From: Erwinia aphidicola
GTDB taxonomy: Bacteria; Pseudomonadota; Gammaproteobacteria; Enterobacterales; Enterobacteriaceae
Direction of reading: 5' to 3'
Length of the DNA stretch: 64,000 bases
NCBI RefSeq assembly: GCF_024169515.1
Contig: NZ_JAMKCQ010000001.1
Location: forward strand, 3,658,001 to 3,722,000
Of the stretch, positions 1 to 64,000 are shown piece by piece. Below the pieces are notes generated by a model. It saw nothing but the letters and a program-made list of their open reading frames with translations, made no database searches and had not been told where the DNA came from. The position numbers were made by a program, and so were the translations under genes. The first letter of the stretch is position 1; every line of letters begins with the position of its first letter.

Positions 1-16
1 GTAAGCGCCGAATAAA

Positions 17-52
17 GCAAAAAGCCCGCTCAGGTTTCCCTGAGCGGGCTTC
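17..52 (-). terminator. Orphaned tRNA-Asn terminator
   Basis: A perfect 13-bp stem (22-34 with 39-51) closes a 4-base loop. Read on the minus strand it is followed by TTTGCTTT, so it works as a rho-independent terminator for minus-strand transcripts. It sits just beyond the left attachment repeat. Before the island inserted it would have lain directly downstream of the tRNA-Asn gene now at 6494-6569. That history is inferred from the att repeats. Confidence 0.8.
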
Positions 53-53
53 T

Positions 54-75
54 TAAATATGGCTCCTCTGACTGG
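54..75. repeat. Left attachment repeat (attL)
   Basis: These 22 bases are identical to 6488-6509, which cover the last 16 bases of the tRNA-Asn gene (including CCA) plus 6 bases downstream. Identity stops on both sides (53/6487 and 76/6510 differ). This is the expected footprint of a tRNA-targeting tyrosine integrase, and such an integrase lies just inside the other copy. Confidence 0.85.
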
Positions 76-358
76 GATCGCCTTTGCCAGTAATTGGCTG
101 ATAAATAGGCTAAAATTGAATCCACTGTCTGTCAAGACCAGCAGAATGACCACCTTATGCTATACATGCCATCCATCTTGATCATACAAATCTATTGTAA
201 GCCAGTGCAGTTTATCATCTAAGGCCTACTTAATGATTTACCTATTAGTCTCATTGAGATACGTTTAATGTAGGGGGGCACTTTGATCGTTATATTGAAT
301 CGCCACGGGTTTAACAGACACCTCAGAGTCATTTAAGATGGCTTAAAGAGAGGTGCCC

Positions 359-637
359 ATGAGCGGTAAGCGTTATCCCGAAGAGTTTAAAATTGAAGCA
401 GTCAAACAGGTTGTTGATCGCGGTTATTCTGTTGCCAGCGTTGCAACACGTCTCGATATCACCACCCACAGCCTTTACGCCTGGATAAAGAAGTACGGTC
501 CGGATTCTTCCACTAATAAAGAAGAGTCAGATGCTCAGGCCGAGATCCGCCGTCTCCAGAAAGAGCTGAAGCGGGTTACCGACGAACGGGACATATTAAA
601 AAAAGCCGCGGCGTACTTCGCAAAGCTGTCCGACTGA
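359..637 (+). CDS. IS3-family transposase OrfA
   Basis: A 92-residue protein with an N-terminal helix-turn-helix (about residues 10-45, with the SVASVATRL and HSLYAWIKK segments) and a C-terminal leucine-zipper-like coiled coil (about 55-85) of the kind OrfA uses to multimerise and bind the terminal repeats. I chose ATG at 359 over the upstream GTG at 353 because AGAGG at 349-353 is correctly spaced from it. An A-run at 598-604 reads as the slippery heptamer A AAA AAA in the OrfA frame, where ribosomes slip -1 to make the OrfAB transposase. Confidence 0.92.
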   Translation: MSGKRYPEEFKIEAVKQVVDRGYSVASVATRLDITTHSLYAWIKKYGPDSSTNKEESDAQAEIRRLQKELKRVTDERDILKKAAAYFAKLSD

Positions 638-1506
638 GGTACGCCTTTATCCGTGACAACACCTGTTGCTGGCCTGTTCGCCTGCTCTGTCGGGTGCTGG
701 ATGTTCATCCCAGTGGTTTTTACGCCTGGCTTCAGCAGCCGCATTCACAACGCCATCAGGCAGACCTGAGACTGACAGGACAGATTAAACAGTTCTGGCT
801 GGAATCGGGATGCGTCTATGGTTATCGCAAAATCCATCTGGATCTGCGGGACAGCGGGCAACAGTGCGGAGTGAACAGAGTCTGGCGACTGATGAAACGT
901 GTCGGGATAAAGGCTCAGGTCGGATACCGGAGCCCGCGGGCACGTAAAGGCGAGGCCAGTATCGTGTCGCCCAACAGGCTCCAGCGACAGTTCAGCCCGG
1001 ATGCTCCGGATGAGCGTTGGGTAACGGACATAACCTACATCAGGACCCACGAAGGCTGGCTGTATCTTGCCGTGGTTGTTGATCTGTTCTCACGCAAAAT
1101 TATCGGCTGGTCCATGCAATCCCGGATGACAAAGGATATTGTCCTGAACGCACTGCTGATGGCTGTATGGCGGCGTAATCCCCAAAAACAGGTGCTGGTT
1201 CATTCGGATCAGGGCAGTCAGTACACAAGCCATGAGTGGCAGTCGTTCCTGAAATCACACGGCCTGGAGGGCAGCATGAGCCGTCGCGGTAACTGCCATG
1301 ATAATGCGGTTGCAGAAAGCTTTTTCCAGTTGTTGAAACGCGAACGGATAAAGAAAAAGATCTACGGAACGCGGGAAGAAGCCCGCAGCGATATTTTTGA
1401 TTACATCGAAATGTTTTATAACAGTAAGCGTCGGCATGGTTCTAGCGATCAGATGTCACCGACAGAATATGAAAACCAGTATTATCAACGGCTCGGAAGT
1501 GTCTAG
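604..1506 (+). CDS. IS3-family transposase OrfB (frameshift product)
   Basis: This is the catalytic half of the transposase, reached by a -1 frameshift at the A-run 598-604. The fusion would be about 382 residues, normal for the family. The DDE integrase-core signatures are intact: DERWVTDITYI (first Asp), HSDQGSQYTS (second Asp) and a downstream Glu in the NAVAESFFQLLKRE segment. The upstream part carries the HTH_21-type region (FYAWLQQ ... YGYRKIHLDLR). No stop or frame damage is visible. An internal ATG at 694 exists but has no convincing ribosome-binding site. Confidence 0.92.
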   Translation, partial: SRGVLRKAVRLRYAFIRDNTCCWPVRLLCRVLDVHPSGFYAWLQQPHSQRHQADLRLTGQIKQFWLESGCVYGYRKIHLDLRDSGQQCGVNRVWRLMKRVGIKAQVGYRSPRARKGEASIVSPNRLQRQFSPDAPDERWVTDITYIRTHEGWLYLAVVVDLFSRKIIGWSMQSRMTKDIVLNALLMAVWRRNPQKQVLVHSDQGSQYTSHEWQSFLKSHGLEGSMSRRGNCHDNAVAESFFQLLKRERIKKKIYGTREEARSDIFDYIEMFYNSKRRHGSSDQMSPTEYENQYYQRLGSV

Positions 1507-1524
1507 ATTATCCGTGGCGATTCA

Positions 1525-1763
1525 GGTTTAACATAGGCTGTTACCTTGTATTCTTTTTCAGGATCATAAATACCGTCGTTATAAGACAAAAATTGACACT
1601 GAGATATATATTTGTCCAGCAAGAAAATAAGCTGTATTACTATGTGTCGTTCTTCTCTTTTTCTTTTTTTCCTCTCCCAGAATGCTTCTTTTACTGTGTT
1701 AAAAATCAGCGGTCCTGCGATGGCTGCTGCTGCTCCAACTAATGCCCATGTTTCCTTTTCCAC
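1525..1763 (-). pseudogene. Small ORF truncated by the IS3 element
   Basis: The minus-strand ORF starts at ATG 1761-1763 and encodes about 79 native residues before running into the right inverted repeat, where it ends after a few IS-encoded codons. The N-terminus has a short hydrophobic stretch (WALVGAAAAIAGPLIF) followed by a very basic run (ERKKRKREER), consistent with a small protein anchored by one membrane segment. I do not recognise it. The missing C-terminus is not evident left of the IS, in keeping with the absent target duplication. Confidence 0.5.
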
Positions 1764-2190
1764 ATGAATTCCTAACTGAGCTAATCACTGATGATTGAAA
1801 TCTTATACCGTATGCTCACGTAGGGGGATATCTGGCGCTCCGAAGCAGGATGGGGGGCGTCACGATTCGGTAAAACCCGTATTCTACCGAATTGCGCGCC
1901 GCTGCTGCCGCAGACACAATATGTTGTGGTTTTCTCAGTTGCTGCCGATATTACATATAGTGGACGCGGGGAGCCGGACGGCCAACACCATGGCAGAACG
2001 CGCCGGTTTCACTGCTGCGCCATTCGGTAAAACTCCTGTGAGGGCGGATTTAACCGAATACGATTTACCGCCAGCGGAGTTTTTATTCTTGCTTTTTACA
2101 TACTTCACAATGGCGAAGCTCAATCACAAAACGTCATTTCTGACATTAAACCAATGTCCGCTTCACGCCCTGAGACATTCGACAAGCTTT
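1764..2190. other. Noncoding stretch with two inverted repeats
   Basis: I accept no gene here. A 136-codon plus-strand frame covers 1795-2205 but has no ribosome-binding site, odd composition, and overlaps the end of the IS110 transposase. The stretch contains two copies of ATTCGGTAAAAC (1865 and 2022), each followed after 12-22 bases by an inverted ACCGAAT (ending at 1892 and 2059). They could be protein-binding sites or leftovers of element termini. Confidence 0.4.
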
Positions 2191-3429
2191 TTATGGCTTC
2201 AGTAAGGGCGAGTGTCGCGCTTCGAGAGCCAGCAAATACTTCGCTTCATCGTAGTGGGTTCTGGTCTTCCAGCAGCGGTAAATGATCCTTATCCATTTGA
2301 ATGCCAGAGCCCGGATTGCAGACTGGTGAGATTTTCCTTTTTCTCGCAGTCCCTGATAATAAAGTCTGGCCCAGTATGATGAGTTAACCGTTTTGGCAGC
2401 CCATTCAACGAAGGTCTGCCCGACGAACTTGGCACACTGCCATCTCCAGTGAACCCAGCATTTCTGGCCACTTCTTTCTGTCACCGGTGCAATACCTGCG
2501 TAGTTTTGAATTTCTTCAGCGCTATTAAACCTGTCACGGTTATCACCAAGTGCAGCAAGCATTCTTGGGCCCATACACGGCCCCATGCCTGGAAGTGATT
2601 TGAACAGCCCCGCATCTGGCAATGTGTCAAACAGCGCTTCGATTCGTTCGTCATAGGTTTTTATGATTTCACTCACGACTTTAATTTGTGTCGCCAGTGC
2701 TGTTGCCATCAAAGCATTAGCCTCTATAACACTCGAGTCTGTCGTCAATGGGATCGCGTTATCAATACTTACAACACGCTGCTCGGTAAGGGCCATTGCG
2801 CGACCGCCTTTGGCATTCAGAAAGTTGCGGATCGTCTCGCGCCTGGCTCGTTTAAGTTGTTGCAGACTGGGCCATCGTATAATCAGTTCACAAAACAGTA
2901 AGCTACCCCGATGTGAGAACCACTCCAGGGGTTGAGGATAATACTGTTTAAGCGTGTTGATTATCCGGTTCACAAAACGGCGTTTATCTTCAACCAACTG
3001 ACGACGCTGCTCAACCAGTTGCTGGAGTAACCGGATATCCGCATTGTCGGGTTCAATAGCTTTTATCTTTTGGGGATAACGCAGCATTAACTCTAATGCG
3101 AGCTCGGCATCCTGCGGGTCATCTTTAGCGCCGCTGGGCGAGAAGGCTTGCCGGTAACGAGCCAGTGACAAAGCGTGGACGGGGAAAACGGTGATAAAGG
3201 GATATTTTTGAAGAGCATATACCACGGGGCCCTTCTTCAGCTCGAGAGCTATGGCGATTCTACCTTTTACCTTCTGGTGTAACTCAGTAAGCCAGGCATC
3301 AAGCGCTTCTGCTGTATGTTCAATCACATGGAATACGCGTTCGCCGTTTTTAAACTGAACACAGACATCGTGTTTTTTATCTGCCCAGTCCAGACCAACG
3401 TGCGCAGCAAACTGATTAGTCACAGTCAT
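2191..3429 (-). CDS. IS110-family transposase
   Basis: A 412-residue recombinase of the IS110 family. The N-terminal DEDD/RuvC-like domain starts HVGLDWADKKHDVCV (first acidic residue), followed by a conserved Glu (ALELKKGP) and the DDPQDAELALE segment. The C-terminal Transposase_20 domain has the hairpin motif LPGMGPCMGPRMLAALGD and the APVTERSGQ segment, which in this family carries the catalytic serine. I chose ATG 3427-3429 because AAGGAG lies just upstream; the ORF extends 13 codons further without a better site. IS110 elements have poorly defined ends and make no clear target duplication, so I do not give element boundaries. The gene looks full length. Confidence 0.9.
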   Translation of the reverse strand: MTVTNQFAAHVGLDWADKKHDVCVQFKNGERVFHVIEHTAEALDAWLTELHQKVKGRIAIALELKKGPVVYALQKYPFITVFPVHALSLARYRQAFSPSGAKDDPQDAELALELMLRYPQKIKAIEPDNADIRLLQQLVEQRRQLVEDKRRFVNRIINTLKQYYPQPLEWFSHRGSLLFCELIIRWPSLQQLKRARRETIRNFLNAKGGRAMALTEQRVVSIDNAIPLTTDSSVIEANALMATALATQIKVVSEIIKTYDERIEALFDTLPDAGLFKSLPGMGPCMGPRMLAALGDNRDRFNSAEEIQNYAGIAPVTERSGQKCWVHWRWQCAKFVGQTFVEWAAKTVNSSYWARLYYQGLREKGKSHQSAIRALAFKWIRIIYRCWKTRTHYDEAKYLLALEARHSPLLKP

Positions 3430-3660
3430 CACCAACTCCTTTTTATCGGGGATTGGTATGCATTCCACGCTTTTCGAAAGAAATATAGCCAGCAGTTTAT
3501 CTGCATGCCCTGAGTATTCGTTAGCGAACGTGGAGCACCTACTGGCTCGAAAGAAAAGCAGCGATCATCACGTGATTCTCGCTCAATATTCGTAACCAGT
3601 AAGCGCATACCCTGAATCACTTAAAAGTGTAATTCTCAGGGTGCGAATGACTATACTTCG
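3430..3660 (-). ncRNA. Candidate IS110 bridge-RNA region
   Basis: About 300 bases upstream of the transposase hold no ORF but do hold structure. The clearest case is the hairpin at 3609-3642, with ACCCTGA pairing TCAGGGT and an inner CACT/AGTG. In IS110-family elements the noncoding end next to the transposase is transcribed into a bridge RNA whose loops pair with target and donor DNA. The position and structure here fit that role, but no loop complementarity was checked. This is inference from family knowledge. Confidence 0.4.
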
Positions 3661-3760
3661 CTCACAGCGGACCTTCAGCGCGTCACGTGTTTGTCTGCTG
3701 TGTACCAAGAGCAGACGTTGGTCACATCATTGCCCATCAATCAATTGACAGTTATTAACT

Positions 3761-4207
3761 TTATATATCTGTAAGATACAGACGGTGGGTAACTTTATCG
3801 ACATCTACTAGCGGAATAAAGCCAGCACGTTCATAGAAGATGAACGCTGATTGAGGCGCGTTAGTGTTGATAAAATCAAACCAGCGGCCAGAACCCTCCA
3901 GTATCGCCCTGAGCAAAGCAATGGCAACTTGCCTTCTTCTCCATTCAATTCCTACATAGAGATGACGGAGTCGTCCAGTCCGAACTGAAGGCGTGTAGGG
4001 GTCTTGGTTTAATCCACACACGCCAATGAGTAGCCCGTCGGCATAAAAACCTAACAGGTCCTCACCTGCCTTATCAAAGCGGTTTTGCCCGTTCAGCCAG
4101 TTTTCTTCCAGTCTGTGTAGCATGTTAAATCCAGCAGCCATGCTCTCTGCTTTTAACGCAAAAAAGCCTTTGTTATCCGGGGTAATGCTCTCGATAAGAA
4201 TATTCAT
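3761..4207 (-). CDS. GNAT-family N-acetyltransferase
   Basis: A 148-residue protein with the single-domain GNAT layout: strand-rich N-terminus with ADGLLIGVCGLNQDP, motif A at LRHLYVGIEWRRRQVAIALLRAI, and a C-terminal INTNAPQSAFIFYERAGFIPL (motif B, typical YE-x-x-GF). The acetyl-CoA pyrophosphate loop is unusual: the normal R/Q-x-x-G-x-G/A glycines are replaced, giving RRRQVA. ATG 4205-4207 has AAGGGA in the right place. It is one of two GNAT genes in tandem, probably island cargo. The substrate is unknown. Confidence 0.8.
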   Translation of the reverse strand: MNILIESITPDNKGFFALKAESMAAGFNMLHRLEENWLNGQNRFDKAGEDLLGFYADGLLIGVCGLNQDPYTPSVRTGRLRHLYVGIEWRRRQVAIALLRAILEGSGRWFDFINTNAPQSAFIFYERAGFIPLVDVDKVTHRLYLTDI

Positions 4208-4292
4208 GAGTAGTCCCTTTGCATTTAAAGTATTAAGTATCCCGAATAGCTGACTGTGCGCCAGGAGCGGCAGTTAGATCCGATAAATGCAA

Positions 4293-4745
4293 TCAGTACA
4301 ATGACTTTGAGAAACAGACGGCTTCTTCTCTGCCTATGTATGGGCCATAATTATCAATACGAACATATCCATTTTTCTCGTAAAAATTGACAGCCCGAAG
4401 GTTGATATGTCGGGTTTCCAGCTTAAGTTCTCGATATCCCATTTGCTTTGCAGAGGTTTCCAGAAAAGTAAGTAATGCACTACCCACGCCTGGCTCGCTT
4501 CGGTCCGAAAACATTCTTTTAAGCTCAGCTATGTTTTGTGTTAATGGGCGGATTGCACCGCATCCTATCGCGTCGCCATGTGCATTTTTTGCCAATACCC
4601 ATAATGCTTTGTCATTGTTCATAGTTTCAACGGTGAAGTTGGTTTTGCCATTCTCGCCAGTAATAGCGGCAAGTTCAGCTGACAGCATTTCGATTAAGCG
4701 ATGGGATTCTGAAGAAAATGGATCTGATTTCTCTACTGTTATCAT
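4293..4745 (-). CDS. GNAT-family N-acetyltransferase
   Basis: A 150-residue GNAT protein. The core is GDAIGCGAIRPL (beta 4), LKRMFSDRSEPGVGSALLTFLE (motif A with the GVGSAL acyl-CoA loop), LKLETRHINLRAVNFYEKNGYVRI (motif B). This is the common stand-alone PaiA/RimI-like arrangement. The start is set at ATG 4743-4745, preceded by AGGATAT; an ORF extension of 20 codons upstream lacks a site. It lies 85 bases from the neighbouring GNAT gene in the same direction and may be co-transcribed. The substrate cannot be predicted. Confidence 0.82.
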   Translation of the reverse strand: MITVEKSDPFSSESHRLIEMLSAELAAITGENGKTNFTVETMNNDKALWVLAKNAHGDAIGCGAIRPLTQNIAELKRMFSDRSEPGVGSALLTFLETSAKQMGYRELKLETRHINLRAVNFYEKNGYVRIDNYGPYIGREEAVCFSKSLY

Positions 4746-5063
4746 GGTTATATCCTGCAAAGGGAGTTTAACCAGAATAAAGTATGCTGCCTGAAAAATC
4801 ACCATATTGGAACAGATAATGGGACAACCCTGATCCTTGGCTTTATCGGGGATGCAATGTCCGTTCCTCGCTCATAACTGACCCAATCCGTTTCCGTGGA
4901 TAGATCTAAATGATAAGCGAACCTCACACTTTCGATTCACGCAGGTCAATTCGGTTGAAGATGCTCATAAACGGCTTAACAATTTCTCCGAGTTGAAGCC
5001 AGAAAAATGCCGTACCAGTACAGACTGATACGGCTATCTCTGTGGTTTATTTGGTCAGAGGGG
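4746..5063. other. Noncoding gap in the island
   Basis: Between the second GNAT gene and the integrase 3' end I see no credible gene, terminator with a T-run, or repeat. The only frames present are antisense to the integrase end. Confidence 0.5.
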
Positions 5064-6332
5064 TTATCCCATTGCGCAACTGATTTCCTTCCCACAAATA
5101 TAAGGTGGAGCATACGCTTTCCGGCACATATCCAGATAATCCGACCACCATTGCAACATCGCTTTACGGGCATCGAGATATTCTGCTTTATGGAGGTAAG
5201 CCGCTCGAACGCTGTTACGCTCCTGGTGACTCATCTGCCGTTCAACCGCATCCTGTGCCCATAGGCCAGACTCCATCAGGGCACTACAGGCCATTGCCCG
5301 AAACCCGTGGCCGCAGATTTCATCTTTTGTGTCATAACCCATCAGACGTAGCGCCTTGTTGACCGTGTTTTCACACATCGGTTTATACGGATTGTGATCG
5401 CCGGGGAATATCAACACCTGATGCCCGGATATTTCCCGTATCTGTTTCAGAATAGCAATAGCCTGACAGGAAAGTGGAACGATATGTGGAGTACGCATTT
5501 TTGCACCACGCCCAGAGTAGCGGACGCCGGGGATGGACTCGCGAGTGGCAGGAATGGTCCAGATTCTATTTTTGAAATCGATCTCAAACCAACGGGCGAA
5601 ACGCAGTTCGCTGGAACGGATGAATAGGTGAAGGGTGAGTGATACTGCCAGGCGGGTTAGTTCTCGTCCTTGCTGGTAGTCCTCAATACGAATCAACAGC
5701 TCCGGCTGTCGCTCCAGCGGAAGGGCAGGGTAGTGGCGTTTAACGGGAGGAGCGATGATACCGTCCAGATTTGCAGCCGGATTGTGCTCTATTAACTCCT
5801 GATGTACGGCATGGCGCATGATGTTGCATATATGCTGCCGGGTACGTGCTGCGACTTCCAGCAGACCTTTTTGCTCAATGCCTTTCAGCAGGTCGATAAA
5901 GTGACGAGGTTTCAGTTCAGCTACCGGCACGTGTCCAATCACAGGAAATAAATGATTGTTCATGCTGGCAAGCAGACGGGAGGCGTGGTTCTCTGACCAC
6001 GTTCGGTTGCTTTTATGCCAGTCCAGTGCCACATACTTGAAGGTTTTTTCTGGCGAGGAAGTGGCTCTTTCAGCAGAGCGCTGTTGTGCTGGATTGATAT
6101 TCTGCGCCAGCAGTTTACGGATGCCGTCACGTTGTTGGCGGGCATCAGCCAAAGACACTTCAGGGTAGGCACCTAAGCCGAGGCGTGATTCTTTTCTGTT
6201 GATACGATATTTGAGATACCAGAGACGTGAACCGCCGGGATTGACCAACAGGTACAGTCCATGAGAATCGGAAACTTTGAAGGGTTTTGCGGATGGTTTT
6301 AAGCTGCGGATTTTTGTGTCGTTAAGAGACAT
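5064..6332 (-). CDS. P4/HPI-type tyrosine integrase
   Basis: A 422-residue site-specific recombinase. Residues about 1-90 form the arm-binding DUF4102-type domain (MSLNDTKIRSLKPS ... YRINRKESRLGLGAYPEVSLADAR), about 100-200 the SAM-like core-binding domain, and 210-400 the catalytic domain. Catalytic residues visible are Arg in FIRSSELR, the GAKMRTPHIVPL strand, HGFRAMACSAL (H-x-x-R), and the Tyr nucleophile in RAAYLHKAEYLDAR. Length and motifs match CP4-57/HPI integrases. The start lies 160 bases from the tRNA-Asn gene and the att repeat, as expected for an integrase using this tRNA. No recombination directionality factor was found nearby. Confidence 0.93.
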   Translation of the reverse strand: MSLNDTKIRSLKPSAKPFKVSDSHGLYLLVNPGGSRLWYLKYRINRKESRLGLGAYPEVSLADARQQRDGIRKLLAQNINPAQQRSAERATSSPEKTFKYVALDWHKSNRTWSENHASRLLASMNNHLFPVIGHVPVAELKPRHFIDLLKGIEQKGLLEVAARTRQHICNIMRHAVHQELIEHNPAANLDGIIAPPVKRHYPALPLERQPELLIRIEDYQQGRELTRLAVSLTLHLFIRSSELRFARWFEIDFKNRIWTIPATRESIPGVRYSGRGAKMRTPHIVPLSCQAIAILKQIREISGHQVLIFPGDHNPYKPMCENTVNKALRLMGYDTKDEICGHGFRAMACSALMESGLWAQDAVERQMSHQERNSVRAAYLHKAEYLDARKAMLQWWSDYLDMCRKAYAPPYICGKEISCAMG

Positions 6333-6487
6333 TTGGGGGTCACTCCGTCATCGAACCAACATGACCCCAAATCTGACCACCAAATTCTCCCGATGCAGAG
6401 GGAAAACTAAAAATGCATCGGGAAGATTTTTCACGCTAACTCGTTGAATCTAAAACGCCTAAAGATTCGTGAAGATGCATGAAAACA

Positions 6488-6509
6488 TAAATATGGCTCC
6501 TCTGACTGG
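6488..6509. repeat. Right attachment repeat (attR)
   Basis: Exact 22-base copy of 54-75. It includes the 3' end of the tRNA-Asn gene, so integration at this site left the tRNA sequence unchanged. Confidence 0.85.
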
Positions 6510-6569
6510 ACTCGAACCAGTGACATACGGATTAACAGTCCGCCGTTCTACCGACTGAACTACAGAGGA
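6494..6569 (-). tRNA. tRNA-Asn (GUU)
   Basis: A 76-base gene on the minus strand with an encoded CCA end (TGG on the plus strand, 6494-6496), a 7-bp acceptor stem (TCCTCTG/CAGAGGA), anticodon GTT in the CTGTTAA loop, and a T-loop GGTTCGAGTCC. Its 3' end is the integration site of the adjacent island, and its terminator now lies at 17-52. The position beside mtfA matches the asn tRNA next to mtfA in E. coli. Confidence 0.97.
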
Positions 6570-6669
6570 ATCGTGTGAACGAGGCGAATATTAGCGGTCC
6601 GCCCCGTGGCTGTCAACTGCAAAAAAAAGTTTAGCTTTCAACTGGCTGCGTTTAAATCAACCCGGGCGA

Positions 6670-7464
6670 TTAGTGTACAGTTCCGCCGGGATTGTGGTGT
6701 AACTGCTGCTGCTCCAGTCGCTGATTAGGATCCTGACGATAGAACTGGCGAAATCGCTGGTAGAGTGACGGGAAGCGGGCAATCAGTAGCTCCGGCGCGC
6801 TGAAGAAATACTCCGACAGCACGGCGAAGCACTCGGCCGGTTCGCTGGCAGCATAGGCATCAATACTGGCGGCGTTTTCACCCACCAGGTCAATCTCATC
6901 CTGAATGTGGTTCATTGCCGCCATCAGCTCGCGTTCCCAGCTTGCGACGTCGCGCATGGCCATGGCCGGTACGCCGTTCGCTTCGCCGCTGCCGCGTGCG
7001 TCCAGCTTGTGCGCCACTTCATGGATCACCAGGTTGTAGCCGGAGCAGTCAAAGGAGTCCTGAATATCCAGCCAGTTCAGCACAATCGGCCCCTGTTGCC
7101 AGCTCTGCCCGGCGTGGACCATGCGTTCACGATGCACCAGGCCAAATTCATCCTGCCACTCGTCGTCCACCGTAAACGGAGAAGGGTAGAGCAGCACCTC
7201 ATGAAAGCCGTCCAGCCAGTCATAGCCCAGGCTCAGCACCGGCAGGCAGAACAGCAGCGCAATGCGGCAGCTTTTCAGCTCATCCAGCTCAAAGCCCTGT
7301 AACGCCACCAGCCGCTTCTGGCGCAGAAAGCGGTCGGCAAGCTGGATCAGGGTTTTGCGTTCGTCACTGCTCAGCGCAGACAGTAATGGAATGTCCAGCG
7401 CCTGTTGCCAGGGAAGCCCGCTATTTATCGCGTCGTCATCGCTTTTCCATGGCCACTTGATCAT
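6670..7464 (-). CDS. mtfA: Mlc titration factor A, zinc peptidase
   Basis: A 264-residue protein matching MtfA (YeeI) in length and sequence. MtfA binds and inactivates the glucose repressor Mlc, relieving repression of ptsG, and is a zinc aminopeptidase related to anthrax lethal factor. The HExxH zinc motif is visible as [10 protein letters not shown] near residue 150, with the third ligand Glu in [16 protein letters not shown] near residue 212. The start is placed at ATG 7462-7464 (MIKWPWKSD, as in E. coli), preceded by GGAG at 10 bases; the frame stays open 6 codons further. Its location next to tRNA-Asn is conserved. Confidence 0.93.
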
Positions 7465-7584
7465 GCAGTTGACACTCCACAAAAGTAAATAAAGGGAATA
7501 TTCAATCAGTTATCGGGAAGTCTGTCTGTGACTGAACGCAAACAGCGCCGAAAAAAATCAGCGCTGCGAAGGTACCTGCTGGCC

Positions 7585-8241
7585 TCAGATGCGGTCGAAA
7601 TCGATTACCCACACCCAGGGATTCACTTCCCAACTGGTGCCGCCGTACTGAATAGCCCACTGCTTGCGGTAGGCATCTTTCGCCGAAACGGCTTCGCTGT
7701 GCATGGTGAAAAAATTATTAAGGAAGTGCGAATCAACCTGCACCCCTTCGGCCATAACGTCGTCGTCGCTGATATCCTGGATTCTCTCCACGCGCACGCC
7801 GGTGACAAGCAGGTTAATACGGCTGGCCCAGCGCGGCATATGAATCCCTGCCTGCCAACCGAACTGGTCGTCCTCTTCATCGGTACTGTAAATGCTGGAG
7901 TCAGCGCGGTACTGGCAGTAATCGATATTTTTGAACTGTAATGGGGAGTGCTGGTACTGAGCCATTTCCTGCGGGGGCACGACCGGCCCACGCCAGGTTT
8001 CTCGCACCCACAGACGGTCGCCGGGTTGACCATACGGGCAGTGGTAGCTGAGATTTTCCATTCCCAGTACGCGGTTTCCCTGCAGGTTATTGCTTAATAC
8101 ATCAATGCCGTAGCAGCCTTCGTGGTTATCCTGAACCGACCCAAACAGCTGGGACTTCATGATGCGCCTTGTCTGCCGTTGCTGACCGGAGAGCAGGGCG
8201 CGCACCCGTTGATCGCTAAATAAAATCGGGCGTTCTTTCAT
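7585..8241 (-). CDS. Phage-type ASCH-domain protein
   Basis: A 218-residue protein opening with KERPILFSDQRVRALLSGQQ followed by QTRR, the hallmark start of ASCH/PUA-like proteins common in phages of enterobacteria. It continues with PYGQPGDRLWVRETW and ends VNPWVWVIDFDRI. ASCH domains are thought to bind RNA or modified nucleotides; this subgroup has no established function. The ATG at 8239-8241 has AGAGG seven bases upstream. It stands alone here with no phage genes beside it, so it is probably a captured phage gene. A weak hairpin (7543-7566) lies beyond its end. Confidence 0.8.
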   Translation of the reverse strand: MKERPILFSDQRVRALLSGQQRQTRRIMKSQLFGSVQDNHEGCYGIDVLSNNLQGNRVLGMENLSYHCPYGQPGDRLWVRETWRGPVVPPQEMAQYQHSPLQFKNIDYCQYRADSSIYSTDEEDDQFGWQAGIHMPRWASRINLLVTGVRVERIQDISDDDVMAEGVQVDSHFLNNFFTMHSEAVSAKDAYRKQWAIQYGGTSWEVNPWVWVIDFDRI

Positions 8242-8826
8242 GGCTTGACCTCTAATATGACTTTCTTGACCAGTGCCTGGCTCATAAGCAAAGTAAAAAT
8301 ACAATACAGACAATTCCTAACTTTAGCTTAAAAAAACAAACAGGTGGGTATTTTCACTAATCATCAGCAAGTCTTATAAAAAAAATGGCGCGAAAAATTT
8401 GCACCGGGAAAGTGTGCCGCCTTCCGTCTTTGCGGTGTGGCTTAAACCTGGCTGTCGTGCGGTAACACAAATGACATTTTACCATAATACAATATGTTAC
8501 TGCGACTAAAGCTTGTACGATCGCGGCCATTGATAATGGGTATCAGTTCACTTCACTGGCGGGTCAAAAGTCGTTTAAACCGTGCCAGCGTATAATTTAT
8601 TGCGCAGCGCATGACTTCGGATCATAACATTTATTTATCTTTTGATCGAAAATTAGTCACACGCTAACGCATTGGTAAAAAGCTGAAAATGCAAAAAATG
8701 TTGTGAGAAGGTTAAAACAACCGCTATAAGTTTGATGTGGATCTCATTTATGCTGATATGGCCGTCCCGTTACAGTGGGCAACCACCACTGACATCTCAA
8801 AAAGTCCAAAAAATAAGGAGAAGTCT
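8242..8826. other. Divergent promoter region, no gene
   Basis: This AT-rich 585-base gap separates the leftward ASCH gene from rightward yedJ and must hold both promoters. I see no ORF with a start site, no tRNA and no clear operator. Confidence 0.5.
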
Positions 8827-9531
8827 ATGAACCTGACCCATTGGCAATCCCGCTTTGACGCTTTTCTTTTCGAAACCTGGCAGCATGGCGATAAAGCCCA
8901 TGATATCGCGCACCTTAAGCGCGTCTGGCAAAGCGCGCAGCGCATCATGCAGGGGACAGAGGCTGACGAACTGGTGGTGCTCACCGGTTGCTACTTCCAC
9001 GACATCGTAAACCTGCCAAAAAACCATCCCGAGCGTCATCTGGCCTCGAAACAGGCCGCAGATGAAACCCGGCGCATTTTGCGTGAGGTGTTTCCTGATT
9101 TTCCCGCAGACAAAATCGAGGCGGTGGCGCATGCGGTGCACGCCCACAGCTTCAGCGCTGGCGTGACGGCAGAAACGCTGGAGGCGAAAATTGTGCAGGA
9201 TGCTGACCGCCTTGAATCGCTGGGGGCGATTGGCCTGGCGCGCGTGTTCTACGTTTCGGGCGCGCTGGGGCGTTCGCTATTTGACAGTAATGACCCGCTG
9301 GGGCGCGACCGTTCGCTGGATGATGCCGAATGGGCGCTGGACCATTTCCAGAAAAAATTGTTGAAGCTGCCTGAAACCATGCAGACCGCTGAAGGAAAAA
9401 GAGTGGCCGAATTTAACGCCAGCTTCCTGGTAACCTATATGGCGAAGCTATGCGCTGAATTAAAAGGGGATTTCTGTGCCCTCGATCAAAGCGTGCTGGA
9501 GGAGTTCAGCCCGCTAGCAGAGAAATATTAA
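8827..9531 (+). CDS. yedJ: HD-domain phosphohydrolase
   Basis: A 234-residue metal-dependent HD-superfamily protein. The metal ligands follow the family order: H in DIAHLKRVW, the HD pair in [13 protein letters not shown], two His in [11 protein letters not shown], and D in [13 protein letters not shown]. This matches YedJ, which also sits beside dcm in E. coli. The substrate is not established. ATG 8827 is supported by AAGGAG at 8816-8821; the frame extends 30 codons upstream without such a site. Confidence 0.9.
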
Positions 9532-9603
9532 ATTTTTGTGACAGTATGGTTAAGTCGCACATTACGGGTTAGCTTGTTGAGACAATTCTCAGGAGAATCA
9601 GGT

Positions 9604-9849
9604 ATGACCGACAAAGTCAGTTTAACTATCAAGATCGATCCTTCCCTTAAGGAAACGATCAAAGCCGTTGCTCTGGAAAACCAGCTTTCGTTGAGTGAAG
9701 TTGTGACGACTCACCTGGTGAAAAGCCTCTCTGCGCAGCCGGCGGCTGTTGACAGTCTCGATACTGAAGAAGCCGTCACTGAACAGCTCAGCGCTGCAGA
9801 ACTCAAGCAGATCCGCAGCCTGCTGAAGAAATCGAAAAAGAAAAAATAA
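9604..9849 (+). CDS. Small ribbon-helix-helix-like protein
   Basis: An 81-residue protein. The first 50 residues (KVSLTIKIDPSLKETIKAVALENQLSLSEVVTTHLVKSL) have the Arc/MetJ pattern: a short alternating beta strand, helix A and helix B with a conserved Ser-x-x-Glu turn. The C-terminus ends in a lysine run (KKSKKKK), useful for nucleic-acid contact. AGGAG at 9591-9595 fixes ATG 9604. It lies 72 bases after yedJ and may be read with it. No toxin partner is adjacent, so I would not call it an antitoxin. The target is unknown. Confidence 0.75.
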   Translation: MTDKVSLTIKIDPSLKETIKAVALENQLSLSEVVTTHLVKSLSAQPAAVDSLDTEEAVTEQLSAAELKQIRSLLKKSKKKK

Positions 9850-9860
9850 ACCGCTTCTCA

Positions 9861-9882
9861 GCGTCCCTTATTTCAGGGACGC
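9861..9882. terminator. Terminator between convergent genes
   Basis: An 8-bp stem (GCGTCCCT 9861-9868 with AGGGACGC 9875-9882) lies between the ends of the RHH gene and the chemoreceptor. It could serve both directions, but there is no strong T-run. Confidence 0.55.
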
Positions 9883-9893
9883 CATTTAATCCT

Positions 9894-11489
9894 CTACAAC
9901 ACAAACTGACTGACGCTATGCGACAGCCGTTGCGCATGATCGACCAGCGCTTCTGAGGTGTCAGCACTGCGGCGCGTCAGCTGCTCGCTCTCTTTTACCT
10001 GCTGATTCAGGCGACCAATCTCCATGGCGATGCTGTTAACACGCTTACTCTGCGCGTCGGCGTTGTGCTGCAGCTCGCTCAGCAGCGTCACCACGCCGGA
10101 GACGGCAGAGGCGATCTCCTGATACAGGCCGTCCAGCGCCTGCACCTGATTGAAGCCGCTGTCGATGTGCTGGTGGGTGCTACCGATCAGCCCGTCGATG
10201 GTGCGGGTGGAGGCGCTGCTTTTCTCCGACAGCAGGCCGATCTCCTTCGCCACGATAGAGAAGCTGCGGCCATACACGCCCGCATGAGCCGATTCGATGG
10301 CGGCATTGAGCGCCACCAGTTTGGTTTGCAGGGATATCCCCTCCAGCAGCGTCACGATCCCGGCAATCTCGCCGGAGGCATCGACGATCTGGCGCATCTG
10401 CGACTCGACGGCAATCACCACTTCGCCACAGCGCTGGGTCAGGCTGTCGGTAGCCTGGACCTGCTGCGTGGCGTGGCGGGTGAACGCTACGCTGTGGCCG
10501 ACCTCTTCCGCCACGCGGTTGAGGCGCTGGCTGATATGATCAAACGCAGCCGTCTGCTGCTGATTGTGGGCGCTAAACTCGTCGCTCTGCTGCGCCATGC
10601 GGTCAGCGCTGTCGCGCACCGCGCTGGAGATGGCATTGATCTCACCAACGATATGCTGCAAGCCGTGCTGCATCGCGCTGATGCTATCGGTCAGCTGGCG
10701 TATCTCTGCCGACTGAAAAGCGCTGAGCTGCGGCTGTCGGGAGATGTCCCCGGTGGCGATCTGCGCCAGCCAGCTGGATACGCGGTCTAACGGTTGGATC
10801 ACCCCGCGCAGCAGCAGGCCACCGCCGAGCAGCAGCAGCCCGCCCAGCAGTGCGGAGATTGCCAGCGACAGGTTGCGGCTATTGGTCAGGGAGGAGAGCG
10901 TGGACTGATTCAGTTCGCCGGACCGCTGGTTTTCCTGCGTCAGCACCTGATAGTAAGCGTCATTGAACTGCTGCTGAAACGCCTGCATCGGTACCATAAA
11001 GAAGGTATCGATATCTCTGGCATTCAGCCCTTTCAGCTGCTCCTGCAGCCCGTCGGCCAGCAAAGTGAAATTCTGCCGCAGCGGGCTCTCTTTGCTGGCG
11101 GGGTACTGCCCGAACAGCTTACGCGCCTCATCCAGCGAAGCCTGGGCGGTCTCTGCCAGGCTTTTCCAGCTGTCGACCGATCCGGTCTGGTTATCCTGCA
11201 TCAGATAGATGCCGGCCCGGTGGCTGTTATCACTGGCGGTCAGCAGTTCCATGCGCGCTTTGTCCAGCAGCGCCTGGCGGTTGGAGAGGGCGTGGGTTGC
11301 CGCCACGTTATCGCCAGTGCTGCTCACCAGCCGGGTCAGCAGCAGCACGCCAGCGCACTGCAGCAGCGAAAAAATGATTAAAAACAGGATAAAGCTACCG
11401 CGCAGGCTTTTCAGCCAGCCGGGTGGCGCGGTAAAGCAAAAACGAGGGCGACGTAACAGGCGCAGCGGTAGAACGGTCAGCAGTGACAT
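9894..11489 (-). CDS. Methyl-accepting chemotaxis protein, atypical tip
   Basis: A 531-residue chemoreceptor. TM1 is at about 31-54 (FILFLIIFSLLQCAGVLLL), then a helical periplasmic sensor of about 135 residues, TM2 near 190-212 (LAISALLGGLLLLGGGLLL), a HAMP domain (VIQPLDRVSSWLAQIATGD) and a cytoplasmic coiled-coil signalling domain. The hairpin tip departs from the near-invariant sequence: the expected EAARAGEQGRGF reads ESAHAGVYGRSF, and the preceding FQTN reads LQTK. These positions contact CheA/CheW. There is no C-terminal CheR-binding pentapeptide (it ends SVSQFVL). I chose ATG 11487-11489; the frame stays open upstream only because it runs antisense to dcm. The ligand is unknown. Confidence 0.88.
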   Translation of the reverse strand: MSLLTVLPLRLLRRPRFCFTAPPGWLKSLRGSFILFLIIFSLLQCAGVLLLTRLVSSTGDNVAATHALSNRQALLDKARMELLTASDNSHRAGIYLMQDNQTGSVDSWKSLAETAQASLDEARKLFGQYPASKESPLRQNFTLLADGLQEQLKGLNARDIDTFFMVPMQAFQQQFNDAYYQVLTQENQRSGELNQSTLSSLTNSRNLSLAISALLGGLLLLGGGLLLRGVIQPLDRVSSWLAQIATGDISRQPQLSAFQSAEIRQLTDSISAMQHGLQHIVGEINAISSAVRDSADRMAQQSDEFSAHNQQQTAAFDHISQRLNRVAEEVGHSVAFTRHATQQVQATDSLTQRCGEVVIAVESQMRQIVDASGEIAGIVTLLEGISLQTKLVALNAAIESAHAGVYGRSFSIVAKEIGLLSEKSSASTRTIDGLIGSTHQHIDSGFNQVQALDGLYQEIASAVSGVVTLLSELQHNADAQSKRVNSIAMEIGRLNQQVKESEQLTRRSADTSEALVDHAQRLSHSVSQFVL

Positions 11490-11735
11490 AGTGGGTCCCG
11501 TAAAATAAAACGGAGTATTCGCCGCTTTTATGTCACCCGTGTTACAGCGCACCCACCGCGGCGGCAAACAGAAAGCTGTGCGTGACAAAGGCAAATTAGT
11601 ACCAGTAAAAACTGCTGGCGCGATACTGCCCTGAGCGAGTTTTGTACATCCCCATGCAGTGTTAACGATTTGCGCCTGGCGCTGGGTCAATGAGGTGATA
11701 GACTGGCACCCGTTTATCCCTTTTATTGAGTGATT

Positions 11736-13148
11736 ATGAGCGATTTTGACCGCGTGGCAGCTGAACTGGCCGAACAGGCACGCGCACAGGCGCAGCAGAA
11801 AGAGGACCAGGACCGTCAGCTGCTGCTGCGCGTGCTGGAAATTTACGATCAGAAAACCGTTGCGGCAACGCTGCGTAAGGTCAGCCAGCAGGAGTGGACG
11901 CGCGAGTCGGTGAATCGCTGGGTGAAAGGCAACAGCCGTAAAATGCTGAGCGAAGCCGAAGTCAGCATGCTGCACGGCATGTTGCCCGCGCCACCCGCCC
12001 ATCATCCTCACTATGCGTTTCGCTTTGTCGATCTGTTTGCCGGGATTGGCGGCATCCGCAGCGGCTTTGAAGCGATAGGCGGCCAGTGCGTGTTTACCAG
12101 CGAATGGAATAAGCACGCGGTGCGCACTTACAAAGCTAACTGGTACTGCGATGAACAGCAGCATCGCTTTAATCAGGATATCCGCGATGTGACGCTGAGC
12201 GGCAAGCCGGAGATTAACGAACAGCAGGCCTATCAGCACATCAGCCAGCAGGTGCCGGACCACGATGTGCTGCTGGCCGGTTTCCCCTGTCAGCCGTTTT
12301 CGCTGGCGGGCGTATCGAAGAAAAATGCGCTCGGGCGCGCGCACGGTTTTGAGTGCGAAGCCCAGGGCACGCTGTTTTTTGACGTGGCGCGGATTATCAC
12401 CGCCAAAAAGCCGGCGATATTCGTGCTGGAAAACGTTAAAAACTTAAAAAGCCACGATAAGGGCAATACCTTCCGCATCATCATGCAGACCCTCGACGAG
12501 CTGGGCTATGACGTTGCCGATGCCGATACTTCCGGCCCGCAGGACCCGAAGATTGTAGATGGTCAGCACTTCCTGCCGCAGCACCGCGAGCGTATTGTGC
12601 TGGTCGGCCTGCGCCGTGACCTGAAGCTGCCGACCTTCAGCCTGAGTCATCTCTCTTCTCTCTACCCGCCTAAACGCACGCCGCTAAAAGCGCTGCTCGA
12701 CCCGGTGGTAGAGGCGAAATATATCCTGACCCCGACGCTGTGGAAATACCTGTATCAGTATGCGAAAAAGCACCAGGCACGCGGCAATGGCTTTGGCTAT
12801 GGGCTGGTGGACCCGGAGCGCGAACAGGGCGTGGTGCGCACGCTGTCGGCGCGCTACTACAAGGACGGCTCGGAGATCCTTATCGATCGCGGCTGGGATA
12901 AAGCGCTGGGTGAGCAGGATTTCGATAATGCCAGTAACCAGAACAACCGGCCGCGCCGCCTGACGCCGCGCGAGTGTGCGCGCCTGATGGGCTTTGAGCA
13001 GCCGGGCAGCGCTGATTTTCGCATACCGGTTTCGGATACTCAGGCCTATCGCCAGTTTGGCAACTCGGTGGTGGTACCGGCGTTTGCCGCCGTGGCACGG
13101 CTGCTGCTGCCGTGGATCGAGCAGGCGGTGCGTCAGCGCCAGATTTAG
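11736..13148 (+). CDS. dcm: DNA (cytosine-5-)-methyltransferase Dcm
   Basis: A 470-residue C5-cytosine methyltransferase, the length of E. coli Dcm, which methylates the inner C of CCWGG. All family motifs are visible: [17 protein letters not shown] (SAM binding), [11 protein letters not shown] (catalytic Cys), [21 protein letters not shown], and the C-terminal [11 protein letters not shown] and [11 protein letters not shown]. The N-terminal ~90 residues form the usual Dcm extension. ATG 11736 is preferred over GTG 11730; the ribosome-binding site is weak. It is followed by vsr in the same direction. Confidence 0.96.
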
Positions 13149-13182
13149 CTAAACTTAAGGTCTTGATGAAAGGAATATCACC

Positions 13183-13650
13183 ATGGCCGACGTTCACACC
13201 TCCGAGGTGCGCAGTAAGAATATGCGCGCCATCCGCACCCGCGATACCGCGATTGAAAAGCGGCTGGCCGAGCTGTTGGTTGAGCTTGGCCTGAGCTACC
13301 GGGTACAGGATAAATCCCTGCCCGGGCGCCCCGACTTTGTGCTGCCCGATCATCAGGCCATTATTTTCGTTCACGGCTGTTTCTGGCACCGCCATCACTG
13401 CCACCTGTTTAAGCTGCCCGCCACGCGCACCGCGTTCTGGATGGGTAAAATCGACAGCAATGTGGCGCGCGATAAGCGCTACGTTGAGGAGCTGACGGCC
13501 AGCGGCTGGCGCGTTTTGCTGGTGTGGGAGTGCGCACTGCGCGGTAAAACGCGCCTGCAGGAGCAGGAGTTAAGCGCGCGTCTGGAAGAGTGGGTGTGCG
13601 CTGCCGAAAGAAACGCGGAAATTGACGAGAACGGTATTCGCCAGCTGTAG
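13183..13650 (+). CDS. vsr: Very short patch repair endonuclease
   Basis: A 155-residue endonuclease that nicks 5' of T in T:G mismatches arising from deaminated Dcm sites, starting very short patch repair. The family sequence is clear: RSKNMRAIRTRDTAIEKRLAELL, then PGRPDFVLPDHQAIIFVHGCFWHRHHCH, with the catalytic Asp in RPDFVL and the zinc-site His/Cys in HGCFWHRHHC. AGGA lies upstream of ATG 13183. In E. coli vsr overlaps dcm; here a 34-base gap separates them and vsr has its own site. Confidence 0.96.
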   Translation: MADVHTSEVRSKNMRAIRTRDTAIEKRLAELLVELGLSYRVQDKSLPGRPDFVLPDHQAIIFVHGCFWHRHHCHLFKLPATRTAFWMGKIDSNVARDKRYVEELTASGWRVLLVWECALRGKTRLQEQELSARLEEWVCAAERNAEIDENGIRQL

Positions 13651-13678
13651 GGGCCGATCCTCTTTTCGATCGGCCCGC
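13647..13678. repeat. GTAGGGGCCGATC palindrome
   Basis: An imperfect palindrome, GGGCCGATC / GATCGGCCC with a T-rich centre, lies between convergent vsr and yedA. It belongs to a family of similar intergenic palindromes in this window (16513, 16554, 36997, 45861, 59041, 61289, 61335) and may also end transcription from both sides. Confidence 0.7.
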
Positions 13679-13686
13679 ACCCCCGA

Positions 13687-14601
13687 TTAAGGCTCGCAGG
13701 ATTTTACGATCGGCTTTGCCGGGAACAGATATTTCCCCAACGTCACCAGAATCACCGCCAGCACGATAATCGCCAGCGCCAGCCATTCGCGGGCTGACAG
13801 GCTCTCCCCTGCGAAGGCTATACCCAGCAGCACCGCCACCACCGGATTGACGTAGGCGTAGCTGGTGGCGATAGCCGGGGTGACGTTGCGGATCAGGAAC
13901 ATATAGGCGTTAATCGCAATCACCGATCCAAACAGGCTGAGATAGCCGAGCGAGAAGAAGCCCGCCAACGAGGGTTTCTGCACCAGGTGTTCGCCGCTCA
14001 GCGTGCTGGCAATCAGCAATACTGCGCCTGCTGCCAGCATCTCCACTGCGCCCGCCATCATGCCGTTGGGCAGCGTAATGCGTGACCCCCATACCGAACC
14101 AAAGGCCCAGCTCAGAGAGCCGCCGAGGATCATCAGCGCACCCCACGGGTTGCCCGCCAGATGGCCGCCGCTGTTGAGCAGGATAATCCCCACCAGCCCA
14201 ACGGCGATGCCCAGCCACTCGATCCAGCGCGTAGCAATGCCAAACAGGCGGCTGAAACACATGGCAAACAGCGGCACGGTCGCTACCATCACCGCTGCCA
14301 GCCCGGACGGCACCTGCTGATGCTCCGCCACGGTGACAGCGCCGTTGCCGAGCGCCAGCAGCATAATGCCAACCAGCGCGGCATTACCGGCCGCGCGCAG
14401 CGACGGCAGCTTTTCACCTCTTAGCAGCAGAAAAGTCAGCAGCACCACGCCAGCCAGCAAAAAGCGCAGCCCGGCCAGCATCATTGGCGGCCAGCTCTCG
14501 ACGCCAATGCGGATCACCAGATAGGTGGAGCCCCAGATAAAATAGAGGCAGAACAGCGCGGCCAGCAGCGGCAGCAGGGCGGGGGCACGGCGTAACGTCA
14601 T
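13687..14601 (-). CDS. yedA: DMT-superfamily EamA transporter YedA
   Basis: A 304-residue inner-membrane protein with ten predicted hydrophobic segments in two EamA repeats. The first repeat begins FIWGSTYLVIRIGVESWPP and the second spans WGALMILGGSLSWAFGSVWGS to YVNPVVAVLLGIAFAGE. Length and place beside vsr match E. coli YedA, an exporter of uncertain substrate. ATG 14599-14601 is preceded by AGGACGA. Confidence 0.92.
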   Translation of the reverse strand: MTLRRAPALLPLLAALFCLYFIWGSTYLVIRIGVESWPPMMLAGLRFLLAGVVLLTFLLLRGEKLPSLRAAGNAALVGIMLLALGNGAVTVAEHQQVPSGLAAVMVATVPLFAMCFSRLFGIATRWIEWLGIAVGLVGIILLNSGGHLAGNPWGALMILGGSLSWAFGSVWGSRITLPNGMMAGAVEMLAAGAVLLIASTLSGEHLVQKPSLAGFFSLGYLSLFGSVIAINAYMFLIRNVTPAIATSYAYVNPVVAVLLGIAFAGESLSAREWLALAIIVLAVILVTLGKYLFPAKPIVKSCEP

Positions 14602-14762
14602 GTTAAAGTCGTCCTGGTTATATCAAGTTATTAAAATGTTATAAGTGGCTAATTCTGCCACTAATTATCACGGTCGGAAGGATTTTTTTTACAAAATTTG
14701 CACTCTTTGCGCATAATTGTTTAGATCATCCTCCTCTTAAATACAGCAAAGCCAGGTGGGCC

Positions 14763-15038
14763 ATGGCCAGTGTCAAACTGACGGTAAGACGGTTGTATAA
14801 ACTTAGCGGCGAACGCATGGTCAATACCCAGGCAACGGCGCGTATTTTTGTCGGCGATCGTCTCATCGCCACGGAAGAGATTAGCGGGATGACCGAAAGC
14901 CCGGTGAGTAAATATCTGCACCACGCTGAGCCGCAGGGCCAGCCGGTGCGCGTTGAGTGGGACTGTGATGGCGTTGCCGATATGGCGGTCGCCGAAATGG
15001 AGCTGTGCCCCTGTTGTCAACATGACGAACATGAATAA
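14763..15038 (+). CDS. Conserved small protein with C-terminal CPCC
   Basis: A 91-residue protein I do not recognise. It is beta-rich with no membrane segment or signal, and ends [12 protein letters not shown], a Cys-x-Cys-Cys/His cluster that could bind metal. AGGTGGG lies just before ATG 14763. It precedes yedI by 11 bases on the same strand and is likely co-transcribed with it. Confidence 0.75.
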
Positions 15039-15049
15039 GGAATACGACT

Positions 15050-15961
15050 TTGGCAGGAACCAGCTTACTAACCTTACTGGATGATATTGCGACACTGCTT
15101 GATGACATAGCCGTGATGGGCAAAGTGGCAGCGAAAAAAACCGCCGGGGTGTTAGGCGACGATCTCTCCCTTAACGCTCAGCAGGTCAGCGGGGTAAAAG
15201 CCAATCGTGAACTGCCGGTGGTGTGGAGCGTGGCAAAAGGCTCCTTCCTCAACAAGTTGATCCTGGTGCCGCTGGCGCTGCTGATCAGTGCGTTTGCGCC
15301 CTGGGCAATCACGCCGCTGCTGATGGTGGGCGGGGCTTACCTGAGCTATGAAGGCGTGGAGAAGGTGCTGCACAGCCTGCATAAAAACAAAAGTGAGGAG
15401 ACGCCGGAAGCGCGCGAAAAGCGCCTGCTGAAGGCGGCGCAGCAGGATGCCGGTGAGTTTGAGAAGAAGAAGGTAAAAGGGGCGGTGCGCACCGACTTTA
15501 TCCTGTCGGCCGAAATTGTGGCGATTACCCTCGGCATCGTCTCTGAATCCCCGCTGCTGAATCAGGTACTGATCCTCTCCGGGATTGCCATTCTGGTTAC
15601 GATTGGCGTGTACGGCATTGTGGCGGGCATCGTCAAAATTGACGATCTCGGCTTCTGGCTGCAGAAGAAAACCTCGGCGCTGGCTAAAGGGCTGGGTAAT
15701 GTGCTGGTGGCGGCCGCGCCATGGCTGATGAAGATCCTGACCCTGGTTGGCACCATTGCGATGTTCCTGGTGGGGGGCGGCATTATCGTGCACGGCATTC
15801 CGCAGCTGCATCATCTGGTGACGGAATACAGCAGCGAGATGAGCGGCCTGATGAGCAGCGTTGTAAGCAATATGGCGAACCTGGTGGTCGGGTTCATCGT
15901 GGGGTCGATTGTGCTGTTGGTGGTCAATGGGGTTGCCAAAATGCGTCAAAAATCAGTATAA
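15050..15961 (+). CDS. yedI: DUF808 inner-membrane protein YedI
   Basis: A 303-residue protein matching YedI (DUF808). The start [20 protein letters not shown] and the [20 protein letters not shown] segment are family signatures. Five or so membrane segments follow ([85 protein letters not shown]). The function is not known. The start codon is TTG at 15050-15052, the only in-frame choice giving the conserved N-terminus, with AAGGA 10 bases upstream. Confidence 0.92.
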
Positions 15962-15997
15962 AGACGCCTGAAGTTAGTGAGTAAAACGGGAGTAATG

Positions 15998-16129
15998 ATG
16001 AAAGACGATATTTTTGAGTTCGATATTGATGCGCAGTTAGAGCAGGCAGAAGCGAACGCCGAGAAAAAAGCCGCCGAAGTTCCGGCTGATTTAGGTGACG
16101 AAGCCGACTGCGAAGGCTGTAAAATCTAA
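15998..16129 (+). CDS. Acidic 43-residue protein with CEGC motif
   Basis: A small ORF, 36 bases after yedI, ending in a good terminator. It encodes a very acidic, probably disordered peptide (KDDIFEFDIDAQLEQAEANA ...) finishing DCEGCKI. GGGAG five bases before the second of two adjacent ATGs supports the start at 15998; the first ATG (15995) is too close to it. I know no homologue. The Cys pair and acidic content are the only clues. Confidence 0.65.
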   Translation: MKDDIFEFDIDAQLEQAEANAEKKAAEVPADLGDEADCEGCKI

Positions 16130-16154
16130 GCGCAAACTGCGACGGATTTCACAT

Positions 16155-16187
16155 AAAAAGCGAGTAATAAGTTTACTCGCTTTTTTT
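16155..16187 (+). terminator. Rho-independent terminator
   Basis: A 9-bp stem AGCGAGTAA/TTACTCGCT, flanked by A-run and T-run, ends with seven Ts. It probably ends the 14763-yedI-small-ORF transcript. The A-tract upstream could also make it work leftward. Confidence 0.85.
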
Positions 16188-16308
16188 ATATCCAGCGTTT
16201 TTAACTGCTTATTTGTATTTAACAAATGTTTTACCTGTCGTTAACAGCGGTGATAAGGCTCAGATGCTATAACTATTTGGTGATTTTAACCGGATAGGGA
16301 GGTGCTTT

Positions 16309-16488
16309 ATGAGCTTTATAATCAGTGATGAAGTGCAGCATAAGGACGGTGGGCCTGCGATGATTGTCACAGGTGTTGCCAGTGGAATGGTGGAGTGCCG
16401 CTGGTATGACGGTTTTAGCGTGCGGCGTGAAGCGTTTAGTGAGCAAGAGCTTTGCGTTCTGGCTGATGCAACGCCTTTGGCGGGTTAG
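16309..16488 (+). CDS. yodC: YodC family small protein
   Basis: A 59-residue protein (starts MSFIISDEVQHKDGGPAMIV, then SGMVECRWYDGF) that closely follows the pattern of E. coli YodC (DUF2158): a small beta-barrel-like protein of unknown function. GGGAGG at 16297-16302 is well placed before ATG 16309. E. coli yodC also lies near yedI. Confidence 0.88.
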   Translation: MSFIISDEVQHKDGGPAMIVTGVASGMVECRWYDGFSVRREAFSEQELCVLADATPLAG

Positions 16489-16512
16489 TTTTGTCGGTGC
16501 ATGCCAGATCCC

Positions 16513-16583
16513 GTAGGGGCCGACCCTTTTTTCCGGTCGGCCCTTGATGTCTGGCGGCCGATCTTCTTTTTCGATCGGCCCGC
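16513..16583. repeat. Two tandem GTAGGGG-type palindromes
   Basis: Two imperfect palindromes lie side by side: GGGGCCGACC/GGTCGGCCC (16513-16544) and GGCCGATC/GATCGGCC (16554-16583), each with a T-rich centre. They are members of the dispersed family noted elsewhere and lie between convergent genes. Confidence 0.7.
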
Positions 16584-16593
16584 AGCGTCTGTT

Positions 16594-16917
16594 TTACAGC
16601 TCGTTCTTAATACAGAACTCTTCCCAGCTCATGCCCAGCGCTTCGGCGTGGCTATGCAGATAGGCCTCAATCGCATCGACCATCACCGCTTTATCCGGCT
16701 CTGCCAGCTGAATAGCAAACAGCACGCCGTCCAGTTTCTTCTCGCGCACATATGCCGCATAAGCCCGCTCTTTCTGCAACTCGCGCAGCTGCTCAACGCT
16801 CATGCCCATGGTGGACGCTTGCTCAGCGGTCAGATTTTCAATGCCGGTCTTCAAATCCGGGTGCGCCTCAAGAAACAGATCTTTGGCGATGGCGTAATAC
16901 TCTTCAACGGTTTTCAT
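16594..16917 (-). CDS. Uncharacterised small protein (DUF6388-like?)
   Basis: A 107-residue, largely helical, acidic soluble protein. The arrangement, with an N-terminal helix containing FLEAHPDLK, LTAEQASTMGMSVEQLRELQKERAY in the middle and a final GMSWEEFCIKN, recalls the DUF6388 family as I remember it, which has no known function. AGGA lies before ATG 16915-16917. It stands alone. The family assignment is tentative. Confidence 0.7.
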   Translation of the reverse strand: MKTVEEYYAIAKDLFLEAHPDLKTGIENLTAEQASTMGMSVEQLRELQKERAYAAYVREKKLDGVLFAIQLAEPDKAVMVDAIEAYLHSHAEALGMSWEEFCIKNEL

Positions 16918-17122
16918 AACGGTCCTGCGGGGTGACGGTCTGGATAATGGCGGCTAGTGTACACAAGGTGCAGGGCAGGTGAAAGCCGGGCGAGATGCGG
17001 GCCGACGGCAGCTTATCTCAGCGTTTAATCTATCATTTTAGCTGCAGGCTGCGCTTGGTGCTTGCGGCGGGGCAGGTAAAAATTATAACGTAGCGCGTAA
17101 TTGATTAGCTCAGGATGAAAAA

Positions 17123-17596
17123 ATGAATAAGTGGATGATGGCGGCAGTGACGGCCGTTACGCTCAGCGGCTGTGCGCAGCTACCAAATTATGAAGCGGCG
17201 GTCAAAACCGCCCCTCCGGCAGCGCTGGTCGGTAACTGGCAGACGGTTGGCCCGCAGAGTGGGCTGGTGAGTGACCAGGCGATGGCCAGCCTGATTATCA
17301 CCCAGGAAGGGGATACCCTGGACTGCCGTCAGTGGCAGCGCGTTATTGCCAAGCCGGGCAAAGTCACCTTTTTCGATGACGAGTGGGTTAACGTGAACAA
17401 GCAGATGCGCGTGATGACGCTGGATCTGGAAGGTAACGAGCTGCATTACGATAAGCTGAAGATGCGTAAAGTGGATAAACCGACCGTCGAGTGCCAGCAG
17501 GCGCTGGATAAGCAGGCGCAGCCTGACGCCAGCCTGCAGCCGCAGCCGTCAACCGTGCCAGCAGCCAGCACCACCATTGCCGCCCCTCAGCCGTAA
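17123..17596 (+). CDS. yedD: Lipoprotein YedD
   Basis: A 157-residue lipoprotein. The signal peptide ends in lipobox LSGC (Cys16), followed by a compact domain with the conserved GDTLDCRQWQRVIAKPGK segment shared with E. coli YedD. A Pro/Gln/Ala-rich tail (about 130-157) is extra relative to E. coli. It faces amyA convergently, as in E. coli. The function is unknown; some reports place YedD in envelope processes. Confidence 0.9.
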   Translation: MNKWMMAAVTAVTLSGCAQLPNYEAAVKTAPPAALVGNWQTVGPQSGLVSDQAMASLIITQEGDTLDCRQWQRVIAKPGKVTFFDDEWVNVNKQMRVMTLDLEGNELHYDKLKMRKVDKPTVECQQALDKQAQPDASLQPQPSTVPAASTTIAAPQP

Positions 17597-17600
17597 TTCC

Positions 17601-17628
17601 CAGGTCGTGGCCGCCCGGCCACGACCTG
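17601..17628. terminator. Bidirectional hairpin between yedD and amyA
   Basis: A perfect 12-bp stem CAGGTCGTGGCC/GGCCACGACCTG with a 4-base loop lies between convergent genes. It lacks a T-run. Confidence 0.65.
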
Positions 17629-17632
17629 ATAT

Positions 17633-19111
17633 CTAGCTAATAATCCACACGCTAACCGATCCTGGCGCACAGCGGAACGTGGCAGTGCCCTGCTCGTCGC
17701 TGCTCACCGTCTCGCCGATATGGCCCAGCAGGTCGCGCCAGTTTTTCCCGCCGTAGTTTTCCCCCAGCGCCAGGGTTTTCTCACCCGCTTCACCGTTCGA
17801 CATAATCACCACGCAACCGGAGTGATGATCGGTGCCGCTGCGCGCAAAGGCGATGCAGTTAGGGTGATCGAACCATTCGGTCTGCACTCCGTGGGCATAC
17901 AGCTGGCGTGCCCGGATCAGCGCTTCCAGTTCGGGGATCGCCGGCATCTCTATCTGATACTGCCCGCCGTCGTCACCCTCATCCTCATAGCTGGCGCCGA
18001 ACAGGTCCGGGTAGAACACCGCCGGAACACCGTTTTCACGCAGCAGGATCAGCGCATACGCCAGTGGTTTGAACCAGGGGTCCACCGGGGCTTCCAGCGC
18101 CTGCAGCGGCTGGGTGTCGTGGTTGGCGACAATGGTCACCGCGTGCCACGGATCGGTGGTGACCAGCGTGTCGTTGAAGATCTGGCTAAGGTCGTAGTCA
18201 GCCCCCTGTTTCGACGCATTATGGAAGTTCATCTGCAGTGGGGCGTCAAACAGCATGGTTTTACCGTCCACCTGCTGGATATACTGCTGGAGTTTATCAA
18301 CCTCATGCGACCAGTATTCGGCGACGATGAACAGCGGCTGCTCCGCCACCTCCTGCACGTGTTCGATCCACTCTTTATAGAACCAGGCGGGAATATGCTT
18401 CACCGCGTCGAGGCGAAAGCCGCTGCAGTGCACTTCCTCCATCACCCAGCGCGCCCAGTATTTCAGCTCTTCGGTTACCGCGCGGTTGCGGAAGTCGATA
18501 TTGGCGCCCATCAGATAGTCGAAATTGCCCAGCTCGTTATCGACCTGATCGTTCCAGCCTTCGCCGGTGTAGTCGTTAACGATTTTGAACACGCCGTTCT
18601 CATCGGGGTTTTCAATGTGGTCGACGCCGCTGAAGCACTTGTGGTCCCAGATAAACTGCGAATACTGCCCGGCGCGCACCGGGAAGGTGAAGCGGGTCCA
18701 GGCTTCGACCTCAATCACTTCCTCGTCGATCTCCTCGCGGTTATCCGGGTTGACGCGGTTAACCTGAATGCGCTCTTTCTCGTCGGCACCCATTTTGTGG
18801 TTGAGCACCACGTCAAGGATCACGCCAACGCCGTTAGCCTTTAGCGCCTCCACTGCTGCCAGCAGCTGCTGCTTATCGCCGTATTTGGTGGCGCGTGAGC
18901 CTTTCTGCTCAAATTCGCCAAGGTCAAACAGGTCATAGCTATCGTAACCGACCGAATAGCCGCCGGATTCACCCTTATAAACCGGCGGTAGCCAGACGTC
19001 GCTGATGCCAATTTCAGCCAGCCATGCGGCACGTTCGGCCGCTTCCGGCCACAGTTTGCCGCCTGTGGGGTAGTACCAGTGAAAGAACTGCAACAGCGTG
19101 GGGTTGTGCAT
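17633..19111 (-). CDS. amyA: Cytoplasmic alpha-amylase
   Basis: A 492-residue GH13 alpha-amylase without a signal peptide, like E. coli AmyA (495). The four conserved GH13 regions are visible: [13 protein letters not shown] (I), [10 protein letters not shown] (II, nucleophile Asp), [11 protein letters not shown] (III, acid/base Glu) and VANHDTQPL (IV, stabiliser Asp). It cleaves internal alpha-1,4 bonds of maltodextrins in the cytoplasm. Its place between fliDST and yedD is the E. coli order. Confidence 0.96.
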
Positions 19112-19250
19112 ATCCGTGCTCCATTTTTCGCCAGACGGGAAAATGAAGTATGGAGTAAGCGCAGCGAAAGGGTGGGCCAGGACGAAATTAATTATTCCGC
19201 GCTGGCCCCGGAAAGGTGTTGTATAAAGTCATACTGAGTAAACGTGAGGT

Positions 19251-19616
19251 TTATCCGTTCGATCCGGTAGGGAACAGCACCACGCCGGCGACATTGGTAT
19301 AGGCACGATTGACGGACTTCTGGCGGCCGGCCTGCTGGATCAGCAAGGAGATTTCATCCTGGCGTGACTTCAGCAGCTTTTTGACTTCGGCTTCATTATC
19401 AAGAATGTGGCGCAGTATCGGGCGCAGCTGCTCCTGAGTACGAGCCGGAACCGGCTCATTCTGCGTAGCCTTAGCCAGCTTTTCCACGGCGCTGAGGTAG
19501 TCAACTTCCATATCGATCAGGTCGTCCCACTGGCCTTCACCCGCAAGACGCAGCATCGACTGGCTGTGGGTCAAAATTTCCTGATATATCGCGAGCAGAT
19601 GTGGGGCAATGTTCAT
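19251..19616 (-). CDS. fliT: Flagellar chaperone FliT
   Basis: A 121-residue helical export chaperone for the cap protein FliD. When free it also binds FlhDC and dampens class 2 flagellar transcription. It ends the fliD-fliS-fliT operon, 12 bases from fliS, and length matches the family. ATG 19614-19616. Its C-terminus (FPTGSNG) is lineage-specific. Confidence 0.93.
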   Translation of the reverse strand: MNIAPHLLAIYQEILTHSQSMLRLAGEGQWDDLIDMEVDYLSAVEKLAKATQNEPVPARTQEQLRPILRHILDNEAEVKKLLKSRQDEISLLIQQAGRQKSVNRAYTNVAGVVLFPTGSNG

Positions 19617-19628
19617 TTATACAGAGTC

Positions 19629-20027
19629 CTAAACCAGAGCGGTTGTGCCGGAAACCTCTTTCCAGGCATCGGCGATATTGCGCAACAGCGCTTCAACTTC
19701 TTCAATTCCGTCGGCATCGTTATCGATATTCGCGCGCAGCAGGCGGTGCACCATATAGCGGTACAAACCCAGCAGATTTTGCGTTAACTCGTCTTCAGAG
19801 GACTCATCCAGACCCTGCTTCAGACCGTTGTCGATAATGTTAATGGCTTTGGAGAGCGACTCCCCTTTTTTAACCGTATTGCCGTCCTGCAAAAACAGGC
19901 GTGCGCGAACCAGGGCGCTGAGCGCCCCGTCGAACAGCAGAGTGATCAGCTGGTCATTGCTGGCACTCATCACTGCACTTTCCACGCCGACTTTTGCATA
20001 GGCCTGGGTACCGCTTGCGCTATACAT
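19629..20027 (-). CDS. fliS: Flagellin export chaperone FliS
   Basis: A four-helix chaperone of 132 residues that caps the C-terminal disordered region of FliC. The conserved core is clear: GVESAVMSASNDQLITLLFDGALSALVRARLF and KGESLSKAINIIDNGLKQGLDE. Two ATGs are adjacent (20030 and 20027); the second is preferred because AAGGAGCC is only two bases from the first and E. coli FliS begins MYA. It follows fliD by 9 bases. Confidence 0.95.
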   Translation of the reverse strand: MYSASGTQAYAKVGVESAVMSASNDQLITLLFDGALSALVRARLFLQDGNTVKKGESLSKAINIIDNGLKQGLDESSEDELTQNLLGLYRYMVHRLLRANIDNDADGIEEVEALLRNIADAWKEVSGTTALV

Positions 20028-20036
20028 CATGGCTCC

Positions 20037-21440
20037 TTACTTGGTTGTACTGCTTGAAGTCTCAAACTGCGACGTCAGATAGCTACTGGTGTTGTTGAGC
20101 TTGCTGATCGTCACGTCCAACGCGGTGAACTGGGTTTTTAAGCGCGCAATAGTGGCATCGATATTGTCGCTGACCTTGTTGTACTGTTGGGTCAGATTGT
20201 TCAGCGTTTTGCTGACGCCGTCGGTGGCCGCCTGCACCATGCCGGTGCTGGAGAGCCAGCTGGTCAGGTTGTTAGAGAGCTTAGTCGCGATGCCGGTGGT
20301 TTTACCGTCGCCAACGATCATTGCCTTAATGCCGTCCGGGTCTTTTGCCAGGGCCGCATCCAGTTTAGTCTGGTCGGTATTCAGCTTGCCGCTGGTTGGA
20401 TCGGTCGTAATGCCAATCTGTGACAGGGTTTTGTAAGTCGAGGTGCTGCTGGTATTGGTCAGCATATCTTTCATCTGCGACTGTATAGTACGCAGAGTGC
20501 TGTCGCCAAGCAGGGCACCATTGGTGGTGTCCTGCGCATCTGTCCCGGCATCCACTTTGGTGTATTTGGTCAGAGAGGCAAAGGCATCCTGCAGGGTGTT
20601 ATAAGCTGTCACCCAGGCGGCAATCGTGCTGGACGCGCTGCTGGTATCTTTAGTCACGGTCAGCGTCTGGGTGCCGGTGGTTTCCCCGCTCAGGTTCAGC
20701 GTGATCCCTTCCAGCGCATCGCTGATAGTGTTGCTGCTGTTCTCAATCTCGACATTGTTGACTGACAGCTTGGCATTCTGCGCCGCGATGCTCTGCGTCA
20801 TATTGCTGCTGCTGGTGCCGTCATAATTGAGCATGCTTTGCAGCGCGCTGTCACCGCTGACGCTGATCGTGGCCGCATTGTCTACGCCGGTTTCGTTCGA
20901 CGTCATGGAGAGACGATAGCTGCCATCGCCCGTTTTAATAATGCTGGCGGTGACGCCGGCATCGGCTTTATTGATCGCATCACGAATGCCGGTCAGCGAA
21001 GAGTTCGCGGCGCTTACCGTCACGTCTACTGCTTTATCACTGCCCGCCAGCTTAATTGAGATAGTGCTGTCAGCCGTCGCCAGCGCGGTGCTGTTACTGC
21101 TTTGGGTCGCCGAGGTCAGCGTCTGGGCTGACGCCAGCTGGGTGACGGCAATGGTATATTTACCTGCTACCGCACCCGTAGTGCTGGTGGCGCTGAAAGC
21201 GGTAGAGCTGCTGACTATTTTATTGGCGCTGAACAGCGTGGCGTCATTCAGCTTGGTGTTTGCCGTCTGAAAGGTGGTCAGCGCGCTTTTCATGGTGCTG
21301 TAGGCGCTCAGCTTTGAGGTGTAAGCCGTCTGCTGTGTTGAGATCGGCTTTAGCGCTGCTTTTTCCGCCGCCTGCATGCTGTCGAGAATCGAGCTTAAAT
21401 CCAGGCCGGAGCCGATACCCAGGGTAGAGATGCTAGCCAT
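20037..21440 (-). CDS. fliD: Flagellar filament cap protein FliD
   Basis: A 467-residue hook-associated protein 2. The N-terminal ASISTLGIGSGLDLSSILDS and QQTAYTSKLSAYSTMKSALTTFQ segments and the C-terminal coiled coil (LNNLTQQYNKVSDNIDATIARL) are typical. The middle is the Ser/Thr-rich variable head. It forms the pentameric cap under which FliC subunits fold. AGGAAATATC precedes ATG 21438-21440, and a consensus sigma-28 promoter lies 44 bases upstream. Confidence 0.96.
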   Translation of the reverse strand: MASISTLGIGSGLDLSSILDSMQAAEKAALKPISTQQTAYTSKLSAYSTMKSALTTFQTANTKLNDATLFSANKIVSSSTAFSATSTTGAVAGKYTIAVTQLASAQTLTSATQSSNSTALATADSTISIKLAGSDKAVDVTVSAANSSLTGIRDAINKADAGVTASIIKTGDGSYRLSMTSNETGVDNAATISVSGDSALQSMLNYDGTSSSNMTQSIAAQNAKLSVNNVEIENSSNTISDALEGITLNLSGETTGTQTLTVTKDTSSASSTIAAWVTAYNTLQDAFASLTKYTKVDAGTDAQDTTNGALLGDSTLRTIQSQMKDMLTNTSSTSTYKTLSQIGITTDPTSGKLNTDQTKLDAALAKDPDGIKAMIVGDGKTTGIATKLSNNLTSWLSSTGMVQAATDGVSKTLNNLTQQYNKVSDNIDATIARLKTQFTALDVTISKLNNTSSYLTSQFETSSSTTK

Positions 21441-21483
21441 GATATTTCCTTTATAGAGTCAACACGGAGAGTGAATACCGTGG

Positions 21484-21510
21484 TTATCGGCCATTGATGC
21501 ACAAAGTTTA
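21484..21510 (-). promoter_or_regulatory. Sigma-28 promoter of fliDST
   Basis: On the minus strand the sequence reads TAAA, 15 bases, GCCGATAA, the exact FliA consensus (plus-strand TTATCGGC at 21484 and TTTA at 21507). It points into fliD. Confidence 0.92.
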
Positions 21511-21614
21511 CGATTAATTATCCGGCGGCAATAAAACGAATAGCGGTAATAAAGAGGGGTATTTCAGCGAGTAGGGGGAAGTGAAAAAAAATCGGCGCGG
21601 AACTAAAAAAATTC

Positions 21615-21641
21615 TAAAGGTTACCGTGGGGCAGACGATAA
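21615..21641 (+). promoter_or_regulatory. Sigma-28 promoter of fliC
   Basis: TAAA at 21615-21618, a 15-base spacer and GACGATAA at 21634-21641 match the FliA consensus with one change (A for C at the second base of the -10). It lies 78 bases upstream of fliC. Confidence 0.92.
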
Positions 21642-21719
21642 CAACTTTGACGGCGATGAAGCCGGGGGGCAAACAAGCCCAACCACTTAACCCGAAATGA
21701 TTTAACAGGAAACTTTATC

Positions 21720-22919
21720 ATGGCACAAGTAATCAATACCAACAGCCTCTCGCTGATCACTCAGAACAACATCAACAAAAACCAGAATGCTCTGTCTACC
21801 TCTATCGAGCGCCTGTCTTCTGGCCTGCGTATCAACAGCGCGAAAGATGACGCTGCGGGCCAGGCGATTGCTAACCGCTTCACCTCTAACATCAAGGGCC
21901 TGACTCAGGCTGCGCGTAACGCTAACGACGGTATCTCTGTTGCACAGACTACTGAAGGCGCACTGTCAGAAATCAACAACAACTTACAGCGCGTTCGTGA
22001 ACTGACCGTTCAGGCTTCTACCGGTACTAACTCATCTTCAGACCTGTCTTCCATCCAGGACGAAATCAAATCCCGCCTGTCTGAAATTGACCGCGTATCG
22101 GGTCAGACTCAGTTCAACGGCGTGAACGTTCTGGCTAAAGACGGCAAAATGTCTATCCAGGTTGGCGCCAACGATGGCGAAACTATCGATATCGACCTGA
22201 AGAAAATCGACTCTAAGACTCTGGGTCTGGACAGCTTCAACGTGAACGGTCCTAAAGGTGCAATGACAGAAATGTCAGGAACTGCAGCCTTTAAAGCTTA
22301 CTTCGGTGAGACCACTCAGGTGTCAGGTGCAACTGTTTCTGAGAAATCTGCTGGTGACCTCGCTACTCGTCTGGGTGTTGCTTCAGGAAGTGTTTCTGTT
22401 GAAGGTGCTAAGATCTATAAAGATGAAAATGGCAACGTATTTGCAAAAGTTACTGTAACCGCATCTGGTGCTGCTGAAGTTAACAATCTGAAGAATAATG
22501 GTATCGAAAGCACCAGCGGTACTCCTCAGTCCTTCTACATTGCACTTGATCCGCAGGCGGCAGATGTCACTACACCGACAACAGCCAAATTTACAATCGA
22601 TACCTCTAATTTTGACCCATCATCACTGACTAAGGGTTCTTCCACTAACCCGTTGGCCAAACTGGATGAAGCGATTGCATCTGTGGATAAATTCCGTTCA
22701 TCTCTGGGTGCCATTCAGAACCGTCTGGGTTCTGCGGTAACCAACCTGAACAACACTACCACTAACCTGTCTGAAGCACAGTCCCGCATTCAGGATGCTG
22801 ACTACGCGGTTGAAGTATCAAACCTGTCTAAAGCGCAGATTGTACAGCAGGCGGGTAACTCTGTGTTGGCTAAATCTAATCAGGTTCCACAGCAGGTTCT
22901 CTCTCTGCTGCAGGGCTAA
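21720..22919 (+). CDS. fliC: Flagellin FliC
   Basis: A 399-residue flagellin, shorter than the E. coli K-12 protein. Conserved D0/D1 termini are complete: AQVINTNSLSLITQNNINKN and LSSGLRINSAKDDAAGQAIANRF at the N-end, AIQNRLGSAVTNLNNTTTNL and SVLAKSNQVPQQVLSLLQG at the C-end. The central domain (about 175-305) is variable, reduced and rich in Ser/Thr, offering acceptor sites for the glycosylation operon downstream. The TLR5-type segment LQRVRELTVQA is present. AGGA precedes ATG 21720. Confidence 0.97.
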   Translation: MAQVINTNSLSLITQNNINKNQNALSTSIERLSSGLRINSAKDDAAGQAIANRFTSNIKGLTQAARNANDGISVAQTTEGALSEINNNLQRVRELTVQASTGTNSSSDLSSIQDEIKSRLSEIDRVSGQTQFNGVNVLAKDGKMSIQVGANDGETIDIDLKKIDSKTLGLDSFNVNGPKGAMTEMSGTAAFKAYFGETTQVSGATVSEKSAGDLATRLGVASGSVSVEGAKIYKDENGNVFAKVTVTASGAAEVNNLKNNGIESTSGTPQSFYIALDPQAADVTTPTTAKFTIDTSNFDPSSLTKGSSTNPLAKLDEAIASVDKFRSSLGAIQNRLGSAVTNLNNTTTNLSEAQSRIQDADYAVEVSNLSKAQIVQQAGNSVLAKSNQVPQQVLSLLQG

Positions 22920-22942
22920 TAACCTAATAAGACTAAATATTG

Positions 22943-22968
22943 ACCCCGCCTTTGCGGGGTTTTTTTTC
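22943..22968 (+). terminator. fliC terminator
   Basis: The stem ACCCCGC/GCGGGGT (22943-22960) with a 4-base loop is followed by eight Ts, a strong rho-independent terminator. It should separate fliC from the glycosylation operon. Confidence 0.93.
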
Positions 22969-23491
22969 ATCTATATGATTTATAGCTTGTAATTACACTT
23001 AGCCCTTTAACTCCCACAGGCACAATCCAGTCTGACTCTGCAAGATATCTTTATTTAAAGTTATCTGCTAATTGTCTGACCTTTTTACATTGATGATATT
23101 GACAAATTGACAATTTCAAATCTCTAGAATTTTCACTGAAAAATTTTCAACATATTGTAATTATTGGTTTTATACTAATCCAATTAGCATTGCTGGTTAG
23201 GAAAGTTACTGACTCTGCTGGGTATGAATGTGCGATCTCCACTCTTCAAATGATTCCCTCCCTAAAAACGTATCTTATTGTTTTATCTCATGAAAAATAC
23301 TATATTTAGGCATCACAGTCGATCAGATAACAAATTTTTGAAAGTATAAAACTACTTTCAGAGTGGCTAAAGTGACATTTGTAGTCGACTAATGAGGGTA
23401 ATTAAACCCAAATTGAGGCCTTAATCAACCCATTGTGTGACTGATAGGATCGTAAAATCTTAGTATTATTGATCTATTGGTGAAATCGTCC
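22969..23491. other. AT-rich intergenic region before the glycosylation operon
   Basis: These 520 bases hold no gene I accept. The composition drops sharply in GC right after the fliC terminator, marking the left edge of the foreign segment. A 7-bp inverted repeat GAAAGTA/TACTTTC lies at 23339-23358. I looked for TAAA-N15-GCCGATAA and found no good sigma-28 site, so the operon promoter is probably of another class. Confidence 0.55.
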
Positions 23492-24253
23492 ATGGCGAAA
23501 GGTGAGAGAGTTTGGAAACGTTCAGTTGAAATTGATTATCAGTCAACACAGGCGTTTTTTGATGCGCGTGGGAATGGAAAATATGAAAATCCATTAAGTG
23601 CAACAATGTATCAAGATCACGAGCCTGAACTCGTGGCTAAAAGGGACTTAGCAGAGAGAAAGGTAGTGACTTCATTACTTCCTCTGCATCAGGTTAAAAA
23701 AGTCTTCGACATGGGATGCGGTATCGGAAGATGGGCTGGATTTTTTTGTAACACGCCACATGCTGCAAGCTATCTGGGGATTGATTTTTCATCGTCACTT
23801 ATTCAGCAGGCACAGCGCCTTGCAGTTGAAAAAGACTGGAAAAATGCAAAATTTCAGATTATGTCTGTAACAGAAGTAAATAATGCAGAGCTTTCGTTAT
23901 CTCCACCTTACGACTTCATAATGATTTCTGGCGTCCTCATATATCTTAATGATACTGACTGCTTAAAAGTGTTAAAAACAGCATTGAGCCTTTGTGCCCC
24001 AAATGGAATCATCTATCTTAGAGAACCTTTGGCTAAAGAGACAAGATTAACATTGCAGGATGTATATTCAGAGGAATTAAAAAACACTTATTCAGCAATA
24101 TATCGAACAGAAACCGAGATGGCTGAACTTATCGAGAAAGTGTTTGATGAAAAAAAATTCATATCTCATGGTTGGCAAGAGCTTTTTATAGATGAATTAG
24201 AAAAAAGAAAAGAAACCCGGCAGTATTTTTCTATGTTAAAAAGGTGGGCATGA
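23492..24253 (+). CDS. SAM-dependent methyltransferase (flagellin glycan operon)
   Basis: A 253-residue class I methyltransferase. SAM-binding motif I is VFDMGCGIGRWAGFF (about residue 70), the acidic strand-2 motif is SYLGIDFSSSLIQQA, and the post-I and motif II region is YDFIMISGVLIYL. The C-terminal part is helical. It is the first gene of a tightly packed four-gene operon, with one base between its stop and the next start. By context it would methylate a sugar or phosphate substituent of a flagellin glycan. The start may be ATG 23492 (GGTGA upstream) or the TTG/GTG 4-5 codons earlier. Confidence 0.8.
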   Translation: MAKGERVWKRSVEIDYQSTQAFFDARGNGKYENPLSATMYQDHEPELVAKRDLAERKVVTSLLPLHQVKKVFDMGCGIGRWAGFFCNTPHAASYLGIDFSSSLIQQAQRLAVEKDWKNAKFQIMSVTEVNNAELSLSPPYDFIMISGVLIYLNDTDCLKVLKTALSLCAPNGIIYLREPLAKETRLTLQDVYSEELKNTYSAIYRTETEMAELIEKVFDEKKFISHGWQELFIDELEKRKETRQYFSMLKRWA

Positions 24254-24254
24254 A

Positions 24255-24860
24255 ATGAAAACAGCCTATTGCTTTGACCTTGATGGAACCTTAACTAGGC
24301 AAGAGTTATTGCCTTTGATTGCTGCATCTATTGGACTGGATGATGAAATATCAGTATTAACACAGGCTACCATTGCCGGAATTCTTCCTTTCGAAAAATC
24401 TTTTAAGTTGCGAGTGCGTCTTCTTAAAGAAGCTAAAATCGAATTAATCCATAGAATTCTGGAAACTGAGGTTGATTTTCGGCACAACATTCTTGAGTTT
24501 ATACAAAAAAACCGGAGCAATTGCTTCGTGGTGACCGGGAACCTTGACGTTTGGGTTAAACCTTTATTAAATAAATTAGGTGTTGAAAGCTTTACATCGT
24601 TAGCGTCATTGGATCAGGAAGGGCGTCTGAACGGAGTTAGTCATATTCTTAATAAATCAGATGCAGTCAAAAGCTTGAGGAAAAGATTTGACAGGATTGT
24701 AACGATCGGGGAAGGAATGAACGATGTACCCATGTTTGAAGTAGCTGACTGGCGGATTGCATTTGGGGCTACTCATGAACCTAACGGCACGTTATGTAAA
24801 CTAAGCGACTTTATTGTTTATGATGAGGGTTCCTTATGTCGTCTGTTAAAAATGCTGTAA
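24255..24860 (+). CDS. HAD-family phosphatase (flagellin glycan operon)
   Basis: A 201-residue haloacid dehalogenase-superfamily protein of the phosphoserine-phosphatase type. Motif I is FDLDGTLT (nucleophile Asp8, acid/base Asp10), motif II VVTGN, motif III Lys in LNKSDAVKSL, motif IV GEGMNDVPMF. A helical cap lies between motifs I and II. It would remove a phosphate from a small metabolite, by context an intermediate of the precursor used by the downstream nucleotidyltransferase. Its 3' end overlaps the next gene by 25 bases, so translation is coupled. Confidence 0.82.
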   Translation: MKTAYCFDLDGTLTRQELLPLIAASIGLDDEISVLTQATIAGILPFEKSFKLRVRLLKEAKIELIHRILETEVDFRHNILEFIQKNRSNCFVVTGNLDVWVKPLLNKLGVESFTSLASLDQEGRLNGVSHILNKSDAVKSLRKRFDRIVTIGEGMNDVPMFEVADWRIAFGATHEPNGTLCKLSDFIVYDEGSLCRLLKML

Positions 24861-25489
24861 TAAGTGCTGCAGGTATAGGTTCTCGCCTTGGATTGAACCT
24901 TCCGAAATGTTTGATTGAGATAGCAGGTAAGAGTCTACTTCAATACCATTTTGAAAGGCTAACTGATATTGAAAATGTCTGGCTTGTGGTTGGTTTCCAG
25001 GAAGAAGCTGTAATCAATGAAGCAAAAAAAATCCGCCCCGATTGCATTATTGTTCGTAACCCAGACTACATGAATACAAACACCTTGCAAAGTATATGGC
25101 GTGTTGCTCGTCATTTGAAAGATAAGTTTTTGATAATAGATGCAGATACTTTAATACAAAATGAAAGTTTTGAAGATTTCATTTCTAAAGCTAAAGACTC
25201 AAATCATCTCATCGGGGTATCATCTTGGACGACCCATGATGGAGTTCGGACTAATCTTGATAAAGAAGAGGGGCAGGTAATTTCTTTTACTCGTGAATTA
25301 ATTTCAGATTATGAATGGACGGGCATAGCTATTGTAAGTCCATTCATGATTATTAATGAGAAGAAATATGTTTATGAAGCTTTAGAAAATTTCCTTCCTA
25401 TTTCTTCTTTTAAAATTAATGCGTTTGATATCGATACCATTGAAGATCTTGATATGGCCAAGAAAGTTATGACATTAGGTTGGAAATAA
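24836..25489 (+). CDS. Nucleotidyltransferase, LicC-like (flagellin glycan operon)
   Basis: A 217-residue single-domain nucleotidyltransferase. The NTP-binding loop is AAGIGSRLGLNLPKCLIEIAGKSLL (G-x-G-x-R-x-G ... PK), with FLIIDADTL carrying the metal-binding Asp and INAFDIDTIEDLDMAKK at the end. The small size and the K-C-L-I-E-I-x-G pattern resemble CTP:phosphocholine or CTP:phosphosugar cytidylyltransferases such as LicC more than long sugar-1-P nucleotidylyltransferases. It starts inside the HAD gene and ends one base before the giant glycosyltransferase. By inference it makes the CDP-activated group used by that protein's TagF-like domain. Confidence 0.82.
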   Translation: MSSVKNAVISAAGIGSRLGLNLPKCLIEIAGKSLLQYHFERLTDIENVWLVVGFQEEAVINEAKKIRPDCIIVRNPDYMNTNTLQSIWRVARHLKDKFLIIDADTLIQNESFEDFISKAKDSNHLIGVSSWTTHDGVRTNLDKEEGQVISFTRELISDYEWTGIAIVSPFMIINEKKYVYEALENFLPISSFKINAFDIDTIEDLDMAKKVMTLGWK

Positions 25490-25490
25490 A

Positions 25491-28400
25491 ATGAAAAATT
25501 CTCATCATGAATTGAATGCAAAGCCGGATTTTGGTGTTGTGGATTTAACAGATATCCATGATTCGACGGCTAAAATAAATTTTGAAATGGCCAAAAAAAA
25601 AGATAAGATTGTTATATTTGGTTCAAATTATGGTGACGAGGTTATTGAAAGTGCCACTGAGTTCAAAAATGTTATGGTGCTTGATAGTCGTATTCCTTGC
25701 CTGAATCATGCCAAATTGAAAACCGATCTAAAAGGATTGAGAAATGTAGATTTTTTCAATCAACATTTCATGGACTTTCAAAGCTCTGAGGTATTTGATT
25801 GTATTTTGTTAGCTTCTTGTTTAAATGATTATCAGGATGAATTCTTTCACCTAAGAGGGTTGTTAAAAGCCGCTACACTATTGGCGCATGGTGGTGTATT
25901 AATGATTGTTGTTCCCGTTAAGGAACAGGAATTTTATATATCTTTAGCTCTGCGATTGGGATTTTCCCAATGTTCTAAGTTAGGCGAATACAATAATTTA
26001 AACACAAAAAACATTTGTCTCACTTTTAATCTAGATACTTTTTCCACATCAAAAGAAATTAATAGTACACTCAAGGTTGCTGGATTTGGCAGTATGCACT
26101 TTCATTTCCGCTCTCTTAAGCCATTGGTCAAATTATTTAAAAATCATTTAGTTACCCTTTCTAAAGAAGATGTGATTTCATGGCGCCCTGATGTTATTGT
26201 AGTGGCCGATGGTTGGTCAGTTGAATACTGGCGCGATTATTGTGATGCGAATAATGTTTTGCTGATAGGCATGCGTCACGGATCAGTTACTCGATATGGA
26301 TTTGCCGAAAGCCAATACAACTACGCAGATTATATGTGTGGAAGCCCATGGGATATTGAAGATACATTGTTATCAAAAGTTCAACCACGGAAGGGATTTT
26401 TAATTACTGGGAATTCATGGGTCGATGAAGTTTTCAAAATTGAAAAATCTATTCTGAACAAAAATAATCCCACTATTCTCTTTGCTCCAACCTATAATCC
26501 AGAAATAAGTTCTGCTGTTTACTTTGGTGAGCGTGTTGTTTCTCTAATACGCAGCGTATACCCCTCTTCGAAAATTATTATAAAACCTCACCCAGCAATT
26601 GTTGAGCATGAACATGGATTTGTGGTAGATAAAAATATTTTCCGTGAACTTATGTCAATATGGCGTCAACAAAGTATTGACGATCCCTTGGTAGAATTGA
26701 TTGATAATCCTGAAGCTAGCATTGCTGAAAGTTTTGCACAAGCAGATATTCTCTTGGCTGATGCTTCCTCCTTGATTTATGAGTTTATGGTGCTAGATAG
26801 ACCTATTATCCTTTATTCTACAGAGAAGAAAGTTGAACACTGGGAGTATAACCCAGACGCGCCAGGCAATGCATGGCGTGATATAGGATTAGAATTTAAT
26901 GAAGATCAACAGTGTGTTGAATATTTGCGCAATGCATTCTCACTTCACGATAAGTACTGTCGAGTTGCACAATATGCACGTACTCAGTTTCTTCATGGGA
27001 TTTACCAAGACGGTGAATCAACCAATCGTGTAGCTAATGCGATAATAAATCAATCCAAACTTGAAATACTAGTTTATGGGGATTCAACCACTTGGGAAGA
27101 AAGGGTTGCTATAGCTGAAAAATTGTGTCAGACATTCGCGTTTAGTCGTATTTCTATTTTGAATGATGTTGCCTTTAATATTGAGAATTTTTCAACTTAT
27201 TGTGACTGGAAAAAATGGTCTCTTTCCTTGAATCCCTCTTGTTCTAGGCATCAAGATGTTTTATTGGTGAATGCCGATCATGGACTAATACCTTCCAGCG
27301 CCCATCAGGTCACAAAGGGGCGTCGGGATCTGGCTCGGAATGAACTCCATAGCCTCGTTATCAGATCAAAAGGAAGTTGTGCTTTAGCGCTAATATCATC
27401 TGCAAACCTGACATCTTTCATTGCTTGCTCGTTACATGAAGAGGATGAGCGAGAAAAAGATTGGCCAAAAGAAGAGCTAAATATTACACTTGGGAAAGGG
27501 ATAGTACGTAACCCTGGAAAATCACTTTTTTTTGTAAGTGATGTAGCGGAATTAGAAGTAAATTCCGCAATAACTGGTGTAAAACCCAAAAAAAATCACA
27601 TCCAATTACATATTAGTCTTCTTGAAAAAAGTAAGTATAATAAATTCCCCCTGAAAACTAAAATCTTTGTAAATGGTGAACTATTAAAAGAGGTTACGTT
27701 TGATGGTGTCAATGACCAAATCCTGACCATTCCATTTATTGTAGGGTTAGACAATAGGTCGGTAATTAAATTAGTAAGTGATGCCAGGGCTGAAGGCATG
27801 TTAGGTGTTATTGATAATATTTCCTTCATCATGCGAACATCATACATAGACATCGATTCTGTTATTAAAATAGACAATGGTATCAGTGCGTGGTTGAATA
27901 AAAGAAAATTGAATGCTGCTCAGGAGGAATTCGTAAAAAAATATAGAGAAAGCATGTCGATCGTAACCACTAATGTTTTATGTCTTGTTATAAACAATGG
28001 GCATGAGCGAAAGTTACAAAATACACTAAATAACCTCAATGACATCAACGGTTCAGGTGTAAATATTAACCTTTCTCCTGTCGTTATAAATAGTATCATT
28101 GAACCCATTAATGGATCAGTTTATGAGCATTGTGCATCAGGTCTTAGTGAACTGACGCTTAATCTTAATCAAGAGATTTCTTCCAGTACCTGTGACTGGT
28201 TTATCCTGCTTAAAGCGGGGGAAACCTTTACGCAAAGTGGTTCAATCGTAGCAAGTCTACAATTACCATTGGCCAAAAATTGTGCTGCTATTTATACCGA
28301 TTCATTATTCGAAAGTGATGATGGAATAAGTAGCGTCGTACTCCACCCTGACTTTAATCTCGATTTGATTTTGAGCTTACCTTCTGTCATGACGGAAAAC

Positions 28401-30542
28401 TGGATTTTCAATCGTGAAACATTCATTCAGCTTGGTGGTTTCAGTTCAGATTACCCTCGTGCAACAGAATTTGAGTACATAACACGAATCATAGAAGAGA
28501 GAGGTATTGGTGTTATTGGTCATTTAAATGAACCTGCAATCCTCAGGGAACCTTTCAAATTAAGCTATGTTGAAGATCAAAAACTTGTTATTGAAAAGCA
28601 TCTTAGAAATAGGGGTTATGTAAACGCCGAAGTTACTTCGGAAATTATAGGCGTATGGCGGTTAAAATATAATGTTGATTATGAACCACTTGTTTCAATA
28701 ATCATACCTACTAAAGATCAACTTCCATTGTTAGTAGCTTGTGTTACTACTATTTTGGAAAAGTCATCGTATCATAATTACGAAATTCTGATTGTTGATA
28801 ATAACAGCGAGCTGAATGAAACAAAAACATGGTTAGATGGTATAGCACAGGTTGACCCAGAAAGGATTCGCGTTATTTCTTACCCTTATCCTTTTAATTA
28901 TTCAGCAATGAACAATATGGCTGCACGCGAAGCTAAAGGGGAATACCTGGTTCTGTTGAATAATGATACGGCTATCATTCAAAATGAGTGGTTGAACAAT
29001 ATGCTTAACCATGCATTACGTCCAGAAGTGGGGATAGTGGGTGCCAAACTTTACTACCCCAACAGTTGTATTCAACACGCTGGAGTGGTCCTTGGGTTGC
29101 GTGGGCCTGCAGACCATCCATTTATTGGAAAAAATAATGATGATCGCGGTTATCTTTACAGGTTAGTTGCCGATCAAAACTATACCGCTGTCACTGCTGC
29201 CTGTTTGATGGTGCGTAAAGAGGTATATGATGCTGTAGGCGGTCTGGATGAAGAAAACTTCAAAGTTTCTTACAATGATATCGATTTCTGTCTTAAAGTA
29301 CGTGAAGCGGGCTACATGACTGTGTGGACACCTTATGCCAAAGTGATGCATGAAGGGAGTGTCAGTCAAAGCAAAATAGATTTAACAAAACAGCATGAAA
29401 AGATTATACGTTTCCAGAACGAACAGGATGCAATGTATAAAAAATGGTCGCCACTTATTGCTAACGATCCTGCTTATAATTCCAGCCTGACTAAAAATGG
29501 AGAAGGCTTCGAGCTAATTGAAAACAGTACGTTAACTTGGCAGCCAGTTTTTTGGAAACCAGCACCAAACGTTCTCGCCCATATGGCAGATGAAAATGGA
29601 TGCGGAAATTATCGTATTATAAAACCATTTGAAGCAATGCAGCATTCTGGTTTGATTCAGGGTACGCTTTCAAATTTACTTCTTAGTTACCCTCAACTAA
29701 TGCAGTTAGAAACTGATAGTATTGTTTTTCAGCGAGAGATTTCACCTGAGTTTCATGAATGGATACGTAGGGCGTCAAAATTCTTATCGGTATTCAAAGT
29801 TTATGAATTGGATGATTATTTGCCAAATGTGCCGATTAAAAATATGCATCGTGCGCATATGCCAAAGGATATTTTGAAGTCTTTAAGAAAGAGTTTATCA
29901 TTAGTTGATAGATTTGTTGTTTCTACGGCAGCTTTAGCCAACCGTTTTGATGGTCTACACAATGATATTCAAATTTCTGAAAATCGTTTACCTGTGAAAG
30001 AGTGGGGTAACTTAATCAGTCTTCGTGGACAAGGAAGAAAGCCGAGAGTAGGTTGGGCTGGTGGGTCAAGCCATACTGGAGATTTGGAAATGATTTACGA
30101 TGTTATTCGTGCGTTAAGCGATCGGGTAGAATGGGTTTTCATGGGGATGTGCCCGCCTAAACTCCGTCCTTACTTATACGAATATCACCACGGTGTTGAC
30201 TTCGCAAGCTATCCAGAGAAATTGGCAAGTCTTAACCTCGATCTAGCTCTTGCCCCGGTTGAAGACAATGAATTTAACCGATGCAAAAGTAATTTACGGC
30301 TTTTGGAATATGGTGCTTGCGGCTATCCGGTCATTTGCAGTGATGTTGAGTGCTATCGGAATGACTTACCAGTCACTCGCGTCAAAAATCGTTACAAGGA
30401 TTGGATCGAAGCTATTGAAATGCATCTTGCTGATCCAAGCACGTCTCTGAAAACAGGTGATGCCTTAAGAAAAGTTGTGCTTGAACATTGGATGTTAAAA
30501 GGCGAGCCTTTGAAGCGCTGGAGTGAACTTTGGTTGCCATAA
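25491..30542 (+). CDS. Giant multi-domain flagellin glycosyltransferase
   Basis: A 1683-residue protein with no signal or membrane segments, so it acts in the cytoplasm. Domains by residue: 35-185 Rossmann-like, possibly a degenerate methyltransferase; 200-520 similar to the CDP-glycerol glycerophosphotransferase (TagF/TarF) catalytic fold, with ITGNSWVDEVF near 303, IIIKPHPAI near 363 and ADILLADASSLIYEFM near 420; 690-785 a beta-rich module; 860-1050 a degenerate GT2-like unit (WFILLKAGETF); 1065-1330 a full GT2 (SIIIPTKDQLPLLVACV, LVLLNNDTAI, GGLDEENFKVSYNDIDFCLK); 1365-1683 a GT4/GT-B-like end (RPRVGWAGGSSHTGD-like segment, NLDLALAPVEDNEFNRCKSNLRLLEYGACGYPVICS). It resembles FgtA-type flagellin glycosyltransferases of Pseudomonas. 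AT-rich codon use contrasts with the flagellar genes around it. Confidence 0.85.
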   Translation: MKNSHHELNAKPDFGVVDLTDIHDSTAKINFEMAKKKDKIVIFGSNYGDEVIESATEFKNVMVLDSRIPCLNHAKLKTDLKGLRNVDFFNQHFMDFQSSEVFDCILLASCLNDYQDEFFHLRGLLKAATLLAHGGVLMIVVPVKEQEFYISLALRLGFSQCSKLGEYNNLNTKNICLTFNLDTFSTSKEINSTLKVAGFGSMHFHFRSLKPLVKLFKNHLVTLSKEDVISWRPDVIVVADGWSVEYWRDYCDANNVLLIGMRHGSVTRYGFAESQYNYADYMCGSPWDIEDTLLSKVQPRKGFLITGNSWVDEVFKIEKSILNKNNPTILFAPTYNPEISSAVYFGERVVSLIRSVYPSSKIIIKPHPAIVEHEHGFVVDKNIFRELMSIWRQQSIDDPLVELIDNPEASIAESFAQADILLADASSLIYEFMVLDRPIILYSTEKKVEHWEYNPDAPGNAWRDIGLEFNEDQQCVEYLRNAFSLHDKYCRVAQYARTQFLHGIYQDGESTNRVANAIINQSKLEILVYGDSTTWEERVAIAEKLCQTFAFSRISILNDVAFNIENFSTYCDWKKWSLSLNPSCSRHQDVLLVNADHGLIPSSAHQVTKGRRDLARNELHSLVIRSKGSCALALISSANLTSFIACSLHEEDEREKDWPKEELNITLGKGIVRNPGKSLFFVSDVAELEVNSAITGVKPKKNHIQLHISLLEKSKYNKFPLKTKIFVNGELLKEVTFDGVNDQILTIPFIVGLDNRSVIKLVSDARAEGMLGVIDNISFIMRTSYIDIDSVIKIDNGISAWLNKRKLNAAQEEFVKKYRESMSIVTTNVLCLVINNGHERKLQNTLNNLNDINGSGVNINLSPVVINSIIEPINGSVYEHCASGLSELTLNLNQEISSSTCDWFILLKAGETFTQSGSIVASLQLPLAKNCAAIYTDSLFESDDGISSVVLHPDFNLDLILSLPSVMTENWIFNRETFIQLGGFSSDYPRATEFEYITRIIEERGIGVIGHLNEPAILREPFKLSYVEDQKLVIEKHLRNRGYVNAEVTSEIIGVWRLKYNVDYEPLVSIIIPTKDQLPLLVACVTTILEKSSYHNYEILIVDNNSELNETKTWLDGIAQVDPERIRVISYPYPFNYSAMNNMAAREAKGEYLVLLNNDTAIIQNEWLNNMLNHALRPEVGIVGAKLYYPNSCIQHAGVVLGLRGPADHPFIGKNNDDRGYLYRLVADQNYTAVTAACLMVRKEVYDAVGGLDEENFKVSYNDIDFCLKVREAGYMTVWTPYAKVMHEGSVSQSKIDLTKQHEKIIRFQNEQDAMYKKWSPLIANDPAYNSSLTKNGEGFELIENSTLTWQPVFWKPAPNVLAHMADENGCGNYRIIKPFEAMQHSGLIQGTLSNLLLSYPQLMQLETDSIVFQREISPEFHEWIRRASKFLSVFKVYELDDYLPNVPIKNMHRAHMPKDILKSLRKSLSLVDRFVVSTAALANRFDGLHNDIQISENRLPVKEWGNLISLRGQGRKPRVGWAGGSSHTGDLEMIYDVIRALSDRVEWVFMGMCPPKLRPYLYEYHHGVDFASYPEKLASLNLDLALAPVEDNEFNRCKSNLRLLEYGACGYPVICSDVECYRNDLPVTRVKNRYKDWIEAIEMHLADPSTSLKTGDALRKVVLEHWMLKGEPLKRWSELWLP

Positions 30543-30566
30543 TTTTTTAATATTAATCAATTTCTA

Positions 30567-30590
30567 AACGCTCCTGTTCGCAGGAGCGTT
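30567..30590 (+). terminator. Terminator of the glycosylation operon
   Basis: A perfect 10-bp stem AACGCTCCTG/CAGGAGCGTT closes the stable tetraloop TTCG. It lies 24 bases after the giant gene. No long T-run follows. Confidence 0.75.
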
Positions 30591-31293
30591 ATGCATTAAG
30601 AATGCTCTAGAAAATATCATTCTAATTGGATTTCTATATTCTGGTGAATTTTATAGGGTGTTTTTGGTGATTAATTAACACTACCGATAATCATTGGAAT
30701 TATATTTATTGATTTATTTTAATGCGAGTTTGGTGTTTTGATAACCAATGCTGAGCGTTTCCTAAGGATTCTTTAAGCTCCGAGGGCGTGGTGACTATTT
30801 TAATGAAAAATTTGATTTTAGCATTTTTTTAGATTTGTGAAGCGAGCTTGTTAGAATTCCACTTTGGAAGTAATCTCTTTAAGTAATTATCAGAAATATC
30901 CGGTGCTTTATCACAAGTACATCTAACTTTTTATCTTACTTTGTTGAAACTGTTGCATGGTCACGGTTAATCAATGGTAAGGTCTATAGCGTAAAGAACC
31001 ATTGCACCCTAACATCATGCCCTTTGGTCGTCTGGTTTTAAAATATGAATAAAAACGATTTATCTTGTGATTTTAGGGAGAGGATTTACGTTAGCGTCCA
31101 TTTTGACATGGTTCCTGGTTCAGAAGAATGAAAGTCTTACAGTTCATCAAAGCATGGGCGTCTAATTTCTCTTTACCCTGCATCAAACGGGTACATTACA
31201 GAATTTTAACCTGCTGCCGATAACTACAACCAATGTCACTTTGCGAGTTGTCCTGTAGATGATTAACACGCATTAATTTCATGGGGTTCAACA
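30591..31293. other. AT-rich noncoding region
   Basis: About 700 bases without a credible ORF. Composition stays AT-rich to about 31.2 kb and then returns to genome level inside the HNH gene, so this is the right edge of the foreign segment. It contains the sigma-28-like promoter at 31197. I found no terminal repeats or integrase remnant to explain how the island entered. Confidence 0.5.
31197..31223 (+). promoter_or_regulatory. Sigma-28-like promoter of the HNH gene
   Basis: TACA (31197), 15 bases, GCCGATAA (31216-31223). The -10 is the full FliA consensus and the -35 has one change, the same variant seen before fliA at 32369. It lies 71 bases before the HNH start. Confidence 0.75.
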
Positions 31294-32262
31294 ATGCGCT
31301 TCAATTATGACTTGTTACCTGGGGAACTGCTGCCGTTTGAGGAGATAAACGACCGCTACAGCAAAAAGTACCCTGACGATAAATCGTTGACTACCCGGGG
31401 GTTGCTTAGCCCGTCGACCTCCAGCAAGAACTGGACTATCCGCGCGATATTCGCCAGCAAGGATAGCCATATTCCGCTGGAAGACCTGCTGTTTATCAGC
31501 AACGATAACGAACGCAAAAATTACCTGCAGCGCTTTGAACACTATTTGCAGCGCCAGGAGAGCTTCCTCTATTTTCGTCGTCCGCTGGAAGCCGCGCCGT
31601 GGAACAGCTGGAAGGTGATGGGTGAGAGCAGGGTGCTGGCAATGTTGGATCCGGCATCCATTATGGCGCAAAGCCTGCTGCAACAGCGTGGCTATACCTT
31701 AACCCTGCTGCGCAGTGATGAAGAGGATGAGTACTGGCAGCTGTACGACCGCCAGTCGCAGCCGTGCTTCGAATACTCGCGCCAGCTGCAGTTTATTGTG
31801 GTGCTGACCTCGCCGCTGCTGCCGCCGCCTGCCGGGGTGATCCAGGGGACGCAGGTCGGGCGCCGTGTAAAAGCCCGGCTGTGGCATCGTGCCAGTCATC
31901 ATGAGTTCAGCAATGCGGTACGCGCGCGCTACGGCGCCTGCGTCATCACCGGCACGCTGCTAACCGACGAGCAGGCGTGGCCGTGGGTGGAAGCCTGCCA
32001 CATCGATACGCGGGAAAATGAGCAGGGCTTCCTGCTGGATAACAGCGCGGATAACGGCCTGTTTCTGCGCAGCGACCTGCAACGACTGTTTGCCAGTAAA
32101 CGGCTGTCGATTGACCCGTTGAGTGGTTCGGTGCATTTTCGCCGCACGTTACAGGAAGATAACACCCTGCTGCCGTTTTATCAGCAGCTGGAAGGGAAAG
32201 TCTGCGCCCTGTGGTCACAGGTGCCGGAGAGCACGCGCCAGCGTTTATCACTGAAAGCCTGA
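31294..32262 (+). CDS. HNH endonuclease-domain protein
   Basis: A 322-residue protein. The last ~110 residues form an HNH nuclease of the HNH_2 type: FSNAVRARYGACVITGT, then EACHIDTRENEQG (first His), DNSADNGLFLRSDLQRLFASKRLSID (Asn and the loop). The N-terminal ~190 residues are a separate domain I do not recognise, perhaps for recognition. No methyltransferase partner is adjacent. It sits between the glycosylation operon and fliA with a sigma-28-like promoter 71 bases upstream, so it may be expressed with late flagellar genes. GC-rich codon use fits the core genome. ATG 31294. Confidence 0.8.
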   Translation: MRFNYDLLPGELLPFEEINDRYSKKYPDDKSLTTRGLLSPSTSSKNWTIRAIFASKDSHIPLEDLLFISNDNERKNYLQRFEHYLQRQESFLYFRRPLEAAPWNSWKVMGESRVLAMLDPASIMAQSLLQQRGYTLTLLRSDEEDEYWQLYDRQSQPCFEYSRQLQFIVVLTSPLLPPPAGVIQGTQVGRRVKARLWHRASHHEFSNAVRARYGACVITGTLLTDEQAWPWVEACHIDTRENEQGFLLDNSADNGLFLRSDLQRLFASKRLSIDPLSGSVHFRRTLQEDNTLLPFYQQLEGKVCALWSQVPESTRQRLSLKA

Positions 32263-32269
32263 TTACCGG

Positions 32270-32307
32270 GATCCCCGCGTCCTCTTTTTGTGACGCCGGG
32301 GATCTTT
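32270..32307 (+). terminator. Terminator after the HNH gene
   Basis: GATCCCCG and CCGGGGATC arms with CGTC/GACG pairing further in, and a T-rich centre. It separates the HNH gene from fliA. A short TTTC follows. Confidence 0.65.
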
Positions 32308-32368
32308 CAGGGCGACAAAAATGAAATAACCCGCCTTTTTTACCGCTATTCCCCCAATCAAAATGCCC

Positions 32369-32395
32369 TACAGAAACAGATAATCGTGCCGATAA
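32369..32395 (+). promoter_or_regulatory. Sigma-28 promoter of fliA
   Basis: TACA (32369-32372), 15-base spacer, GCCGATAA (32388-32395). It is the autoregulatory class 3 promoter expected upstream of fliA, which also has a class 2 FlhDC-dependent promoter in E. coli that I could not pick out by eye. Confidence 0.85.
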
Positions 32396-32420
32396 CTTAA
32401 TTAACGCAGGGTAGGTCAGA

Positions 32421-33143
32421 GTGAACGATCTATATACCGCCGATGGCGTGATGGACAAACATTCGCTGTGGCAGCGATACATACCGCTGGTTCGCCATGA
32501 AGCGTTGCGCCTGCAGGTCCGTCTGCCGGCCAGCGTGGAGCTGGACGATCTGCTTCAGGCTGGGGGTATCGGGCTGCTGAATGCCGTAGAGCGCTACGAC
32601 GCCCTTCAGGGCACCGCATTTACCACCTACGCCGTTCAACGCATTCGTGGCGCGATGCTCGACGAATTACGCAGCCGCGACTGGGCACCACGCAGCGTGC
32701 GCCGCAATGCGCGCGAAGTGGCGGGTGCCATGCATCGGGTTGAACAGGCGCTGGGGCGCACGGCATCCGAGCAGGAAGTGGCTGCGCAGCTTGATGTGTC
32801 GCTGGAGGAGTACCGGCAGATCCTGCTGGATACCAATAACAGCCAGCTGTTCTCTTACGACGAATATCGTGAGGAACACGGTGACAGCGCCGAGCTGGTG
32901 ACGGATGGCCACGAAGAGGCTAATCCGCTGCACCAGCTAATGGAAGGGAATCTGCGCGAACGCGTCATTGAAGCGATCGAAGCGTTACCCGATCGCGAAA
33001 AAATGGTGCTGACGCTCTATTACCAGGAAGAACTGAATTTGAAAGAGATTGGCGCCGTGCTGGAAGTGGGGGAATCCCGCGTCAGCCAGCTGCACAGTCA
33101 GGCGATCAAACGCCTGCGCGCCCGGTTATCGGGAGCGCGCTGA
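32421..33143 (+). CDS. fliA: Flagellar sigma factor sigma-28
   Basis: A 240-residue sigma factor for late flagellar and chemotaxis genes, held in check by FlgM. Region 2 is LPASVELDDLLQAGGIGLLNAVERYD and TAFTTYAVQRIRGAMLDELR, region 3 follows, and region 4 is YYQEELNLKEIGAVLEVGESRVSQLHSQAIKRLR. It starts with GTG, as in E. coli. It is followed by fliZ 43 bases later. It should act on the promoters at 21484, 21615, 31197 and 32369. Confidence 0.97.
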   Translation: MNDLYTADGVMDKHSLWQRYIPLVRHEALRLQVRLPASVELDDLLQAGGIGLLNAVERYDALQGTAFTTYAVQRIRGAMLDELRSRDWAPRSVRRNAREVAGAMHRVEQALGRTASEQEVAAQLDVSLEEYRQILLDTNNSQLFSYDEYREEHGDSAELVTDGHEEANPLHQLMEGNLRERVIEAIEALPDREKMVLTLYYQEELNLKEIGAVLEVGESRVSQLHSQAIKRLRARLSGAR

Positions 33144-33186
33144 CAAAGTCAGTTTTGCACTCTCAACACCAACCGGGGAATCTCGC

Positions 33187-33690
33187 ATGGGATCCAAAAT
33201 TAAAATGAGGCCGTTGAGCCGTTATTTGAAAGACTACAAACACAGCCAGAGTAACTGTTCCCACTGCGGTAAGGTACTGGACAGAATGGCGCTGGTTTTT
33301 CGTGGTCAGATCATTAACAAAGAGGCCATCGCCCGGATGGATCAGCTGATCGACGATCAGGTCTGGTTAAAATTACAGAATGAGCTTACGGCGCTGTGCC
33401 GTTTTTGTAGCGATATCTTTTGCAACACGCATCCGACTTACTTTGACATCATGGCGTTCAAGCAGTACCTGTTTGAGCAGACCGAAATGAGCCACAGCAC
33501 CATTCGCGAATACGTTGTTCGCCTGCGCCGCCTCGACGATATGCTGTCAGCGCGTAATTTTCCGGCGGAAAAACTCAAAGGCCCGAGCTGGCATGAGTGC
33601 CTGGAAAATGACCTGCCGGATGCCGGCAACAATAACTACCGTATTGCCCTGCGGAAATACGATCAGTTTCTTGGCTGGCAGCGTAATTAG
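33187..33690 (+). CDS. fliZ: Regulator FliZ
   Basis: A 167-residue DNA-binding regulator that represses sigma-S-dependent genes and supports flagellar expression. It has the conserved RPLSRYLKDYKHSQSNCSHCGK start, cysteine pairs (CSHCGK, CRFCSDIFC) and the phage-integrase-like FKQYLFEQTEMSHSTIREYVVRLRRL helix. I set the start at ATG 33187 with GGGGAA upstream. It lacks the longer C-terminal tail of E. coli FliZ. Confidence 0.95.
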   Translation: MGSKIKMRPLSRYLKDYKHSQSNCSHCGKVLDRMALVFRGQIINKEAIARMDQLIDDQVWLKLQNELTALCRFCSDIFCNTHPTYFDIMAFKQYLFEQTEMSHSTIREYVVRLRRLDDMLSARNFPAEKLKGPSWHECLENDLPDAGNNNYRIALRKYDQFLGWQRN

Positions 33691-33703
33691 TTATCACTAA
33701 AAG

Positions 33704-33727
33704 GAAGATGACCAACCGGTCATCTTC
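33704..33727. terminator. Hairpin between fliZ and dcyD
   Basis: A perfect 10-bp stem GAAGATGACC/GGTCATCTTC with loop AACC lies 14 bases after fliZ. It may end or attenuate the fliAZ transcript; there is no T-run. Confidence 0.55.
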
Positions 33728-33773
33728 TGTAACACTGTAGGGATAATATTTAACGCCTGCTGCGGAGGCTGCG

Positions 33774-34754
33774 TTGTCCTTACTGAATATCAATAATTTC
33801 CCCCGTCTCGAACTACTGGGTGCGCCCACGCCGTTGGAGCATCTTCCCCGCCTGTCCGAATATCTGGGCCGCGATATCTTTATCAAACGTGACGATGTCA
33901 CGCCGGTTGCCCTGGGCGGCAACAAGCTGCGTAAGCTTGAATTCCTCGCGGCGGATGCCCTGCGTAACGGTGCCGACGTGCTGCTGACGGCCGGAGCGAT
34001 CCAGTCTAACCACGTGCGCCAGACGGCGGCGGTGGCGGCGAAGCTTGGCCTGAAGTGCGTGGCGCTGCTGGAAAACCCGATTGGAACCACCTCTGCCAAC
34101 TACCTCAGCAACGGTAACCGCCTGTTGCTGGAGCTGATGGGCAGCGAAATCATTATGGTCGATGCGCTGCACGCGCCGGATGCGCAGTTAGAAGAGCAGG
34201 CCACGCTGCTGGAAGCCCAGGGCTTCCGCCCGTATGTGGTGCCGGTCGGCGGCTCGAACGCGCTGGGTGCGCTGGGCTACGTCGAGTGCGCGCAGGAGAT
34301 CGCCCATCAGAGCGAAGGCGTGGTCGATTTTGCCGCCGTGGTGGTTGCCTCCGGCAGTGCCGGGACGCATGCCGGGTTGGCGGTGGGGCTGGAGCTGCTG
34401 CTGCCGGACACCGAACTGGTGGGCGTCACCGTGTCGCGCAACGTGGCGGATCAGCTGCCAAAAGTGGAGAAGATCCGCGCCGAGCTGGCGCACTCATTAG
34501 CCGTGACCAGCAGCGCGCCAATTACGCTGTGGGATGACTATTTCGCGCCGCGCTACGGCGAGCCGAATGAAGAAGGCATGGAAGCGATTAAACTGCTGGC
34601 GCGTCTGGAAGGTATCTTCCTTGATCCGGTCTACACCGGCAAGGCGATGGCCGGGCTGATCGACGGTATTGCGCAACAGCGCTTCCGTCGTGAAGGGCCG
34701 ATTGTGTTTGTTCATACCGGTGGTTCACCGGCGTTGTTTGCATATCATCAATAA
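33774..34754 (+). CDS. dcyD: D-cysteine desulfhydrase
   Basis: A 326-residue PLP-dependent enzyme that converts D-cysteine to pyruvate, ammonia and sulfide. The PLP lysine lies in [17 protein letters not shown], with [21 protein letters not shown] and the phosphate-binding [12 protein letters not shown]. The start codon is TTG at 33774, with GGAGG five bases before. It is upstream of the cystine transporter, as in E. coli, giving a sulfur amino-acid unit. Confidence 0.96.
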
Positions 34755-34767
34755 TAATGGGGTTGCT

Positions 34768-35571
34768 ATGAAATTTTCGAAAGTTCGTCGCCAGTTGGTG
34801 ATGGGAACCATGGCGCTGGCGCTGGTCGGCGGTATGACTATGCAGGCACAGGCAGCGGATGAAAACCTGCTGGCAAAAGTGAAGGAGCGCGGTTCGCTGC
34901 AGGTGGGGCTGGAAGGCACCTATCCGCCGTTCAGCTTCCAGGATGAGAATGGCAAGCTGGCCGGCTTCGAAGTCGACTTCGCCGAGGCGCTGGCGCAGCA
35001 TCTGGGCGTTAAGGCCAGCCTGAAGCCGACCAAGTGGGACGGCATGCTAGCCTCCCTCGACTCTAAGCGCATCGATGTGGTGATCAACCAGGTCACTATC
35101 TCCGACGAGCGCAAGAAGAAGTATGACTTCTCCACGCCTTACACCATTTCCGGTATCCAGGCGCTGACCAAAAAAGCCAACGCGGGCAGCATCACCAAGC
35201 CGGAAGATCTGAGCGGCAAGAAAGTCGGCGTGGGTCTTGGCTCGAACTACGAGCAGTGGCTGCGCGAGAACGTCAAGGGCGTCGACATCCGTACCTACGA
35301 TGATGACCCAACCAAATACCAGGATCTGCGCGTAGGCCGTACCGATGCCATTCTGGTCGATCGCCTGGCGGCGCTGGATCTGGTGAAGAAAACCGGGGAT
35401 ACCATGGCGGCAGCAGGCCCGGCATTCTCCCGTCAGGAATCGGGCGTGGCGCTGCGTAAAGGTAACGCTCAGCTGCTGGAGGCTATCAACAAGGCGATTG
35501 CTGACATGCAGAAAGACGGCACCATGAAGAAGATTTCTGAAAAATGGTTTGGTACGGACGTAACTAAATAA
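34768..35571 (+). CDS. tcyJ: Cystine-binding periplasmic protein
   Basis: A 267-residue solute-binding protein (FliY) of the cystine ABC importer. The signal peptide ends AQA before ADENLL (about residue 30). Family motifs are GSLQVGLEGTYPPFSFQDENGKLAGFEVDFAEAL and DVVINQVTISDERKKKYDFSTPY. Its stop overlaps the tcyL start by one base. Confidence 0.96.
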   Translation: MKFSKVRRQLVMGTMALALVGGMTMQAQAADENLLAKVKERGSLQVGLEGTYPPFSFQDENGKLAGFEVDFAEALAQHLGVKASLKPTKWDGMLASLDSKRIDVVINQVTISDERKKKYDFSTPYTISGIQALTKKANAGSITKPEDLSGKKVGVGLGSNYEQWLRENVKGVDIRTYDDDPTKYQDLRVGRTDAILVDRLAALDLVKKTGDTMAAAGPAFSRQESGVALRKGNAQLLEAINKAIADMQKDGTMKKISEKWFGTDVTK

Positions 35572-36239
35572 TGCAAGAAAGTCTGCAACTGGTGCTGGAT
35601 TCAGCACCATTTTTACTTAAGGGCGCACTGTTCACGCTGCAGCTGAGTATTGGTGGGATGTTCTTCGGCCTGCTGCTCGGCTTTTTGCTGGCGATGATGC
35701 GCCTTTCCCATTTCTGGCCGATTGCCTGGCTGTCGCGTTTTTACGTTTCAATTTTTCGCGGCACGCCGCTGATCGCCCAACTGTTTATGATCTACTACGG
35801 CCTGCCGCAGTTCGGCATTGAGCTGGACCCGATCCCGTCGGCGATGATTGGCCTGTCGCTGAATACGGCGGCGTATGCTTCTGAATCCCTGCGCGGGGCG
35901 ATTGCCGCCATCGAGCGCGGGCAGTGGGAAGCGGCGGCCAGTATCGGCATGTCGCGCTGGCAGACCATGAAGCGGGTGATCCTGCCGCAGGCCGCACGCA
36001 CCGCGCTGCCGCCGCTCGGCAACAGCTTTATCAGCCTGGTTAAAGATACCTCGCTGGCGGCCACCATTCAGGTGCCGGAGCTGTTCCGTCAGGCGCAGCT
36101 GGTCACCTCGCGCACGCTGGAGGTGTTCACCATGTATCTGGCGGCATCGCTGATTTACTGGGTGATGGCGACGCTCCTCTCCTTCCTGCAAAGCCGGCTG
36201 GAAGATCGTGTTAACCGCCAGGATCGGGAGTCAAAATGA
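35571..36239 (+). CDS. tcyL: Cystine ABC transporter permease
   Basis: A 222-residue inner-membrane permease (YecS) with about four to five membrane segments and the HisMQ-type coupling loop SESLRGAIAAIERGQWEAAASIGMS. It forms the membrane channel with TcyN as ATPase. It overlaps tcyJ by one base and tcyN by four (ATGA), so the three are translated together. Confidence 0.96.
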   Translation: MQESLQLVLDSAPFLLKGALFTLQLSIGGMFFGLLLGFLLAMMRLSHFWPIAWLSRFYVSIFRGTPLIAQLFMIYYGLPQFGIELDPIPSAMIGLSLNTAAYASESLRGAIAAIERGQWEAAASIGMSRWQTMKRVILPQAARTALPPLGNSFISLVKDTSLAATIQVPELFRQAQLVTSRTLEVFTMYLAASLIYWVMATLLSFLQSRLEDRVNRQDRESK

Positions 36240-36988
36240 GTACCATTGAAGTCAGTCAGCTGGTAAAGAAATTTAACGGCCAGACGGTGCTGCACGGCAT
36301 CGACCTGACGGTAAATGCCGGGGAAGTGGTGGCGATTATCGGGCCAAGTGGCTCCGGCAAAACCACGCTGCTGCGCAGTATTAACCTGCTGGAAGTGCCG
36401 GATAGCGGCACCATTCAGGTCGGGGCGATCCGCGTAGACGCCGCGCAGTCGATGTCGAAGCAGAAAGAGCGCGTGCGCCAGCTGCGTCAGCAGGTCGGTT
36501 TTGTCTTCCAGAACTTTAATCTGTTTCCACACCGCACGGTGCTGGAGAATATTATTGAAGGGCCAACCATTGTTAAAGGTGAGCCAAAGGCAGAAGCAAT
36601 AGCGCGCGCCCGTCAGCTGCTCGAACGGGTGGGGTTGCAGGGCAAGGAAGAGAGTTATCCGCGCAAGCTTTCCGGCGGCCAGCAGCAGCGCGTGGCGATT
36701 GCCCGTGCACTGGCGATGCGCCCGGAGGTGATCCTGTTTGATGAGCCGACCTCGGCACTGGATCCGGAGCTGGTGGGAGAAGTACTGAACACCATCCGTT
36801 CGCTGGCGCAGGAGAGGCGCACCATGGTGATCGTCACTCATGAGATGAGCTTCGCCCGCGATGTGGCCGACCGCGCCATTTTTATGGACCAGGGTAAAAT
36901 TGTGGAGCAGGGTGCCGCCCGCGAGTTGTTCTCTAATCCGCAGCAGCCGCGCACGCGCCAGTTCCTCGATAAATTCCTCAATCATTAA
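36236..36988 (+). CDS. tcyN: Cystine ABC transporter ATPase
   Basis: A 250-residue ATPase (YecC). Walker A is [14 protein letters not shown], the Q-loop is [10 protein letters not shown], the signature [15 protein letters not shown], Walker [13 protein letters not shown], and the switch His is in VIVTHEM. It is the last gene of the dcyD-tcyJLN unit. Confidence 0.97.
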
Positions 36989-36996
36989 GTCTTCAG

Positions 36997-37350
36997 CGGG
37001 TCGACCAGAAAAGAAGGTCGACCCCTGAGGTATTCCCATAAAAATTGATCCGAATATTATCGCGGTATGACAAGCGTCAGGTTTCAGGAGGGAGGGCTGC
37101 TTCCGCACCGGCATGAATACATCCCTGTAGCCTGGCTCACGGCCATCCCTGGCCGTGGGCCTGCTGCAATCAGCCCTCCCTCCTTGCACCCAAAGCCGCA
37201 GCGTCGCGGTTTAAAACCCACAGCGAGCACGATGATACTGGGGGATGAGCTCGGCCTGAGGTAAGCCGGACGTCACGCGGCAGGGATGCCGCGTGCCGAG
37301 GCCCGCAGGGAGCGTCTTTTGCCGTTCCGGCGTGCTCAGGCTGAGCTCAG
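36997..37350. repeat. Noncoding element rich in palindromes
   Basis: After tcyN a GGGTCGACC/GGTCGACCC palindrome (36997-37025) may act as terminator. Then follow nested structures: a 14-bp inverted pair AGGAGGGAGGGCTG (37086) and CAGCCCTCCCTCCT (37171), a hairpin CACGGCCA/TGGCCGTG (37139-37158), and CACGCGGCA/TGCCGCGTG (37274-37295). A small frame at 37067-37264 has no ribosome-binding site. The region looks like a dispersed non-autonomous element rather than a gene; whether it recurs in the genome cannot be seen here. Confidence 0.55.
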
Positions 37351-37544
37351 ACCGGTTAACGGACGTTTAGCGATAGAAGTCATTTCTGGGATATTTCAGG
37401 GATCGCCCACTGAAAGTCATTAAGGTTATTCTTAAAAGCCCACAGCAAACACCCGGAATAACCGTGGCTTGTTCCCGCAACGGCTGGGATAACGGTCAAT
37501 TAGGACGATCCTCATAGTGATTAGCAGGCTAACGAGAGATACTT

Positions 37545-37571
37545 ATCCAGTTAAAATAATTTTACTGGATT
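37545..37571 (+). promoter_or_regulatory. Inverted repeat just before the acyltransferase start
   Basis: ATCCAGT ... ACTGGAT with an AT-rich centre ends seven bases before ATG 37578. There is no other ribosome-binding site, so folding of this leader could control translation. It could equally be an operator. Confidence 0.45.
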
Positions 37572-37577
37572 TTTATT

Positions 37578-38672
37578 ATGTCTGTCTCTGGCAAGCAAGA
37601 AGTATTATGGATTAATACATTAAAAGGTGGCTGTATACTGCTGGTGGTTTTACATCACACCATCATCACGACGTTTATTCCATCACTGCAGTATTTAACG
37701 GCGGGGTTGTTACCGGCTGATATGTGGGTAGTGTTTAATAAATATCTCTCGCCGCTGCGTATGCCAGCGTTCTTTTTTGTTTCAGGCTTGCTGGCGGCTA
37801 GTGCCATCAGCAAAAAGAGCTGGAGCGAGGTATTTACTAAAAAATTCACCAACATCATTTATCTTTACATTCTGTGGGGCATTATCCAGTGGGCCAGTAT
37901 TTATAATATCTCCACTCATCTGATTGGTCAGAAACTTTCCTCTTCGGTCAATGCCGCCTATGCAGGATCGCCGCTGGAGTTTATTAAATTACTGACGCTA
38001 TCGATGACCAGCCTGTGGTATCTGTACGCGCTGGCGGGCTATTTCCTCGCGGCGAAACTGTTCCACCGCCAGAAAGTGGCACTGCTGGTGGTGGCGATTT
38101 TAGTTAATTATGCCACCCAGTTTAATCTGGTTCCTGGCTGGGGCCCGAACAGCGTGGCGCAGAACTTTGTCTACTTCCTGCTGGGCGCCTTCTTTAGCCA
38201 TACCCTGATTGAGATCAGTCAGCTGTCGCGCCGTCATCTGGCGCTGCTGGCCGGGATGCTGGTGATTGGCGTGGCCCACCACGCCGCCGGCATGATGAAG
38301 AACCCGTTCTACTGCATGGTGGCGATTGTGTTTGGCATCGTACTGTGCCGGGCGCTGAACAACCGCTTCAATATGGGGTGGCTGAACTGGATTGGCCGCA
38401 ACACGCTGCAAATCTACGTGCTGCACCGTATCTTTATTGAACTGCTGGGTTTAACCATGCTGACGCTGGCAGTGAAGTACAGCCTGTTCGACAACCAGGC
38501 CTTCTCACTGGCGTGGGCGCTGGTACTGCCAGTGTTTGCAGTGAGTGTGACAACCTGCGTTTCGCTGATGGCCTGGACGCTACTTAATCGTGGTCCTGGA
38601 AAGGCGCTGTTTATCTATCCGCGGCTGTTGCGTAAGCCGCAGGCGGCGGAAAAAATGGCCAGCAATGGCTGA
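37578..38672 (+). CDS. Acyltransferase-3 family membrane protein (copy 1)
   Basis: A 364-residue integral membrane protein of the acyltransferase-3 (OafA/NodX-type) family with about ten membrane segments. It starts WINTLKGGCILLVVLHHTII, where the His of VLHH is the family's catalytic-site residue, and has LSPLRMPAFFFVSGLLAA (conserved RMPAFFFVSG) and LNWIGRNTLQIYVLHRIF. Such proteins move acetyl or succinyl groups onto sugars of surface polysaccharides or glycans. A terminator follows at 38685. It is closely related to the next gene. Confidence 0.88.
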   Translation: MSVSGKQEVLWINTLKGGCILLVVLHHTIITTFIPSLQYLTAGLLPADMWVVFNKYLSPLRMPAFFFVSGLLAASAISKKSWSEVFTKKFTNIIYLYILWGIIQWASIYNISTHLIGQKLSSSVNAAYAGSPLEFIKLLTLSMTSLWYLYALAGYFLAAKLFHRQKVALLVVAILVNYATQFNLVPGWGPNSVAQNFVYFLLGAFFSHTLIEISQLSRRHLALLAGMLVIGVAHHAAGMMKNPFYCMVAIVFGIVLCRALNNRFNMGWLNWIGRNTLQIYVLHRIFIELLGLTMLTLAVKYSLFDNQAFSLAWALVLPVFAVSVTTCVSLMAWTLLNRGPGKALFIYPRLLRKPQAAEKMASNG

Positions 38673-38684
38673 CCCTGTTCTCTC

Positions 38685-38710
38685 TGGCCGATTTATTCGG
38701 CCATTTTTTT
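38685..38710 (+). terminator. Terminator after acyltransferase copy 1
   Basis: A 7-bp stem TGGCCGA/TCGGCCA with a 5-base loop is followed by seven Ts. Confidence 0.85.
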
Positions 38711-38816
38711 ACCGATAAATAACTATAAAAAATAATTAATCAGTATCCATTCTGGCATGACGGAGGATGTACCAGAACCCTTTACCAACATCGGACCACT
38801 ACAGCTGGAGTATTTA

Positions 38817-39890
38817 ATGAATACACCTCAGAAGAAAGAGATCGCCTGGGTAAATACCCTGAAAGGCGCTTGTATTTTGCTTGTTGTGCTTTACCACGTG
38901 GTTTTACCCGGTTATGCCGAAATGGTTTCACACCTTACTGCCGGGCTGTTACCGGCTAAATTATGGGTGGCTTTTAATAACACCTTATCTCCGTTACGAA
39001 TGCCGGCATTTTTCTTTGTCTCCGGCCTGCTGGCGGCAAATGCTATTTCTAACCGGCCCTGGAAACAGGTGTTCACTTCACGCGTCACCAATCTTTTTTA
39101 TCTCTATTTCCTCTGGGGCGTGATCCAGTGGCTGATGATCAATGGCGTATCCAACAATCTCATGGGCGATCATCTGTCGGATAATATCAACGCCGCCTGG
39201 GCCGAAACCCCGTGGCAGTTTATCAAGCTGATGCTGCTGGCGATGAGCTCCTCCTGGTATCTGTATGCGCTTGGGTTGTTCTTCCTCGCTGCCAAGCTGT
39301 TCCGCCAGCAAAAAACGCTGGTGATGCTGGCGGCGGTGCTGCTGAACTATGCGGCAGTTACCAAAGTGATCCCAGGCTGGGGCCCGGAAAGCCTGTCGCA
39401 ATACTTTATCTTCTTCCTGTTCGGCTCATTTTACAGTGCGATCCTGATCCGCTGGAGCGAATGGCGGCGGGATAACGTGCTGCCGTGGATGGTGCTGCTG
39501 GCGCTGTCGCTGGCGCACATCTGGCTGGGGCTGGATAAGAGCCTGTTCCTGTGCGTGCTGGCAATTCTCGGCTGCATCGCGGCCTGCCGCATCCTCAATC
39601 AGCACTTCAGCATGAAGTGGCTCAACTGGGTGGGGAAAAACACGCTGCAAATCTACGTGCTGCACCGCATCTTTATTGAGTTCTTTGGTATGTCGGCGAT
39701 CCTGTTTGCCGTCAGCCATCAGCTGTTTGCCAGTAAAGCCTTTTCCATGCTGTGGGCAATCGCTTTCCCGCCGTTGATGGTGGGGCTGTGCGTCGCCTGT
39801 TCGGTGGGGATCTGGACGCTGCTGAACCGCGGCTGGGGTAAATCGCTGTTTATCTACCCGAAGCTGCTGCGCATGAAGTTTGATAGCTAA
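38817..39890 (+). CDS. Acyltransferase-3 family membrane protein (copy 2)
   Basis: A 357-residue paralogue of the preceding gene, colinear along its length: WVNTLKGACILLVVLYHVVL, LSPLRMPAFFFVSGLLAANAIS, LNWVGKNTLQIYVLHRIFIEFFG. The HH of copy 1 is YH here, with the family His kept. GGAG at 38807-38810 places the start at ATG 38817. Both copies are GC-rich. A tandem duplication with divergence is likely; different substrates or sites of modification are possible. Confidence 0.88.
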   Translation: MNTPQKKEIAWVNTLKGACILLVVLYHVVLPGYAEMVSHLTAGLLPAKLWVAFNNTLSPLRMPAFFFVSGLLAANAISNRPWKQVFTSRVTNLFYLYFLWGVIQWLMINGVSNNLMGDHLSDNINAAWAETPWQFIKLMLLAMSSSWYLYALGLFFLAAKLFRQQKTLVMLAAVLLNYAAVTKVIPGWGPESLSQYFIFFLFGSFYSAILIRWSEWRRDNVLPWMVLLALSLAHIWLGLDKSLFLCVLAILGCIAACRILNQHFSMKWLNWVGKNTLQIYVLHRIFIEFFGMSAILFAVSHQLFASKAFSMLWAIAFPPLMVGLCVACSVGIWTLLNRGWGKSLFIYPKLLRMKFDS

Positions 39891-39916
39891 GTCGCGAATG
39901 GAGCATGCCTGGAGAG

Positions 39917-39934
39917 GGTCGGGCATGCCCGACC
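39917..39934. repeat. GGTCGGGCATGCCCGACC palindrome
   Basis: A perfect 18-base palindrome between convergent genes. The same core (GGTCGGGCATGCCCGAC) recurs at 59163 and 61552. Confidence 0.8.
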
Positions 39935-39949
39935 TCTGCGGCCCGCTCG

Positions 39950-40705
39950 TCAGGTATGCAGGAAACTGATTACGCTCTCGTTAAATTTCTGAGGGCAGGC
40001 GATGTTGGACAGATGCGCCGCGGGTAGCACCCCCAGCTGAGCCCTGGGGATATTTTGATGCAGCCATTGGGCCTCGGCCAGCGGGGTAATGGTGTCAAAT
40101 TCTCCGGCGATAACCAGCAGCGGCAGGTTAATCCGCCCGGCTTCAGCATGCAGGTCAGCCTGAGCCAGCACATCGCAGCACGCGGCATAGCCGACGGCAC
40201 TGGCGTGTGACAGCTGCATCACCAGCCGGCTGACTTGCGGATGGGCATGGCGGATATATTCTGGGGTAAACCAGCGAGCGGAAGAGCCGGCAGCCACCGC
40301 TGACAGGCCCTGTTCGCGTACCTGGCGCGCCCGCTGCAGCCAGGCCTCCTCACTGCCAATACGCGCGGCCGTATTGGCCACCACCATTTTTCGGAAACGC
40401 GCAGGGTAATGACGCGCCAGCCATAATCCGCTTAATCCCCCCATTGAGATACCGCAGTAGCAGGCATTTTCCACGTCGAGATGATCGAGCAGGGCGATAA
40501 CGTCGCGCCCGAGGATCTCCAGATTCAGCTCACAGGCGGGCAGCGGTGTGCTGCCGTGCCCGCGTGGGTTATAGCGCAGCACGTTAAAGTCACGGGTGAG
40601 GGCCGCCATTTGCGGCTGCCACATATCCCAGGTGGTGCCTAATGAGTTGGCCAGCACCAGCACCGGAGCTTCTTTCGGGCCATCCAGGCGATATTCAATA
40701 TTCAT
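39950..40705 (-). CDS. pcaD: 3-oxoadipate enol-lactonase
   Basis: A 251-residue alpha/beta hydrolase. The nucleophile elbow is GISMGG (Ser near 100), the acid Asp lies in AGEFDTITP and the catalytic His in PAAHLSNI; the oxyanion-hole segment is VLANSLGTTWDMW. It hydrolyses beta-ketoadipate enol-lactone to beta-ketoadipate. AGGAG precedes ATG 40703-40705. It is the last gene of pcaIJFD and its start codon overlaps the C-terminal codons of pcaF. Confidence 0.93.
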   Translation of the reverse strand: MNIEYRLDGPKEAPVLVLANSLGTTWDMWQPQMAALTRDFNVLRYNPRGHGSTPLPACELNLEILGRDVIALLDHLDVENACYCGISMGGLSGLWLARHYPARFRKMVVANTAARIGSEEAWLQRARQVREQGLSAVAAGSSARWFTPEYIRHAHPQVSRLVMQLSHASAVGYAACCDVLAQADLHAEAGRINLPLLVIAGEFDTITPLAEAQWLHQNIPRAQLGVLPAAHLSNIACPQKFNESVISFLHT

Positions 40706-40706
40706 C

Positions 40707-41909
40707 TCAACTCCTTTCAATAATCAGCGCAATGCCCTGGCCAACGCCAATGCACATTGCGCAAAGTCCAAAGCGTGCGCCGCTTTTTTGTAGTTGCCAG
40801 GCGGCATTCATCACCAGCCGGGCGCCGGATGCGCCCAGCGGGTGGCCGAGGGCGATGGCTCCGCCGTTTGGATTGACGTGCGCAGCGTCATCAGGCAAGC
40901 CAAGGTCGCGCATCACCGCCAGCACCTGGGCGGCAAAGGCTTCATTCAGTTCGATCACATCCATCTGCTCCAGCTTCAGTTTTGCCTGGCTCAGGACCTT
41001 GCGAATGGCTGCGGCTGGGCCAAAGCCCATCAGCGCGGGTTCAATGCCGCTCACCGCGCTGGAAACAATCCGCGCCAGCGGCTGCAGCTGATGCTGCAGC
41101 GCGGCGCGCTCGCTGGCCAGCAGCAGGGCGCAGGCGCCGTCATTCAGACCCGAAGCATTTCCGGCGGTGATGCTGCCCTGCGGATGTACCACCGGTTTGA
41201 GCCTTGCCAGCATTTCCAGCGTGGTGTGACGCGGATGCTCATCGCGCACCATGTGCAGGGCAGCCCCTTTGCGCTGAGGAATGGTCACGTCCATCAGCTG
41301 CGGTTGATAAAATCCGCTCTCCTGAGCGTCGACCGTGCGCTGCTGGCTACGCAGGGCGTAAGCATCCTGATCGGCGCGGCTAATAGTAAACTTCAGCGCG
41401 ACATTTTCTGCCGTTTGCGGCATTGATTCGACACCGTAAAGGGCGTCCATTTGCGGATTAATCAAGCGCCAGCCCATGGTCGTGTCCTCCAGCTTCATAC
41501 TGCGGCTGAAGGGGTGCTCTGCTTTGCCCATCACAAAAGGAGCGCGTGACATGCTTTCCACCCCGCCCGCGATCGCCAGTGAGGCTTCGCCGCTTTTGAT
41601 CGCCCGCGCGGCTATAGCGACCGCATCAAGACTGGACCCGCATAAGCGGTTAATGGTGCAGCCGGGCACAGAAGCGGGTAGCCCGGCCAGCAGCAGCGCC
41701 ATGCGTGCGACATTGCGGTTATCTTCCCCGGCCTGATTCGCACAGCCGTAAAGCACATCATCCAGCGCCTGCCAGTCCAGACGCGGGTAACGCTCGAACA
41801 GGGCTTTCAGCGGCAGGGCAGCAAGATCGTCGGTGCGAACCGTTGCCAGGCTGCCGTTGAGCTTGCCGAACGGGGTACGAACGGCATCACACAGCCATGC
41901 ACTATTCAT
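40707..41909 (-). CDS. pcaF: 3-oxoadipyl-CoA thiolase
   Basis: A 400-residue thiolase that splits beta-ketoadipyl-CoA into succinyl-CoA and acetyl-CoA. The acyl-accepting Cys is in INRLCGSSLDAV, with the C-terminal NPNGGAIALGHPLGASGARL and catalytic CAMCIGVGQGIA. ATG 41907-41909 has GAGGAA upstream and lies inside the last codons of pcaJ. Similarity to PaaJ-type thiolases is expected; context decides for PcaF. Confidence 0.93.
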   Translation of the reverse strand: MNSAWLCDAVRTPFGKLNGSLATVRTDDLAALPLKALFERYPRLDWQALDDVLYGCANQAGEDNRNVARMALLLAGLPASVPGCTINRLCGSSLDAVAIAARAIKSGEASLAIAGGVESMSRAPFVMGKAEHPFSRSMKLEDTTMGWRLINPQMDALYGVESMPQTAENVALKFTISRADQDAYALRSQQRTVDAQESGFYQPQLMDVTIPQRKGAALHMVRDEHPRHTTLEMLARLKPVVHPQGSITAGNASGLNDGACALLLASERAALQHQLQPLARIVSSAVSGIEPALMGFGPAAAIRKVLSQAKLKLEQMDVIELNEAFAAQVLAVMRDLGLPDDAAHVNPNGGAIALGHPLGASGARLVMNAAWQLQKSGARFGLCAMCIGVGQGIALIIERS

Positions 41910-42564
41910 CAGTTCCTCCTGGGGCAAACGTCAGCGCCACCGGGGTAATTGCCTGCAGCTGCTGCGGGGTGATATCGGTTAATATCTCCCGCACCCTCAG
42001 TCCCTGCGGGCTGACATCCATAACGGCCAGATCGCTGTAAATCCGGCTGATGCAGCCAATGCCGGTCAGCGGATAGCTGCACTGCGCCACGATCTTGCAC
42101 TGCCCTTTTTTCGTCAGATGTTCAGTCATTACAAACACCTGACGCGCCCCGCTGGCCAGATCCATCGCGCCGCCGACCGCCGGAATCGCGCCGGGTTTAC
42201 CGGTGCTCCAGTTGGCCAGATCGCCATATTGCGACACCTGGTAAGCGCCAAGCACGCAAATGTCGAGGTGCCCCCCGCGCATCATGGCAAACGAATCCCC
42301 GTGATGAAAATAACAGCCGCCTGGCAGCAGCGTGACGGGCTGCTTACCCGCGTTGATCAGCTCTGGGTCCTCATTGCCACTGGCAGGTGCCGGGCCCATG
42401 CCAAGGATGCCGTTCTCGCTGTGCAGGAAAATATCTTTATTGGCGGGAAGATAGTTGGCGATTTGCGTTGGCAGGCCGATGCCAAGATTGACGTAGGCTC
42501 CGTCCGGGATATCGCGGGCGATGCGCTGCGCCAGCTGGTTATGCGTGAGGCGGATGAGTTGCAT
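41902..42564 (-). CDS. pcaJ: 3-oxoadipate CoA-transferase subunit B
   Basis: A 220-residue CoA-transferase beta subunit. The catalytic Glu is in FLHSENGILGMGP, after GAYVNLGIGLPTQIANYLP. With PcaI it moves CoA from succinyl-CoA to beta-ketoadipate. AGGAG before ATG 42562-42564. It begins four bases after pcaI ends. Confidence 0.94.
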   Translation of the reverse strand: MQLIRLTHNQLAQRIARDIPDGAYVNLGIGLPTQIANYLPANKDIFLHSENGILGMGPAPASGNEDPELINAGKQPVTLLPGGCYFHHGDSFAMMRGGHLDICVLGAYQVSQYGDLANWSTGKPGAIPAVGGAMDLASGARQVFVMTEHLTKKGQCKIVAQCSYPLTGIGCISRIYSDLAVMDVSPQGLRVREILTDITPQQLQAITPVALTFAPGGTDE

Positions 42565-42568
42565 TGTG

Positions 42569-43264
42569 TCACGCTCCTGAGGCGATCGTTGCGGGGCTGA
42601 GATTGGCTGAACAGACCACGCGCTGCACAAAAATACCGGGAGTCACCACCGCCTCCGGGTCCAGCGTGCCCAGCGCGACGTGGCGGGAGACTTCAGCGAT
42701 GGTGCAGCGGGCAGCCATCGCCATAATCGGGTTGAAGTTGCGTGCCGCTTTGCGATAGACCAGGTTACCCCAGCGATCACCGCACTGTGCTTTGATCAGG
42801 GCAAAGTCTGCCTTCAGCGCCAGTTCCAGCACGTACTGCCGCCCCTCAATTTCGCGCGTCTCTTTGCCCGCAGCCAGCTCAGTACCGAAACCCGTTGGGG
42901 TAAAAATGGCCCCCAGCCCGCTGCCACCCGCCTGAATACGCGCCACAAGATTGCCCTGCGGCACCAGCTCCAGCTCAATCTCTCCGCGGCGGTAGAGGTC
43001 GTCAAATACCCATGAGTCACTCTGGCGCGGAAAGGAACAGATCATCTTGCGCACGCACCCCGCTTTGAGCAGTAGCGCCAGACCCGAATCAGCGTTGCCA
43101 GCGTTGTTGCTGACCAGCGTGAGGTTCTGCGGCCGCCGCCGAATCAGTGCGTCCAGCAGCGCATAGGGCTGTCCTGCCGGGCCAAATCCGCCAATCATCA
43201 GCGTGGCACCATCGTGAATGTCAGCCACGGCTTCATCGGCCAAAAACAGACTTTTGTCGATCAT
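42569..43264 (-). CDS. pcaI: 3-oxoadipate CoA-transferase subunit A
   Basis: A 231-residue CoA-transferase alpha subunit with the CoA-binding GGFGPAGQPYALLDALI motif near the start and the TLVSNNAGNADSGLALLL segment. GGAGGAGCG precedes ATG 43262-43264. It is the first gene of the minus-strand pca operon, divergent from catB across 208 bases that must hold both promoters. Confidence 0.94.
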   Translation of the reverse strand: MIDKSLFLADEAVADIHDGATLMIGGFGPAGQPYALLDALIRRRPQNLTLVSNNAGNADSGLALLLKAGCVRKMICSFPRQSDSWVFDDLYRRGEIELELVPQGNLVARIQAGGSGLGAIFTPTGFGTELAAGKETREIEGRQYVLELALKADFALIKAQCGDRWGNLVYRKAARNFNPIMAMAARCTIAEVSRHVALGTLDPEAVVTPGIFVQRVVCSANLSPATIASGA

Positions 43265-43472
43265 CTCGCTCCTCCTGAGTTGAGTCATCAGGGTGCTGAC
43301 TTCACCGGTGAAAAAATAACCTAAAAGTGTCATTGGCACTAAAAGACGGTTTTATCGCAAGTTATGTGAGCTGGGGCGAACAGGTGCGATCTGCGCATCC
43401 TGATACCGTGGGTCAATCATTTTCAGCAGGATTTGGCTATCCCCGATCGGCAGGGTTCTATAGCGTAAAGCG
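43265..43472. promoter_or_regulatory. Divergent cat/pca control region
   Basis: The 208 bases between pcaI and catB must carry both promoters. An inverted repeat AGTG-TCATTGG-CACT lies at 43327-43341. No catR or pcaR regulator gene is adjacent on either side, so the regulator is encoded elsewhere. A LysR-type CatR site would be expected here, but I cannot point to a convincing one. Confidence 0.5.
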
Positions 43473-44582
43473 ATGATCAAAACTATTGAAACGCTGCTTC
43501 TTGATGTTCCTGCTATCCGTCCACATCGCCTGGCAATGGCCACGCTTCAGGTGCAAACGCTGGTGCTGGTCCGTCTGGTGTGTGAGGACGGGTTTGAGGG
43601 CTGGGGAGAAGCCACCACCATTGGTGGCCTGAGCTACGGCGACGAAAGCCCCGAGAGCGTCAAAGTCAATATTGACCGCTGGATGACGCCGTTACTGATC
43701 GGTCAGGATGCGCGCCGCATCGCCCAGCTGATGGCGCGCCTGAATAAATCAGTGCAGGGCAACCGCTTTGCTAAATGCGCAATTGAAACCGCCTTGCTGG
43801 ACGCTCAGGCACGGCGCCTGAATATTGCGCTCAGTGAACTGCTGGGAGGACGGGTGCGCGATGCGCTACCGGTGGCCTGGACGTTGGCCAGCGGCAGCAC
43901 CGACAAAGATATTGCCGAAGCCCGGCAGATGTTAGCCCTGCGCCGTCACCGTATTTTTAAACTCAAAATCGGCCTGCGCGATGTCGATGCGGACGTAGCG
44001 CACGCGCTGGCCATCAGGCATGCGTTGGGGGATGAGGTCAGCGTGCGCGTCGACGTCAACCAGGCCTGGAGCGAGCGACAGGCCGAGCGCGCAATGGCAG
44101 CACTGGAAGCCGGCGGCATTGAGGCGGTTGAGCAGCCGATTGCGGCAGAAAATCGTGCCGGGCTGGCGCGACTGGCGCGGCGTTTCAGCCTGCCGGTCAT
44201 CGCTGACGAAGCGCTGAAAGGGCCGCACGATGCCTTCGAGCTTGCCCGCCATGCTGCCGCTGATGTGTTCTCGATAAAAATTACCCAGTCCGGCGGGCTG
44301 ACGCAGGCGCGCCGGGTTGCCGATATTGCCCAGCTGGCAGATATCGCGCTTTACGGGGGCACTATGCTGGAAGGCGCCGTAGGCACGGCCGCCACGGCGC
44401 ATCTCTGCTCCACTTTCAACGATTTGAGTTTCGGCACTGAGCTGTTTGGCCCGCTGCTGCTGACCGAAGATATTCTCAGTGAACCGCTAGTTTATCGTGA
44501 TTTTATGCTGCAGGTCCCGACCGGGCCTGGGCTGGGCATTGCCCTCGATCGCGACAAAATCGCGGCGCTGCGGCGCCCTTAA
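43473..44582 (+). CDS. catB: Muconate cycloisomerase
   Basis: A 369-residue enolase-superfamily enzyme that turns cis,cis-muconate into muconolactone. The catalytic K-x-K is in RIFKLKIG, metal ligands in RVDVNQAW, GIEAVEQPI and VIADEAL, and a second Lys in FSIKITQSGG. ATG 43473; the ribosome-binding site is weak. It heads the catBCA operon. Confidence 0.95.
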   Translation: MIKTIETLLLDVPAIRPHRLAMATLQVQTLVLVRLVCEDGFEGWGEATTIGGLSYGDESPESVKVNIDRWMTPLLIGQDARRIAQLMARLNKSVQGNRFAKCAIETALLDAQARRLNIALSELLGGRVRDALPVAWTLASGSTDKDIAEARQMLALRRHRIFKLKIGLRDVDADVAHALAIRHALGDEVSVRVDVNQAWSERQAERAMAALEAGGIEAVEQPIAAENRAGLARLARRFSLPVIADEALKGPHDAFELARHAAADVFSIKITQSGGLTQARRVADIAQLADIALYGGTMLEGAVGTAATAHLCSTFNDLSFGTELFGPLLLTEDILSEPLVYRDFMLQVPTGPGLGIALDRDKIAALRRP

Positions 44583-44599
44583 CAGGAGGACATATCACC

Positions 44600-44890
44600 A
44601 TGCTGTTTCACGTAACCATGGATGTGAATTTGCCGCAGACGATGGCGGAAAATGTCGCCAGCGAACTTAAGGCACGGGAAAAAGCTTACTCTCAGGCGCT
44701 TCAGCGTTGCGGCAAGTGGCGACATATCTGGCGCATTGCCGGGCACTACTCCAACGTCAGCGTATTTGACGTCGACAGCGTTGAGGAGTTGCACAAGCTG
44801 CTGAGTGAGCTGCCGCTTTACCCCTTTATGACGATGCAGATAGTGCCACTGTGCCGCCACCCTTCAGCGGTCCGCGTGGATGACCGTTAA
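44600..44890 (+). CDS. catC: Muconolactone delta-isomerase
   Basis: A 96-residue decamer-forming isomerase, full length for the family, starting LFHVTMDVNLP with RIAGHYSNVSVFDVDSVEELH and LPLYPFMTMQIVPLCRHPS. It makes beta-ketoadipate enol-lactone, the substrate of the adjacent PcaD. AGGAGG precedes it and it follows catB by 17 bases. Confidence 0.96.
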   Translation: MLFHVTMDVNLPQTMAENVASELKAREKAYSQALQRCGKWRHIWRIAGHYSNVSVFDVDSVEELHKLLSELPLYPFMTMQIVPLCRHPSAVRVDDR

Positions 44891-44932
44891 AACTTTTCTC
44901 TGCCTGAGCTGTACCTGAAATGGAGCATCAAT

Positions 44933-45853
44933 ATGAACAGCAAAGAGATCGACAACCTGGTTAACCGCTTTATCGTCAAAACCGCGAAAGGCACGGTGAA
45001 CCCACGTATTCAGCAGGTCACCGTTCGTCTCCTGAGCGATCTGTTTAAGACGATTGAGGATCTGGACCTGCAGCAAACAGAGATCTGGAAAGGGCTGGAA
45101 TATCTGGCCGATACCGGTATCGCTCAGGAAATGGGGCTGCTGGCGGCGGGAACCGGACTGGAGCGTTTTATGGATATCCGGGCGGATGAGGCCGAAATCA
45201 AGGCGGGGCTGCACGGCGGGACACCGCGCACCATCGAAGGCCCACTCTATGTGGCCGGGGCGCCAGTCTGTCAGGCCTGGGCGCGACTGGACGATGGTTC
45301 TGAAGATAACCAGGGCGAAGTGCTGTTTATGCAGGGCACGGTATGGAACGAAAAGGGTCAACCGCTACCCGGTGCCAGCGTTGAAGTCTGGCATGCCAAT
45401 ACCCTCGGTAATTACTCGTTCTTCGATAAAAGTCAGAGCGCGTTTAACCTGCGTCGTACCCTTATTACCGATCGACAAGGGCGCTATCAGTTCCGCAGCA
45501 TTGTGCCGTCAGGCTATGGCTGCCCCCCTGACGGGCCGGTGCAGTATCTGCTTAATCAGCTGGGGCGGCACGGTCGGCGTCCGGCACATATTCACTTTTT
45601 CGTGACTGCCGCCGGCTACCGTAAGTTAACCACCCAGATCAACATTGATGGTGACGAATACCTGTGGGACGACTTTGCTTTTGCCAGCCGCGAAGGCCTG
45701 GTGCCTGAAGTCCATAAAGTGAACTCGCCAGAACAGATAGCCAGTAAAAATCTGAGTAAACCCTTCACCTCAATCGACTTCGACTTCACGCTCTATCAGG
45801 AACGCGCTGCCGTGCCTGACTCGGTCGTTGAACGCCGACATGCGCAGGGCTAG
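44933..45853 (+). CDS. catA: Catechol 1,2-dioxygenase
   Basis: A 306-residue intradiol dioxygenase that opens catechol to cis,cis-muconate. The non-haem iron ligands are visible: Tyr in GPLYVAGAPV, Tyr in RSIVPSGYGCPP, and two His in RPAHIHFFVTAAGY. The N-terminal helical linker domain (about 1-105) forms the dimer interface. It follows catC by 42 bases. No genes for making catechol from benzoate or salicylate are in the window. Confidence 0.96.
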   Translation: MNSKEIDNLVNRFIVKTAKGTVNPRIQQVTVRLLSDLFKTIEDLDLQQTEIWKGLEYLADTGIAQEMGLLAAGTGLERFMDIRADEAEIKAGLHGGTPRTIEGPLYVAGAPVCQAWARLDDGSEDNQGEVLFMQGTVWNEKGQPLPGASVEVWHANTLGNYSFFDKSQSAFNLRRTLITDRQGRYQFRSIVPSGYGCPPDGPVQYLLNQLGRHGRRPAHIHFFVTAAGYRKLTTQINIDGDEYLWDDFAFASREGLVPEVHKVNSPEQIASKNLSKPFTSIDFDFTLYQERAAVPDSVVERRHAQG

Positions 45854-45860
45854 ATGAGAC

Positions 45861-45890
45861 GGGGCGACCGCAGTAACCGGTCGACCCGGA
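45861..45890. repeat. GGGGCGACC/GGTCGACCC palindrome
   Basis: A member of the dispersed palindrome family, between convergent catA and putA, where it may terminate both. Confidence 0.65.
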
Positions 45891-45905
45891 CGGACGATGT
45901 CCTGA

Positions 45906-48900
45906 TTAACCAATCGTCATCAGACTGGCATTTCCCCCCGCCGCAGCGGTATTGACGCTCAGCGAACGCTCCAGCAGCAGGCGCTCCAGCAGCAGATTGG
46001 TTTCGCCGCGGGCAAAGCCCTGCACCGAAACAATTGCGCCGTCGCGGGCTGCTACGGCTTCACACAGGCTGCGCAGCTGATCGGCATCGCCATGATAGAT
46101 CACCGCATCAAAGGTGGTGCTCTCCAGCGGCTTTGCGGCCAGCGAAATGCGCTGCTGCACAATCGCAGGGAGCTGCTGGCGCAGAGTGCGATGCAGATCG
46201 TCGTCCGCCCACAGCGCCTGACTACCGACTGCCGTCACGGCCGCCAGCTGCACCAGCGCGTCCTGCTCGTTATCCGCCAGGCACAGCACCTGTTCGCGCG
46301 GCAGCAGGGCAAAGGTGTTGCGCTCGCCGGTTGGGCCAGGCAGCAGGCGCACGGTTCCACCCTGGCCCAGTACCTCGTAGCGCGCACAGCAGGCGGCGAG
46401 TTCCGGACGATCTTTCGCCCATTCGCTTAGCGCCTGATGCGGCGCCAGCAGAGCAGGGCGCAGAACGGCATCGACCGGGCGCTCTTTATCCTGACGATCG
46501 AGCGTCACGCGCAGTGCGCCGTCCGGGCGGTGCGACAGCAGGCGGTAAAGATAGAGCGGGCCACCGGCTTTCGGACCGGTACCGGAGAGACCCTCGCCGC
46601 CAAACGGCTGCACCCCGACCACGGCACCGACCATGTTGCGGTTAACGTACAGGTTGCCAACGTGGGCTTTCTGCGTCACCTGAGCAATGGTCTCATCAAT
46701 ACGCGTGTGCACGCCGAGCGTCAGACCGTAACCGGAGGCATTAATATGCTCAATAATCTGCGGCAGCGCGTTACGCGCATAGCGCACCACGTGCAGTACC
46801 GGGCCAAACACCTCTTTGGTCAGGTCCGTCACGCTGTTCAGCTCAATCAGCGTTGGCATCACAAAGGTACCGGACTGCCATTCGTGGCGATCTGCTGCCT
46901 GCGGCTGTGCGGCCTGGAACACGCTAAAGCCCTTGCTGCGCATGGTCTGGATATGCTCATCAATATTGCTTTTGGCCTCGGCATCAATCACCGGGCCGAT
47001 ATCGGTTGAGAAGCGCTCCGGGTTGCCCATGCGGCACTCGGCCATGGCACCGCGCAGCATCTGCAGCGTGTGCTCCGCCACGTCATCCTGAATACACAGC
47101 AGGCGCAGCGCCGAGCAGCGCTGGCCTGCGCTGTCGAACGCCGAAGCGACGATATCCGTCACCACCTGCTCGGTCAGCGCCGAGGAGTCGACGATCATCG
47201 CGTTCATGCCGCCGGTCTCTGCGATCAGCGGAGTCGGGCGGCCCTGCGGATCGAGGCGCCCGGCAAGGTTACGCTGCAGCAGGGTGGCAACGGCGGTAGA
47301 GCCGGTAAACATCACGCCGCGCACGCGCTCGTCCTGTACCAGCTGGGCGCCAACGGTTTCGCCGGCGCCCGGCAGCAGTTGTAACGCGCCAACCGGCACG
47401 CCAGCCTCATGCATAATGGCCACGGCCTGCGCGGCGATCAGCGGAGTCTGCTCGGCCGGCTTCGCCAGCACGCTGTTACCCGCCGCCAGCGCGGCAGCCA
47501 CCTGGCCGCTGAAGATCGCCAGCGGGAAGTTCCACGGGCTGATGCAGACCACCGGGCCTAGCGGACGGTGGGTTTCGTTATCAAAATCGTCGCGCACCTG
47601 GCCCGCATAGTAGTGCAGGAAGTCTACGGCTTCACGTACTTCGGAGATGGCATTGCTGAAGGTTTTACCGGCTTCACGCACCAGGATGCCGATCAGTTGC
47701 TGCATCTGGCCTTCCATCATTACTGCGGCGCGTTCGAGTATCGCGGCGCGCTCCTGCGGCGGGGTGGCAAACCAAATCGCTCCTTCGCTGACGGCGGCAT
47801 TGAGCGCGGCGGAGACTTCTGCGCGGGTGGCGCTGCGCACATAGCCCACCACATCTTTCGGCTCGGCGGGGTTAACCACCGCCACGCTTTCACCGCTTTC
47901 CAGTTCGGCATCAATCAGCGGCTCTACCTGCCAGCTCTGGCTGGCGCTGTTCAGCAACGCGCTGGAGAGCGAGGCAAGGCGATGCTCGTTAGCGAGATCC
48001 AGACCGGCGGAGTTCTGACGTTTCTCACCGTACAGATCGCGCGGCAGCGGGATTTTCGGATGCGGCAGGCCCAGAGCGCCTTCAGCGTGCGCCAGCTTCT
48101 CGACCGCTTCCACCGGATCGGCGACCAGCTCGTCAAGCGGCAGCGTGGCGTCGGCGATACGGTTAACGAACGAGGTGTTAGCGCCGTTTTCCAGCAGGCG
48201 GCGCACCAGGTAGGCCAGCAGGGTTTCATGCGTGCCGACCGGAGCATAGATGCGGCAAGGGCGGTTGAGTTTGCCGTCCGCCACTTTACCGACCACCTGC
48301 TCGTACAGCGGTTCACCCATGCCGTGCAGGCACTGGAACTCATACTGGCCAGGATAGTAGTTGTTGCCCGCCAGCTGGTAGATGGCTGCCAGCGTGTGGG
48401 CATTATGGGTGGCGAACTGCGGATAGATCAGGTTTGGCACCGCCAGCAGCTTGCGTGCGCAGGCCAGGTAAGAGATGTCGGTGTAGACCTTGCGGGTGTA
48501 GACCGGGTAGCCTTCCAGGCCGTCCATTTGGGCGCGTTTGATTTCGCTGTCCCAGTAGGCGCCTTTCACCAGACGGATCATCAGGCGGCGACGGCTGCGC
48601 TGGGCGAGGTCGGTCAGGTAGTCGATCACCATCGGGCAGCGTTTTTGATACGCCTGAATCACGAAGCCGATACCGTTCCAGCCTTCCAGCTCCGGTTCGA
48701 AGCACAGTTTTTCCAGCAGATCGAGCGACAGCTCAAGGCGGTCGGCCTCTTCAGCATCGATATTAATGCCGATGTCGTAGGAGCGTGCCAGCAGCGTCAG
48801 CGATTTAAGGATTGGGTACAGCTCCTCCATCACGCGCTCGTACTGGGCACGGCTGTAGCGCGGGTGCAGTGCGGAGAGCTTGATTGAAATGCCCGGCCCC

Positions 48901-49856
48901 TCATAAATGCCGCGCCCGTTAGAGGCTTTACCAATCGCGTTGATCGCCTGCTGATAGGAGAGCAGGTAGGCTTTCGCATCCTGCGCCGTCAGCGCCGCTT
49001 CGCCCAGCATATCGTAGGAGTAGCGGAAGCCTTTCTCTTCCAGCTTGCGTGCGTTAGCCAGCGCCTCGGCAATGGTCTCCCCGGTGACGAACTGTTCGCC
49101 CATCAGACGCATCGCCATATCCACGCCTTTGCGGATCAGCGGTTCGCCGCTCTTGCCGATAATGCGGTTCAGGGAACGCGACAGGTTCGCTTCGTTGTGG
49201 GTAGAGACCAGGCGGCCGGTAAACAGCAGGCCCCAGGTGGCGGCGTTGACGAACATTGACGGGCTGCGGCCAAGGTGGGAGTGCCAGTTACCGTTGCTGA
49301 TTTTGTCGCGGATCAGCGCATCGCGCGTGGGCTTGTCGGGAATACGCAGCAGGGCCTCCGCGAGGCACATCAGCGCCACGCCTTCCTGAGAGGATAAAGA
49401 GAACTCCTGCAGCAGGCTTTGCACCATTCCGGCGCGCCCCGTTGCACCTTTCTGGTGCCGCAGCTTGTCGGCCAGCTGGTAACCGAGGCGATGCGTGGCT
49501 TCCGCCAGCGGCTTAGGTAAACGCGCCTGCTCCAGCAGCATCGGTACTGCTTCGGTCTCCGGGCGGCGCCAGGCGGAAGTGATCGCGGCACGGGCGACGG
49601 ACTGCGGCAGGATCTGCTCGGCGAAGTCGAGGAACGGCTGGTGCTGCGGCTCTTCCGGCGGGCGCTCATCGCCCTCTGCCTGCTGGCCGTTTGACGGGAT
49701 CTCCGGCAGCGCGCTGCCCTGTTCCACCTGCTGCAGATAGTTAAATATTGCCTGCTTGATCAGCCAGTGGGGCGTGCGGTCAATCTGCTGCGCTGCCAGT
49801 TTAATGCGCTCGCGCGTTGCGTCGTCCAGCTTCACGCCCATAGTGGTTGTGCCCAT
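45906..49856 (-). CDS. putA: Bifunctional proline dehydrogenase / P5C dehydrogenase, regulator
   Basis: A 1316-residue trifunctional PutA. Residues 1-47 are the ribbon-helix-helix DNA-binding domain (GTTTMGVKLDDATRERIKLA). About 230-570 is the FAD proline dehydrogenase barrel (EGPGISIKLSALHPRYSRAQY, RLMIRLVKGAYWDSEIKRAQ). About 650-1120 is the P5C dehydrogenase with Glu in ETGGMNAMIVDSS and Cys in FDSAGQRCSALR. The C-terminus ends SVNTAAAGGNASLMTIG. It oxidises proline to glutamate at the membrane and, without proline, represses the put genes. The length matches E. coli (1320). It diverges from putP. Confidence 0.98.
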   Translation of the reverse strand: MGTTTMGVKLDDATRERIKLAAQQIDRTPHWLIKQAIFNYLQQVEQGSALPEIPSNGQQAEGDERPPEEPQHQPFLDFAEQILPQSVARAAITSAWRRPETEAVPMLLEQARLPKPLAEATHRLGYQLADKLRHQKGATGRAGMVQSLLQEFSLSSQEGVALMCLAEALLRIPDKPTRDALIRDKISNGNWHSHLGRSPSMFVNAATWGLLFTGRLVSTHNEANLSRSLNRIIGKSGEPLIRKGVDMAMRLMGEQFVTGETIAEALANARKLEEKGFRYSYDMLGEAALTAQDAKAYLLSYQQAINAIGKASNGRGIYEGPGISIKLSALHPRYSRAQYERVMEELYPILKSLTLLARSYDIGINIDAEEADRLELSLDLLEKLCFEPELEGWNGIGFVIQAYQKRCPMVIDYLTDLAQRSRRRLMIRLVKGAYWDSEIKRAQMDGLEGYPVYTRKVYTDISYLACARKLLAVPNLIYPQFATHNAHTLAAIYQLAGNNYYPGQYEFQCLHGMGEPLYEQVVGKVADGKLNRPCRIYAPVGTHETLLAYLVRRLLENGANTSFVNRIADATLPLDELVADPVEAVEKLAHAEGALGLPHPKIPLPRDLYGEKRQNSAGLDLANEHRLASLSSALLNSASQSWQVEPLIDAELESGESVAVVNPAEPKDVVGYVRSATRAEVSAALNAAVSEGAIWFATPPQERAAILERAAVMMEGQMQQLIGILVREAGKTFSNAISEVREAVDFLHYYAGQVRDDFDNETHRPLGPVVCISPWNFPLAIFSGQVAAALAAGNSVLAKPAEQTPLIAAQAVAIMHEAGVPVGALQLLPGAGETVGAQLVQDERVRGVMFTGSTAVATLLQRNLAGRLDPQGRPTPLIAETGGMNAMIVDSSALTEQVVTDIVASAFDSAGQRCSALRLLCIQDDVAEHTLQMLRGAMAECRMGNPERFSTDIGPVIDAEAKSNIDEHIQTMRSKGFSVFQAAQPQAADRHEWQSGTFVMPTLIELNSVTDLTKEVFGPVLHVVRYARNALPQIIEHINASGYGLTLGVHTRIDETIAQVTQKAHVGNLYVNRNMVGAVVGVQPFGGEGLSGTGPKAGGPLYLYRLLSHRPDGALRVTLDRQDKERPVDAVLRPALLAPHQALSEWAKDRPELAACCARYEVLGQGGTVRLLPGPTGERNTFALLPREQVLCLADNEQDALVQLAAVTAVGSQALWADDDLHRTLRQQLPAIVQQRISLAAKPLESTTFDAVIYHGDADQLRSLCEAVAARDGAIVSVQGFARGETNLLLERLLLERSLSVNTAAAGGNASLMTIG

Positions 49857-49911
49857 GCCTTACAGCTCCTGAATCAGTAATAAACATTTGATGAGGTGCA
49901 ATATCACTGAT

Positions 49912-50101
49912 GTTGCAACTTTGTGCAACCCGGTTAAATGTGACCTCGCCCTCATTCCTGAAAACCGCCATTTTGTTAACGAGCAAAAAGCGGCATGGAT
50001 ATTGCTGCAAGAATCCGGCCAGTTATGAAATGTGACGTATTACCTGGTTTTTGTCAGGTTGTTACCGAGGTGCAACCCGATTAAATGTGACGCAGTGCAA
50101 C
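49912..50101. promoter_or_regulatory. PutA operator region
   Basis: PutA binds GTTGCA boxes in E. coli and Salmonella. Here GTTGCA or its complement TGCAAC occurs at 49912, 49924, 50071 and 50096. Two of them lie inside a near-identical 21-base direct repeat (49924-49944 and 50071-50091, one mismatch) of the form TGCAACCCG-TTAAATGTGAC; the TGTGA tail also resembles a CRP half site. The region separates divergent putA and putP. Confidence 0.8.
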
Positions 50102-50288
50102 CTGCTGACATTTGAACGTAACTAGCAGGTGAAATGGCTGTGGAGGATGTGTTAAATCGTTTGTGCGTCAACGCCGATTACGGCAGGATACCGCCCCCGG
50201 CAGAAAGCCCCCTGTAAAACGTGCCCCGTTCCGGCCGTTTCACGAGCGTCTTTCGCCTGAGGATACTGATAATAAGTGGAGAATCTGA

Positions 50289-51773
50289 ATGACTGTAAGT
50301 ACGCCAATGATGGTGACATTTTGTATTTATATTCTCGGCATGGTTTTGATCGGTTTTATTGCTTACCGCTCAACGAAAAACTTTGACGACTATATTCTGG
50401 GCGGCCGCAGCCTGGGCAGCGTGGTCACCGCGCTGTCAGCCGGGGCATCTGATATGAGTGGCTGGCTGCTGATGGGCCTGCCTGGGGCCATTTTCCTGTC
50501 CGGCATTTCCGAAAGCTGGATCGCTATTGGTCTGACGATCGGCGCTTACCTTAACTGGAAGATTGTTGCTGGCCGTCTGCGCGTGCAGACCGAGCACCAT
50601 GACAATGCTCTGACGCTGCCGGACTACTTCTCCAGCCGCTTCGAGGATAAGAGCAAAGTTCTGCGGGTGATTTCCGCCCTGATCATTCTGGTGTTCTTCA
50701 CCATCTATTGTGCCTCTGGCGTGGTGGCTGGTGCGCGTTTGTTCGAAAGTACTTTCGGTATGAGCTATGAAACGGCCCTGTGGGCCGGTGCCGCAGCGAC
50801 TATCGTTTACACCTTTGTTGGCGGCTTCCTCGCGGTGAGCTGGACCGATACCGTGCAGGCCAGCCTGATGATTTTCGCGCTGATCCTGACGCCGGTCATG
50901 GTTATTCTGGCAGTCGGTGGGCTGGGTGATTCACTGGAGGTGATCCGTGCGAAAAGCGTTGAGAACCTCGACATGCTGAAGAACCTCAACGTTATCGCTA
51001 TCGTCTCCCTGCTGGGCTGGGGCCTGGGCTATTTTGGCCAGCCGCACATCCTGGCGCGCTTCATGGCCGCAGACTCTCACCGTTCGATTCGTAGCGCACG
51101 TCGTATCGGCATGACCTGGATGATCCTGTGCCTCGGCGGCGCCGTGGCGGTGGGCTTTTTCGGGATTGCTTACTTCCAGAACCATCCGGATCAGGCTTCC
51201 GGCGTGTCTGAAAACGGTGAGCGTATCTTTATCGAACTGACGCGTATTCTGTTCAACCCGTGGATTGCCGGGATCCTGCTGTCGGCCATTCTGGCGGCGG
51301 TGATGTCGACGCTGAGCTGCCAGCTGCTGGTCTGTTCCAGCGCGCTGACGGAAGATCTGTATAAAAACTTCCTGCGCAAAAATGCCACTCAGCGCGAGCT
51401 GGTGTGGGTAGGGCGCCTGATGGTGCTGCTGGTGGCGGTGATTGCTATTGCCCTGGCGTCTGACCCGAACAACCGCGTGCTGGGCCTGGTGAGCTACGCC
51501 TGGGCGGGCTTTGGTGCTGCTTTTGGCCCGGTGGTGCTGCTGTCGCTGATCTGGAAACGCATGACGCGTAACGGCGCGCTGGCGGGGATGATCGTCGGTG
51601 CGGCAACCGTGCTTATCTGGAAGCAGTACGCCTGGTTTGGCCTCTACGAAATTATTCCGGGCTTCCTGTTCGCCTGCATCGCGATTGTGGTGTTCAGCCT
51701 GCTGGGCAAAGGCCCGTCGGCGGCGGCGCAGCAGCGCTTTGATGCTGCGGAAGCGGAGTATCAGTCAGACTAA
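50289..51773 (+). CDS. putP: Sodium/proline symporter
   Basis: A 494-residue inner-membrane SSS-family transporter with about 13 membrane segments. It shows the sodium-site segment GAGASDMSGWLLMGLPGAIF-like (ALSAGASDMSGWLLMGLPGA) and ILLSAILAAVMSTLSCQLLVCSSALTEDLY. ATG 50289 follows GTGGAG. It imports proline for PutA and is co-regulated from the shared control region. Confidence 0.97.
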   Translation: MTVSTPMMVTFCIYILGMVLIGFIAYRSTKNFDDYILGGRSLGSVVTALSAGASDMSGWLLMGLPGAIFLSGISESWIAIGLTIGAYLNWKIVAGRLRVQTEHHDNALTLPDYFSSRFEDKSKVLRVISALIILVFFTIYCASGVVAGARLFESTFGMSYETALWAGAAATIVYTFVGGFLAVSWTDTVQASLMIFALILTPVMVILAVGGLGDSLEVIRAKSVENLDMLKNLNVIAIVSLLGWGLGYFGQPHILARFMAADSHRSIRSARRIGMTWMILCLGGAVAVGFFGIAYFQNHPDQASGVSENGERIFIELTRILFNPWIAGILLSAILAAVMSTLSCQLLVCSSALTEDLYKNFLRKNATQRELVWVGRLMVLLVAVIAIALASDPNNRVLGLVSYAWAGFGAAFGPVVLLSLIWKRMTRNGALAGMIVGAATVLIWKQYAWFGLYEIIPGFLFACIAIVVFSLLGKGPSAAAQQRFDAAEAEYQSD

Positions 51774-51783
51774 GCTTTACCTC

Positions 51784-51811
51784 TTCGCTGGTGCCGCCTG
51801 GCATCAGCGAA
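51784..51811 (+). terminator. Hairpin after putP
   Basis: A 12-bp stem TTCGCTGGTGCC/GGCATCAGCGAA (one G:T pair) with loop GCCT follows putP by 10 bases. It is followed by CTTTCC only, so the terminator role is likely but not certain. Confidence 0.6.
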
Positions 51812-51975
51812 CTTTCCAGTTTCGCGATACTTCACTCTGTTTATCCCGCCGTTCAGCACCACCTTTCGTTTATTGCCAGTAGAGCTGGTTTGATGGCAAA
51901 AAAGCTAAGGTGACACCTGCTGAGAGTTGCTTAGACTTCGTTGGCAATCTTCTGTCCCCAAAACGGAGTTTAATC

Positions 51976-53307
51976 ATGAAAAATGGATTTATGTTGTTCA
52001 TCAGCAGAGTGCTGCTGCTCGCTGTGCCGCTGGTAGCCAGTGCCGCCACATCTTCAGACTCGCAGGACCCGGTACTGCGTTTCTATCTGGTGCGCCACGG
52101 GCAAACGCTTTCTAACATCAAACAGATGACCATCGGCGGCGGAGGGAATGCCGAGCTGACGGCAAAAGGTCGCTATGATGCCAGCAGCCTCGGCCTTGGA
52201 CTGTCTGAAGTGCCGTTTATTGCCGCTTACAGCAGTACGCTGGGGCGGGCATATCAGACGGCAACCCTGATACTGCGCGGCCGCGATTTAAGCGTCACGC
52301 AGATCGATGACCTGAAGGATATCTCCTGGGGTGATGCCGAAGGCGGCCGGATTGACGATTTGACCGCGCAATTTGGTCATTCCGGCAACGACTTTAGCTA
52401 CTATTTTGGCCGCTATGACGACCCCGGCTTCGTCTCTCCGGTCCATGCCGAAAACATGGCAGATTTTTCCCAACGATTTGACGGTGCGCTGCGTAAGATT
52501 GCCCGTCAGCACCAGGGGCAGAGTGGCAACATTCTGGTTGCGGCGCACTCGTCGATGGCATTTTACCTGCAAAAATACCGCAGTAAGCAGCCTCTCTCCG
52601 GGTTGTCTAACACCAGCGTCTCGGTGCTGGAGTGGAAAAATGGCCAGTTTCATCTGATCGATTTTAACAATACCAATTATCTGCAAGCCGGTTATGCCAA
52701 AGAGAAGGCGCTGCCACCGCTGGAGATCAGTATCGTGGTGAATCCGTTGACCCATCTCAGGAAGATTGGGGTGATGGAAGGCACCAGCGACTCAGACTTT
52801 ACCCCGGCGGGAGTAAAGGCCAACCAGCAGATTGCCAGCAGCCTGAGCCACGCGACGCTGATTGCCGCTTACAGCAGCCAGCTGGGGCGCGCCGTTAAAA
52901 CCGCGCAGATTGTTACTCAGGCGCATCATATGCCGGTGATACAGGACAGGCGTTTAAACGAGCTGTTCCTCGGTACCTGGGAGGCCGAAAAGGTTGCCAC
53001 CTTAAAAACTCACCCGGCATCTGCCTTTCTGTTTTCGCCAGCCAGGGTGATTGACTTTGTGCCTGAGGTCGCCGCTGAACGTGGAGAGATTGCAGCTGCA
53101 CGGCTGGACGACTTTCTTTCCTCGCTGGCACATCGTTATGAATTCACGCCGGGAAGGGTGGTGGTGTTTACCCATCCGCTGGTGTTGGCCGCTTTTCTGA
53201 GCCTGCGCGTACCTGACTATCAACAGCCACAGCAGCAGGGCGCACAAGTGGTCGATCTGACTTATAAAAACGAAACCTTCAGGGTAAAACAGGTCAGGGC
53301 CTTATAA
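51976..53307 (+). CDS. Periplasmic two-domain histidine phosphatase
   Basis: A 443-residue protein with a signal peptide (MLFISRVLLLAVPLVASAA, cleavage near residue 25). It has two phosphoglycerate-mutase-like domains in tandem. Domain 1 (about 35-255) has the catalytic LVRHGQTLSN and AAHSSMAF, an active arrangement. Domain 2 (about 260-443) aligns in order (GNAELTAKG-like FTPAGVKANQQIA, AAYSSQLGRAVKTAQIV, VVVFTHPLVL) but its RHG triad reads NPLTHLRKIG, so it has probably lost activity. The substrate is unknown. ATG 51976 has CGGAG upstream. It stands alone between putP and efeUOB. Confidence 0.82.
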   Translation: MKNGFMLFISRVLLLAVPLVASAATSSDSQDPVLRFYLVRHGQTLSNIKQMTIGGGGNAELTAKGRYDASSLGLGLSEVPFIAAYSSTLGRAYQTATLILRGRDLSVTQIDDLKDISWGDAEGGRIDDLTAQFGHSGNDFSYYFGRYDDPGFVSPVHAENMADFSQRFDGALRKIARQHQGQSGNILVAAHSSMAFYLQKYRSKQPLSGLSNTSVSVLEWKNGQFHLIDFNNTNYLQAGYAKEKALPPLEISIVVNPLTHLRKIGVMEGTSDSDFTPAGVKANQQIASSLSHATLIAAYSSQLGRAVKTAQIVTQAHHMPVIQDRRLNELFLGTWEAEKVATLKTHPASAFLFSPARVIDFVPEVAAERGEIAAARLDDFLSSLAHRYEFTPGRVVVFTHPLVLAAFLSLRVPDYQQPQQQGAQVVDLTYKNETFRVKQVRAL

Positions 53308-53321
53308 ACCGGAGAAATACT

Positions 53322-53350
53322 GCGGGCTACACCAAGTGATGCCCGCAGCA
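53322..53350 (+). terminator. Hairpin after the histidine phosphatase gene
   Basis: CTGCGGGC pairs GCCCGCAG across a 13-base loop. No T-run follows directly. Confidence 0.5.
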
Positions 53351-53426
53351 CCGTTACATCTGCTTAATGTTTTTCCCCCTCGCAAAACTCGAAAATATCC
53401 CTTGCCCGGCTTGTATTTCTTTGTCC

Positions 53427-53445
53427 GATAATGATAATCGATATC
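53427..53445 (+). promoter_or_regulatory. Fur box of efeUOB
   Basis: GATAATGATAATCGATATC matches the 19-bp Fur consensus (GATAATGATAATCATTATC) at 17 positions. It lies 60 bases before efeU, so the operon should be repressed by Fe-loaded Fur. Confidence 0.9.
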
Positions 53446-53505
53446 GTTCGTATTTTACTTATCTTTACTGGATTTGACTGAAGTTAACAGTTAGAGGGTT
53501 TTGGC

Positions 53506-54339
53506 ATGTTTGTCCCGTTTCTCATCATGTTACGCGAAGGGCTCGAGGCGGCGCTGATTGTCAGCCTGATCGCCAGCTATCTGAAGCGTACTCAGCGCAG
53601 TCAGTGGTTCCCCGCCATGTGGATTGGTGTGTTTGCCGCTGCCGCGCTCTGCCTTGCCCTTGGCTGGTTTATCAATGAAACCACCGGTGAATTTCCGCAG
53701 AAACAGCAGGAGCTGTTTGAGGGTATCGTCGCCGTGGTCGCGGTGGTGGTGCTCACCTGGATGGTATTCTGGATGCGTAAAGTGTCACGCAACGTAAAGG
53801 CACAGCTGGAAGATGCCGTCGACAGCGCACTGCAGAAGGGCAACAGCAGCGGCTGGGCATTAGTATTTATGGTCTTTCTTGCCGTGGCGCGTGAAGGGCT
53901 GGAGTCGGTATTCTTCCTGCTGGCCGCCTTTCAGCAGGACGTGGGCTACGCGCCACCGCTCGGCGCGATGCTCGGCCTCGGCACCGCCGTGGTGCTCGGC
54001 ATGCTGATCTACTGGGGCGGTGTGCGCCTCAACCTGGGCAGTTTCTTCAAATGGACCAGCCTGTTTATCATTTTTGTCGCGGCTGGCCTGGCGGCGGGGG
54101 CGATCCGCGCCTTCCATGAAGCCGGTTTGTGGAATCACTTCCAGGACGTGGCATTTGATTTCAGTAATACCCTCACGACGCACAGCGTGTTTGGCACTCT
54201 GCTGGAAGGCCTGCTGGGCTACCAGGAAGCGCCGAGCGTCAGCGAAGTGGCGATGTGGTTTATCTACCTTATTCCGGCTCTGCTGCTGTTTGTTATGCCG
54301 GGACGTGTTGCAACCTCCACAGCGCCTGGCGTGCGCTGA
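53506..54339 (+). CDS. efeU: Ferrous iron permease EfeU
   Basis: A 277-residue inner-membrane permease of the Ftr1 oxidase-dependent iron transporter family, with seven membrane segments. Both R-E-G-L-E iron motifs are present: [12 protein letters not shown] near residue 10 and [15 protein letters not shown] near 130. It is intact, unlike the frameshifted gene of E. coli K-12. It is the first gene of efeUOB. Confidence 0.96.
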
Positions 54340-54394
54340 TTCCGCCGGACGGGCCTGGCCCGCCGGTGCTATTACTTTGACAGGGATTACCTCT

Positions 54395-55522
54395 ATGACC
54401 ATGCATTTTCGCCGTCATGCGCTGAACGCCGCGCTGCTGGCTGCTCTAACGACTTCCGGCGCGGCGCTGGCGGCTGATATTCCCCAGGTTAAGGTCAGCG
54501 TTAACGACAAGCAGTGTACCCCGATGACGCTGACGGTGGACGCGGGTAAAACCCAGTTCATCATCAAGAACGACAGCCAGAAAGCGCTGGAGTGGGAGAT
54601 CCTGAAAGGGGTGATGGTGGTGGAAGAGCGTGAAAACATCGCGCCGTCCTTTACCCAGAAGCTGACCGCCAACCTGGAAGCCGGAGAGTACGATATTACC
54701 TGTGGCCTGCTGAGCAACCCGAAAGGCAAGCTGATTGTCAAAGCCAGCGGCAGCCAAGCCAATGATGGTAAGCCGGACGTGCTGCAGCTGGTCGGGCCGA
54801 TTGCCGAGTACAAAGTGTACGTGACCAAAGAAGTCGAGCAGCTGGTTGCCAGCACCAAAGCCTTTACCGATGCGGTGAAAGCCGGCGATCTGGCAAAAGC
54901 CAAAGCCCTGTTTGCACCAACCCGCCAGCACTACGAGCGCATCGAGCCGATCGCCGAGCTGTTCTCCGATCTCGACGGTGCCATTGACGCCCGTGAAGAT
55001 GACTTCGAGAAGAAAGCGGAAGACCCGAATTTCACCGGTTTCCACCGCCTGGAGAAAGTGTTATTTGCTGATAACACCACCAAAGGGATGGATAAGTTTG
55101 CCGACCAGCTGTACAAAAATGTGCTGGATCTGCAGACCCGCATCAACGAACTGGCCTTCCCGCCGGGTAAAGTGGTGGGCGGGGCTGCCGGTCTGATTGA
55201 GGAAGTCGCGTCCAGCAAGATTTCGGGTGAAGAAGATCGCTACAGCCGTACCGACCTGTGGGATTTCCAGGCCAACGTTGATGGCGCGCAGAAAATCGTT
55301 AACCTGCTGCGCCCGCTGGTGCAGAAACAGAACCCGCAGCTGCTGGCGAAGGTGGACGGTAACTTTAACAAGGTGGATACCATTCTCGCCAGGTACCGTA
55401 CCAAAGACGGCTATGAATCCTACGACAAACTGACCGATGCGGACCGTACCGCACTGAAAGGCCCAATCACGGCGCTGGCCGAAGACCTTTCTCTGCTGCG
55501 CGGCACGCTTGGCCTGGACTAA
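54395..55522 (+). CDS. efeO: Periplasmic iron-uptake protein EfeO
   Basis: A 375-residue protein. The signal peptide ends ALA before ADIPQVKV. Residues about 28-120 are a cupredoxin-like domain ([25 protein letters not shown] ... [13 protein letters not shown]), and the rest is an M75 imelysin-like helical domain with the HxxE motif in FHRLEKVLF. It is thought to bind iron and feed EfeU. ATG 54395 is chosen; another ATG is two codons on. Confidence 0.95.
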
Positions 55523-55528
55523 TCAGAA

Positions 55529-56812
55529 ATGGCAAAATCCGTTGACGACGTGGCGCTGACGTCACGCCGTCGTTTACTGAAAGGAATGGGCATCCTCAGC
55601 GGTGCCCTGGCCGTGGCGGGCGGTTGCCCGGTTCATGCCGCCGCTGAGGGGGACTCTTTCTCACCGGGGGCGTTATCGCCAAATGCCCGTCAGGAAAGCC
55701 AGCCGTTTTACGGCAGGCATCAGGCCGGGATCGTCACCCCGCAGCAGGCGTCGATGATGCTGGTGGCCTTCGACGTGCTGGCGACGGATAAGACGAGCCT
55801 GCAGCAGCTGTTCAAGCTGCTGACGGCGCGCATCGCGTTTCTCACCCACGGCGGGAAAGCGCCGCGGGTGACCAACCCGCAGCTGCCGCCGATGGACTCC
55901 GGCATTCTCGGTGAGGAGATCTACCCGGATAACCTGACGATTACCGTTTCCGTGGGGCATTCGCTGTTCGATGAGCGCTTTGGGCTGCAGGCGCTGACTC
56001 CGCTTAAGCTGCAGCGTATGACCCGGTTCCCCAACGACGCGCTGGATGCCAGCCTGTGTCACGGCGACCTGCTATTACAGATCTGCGCCAATACCAATGA
56101 CACGGTGATCCACGCGCTGCGCGATATCATCAAGTACACCCCGGACTTGCTCAGCGTACGCTGGCGGCGCGAGGGGTTTATCTCCGACCACGCCGCGCGC
56201 AGCAAAGGTAAAGAGACGCCGATTAACCTGCTGGGCTTTAAGGATGGCACGGCGAACCCTGATACGGCAGATACCAGCCTGATGGATTCGATTCTGTGGG
56301 TGGGCAAAGGGCAGGGTGAACCGGCATGGACGCTGGGCGGCAGTTATCAGGCGGCACGCATTATTCAGTTCCGCGTGGAGTTCTGGGACCGCACGCCGCT
56401 GCGTGAACAGCAGACCATCTTCGGCCGTGAAAAGCACAGCGGCGCACCGCTGGGTATGCACAACGAGCATGATGTGCCGGACTACAGCCAGGATCCGGAT
56501 GGCGACATTATCCCGCTGGATGCGCATATTCGCCTGGCCAACCCGCGCACGCCGGAAACGCAAAACAACCTGATGCTGCGCCGTGGTTACAGTTATTCGC
56601 TGGGCGTTTCCCGTTCCGGCCAGCTGGAAATGGGGCTGCTATTTGTTTGTTATCAGCACGATCTGGAAAAAGGATTTTTGACCGTGCAGAAACGATTAAA
56701 TGGCGAAGCGCTGGAAGAGTATATAAAACCGATCGGCGGGGGCTATTACTTTGTCCTGCCGGGCGTACCTGATGCACAACACTATCTGGCACAGGGATTG
56801 CTGGAAGCCTGA
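55529..56812 (+). CDS. efeB: Deferrochelatase / DyP-type peroxidase EfeB
   Basis: A 427-residue haem peroxidase exported folded by the Tat system: the signal carries [10 protein letters not shown] and ends near AHAAA-like VHAAAEG. The DyP distal Asp motif is [10 protein letters not shown], with the catalytic Arg in [10 protein letters not shown] and the proximal haem His in the middle ([18 protein letters not shown] region contains conserved H and D). It completes the EfeUOB acid-inducible iron uptake system. The start follows efeO by 6 bases without its own strong ribosome-binding site, implying coupling. Confidence 0.95.
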
Positions 56813-56815
56813 CCT

Positions 56816-56848
56816 AATTAGCGGATTTGACTTAAATCCGCTAATTTT
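56816..56848 (+). terminator. efeUOB terminator
   Basis: A perfect 13-bp stem AATTAGCGGATTT/AAATCCGCTAATT with a 5-base loop and trailing TTCC. It ends the operon. Confidence 0.85.
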
Positions 56849-57088
56849 CCTTTTAACTTACGCTCCCTTAAAATGACATCAGACAATCTTAACTGATTAT
56901 AAAACACCCAGTCGCTGTTTTTACTGACGCCATTGTTAATAAAGTGATATTTATAACCTGATGATTAATAGAGTATTATCGAAAGTTTCATTATACTCGT
57001 AAAAAAAGTGTTGCATTTTTTTGGTAAACTGCTGAATATGAAATTGCTGTTGATTTTCGCATATAGTTTCCCACTACGGAGATAGCGA

Positions 57089-57301
57089 ATGCTGAAGTCC
57101 TTTAACGGACCACAAGTGAAAAAGTCATACATCGCCTTGATTCGCGAGGAGCTCATTTCCTCGGTAGCTTTCTCTTCTTTTACAATCCAACTGCTGTTCC
57201 AACACTCCTTTAAACCTTTTTTGGTGCATAGCCTGCAAGCGTATCGCTATGCATTTTTACCAACGGCTAGACCAGGCTTAAAAGGAAGCCATGACCTCTA
57301 A
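57089..57301 (+). CDS. Possible 70-residue leader ORF upstream of phoH
   Basis: A 70-codon frame with GGAG nine bases before ATG 57089 lies 64 bases upstream of phoH on the same strand, in an otherwise AT-rich leader. The peptide (KSYIALIREELISSVAFSSF ... SLQAYRYAFLPTARPG) has amphipathic character and no family I recognise. It may be a real small protein, a translated leader controlling phoH, or chance. phoH itself has an in-frame stop four codons before its ATG, so this is not an N-terminal extension. Confidence 0.4.
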   Translation: MLKSFNGPQVKKSYIALIREELISSVAFSSFTIQLLFQHSFKPFLVHSLQAYRYAFLPTARPGLKGSHDL

Positions 57302-57365
57302 AGCGTTCACGTAATCGCATCGATAATAGGGATGCGGGAAATGAAACCAACTGTAAGGTGCCACT

Positions 57366-58154
57366 ATGGGAAGACAGAAAGCAGTGATCAAAGCTCGTCG
57401 TGAAGCAAAACGTGTGCTTCGTAGCGATTCACGCAGTCACCGTCAGCGTGAAGAAGAATCGGTCACCTCGCTGGTGCAGATGGGTGGGCTGGATTCGATT
57501 GGCATGGCACGCGATAGCCGCGACCATTCACCGATTGAAGCCAGAAATGAAGCTCAGGCGCACTATCTCAACGCCATAGAAACCAAGCAACTGATCTTCG
57601 CTACGGGCGAAGCAGGTTGTGGTAAAACCTGGATCAGCGCCGCAAAAGCGGCCGAGGCCCTGATTCATAAGGATGTTGACAGGATTATAGTGACTCGCCC
57701 GGTACTTCAGGCGGATGAGGATTTGGGATTCCTTCCAGGGGATATCTCAGAAAAATTCGCCCCGTATTTCCGGCCGGTATATGACGTTCTGGTTAAACGT
57801 CTTGGCTCTTCCTTTATGCAGTACTGCCTGCGTCCCGAAATTGGCAAAGTGGAAATTGCGCCGTTTGCCTATATGCGAGGCCGCACGTTTGAAAACGCCG
57901 TGGTGATTCTGGATGAGGCGCAGAACGTCACCGCCGCCCAAATGAAGATGTTCCTGACTCGCCTTGGGGAAAACGTGACCGTCATTGTTAACGGCGATAT
58001 CACCCAGTGTGATTTACCGTCCCATGTTCAGTCCGGCCTGGCCGACGCGCTGTCGCGCTTCCAGGACGACGAGATGGTGAGCGTGGTCCGTTTCGGAAAA
58101 GAGGACTGCGTGCGTTCTCAGCTCTGTCAGCGCACGCTGCTGGCTTACGGTTAA
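57366..58154 (+). CDS. phoH: PhoH-family ATPase
   Basis: A 262-residue P-loop protein of the PhoH family, phosphate-starvation inducible in E. coli. Walker A is FATGEAGCGKTWISAAKA, Walker B VVILDEAQNVTAAQMKMFLTRLG, with IIVTRPVLQADEDLGFLPGD and the arginine-bearing VNGDITQCDLP. The N-terminal ~60 residues are basic and helical (RQKAVIKARREAKRVLRSDS). It may act as an RNA helicase-type enzyme. AAGG precedes ATG 57366. A clear Pho box was not found upstream. Confidence 0.95.
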   Translation: MGRQKAVIKARREAKRVLRSDSRSHRQREEESVTSLVQMGGLDSIGMARDSRDHSPIEARNEAQAHYLNAIETKQLIFATGEAGCGKTWISAAKAAEALIHKDVDRIIVTRPVLQADEDLGFLPGDISEKFAPYFRPVYDVLVKRLGSSFMQYCLRPEIGKVEIAPFAYMRGRTFENAVVILDEAQNVTAAQMKMFLTRLGENVTVIVNGDITQCDLPSHVQSGLADALSRFQDDEMVSVVRFGKEDCVRSQLCQRTLLAYG

Positions 58155-58171
58155 TCGCTTAAGCCCTGATG

Positions 58172-58200
58172 AAAGCCCGGCCAGTTGGCCGGGCTTTTTT
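58172..58200. terminator. phoH terminator
   Basis: A perfect 12-bp stem AAAGCCCGGCCA/TGGCCGGGCTTT with a 2-base spacer is followed by Ts. It lies between convergent phoH and the nitroreductase gene. Confidence 0.9.
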
Positions 58201-58204
58201 ATGG

Positions 58205-58945
58205 CTACTCGTCAGTGCCAAAGCCCTGTTTCAGCACGGCTGGCTGCACCTGCGGGAAATAAATATGGTCGTAATAGCTGGCGGTATTGTTACCCCAGTT
58301 ATCGCCATCGGTTCGCCCGGTCTGCTGCCAGTGCGCGACCAGCACCTCGTTATACGCTTTGATCACCTCAGGCAGCATCGCGCTGTTATAGCGCTCCTCG
58401 TGGCGGAAGCCCGCCAGCGACATACGCGGTTTCTGAACGGCAGGTTGATCAACATACCCCAGCACCACCCCCGCTACCGGGAAGGTCAGCTCAGGCAGGT
58501 TAAGCAGCTCAATCATCGCCTGCGGCTCGCGGCGGATCCCGCCAATTGGCACCACGCCCAGCCCGTGAGAGCGGGCAGCGGTCATCACGGTCGCCAGCGC
58601 GATTCCAATATCGGTCGCACCGGAGATCAGGCTTTCCAGGCTCTCATGCGCGATCTGCTGTTTGCCTTCCGCCTCAATTGCCAGCTGGCTTTTGTGCATA
58701 TCCAGCACAAAGGTGATAAACACCGGGGCTTTCGCGATCCACGGCTGTCCACCGGCAATTTCCGCGATTTTTGCGCGGGTGGCAGCATCACGCACCACCA
58801 CCAGCGATACCTGTTGGGAATTTACCGAAGTTGGCGCACGCCAGGCCGTTTCGACAATGTCATCAATAATCGTGTCGGCAATGGGGGTGTCAAGATAGCT
58901 GCGATCGCTGCGGTGGCTTTTCAGCAGTTGAGTGATTTCGTTCAT
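58205..58945 (-). CDS. NfsA/Frp-type FMN nitroreductase
   Basis: A 246-residue oxidoreductase of the NfsA/FRP group. The FMN phosphate-binding SHRSDRSYLDTPI start, APTSVNSQQVSLVVV and LESLISGATDIGIALATVMTAA segments are typical, as is GLGVVPIGGIRREP. It would use NADPH to reduce flavins, quinones or nitro compounds. The start is ATG 58943-58945. It is not the nfsA locus of E. coli by context, so I give no symbol. Confidence 0.87.
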   Translation of the reverse strand: MNEITQLLKSHRSDRSYLDTPIADTIIDDIVETAWRAPTSVNSQQVSLVVVRDAATRAKIAEIAGGQPWIAKAPVFITFVLDMHKSQLAIEAEGKQQIAHESLESLISGATDIGIALATVMTAARSHGLGVVPIGGIRREPQAMIELLNLPELTFPVAGVVLGYVDQPAVQKPRMSLAGFRHEERYNSAMLPEVIKAYNEVLVAHWQQTGRTDGDNWGNNTASYYDHIYFPQVQPAVLKQGFGTDE

Positions 58946-59040
58946 GTGATACCTGGTGTTCTGAATATGTAGAGTGTGAAGGTAGTGAAGATCCAGGGGT
59001 AACGGCTACGCATTTTGTGCGGCAGATCACATTTTTTGCT

Positions 59041-59185
59041 GTAGGGGGCGACCGCTTCTCTGGTCGCCCCGCAAAACCTTCAAAGCGGCGCTGGATATTA
59101 AATAACATCGCGTTGGTCGCGCAGGTGTAGGGGCGGGGCATGCCTCGCCCTCCGCGAATGCGGGTCGGGCATGCCCGACTCCTAC
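59041..59185. repeat. Three palindromes and a phoA 3'-end copy
   Basis: In order: GGGGCGACC/GGTCGCCCC (59041-59072); a 24-base exact copy (59082-59105) of the last codons and stop of phoA; GTAGGGGCGGGGCATGCCTCGCCC (59127-59151, half shown as motif); and GGGTCGGGCATGCCCGAC (59162-59179). The 59080-59200 block is repeated almost exactly at 61469-61590. See findings for the duplication history. Confidence 0.85.
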
Positions 59186-59194
59186 GCAAAATGC

Positions 59195-59228
59195 AAAAAA
59201 AAAAGTCTGAACATGAGTTCAGACTTTC
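59195..59228 (-). terminator. tRNA-Ser-type terminator (displaced copy)
   Basis: An 11-bp stem AAAGTCTGAAC/GTTCAGACTTT, with a long T-run on the minus strand. The same terminator follows the second tRNA-Ser at 61582-61613 and recurs at 61372-61404. Here it follows only a tRNA fragment. Confidence 0.85.
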
Positions 59229-59238
59229 TCTTTGAATA

Positions 59239-59255
59239 TGGTGGTGAGAGAGGGG
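59239..59255 (-). pseudogene. tRNA-Ser 3'-end fragment (copy 1)
   Basis: Seventeen bases identical to the 3' end of the tRNA-Ser(GGA) genes, including CCA, after which the sequence diverges. It is followed on the minus strand by the tRNA terminator. A fragment of this kind is left by integration of an element into a tRNA gene or by partial duplication. Confidence 0.75.
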
Positions 59256-59375
59256 GATCACTCGCGCCATCCCTGGCGCTCGCCCTGCGGGCAGCCTGCG
59301 GCTGTGCAAAACGGCTTTCCTGCCGTTTTGTCGAACCCTGGCGAGGGTTCTCACTCCCTCTCTCCGTGCAAAATG

Positions 59376-59408
59376 CAAAAAAATGCCTGAACTTTCGCTC
59401 AGGCATTT
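59376..59408 (-). terminator. Terminator of tRNA-Ser copy 1
   Basis: A 10-bp stem AAATGCCTGA/TCAGGCATTT with a T-run on the minus strand, directly downstream of the intact tRNA. Its sequence differs from the terminator used by copy 2. Confidence 0.85.
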
Positions 59409-59419
59409 CTTTTAGAATA

Positions 59420-59507
59420 TGGTGGTGAGAGAGGGGTTCGAACCCTCGATACGTTGCCGTATACACACTTTCCAGGCGTGCTCCTTCAGCCACTCGGACA
59501 CCTCACC
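59420..59507 (-). tRNA. tRNA-Ser (GGA), copy 1
   Basis: An 88-base class II tRNA with encoded CCA, acceptor GGTGAGG/TCTCACC, anticodon GGA in the CTGGAAA loop, a long variable arm (TATACGGCAACGTA) and T-arm GGTTCGAACCC. It is identical in sequence to the gene at 61625-61712. It lies upstream of phoA on the opposite strand. Confidence 0.97.
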
Positions 59508-59767
59508 ATATTTTACTGCCGCTACCCGCAGGGGGTAACGGGGCGCTACTATAGGCAGTCGCGGGTAATGGGTCAAGCAGTATTTTTCCCTGTGCTTCTA
59601 TTCGCTTAAGTGATGAGCAACCAAGGATAATCTGGTGCAGCCGGTGCGCAATTCGCCATAAACGGCGAAGCTCGCCTTTTATGCCGTTAGAACGGCAGGC
59701 CGGGCTTTAAGCCGGGCTGATATCAGCAGCTAAACCCTGTGAAGCGATCGGCCAGCCATAAGGTAAA

Positions 59768-59785
59768 TTGACATTAATCTGTCAC
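59768..59785 (+). promoter_or_regulatory. Pho box of phoA
   Basis: TTGACAT-TAAT-CTGTCAC fits the PhoB tandem-repeat pattern (7-base repeats spaced by 4 AT-rich bases), with AAAA and a third weaker repeat following. It lies about 90 bases before phoA, the expected position for PhoB activation under phosphate limitation. The rest of 59508-59871 shows nothing else definite. Confidence 0.85.
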
Positions 59786-59871
59786 AAAAAAGTCGCAAAG
59801 CTGAAATAGTTGTATCGCAGACTGACTCCCTGAAATCTTTAGCAAAACTTATTCATGGAGATCGCCGTTTA

Positions 59872-61275
59872 ATGAAACATAAAGCTTTCGCACTTTCCCT
59901 GCTGACCTCACTTATCTGCTCCTCTGCCGTCGCCGATATCGCCACTTACCAGCGGGCCGCGCAGGGTGATATTACTCAGCCGGGCGGAGCACGTCGCCTG
60001 AGCGGTGACCAGACCGAGGCGATTAAAGCGTCGTTGAGCAACAGCACGGCGAAAAACGTTATTCTGCTGATCGGCGACGGCATGGGCGACTCCGAAATTA
60101 CGGCGGCGCGAAACTATGCGCAAGGGGCGGGCGGTTTCTTTGAAGGGATTGATGCGCTGCCGCTAACCGGACAGTACACCCACTATGCGCTGGATAAGAA
60201 AACCCACAAGCCTGACTATGTGACCGATTCAGCAGCATCTGCCACCGCCTGGGCAACCGGCGTGAAGTCCTATAACGGCGCAATTGGCGTTGATGTAACG
60301 GGTAAAGATCATCCCTCGCTGCTGGAGTTGGCGAAAGCCGCCGGTAAAGCGACCGGCAATGTTTCAACCGCAGAGCTGGAAGATGCCACCCCGGCGGCGC
60401 AGATTGCCCACGTCACCTCGCGTAAGTGCTACGGCCCGGTCAAAACCAGCGAGCTGTGCGCCAGCAATGCGCTGGAGCAGGGCGGTAAAGGCTCGATTGC
60501 TGAGCAGTTGCTAAATGCGCGCGCCGACGTCACCTTTGGCGGCGGCGGGAAGACCTTCAGCGAAACGGCAAAAGCCGGCGAGTGGCAGGGCAAAACGCTG
60601 GAAGAGCAGGCGAAGCTACGCGGCTATCAGCTGGTGAACGATCTCGACGGCATGAATGCGCTTACCTCTGCCAGCGACGCGCAGCCGGTGCTGGGGCTGT
60701 TCGCTGCCGGGAATATGCCGGTGCGCTGGAAAGGCCCCCAAGCCACTTACCACGGTAATCTTGATGGCAAACCGATTACCTGCGAAGTAAACGCGGAGCG
60801 ACCGGCATCGACGCCGACGCTGGCGCAGATGACCGATAAGGCTATTGCGCTGCTGAGCAGTAAACCGGAGGGTTTCTTCCTGCAGGTGGAAGGCGCTTCT
60901 ATTGATAAGCAGGATCACGCGGCCAATCCGTGCGGGCAGATTGGTGAAACCGTCGATCTGGACGAAGCGGTGCAGAAGGCGCTGGAGTTTGCGCGCAAAG
61001 AGGGCAATACCCTGGTGATTGTCACTGCCGATCATGCGCACTCCAGCCAGATTATCGCCAACGACAGCAAAGCCCCGGGCCTGACGCAGACGCTGATCAC
61101 CAAAGATGGCAGCCCGATGACCCTCAGCTACGGTAATTCAGAAGAGGATTCGCAGGGCCACACCGGCACCCAGCTGCGCATCGCTGCCTTTGGCCCGCAC
61201 GCGGCCAATGTCGTCGGCCTGACCGATCAGACCGATCTGTTCTATACCATTAAAGCGGCGCTGGATATTAAATAA
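59872..61275 (+). CDS. phoA: Alkaline phosphatase
   Basis: A 467-residue periplasmic alkaline phosphatase. The signal peptide ([18 protein letters not shown]) is cleaved near ADIATYQ. The nucleophile Ser is in [14 protein letters not shown], metal ligands in [31 protein letters not shown] and [13 protein letters not shown], and the zinc His in [12 protein letters not shown]. It is close in length to the E. coli enzyme and intact. Its last 24 bases recur at 59082 and 61471. Confidence 0.97.
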
Positions 61276-61371
61276 TCACGCATTTTACGGGCCGATCGAA
61301 AAAAAGGATCGGCCCCTACAGCACACAGGAAGATGTAGGGGGCGACCGCTTTTCTGGTCGCCCCGCAAATG

Positions 61372-61404
61372 CAAAAAAAAGTCTGAACGTGAGTTCAGAC
61401 TTTC
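61372..61404 (-). terminator. tRNA-Ser-type terminator (displaced copy 2)
   Basis: AAAGTCTGAAC/GTTCAGACTTT stem with a T-run on the minus strand, following a tRNA fragment rather than a full tRNA. Confidence 0.85.
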
Positions 61405-61414
61405 TCTTTAAATA

Positions 61415-61431
61415 TGGTGGTGAGAGAGGGG
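61415..61431 (-). pseudogene. tRNA-Ser 3'-end fragment (copy 2)
   Basis: The same 17 bases of the tRNA-Ser 3' end as at 59239-59255, followed by the same unrelated flank (GATCACTCGCGCCATCCC), so both fragments descend from one event. Confidence 0.75.
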
Positions 61432-61581
61432 GATCACTCGCGCCATCCCTGGCGCTCGCCCTGTACCTTTAAAGCGGCGCTGGATATTAAATAACATCCC
61501 GTTGGTCGCGCAGGTGTAGGGGCGGGGCATGCCTCGCCCTCCGTTAATGCGGGTCGGGCATGCCCGACCCCTACGAAAAAT

Positions 61582-61613
61582 GCAAAAAAAGTCTGAACGT
61601 GAGTTCAGACTTT
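61582..61613 (-). terminator. Terminator of tRNA-Ser copy 2
   Basis: AAAGTCTGAAC/GTTCAGACTTT stem with a T-run on the minus strand, directly downstream of the tRNA. Confidence 0.88.
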
Positions 61614-61624
61614 CTCTTTAAATA

Positions 61625-61712
61625 TGGTGGTGAGAGAGGGGTTCGAACCCTCGATACGTTGCCGTATACACACTTTCCAGGCGTGCTCCTTCAGCCACTC
61701 GGACACCTCACC
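61625..61712 (-). tRNA. tRNA-Ser (GGA), copy 2
   Basis: An 88-base tRNA identical to 59420-59507, with GGA anticodon and encoded CCA. It lies downstream of phoA on the opposite strand. The 230 bases between it and the next gene hold no other feature I can support. Confidence 0.97.
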
Positions 61713-61943
61713 ATATTGTTGCCGCAACCCGGTTGCTGACGGGCGCTAATGTAGGGAAAAGTGCGGTTGCGGTCAACTGCCTTTCGACTATTTTGAGTGC
61801 GTTTAGTCAGTTTTAACGCACTTTGCTGGTTTAAACGCCAGCCAGGTTCAGATTAGGCCGCTAAAGCCAAATCGGCGCGCATCGCCAGGCGCAAAAGGTG
61901 CATAATAACCGACTTATTTTGGCAGGAAAAACAGAGGTTAGTT

Positions 61944-63410
61944 GTGGATCACACCAACCGTATCCCCCAACAGCAGGTGCCGGGGGGAACCGGCGCGCTG
62001 TTCTTTATTCAAATTTTCGCCACCATGGGCTTCGCGGTGCTTTACTCCAGCCTGGTGCTGTACGCCACCAAAAAACTCGGCTTCAGCGAAGGGCAGGCCA
62101 ACACCATGATGGGCGTGTTCGGCGCCTTTAACTACGGTCTGCACCTGTTCGGTGGCTACCTTGGCGGTCGCTTCCTCAGCAACCGTAATCTTTTCGTGCT
62201 GGGAATGGTGCTGCAGGTTGCTGGCTGCTGGACGCTCTCCGGCCAGAGCGCGGAAGGCCTTTACTGGGGGCTGGCGATGTTCCTGACCGGCAGCGGCCTC
62301 AATGTTACCTGCATTAATATGATGCTGACCCAGCGCTTTGCTCCGGAAGATAACCGCCGTGAGAGCGCCTTCCTGTGGAACTACGCCGGGATGAACCTCG
62401 GATTCTTCCTCGGCTTTACCGGCGCGGGCTACTTCCAGCTCAGCGAGCACTATGAAGCGCTGTTCCTGTTCGCCACTATCGGTAACGCAGTGGCCATTGT
62501 TATCTCGCTGCTGCGCTGGAAGGTGCTGGCCGATATCAGTACCCCGCTGCTGCAGGCAAACCCGCGCCAGTTCCGCTGGCGCATGTTGGCCGGGCTGGTG
62601 ATTCTGGTGGCGCTGGTGCCGCTGATCCGCCTGATGCTCAATCACGCCGGGTTTACCGGGGCGTTTGTGCTGGCGCTGGGCGCAGCGATCTTCCTGCTGC
62701 TGTGCTTTACCACGCTGCGCCATCGCCCGCGTGATGAGCAGCGCCGCATGTGTGCTTATCTGATCCTCGCGCTGGGTGCGCTGGTGTTCTGGACGCTGTA
62801 CCAGCTGGCGCCGATGGGCCTGATGCTGTTCACCGAGCACAATATTAACCTCCGCGTGTACGGCATTCAGGTGGCCCCGCAGTGGGTGCAGAATATCAAC
62901 ACCCTGGTGATTGTTTTCGGCGGGCCTTTGCTGGCTATCTGGTTCCGCAACCTGCGCGAGCGCGGCTGGCGCATCGATATCCCGCTGCAGTTCTCCGCCT
63001 CGCTGTTTATGATCGGGCTGGGTATGCTGGTGCTACCGCTGGGTATCGCGCTGGCGGGCGGGGACGGTATTGTGGCGTTCAAATGGATTGTTATCAGCTA
63101 CGTATTGCAGAGCATCGCCGAACTGCTGCTGTCGCCAATTGGCTATGCGATGATCGGCAAGCTGGCTCCGGCGCGCTATCAGGGGGTGATGATGGGCTGC
63201 TGGATGATGGTGACCGGCGTCGCTTCGGTGCTGTCCGGCTACGTTTCCGCGCTGATGCCGGAAAACAGCGGCAGCACGCCGCTGCTGACTAACCCTGGCT
63301 ACAGCCATATCTTCAGCCTGCTCGGCTGGGGCAGTGCGGCGGTCGGTTTAGTGCTGATCTGCCTGATCCCGCTGCTGCGCCGACTGATCCAGCAGGTCGA
63401 CCGGCCATAA
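61944..63410 (+). CDS. POT/PTR-like MFS transporter lacking ExxER
   Basis: A 488-residue inner-membrane protein with about 14 membrane segments and the proton-dependent oligopeptide transporter layout: VLYATKKLGFSEGQANTMMGVFGAFNYGLHLFGGYLGGRFL early, FLWNYAGMNLGFFLGFTGAGYF in the middle, and IAELLLSPIGYAMIGKLAP at the end. The usual helix 1 E-x-x-E-R motif is absent (it reads QIFATMGF). The start is GTG at 61944 with AGAGG upstream. The substrate may be a peptide or something else. A hairpin terminator follows at 63419. Confidence 0.87.
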   Translation: MDHTNRIPQQQVPGGTGALFFIQIFATMGFAVLYSSLVLYATKKLGFSEGQANTMMGVFGAFNYGLHLFGGYLGGRFLSNRNLFVLGMVLQVAGCWTLSGQSAEGLYWGLAMFLTGSGLNVTCINMMLTQRFAPEDNRRESAFLWNYAGMNLGFFLGFTGAGYFQLSEHYEALFLFATIGNAVAIVISLLRWKVLADISTPLLQANPRQFRWRMLAGLVILVALVPLIRLMLNHAGFTGAFVLALGAAIFLLLCFTTLRHRPRDEQRRMCAYLILALGALVFWTLYQLAPMGLMLFTEHNINLRVYGIQVAPQWVQNINTLVIVFGGPLLAIWFRNLRERGWRIDIPLQFSASLFMIGLGMLVLPLGIALAGGDGIVAFKWIVISYVLQSIAELLLSPIGYAMIGKLAPARYQGVMMGCWMMVTGVASVLSGYVSALMPENSGSTPLLTNPGYSHIFSLLGWGSAAVGLVLICLIPLLRRLIQQVDRP

Positions 63411-63418
63411 TTCTTTTC

Positions 63419-63443
63419 GGGGCAGTTCTCTGCCCCAAATTTT
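63419..63443 (+). terminator. Terminator after the POT-like gene
   Basis: GGGGCAG/CTGCCCC stem with loop TTCT, followed by AAATTTT. Confidence 0.75.
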
Positions 63444-63498
63444 CACTTGCCAGCCGCCGCGTTTTCCCTGAGCCTAAACAAAAACCAGGAGAGAAAAC

Positions 63499-64000
63499 GT
63501 GGACATCCTTTTTTATCACCCATCTTTTAAGGCAGAGACCTGGATCAGCGGGTTACAGCAGCGTTTACCCCATGCACGTATTCGTCTTTGGCAGCCCGGC
63601 GACGATCGGCCGGCTGATTATGCGCTGGTACGTCAGCCGCCGGTAGAGATGTTAAAAGGGCGGGCGCTGAAGGGCGTCTTTGCGCTCGGCGCCGGCGTTG
63701 ATGATATCCTCGGCCAGCTGCGCGAGCATCCGGATATGCTGGCACCCGGGGTGCCGCTGTTCCGCCTGGAAGATACCGGCATGGGCCGCCAGATGCAGGA
63801 GTATGCGGTTTATCACGTCCTCGGCTGGTTCCGCCGCTTCCCGGAATATCAGAAACAGAAAACCGAAACCCTGTGGCACCACCTGCGCAACTACGCGCGC
63901 CGCGACTTCACCATCGGTATTCTCGGTGCGGGCGTGCTGGGCAGCAGCGTCGCCAGCAGCCTGCTGGCGTGGGGTTTCCCGGTCAGCTGCTGGAGCCGTT
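63499..64000 (+). CDS. ghrA: Glyoxylate/hydroxypyruvate reductase A (partial)
   Basis: The first 167 residues of a 2-hydroxyacid dehydrogenase; the gene runs off the window. It starts GTG 63499 with AGGAG upstream. The N-terminal [20 protein letters not shown] and [16 protein letters not shown], and the NAD(P)-binding [19 protein letters not shown], match GhrA, which reduces glyoxylate and hydroxypyruvate with NADPH. Confidence 0.9.

Follow-up and report, generated by a model that had tools for sequence, protein, structure and literature searches.

A four-gene operon between fliC and fliA of Erwinia aphidicola is very probably a counterpart of the Pseudomonas aeruginosa b-type flagellin modification system

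The flagellin modification of P. aeruginosa PAO1, published in 2025, consists of a deoxyhexose, a phosphodiester and N,N-dimethylthreonine; the proposed donor is CDP-(dimethyl)threonine, and each gene was disrupted and the effect shown (PMC11833859). Flagellin of the pa1088 mutant bears only the deoxyhexose. An earlier pa1089 mutant is inconsistent in that it kept some full glycan, and proteomics was unable to confirm that the mutants lacked the proteins (PMC11833859). An (N-methylated) phosphothreonine group is reported for both PAO1 and Clostridioides difficile (PMC11833859, PMC10714395). The CDP-threonine model is set out in PMC10714395, and that step is still hypothetical. The C. difficile Type A locus (CD0240-CD0244), compared here from the papers' description and not from the sequences, similarly encodes a sugar transferase, a PSP-like HAD enzyme, a nucleotidyltransferase, a methyltransferase and a TagF-like phosphotransferase, but there the sugar transferase and phosphotransferase are separate proteins, the core is GlcNAc and the amino acid is N-monomethylthreonine (PMC10714395). 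In enterobacteria, flagellin islands of the glycosylation and the fliB methylation kind both occur within one genus; the passages of PMC4875605 considered here describe no phosphothreonine or TagF-like island, and its supplementary lists may contain one.

Four open reading frames on the same strand lie between fliC and fliA in the stretch of 64,000 nucleotides analysed (the window). Their GC content is 37.8% (53.2% for the window), which bears out an earlier note on this DNA, made from the letters alone, that had described four AT-rich genes here. The operon adjoins the flagellin gene, with 572 bases from fliC to the methyltransferase gene, and the HAD and nucleotidyltransferase frames overlap by 25 nt. 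The methyltransferase is taken to start at the ATG at 23492; a TTG at 23477 is also possible. The insertion of glycosyltransferase genes between fliC and fliA, the low GC content and the nearby HNH gene are shared with the known enterobacterial islands (PMC4875605). Such an HNH gene beside Erwinia and Pantoea islands has been named edn1 (PMC4875605). The HNH gene of the window was rejected as an island component because its relatives occur in 12 of 19 flagellar stretches, mostly with quite different islands, and beside fliB in another genome of the same species. A terminator-like hairpin follows fliC; the whole scanned stretch holds five hairpins, a count not above that of shuffled sequences (mean 8.9). 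A search of the interval from fliC to the methyltransferase gene, allowing up to three mismatches, gave no FliA-type promoter. The hairpin, the degenerate methyltransferase-like N-terminal domain of the giant protein and its GT2a part are additions to the features listed in the earlier note.

Table 1. Features of the locus (positions in the window; identities are to the P. aeruginosa protein)
Feature	Position	Strand	Evidence
fliC, flagellin, presumed acceptor	21720..22919	+	Flagellin_N/C (Pfam)
Terminator-like hairpin after fliC	22942..22961	+	8-pair stem, 6 G-C, then T-run
Class I SAM methyltransferase, PA1088-like	23492..24253	+	Methyltransf_23 7e-14 (Pfam); 47% identity
HAD-IB enzyme, PA1089-like	24255..24860	+	TIGR01488 98.1 bits (cut-off 45); 65% identity
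Nucleotidyltransferase, PA1090-like	24836..25489	+	NTP_transf_3 9.3e-13 (Pfam); 57% identity
Giant fused transferase, PA1091-like, 1683 aa	25491..30542	+	ORF; 40% identity overall
 aa 1-190, methyltransferase-like, degenerate	25491..26060	+	aligned with intact-looking methyltransferase domains of other giants
 aa 191-530, TagF-like CDP-phosphotransferase domain	26061..27080	+	PF04464, hhalign
 aa 531-850, divergent region, family unassigned	27081..28040	+	14-39% identity to ten other giants
 aa 851-1060 (GT2a), degenerate GT2-like	28041..28670	+	motif inspection
 aa 1061-1345 (GT2b), GT2	28671..29525	+	PF00535 74.9 bits at 1069-1248
 aa 1346-1683, GT-B/GT4-like	29526..30539	+	weak PF13524/PF13692, below cut-off; 55% identity
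HNH gene	31294-32262		between the four ORFs and fliA
fliA	32421-33143		

Direct comparison with PA1088-PA1091, a parallel already drawn in the earlier note, was made with a P. aeruginosa sequence carrying B-type flagellin (NZ_CP131792.1, locus L032). The four genes are similar, stand in the same order beside the flagellin gene with the same 25-nt HAD/nucleotidyltransferase overlap, and each protein matches its counterpart over nearly the full length (47, 65, 57 and 40% identity in gene order). The giant is fused in both (1694 aa in P. aeruginosa), so the fusion enzyme is not special to this genome. The loci differ in placement (between flgL and fliC in P. aeruginosa), in GC content (67.5% there), in the GT2b motifs, which are lost in P. 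aeruginosa and kept in Erwinia, and in the centre of FliC. Counterpart status is judged from identity and shared gene order. Within the giant, the TagF-like domain is 64% identical to that of P. aeruginosa, GT-B 55%, GT2b 38%, and the N-terminal, middle and GT2a parts 17–22%. The parts that would handle phosphothreonine (HAD enzyme, TagF-like domain, nucleotidyltransferase and methyltransferase) are well conserved.

Among 11 distinct loci (the window, E. oleae, a third Erwinia, P. aeruginosa, five other named Pseudomonas, one record labelled 'Pantoea' and one MAG, whose giant is truncated by the contig end), the order methyltransferase, HAD, nucleotidyltransferase, giant is the same in all, always beside or near flagellar genes. 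With the frames as called, the HAD/nucleotidyltransferase overlap measures 25 nt in ten of the 11 and 28 nt in the remaining one (L058). The constant order and near-constant overlap argue against chance and confirm the four-gene island as real. The operon is rare: it was found in 3 of 37 Erwinia genomes, source genome included, and in a family sample of 392 genomes only in the source genome. Recent transfer from Pseudomonas is not supported, since the TagF-like domain is 73–78% identical to those of the other two Erwinia and 64–67% to the eight others, and since the three Erwinia operons have 38–48% GC. One scan of viral contigs found no relative that would point to phage carriage, and megablast gave no E. 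coli match to the giant gene. We doubt that 'Pantoea sp. Cy-639' represents a further enterobacterial genus, because its flagellar-region stretches are 79–80% identical in DNA to P. reidholzensis and have 60.7% GC; the glycosyltransferase genes of the two are 74–78% identical.

The Pfam matches agree with the earlier naming of the genes as methyltransferase, HAD enzyme, nucleotidyltransferase and a giant with TagF-like and GT2 domains. The HAD enzyme (Pfam E 7.6e-14) matches the phosphoserine phosphatase of M. jannaschii in a profile search (4.8e-22) and, more weakly, ThrH (5.3e-5). Phosphoserine-binding residues E20, F49 and R56 in the M. jannaschii phosphatase are aligned here with E17, F46 and R53 of the HAD enzyme. 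The nucleotidyltransferase profile, searched against solved structures, matches 6PD1 and LicC (1JYK, second-best, E 1.3e-8), in line with the LicC-like assignment of the earlier note; similarity to IspD is also seen. A cytidylyltransferase-type enzyme is supported, and we propose it to be a CTP:phospho-(N-methyl)threonine cytidylyltransferase.

The TagF-like domain is the best conserved part of the giant (64–78% identity to ten other giants), and its proposed identity is upheld by PF04464 (Glyphos_transf, residues 292–519, 48.6 bits against a gathering cut-off of 22.1) and by hhalign against seven other PF04464 proteins (96.7% probability, E 4e-10), both matches beginning only from about residue 292–298. 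The motifs PTYN, KPHP and ADASS fall on conserved PF04464 positions. The AlphaFold2 model of residues 1–560 (mean pLDDT 81.5, pTM 0.80) has alternating strands and helices over 191–530. A search of solved-structure sequences with the TagF-like alignment found no TagF; the best matches were CarB (E 0.006), probably by chance, and TarL (E 0.039). In residues 1–190 there is no Pfam methyltransferase match, and this domain, which retains a GCADG motif in six of seven other giants, is degenerate in Erwinia. GT2a gives no Pfam GT2 match. GT2b retains the motifs VDNNS, NNDT and NDID and is predicted to be an active sugar transferase; its NND motif is kept in all three Erwinia giants and lost in P. 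aeruginosa. In the C-terminal GT-B part, Pfam GT-B matches are present but below their cut-offs; the lysine of its CKSN motif is conserved in 33 of 36 tails, and this part is predicted to transfer the protein-linked sugar. The AlphaFold2 model of the tail is poor (pLDDT 56.8), and nothing was drawn from it.

We regard it as very probable that the operon corresponds in Erwinia to the b-type system of P. aeruginosa and places (N-methylated) phosphothreonine, via a CDP donor, on a FliC sugar. The HAD enzyme would produce phosphothreonine, the methyltransferase would N-methylate the threonine, and the nucleotidyltransferase would join the product to CMP to form CDP-(N-methylated) threonine. The GT-B part of the giant, and probably GT2b too, would place sugar on FliC, and the TagF-like domain would move phospho-(N-methylated) threonine from the donor onto this sugar as a phosphodiester. 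Similarity, gene order, domains and motifs are observed; each enzymatic step proposed for Erwinia, and how many sugars are added, is inferred. The earlier idea that a CDP-activated group is handed on to a sugar on flagellin is supported, that group being most likely (N-methylated) phosphothreonine. Two roles are revised: the HAD enzyme, taken for a mere phosphatase, is proposed to make phosphothreonine as a phosphoserine:threonine phosphotransferase (PMC10714395), and the methyltransferase, a proposed threonine N-methyltransferase, most likely acts early on the threonine amino group and does not cap the finished glycan, as the PAO1 pa1088 mutant has deoxyhexose alone (PMC11833859). Mono- and dimethylation cannot be told apart, since the methyltransferase is only 47% identical to that of P. 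aeruginosa. Matches to rmlC and rmlD above cut-off in the source genome fit a deoxyhexose core. The retained GT2b motif suggests that the Erwinia glycan may be longer than the single deoxyhexose of PAO1.

The same enzymology could serve a different CDP-activated group, either some other phospho-amino acid or amino alcohol (serine, choline, ethanolamine) or a polyol phosphate, given that the nucleotidyltransferase resembles LicC and IspD and that PF04464 is named for CDP-glycerol enzymes. We consider this unlikely, as all four proteins resemble a system with reported dimethylthreonine, the HAD enzyme and TagF-like domain at 64–65% identity, and a pathway for polyol or choline would not be expected to include a phosphoserine-phosphatase-like HAD enzyme. 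TagF-like, GT2 and GT-B enzymes also serve capsule and teichoic acid pathways, and the target might then be a surface polysaccharide or another protein; with all 11 loci beside or near flagellar genes, PAO1 counterparts that modify flagellin (PMC11833859) and fliB at the same spot in a genome of the same species, this is the least probable reading.

Decay of the operon to a relic, with flagellin modification lost, would agree with the degenerate N-terminal and GT2a parts, the negative search for a FliA-type promoter and the lack of the operon in the other genome of the species. It is nevertheless very unlikely: all four frames are open, motifs are conserved in the HAD enzyme, nucleotidyltransferase, methyltransferase, TagF-like, GT2b and GT-B parts, and the N-terminal part is even more lost in P. 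aeruginosa, where the system is active (PMC11833859).

We infer FliC to be the substrate from position and similarity only. The PAO1 glycosites Ser191 and Ser195 have no clear counterpart in the window FliC, whose centre is shorter. In the same-species genome (G147) the four genes are missing and their place is taken by fliB, which encodes flagellin lysine methylase; an HNH relative lies beside it and the flanks are 97–99% identical; the fliC centre has diverged between the two genomes (blastn and alignment). FliC of the fliB genome showed no surplus of lysines (central counts 10 and 9).

Tentatively, the giants may be modular flagellin-glycan synthases with a shared tail (GT2b and GT-B) and an exchangeable head (GT2 or methyltransferase-TagF), in which the number of live GT domains sets glycan length; within a species, the fliC centre could swap along with its modification module. 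On this view the one deoxyhexose of P. aeruginosa reflects GT-B as its sole evidently live domain, and the Erwinia giant, in which GT2b and GT-B are both live, would attach two or more sugars ahead of phospho-methylthreonine. A tree of the tails did not support a single clade of giant tails: the tail of a head-less Fgt (L036) is placed together with the Erwinia giants (99/98), and three label changes are required on the tree; it omits L058, whose tail is cut, and contains some long branches and four giants of odd amino-acid make-up. The pattern of head GT2 against GT2b (Fisher p 0.023) ignores relatedness and carries little weight.

The chemistry of such an island is already known from PAO1, and the best reading of the Erwinia operon is as a member of that system. 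This would extend phosphothreonine-type flagellin modification to Erwinia; our literature search turned up no reports beyond those on P. aeruginosa and C. difficile. The conserved Erwinia homologues could be used for testing the hypothetical CDP-threonine step, and comparison of Erwinia with PAO1 bears on whether one live glycosyltransferase domain equals one sugar. With fliB as the alternative occupant of this site, a single species offers a natural contrast of two flagellin modifications in a near-identical background.

The fliC–fliA interval of the window holds all four operon genes on one strand, and the GC content of the operon is 37.8% as compared with 53.2% for the window. Between the giant transferase gene (the giant) and the HNH gene are about 750 AT-rich bases (30543–31293) without an ORF of 80 amino acids, which may be an island remnant. 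Elsewhere in the window, positions 39950–45853 hold a cluster whose translations resemble those of a beta-ketoadipate/catechol pathway (hydrolase, thiolase, CoA-transferase subunits, muconate cycloisomerase-like and catechol dioxygenase-like).

Genes of the operon and their positions in the window
Gene	Position	Strand
Class I methyltransferase	23492-24253	same strand as other operon genes
HAD-IB enzyme	24255-24860	same strand as other operon genes
Nucleotidyltransferase	24836-25489	same strand as other operon genes
Giant transferase, 1683 aa	25491-30542	same strand as other operon genes

With a four-row profile, the best solved structure for the HAD protein is M. jannaschii phosphoserine phosphatase (4.8e-22); ThrH (1RKU) is also matched (5.3e-5). 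In a C. difficile study, CD0241 and PA1089 are likened to the same two enzymes (PMC10714395). The nucleotidyltransferase, described in the earlier note as LicC-like, does match LicC among solved structures (1.3e-8), together with PDB 6PD1 (1.4e-9). The TagF-like domain that the note had placed in the giant was recovered at residues 191–530, with PF04464 above cut-off at 292–519. Of 13 PF04464 proteins from other Enterobacterales genomes, 7 were aligned, and comparison with these by hhalign gave 96.7% for a four-row domain alignment and 96.2% for a nine-row alignment of the head (the N-terminal methyltransferase–TagF-like part). When solved structures were searched with a simple profile of this domain, no convincing hit appeared (CarB 0.006, TarL 0.039). 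The AlphaFold2 model of giant residues 1–560 is of good quality, with a pLDDT of 81.5 and a pTM of 0.80.

A protein search located the four-gene set, in identical order, in the flgL–fliC interval of P. aeruginosa NZ_CP131792.1 (B-type flagellin), with proteins of 253, 200, 220 and 1694 aa (methyltransferase, HAD enzyme, nucleotidyltransferase and giant). The record's locus tags differ; the assignment of these genes as PA1088–PA1091 rests on order and on function as given in the papers. The resemblance to this locus proposed earlier holds at the protein level, with identities to the window of 47% (methyltransferase), 65% (HAD enzyme), 57% (nucleotidyltransferase) and 40% (giant overall), whereas the location differs, the window operon lying on the fliA side of fliC. 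NZ_CP131792.1 (846,886 bases) is filed as a conjugative plasmid and holds flg and fliC genes. Such flagellar genes are as a rule chromosomal; the record may reflect a faulty assembly or the fusion of a chromosomal segment with a plasmid.

Eight more loci came from a pattern-based scan of GTDB species genomes for the TagF-like domain, which will not have caught every locus: E. oleae (strain DAPP-PG531), five named Pseudomonas, one Pantoea-labelled record and one MAG. With the window, P. aeruginosa and a third Erwinia (G019), this makes 11 distinct loci; the gene order is the same in all 11, and all adjoin or are near flagellar genes. The giant of L058 is incomplete, being cut by a contig end. 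In G019 (L035:5229-17329), the operon is located between fliC and fliD, not between fliC and fliA, and a separate Fgt-type glycosyltransferase is found on the opposite side of fliC. The record labelled 'Pantoea sp. Cy-639' (L055, NZ_VWXI01000002.1; GC 60.7%) has 79–80% DNA identity to P. reidholzensis across flagellar-region stretches and looks like a Pseudomonas.

The published chemistry is as follows. The PAO1 glycan is a single deoxyhexose to which N,N-dimethylthreonine is attached through a phosphodiester. Mutation of pa1088, pa1089 or pa1090 leaves just the deoxyhexose, and the pa1091 mutant has flagellin without glycan, although an earlier pa1089 mutant gave a mixed product (PMC11833859). 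The related C. difficile Type A glycan contains N-methylthreonine, and a phosphothreonine and CDP-threonine model was put forward, with CDP-threonine a hypothesis (PMC10714395). In the literature searched, which is chiefly open-access, reports on dimethylthreonine and flagellin concern P. aeruginosa and C. difficile. No report of a phosphothreonine-type system in enterobacteria was found there, and none of the paper titles retrieved describes Erwinia flagellin glycosylation with a phosphodiester. A 2016 survey of enterobacterial flagellin islands covers where they insert, their low GC, the edn1 HNH gene and fliB as an alternative; its main text, in the part covered, describes no phosphothreonine island (PMC4875605).

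In an alignment of 11 giants with the window as reference, the ten others are 64–78% identical in the TagF-like domain, 16–28% in the N-terminal part and 14–39% in region 531–850. The N-terminal methyltransferase domain is degenerate in all three Erwinia giants. Six of the seven giants from neither Erwinia nor P. aeruginosa have GCADG (L056 has GCADP), and the P. aeruginosa giant lacks this stretch. Pfam matches a methyltransferase here in four of five scanned giants, including L056 and not P. aeruginosa; the window giant gave no such match. The NND motif of the second GT2 domain (GT2b) is kept in 7 of 11 giants (three Erwinia, L057, L058, L059 and L060) and lost in P. aeruginosa, L054, L055 and L056. 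In the last three, a giant-tail-like glycosyltransferase is encoded separately upstream; the lysine of the C-terminal GT-B domain is lost as well in L054 and L055. The P. aeruginosa giant keeps GT-B, and no extra tail-like gene was found within the stretch examined. This pattern of motif loss and extra genes suggests, short of proof, that GT-B would add the protein-linked deoxyhexose and Erwinia GT2b a further sugar. In another system, P. syringae Fgt1, rhamnose transfer to a serine has been reported (PMC3927599).

The tail (GT2b and GT-B) also occurs with other heads. Among 147 genomes searched, 17 others have a strong tail match (E about 1e-190 or better) in a protein without the TagF-like head, 1153–1267 aa long in all 17 stretches. 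Pfam finds GT2 in 12 of 20 such heads and no family at E 0.001 in 8; of further heads, L036 and L054_790 have GT2 and L035_5229 does not (L043_10383, L055_408 and L056_3589 are outside the scan). NND is kept in 14 of 36 tails, the GT-B lysine in 33. Among the non-giants scanned, a GT2 head accompanies degenerate GT2b in 12 of 15 versus 2 of 8 with intact GT2b (Fisher p 0.023, relatedness ignored). The tail tree places the L036 tail, from an Fgt without the giant's head, as the sister group of the Erwinia giants with support of 99/98; thus either heads and tails have recombined or heads were lost. In another Erwinia (G030, L047:14348-19837), five successive flagellin-like genes (308–331 aa) adjoin two giant-tail-type glycosyltransferases.

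Of 37 Erwinia genomes, 3 carry the operon-type TagF-like domain, among them that of the window. The window's genome is the only one of 392 in the family sample (E up to 1e-30) and the only strong match among 369 in the class sample, where 19 others show weak partial matches (best 7e-11). The domain is absent from G147, the sole other E. aphidicola genome seen (completeness 100, contamination 10). Here a single 401-aa gene, FliB (NCBIfam 261 bits, cut-off 85), lies between fliC and the HNH gene (L101:15142-16347, against window 22263-31290). Flanking pieces are 97.4–99.1% identical; the match ends inside fliC at 22262, followed by two fliC pieces at 79% and 89%, and picks up at 31291, three bases 5' of the HNH start. 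Differences between the two FliC proteins are almost all central, and their central lysine counts (9 and 10) show no difference. This single genome pair suggests that the fliC centre and the modification module may move as one unit.

Matches to rmlC and rmlD above cut-off, near 4.70–4.71 Mb of the same chromosome, make a dTDP-rhamnose supply plausible. FliA-type sites precede fliC (two mismatches) and fliD (one mismatch), with two weaker ones (three mismatches), one upstream of the HNH gene, the other inside the giant on the minus strand; the site scan gave none upstream of the operon, and sigma-70-like matches were at chance level.

The window operon is genuine, looks intact and belongs to a known flagellin modification system. 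It places this system in a host group for which no earlier report was found, and the domain difference predicts a glycan different from that of P. aeruginosa.
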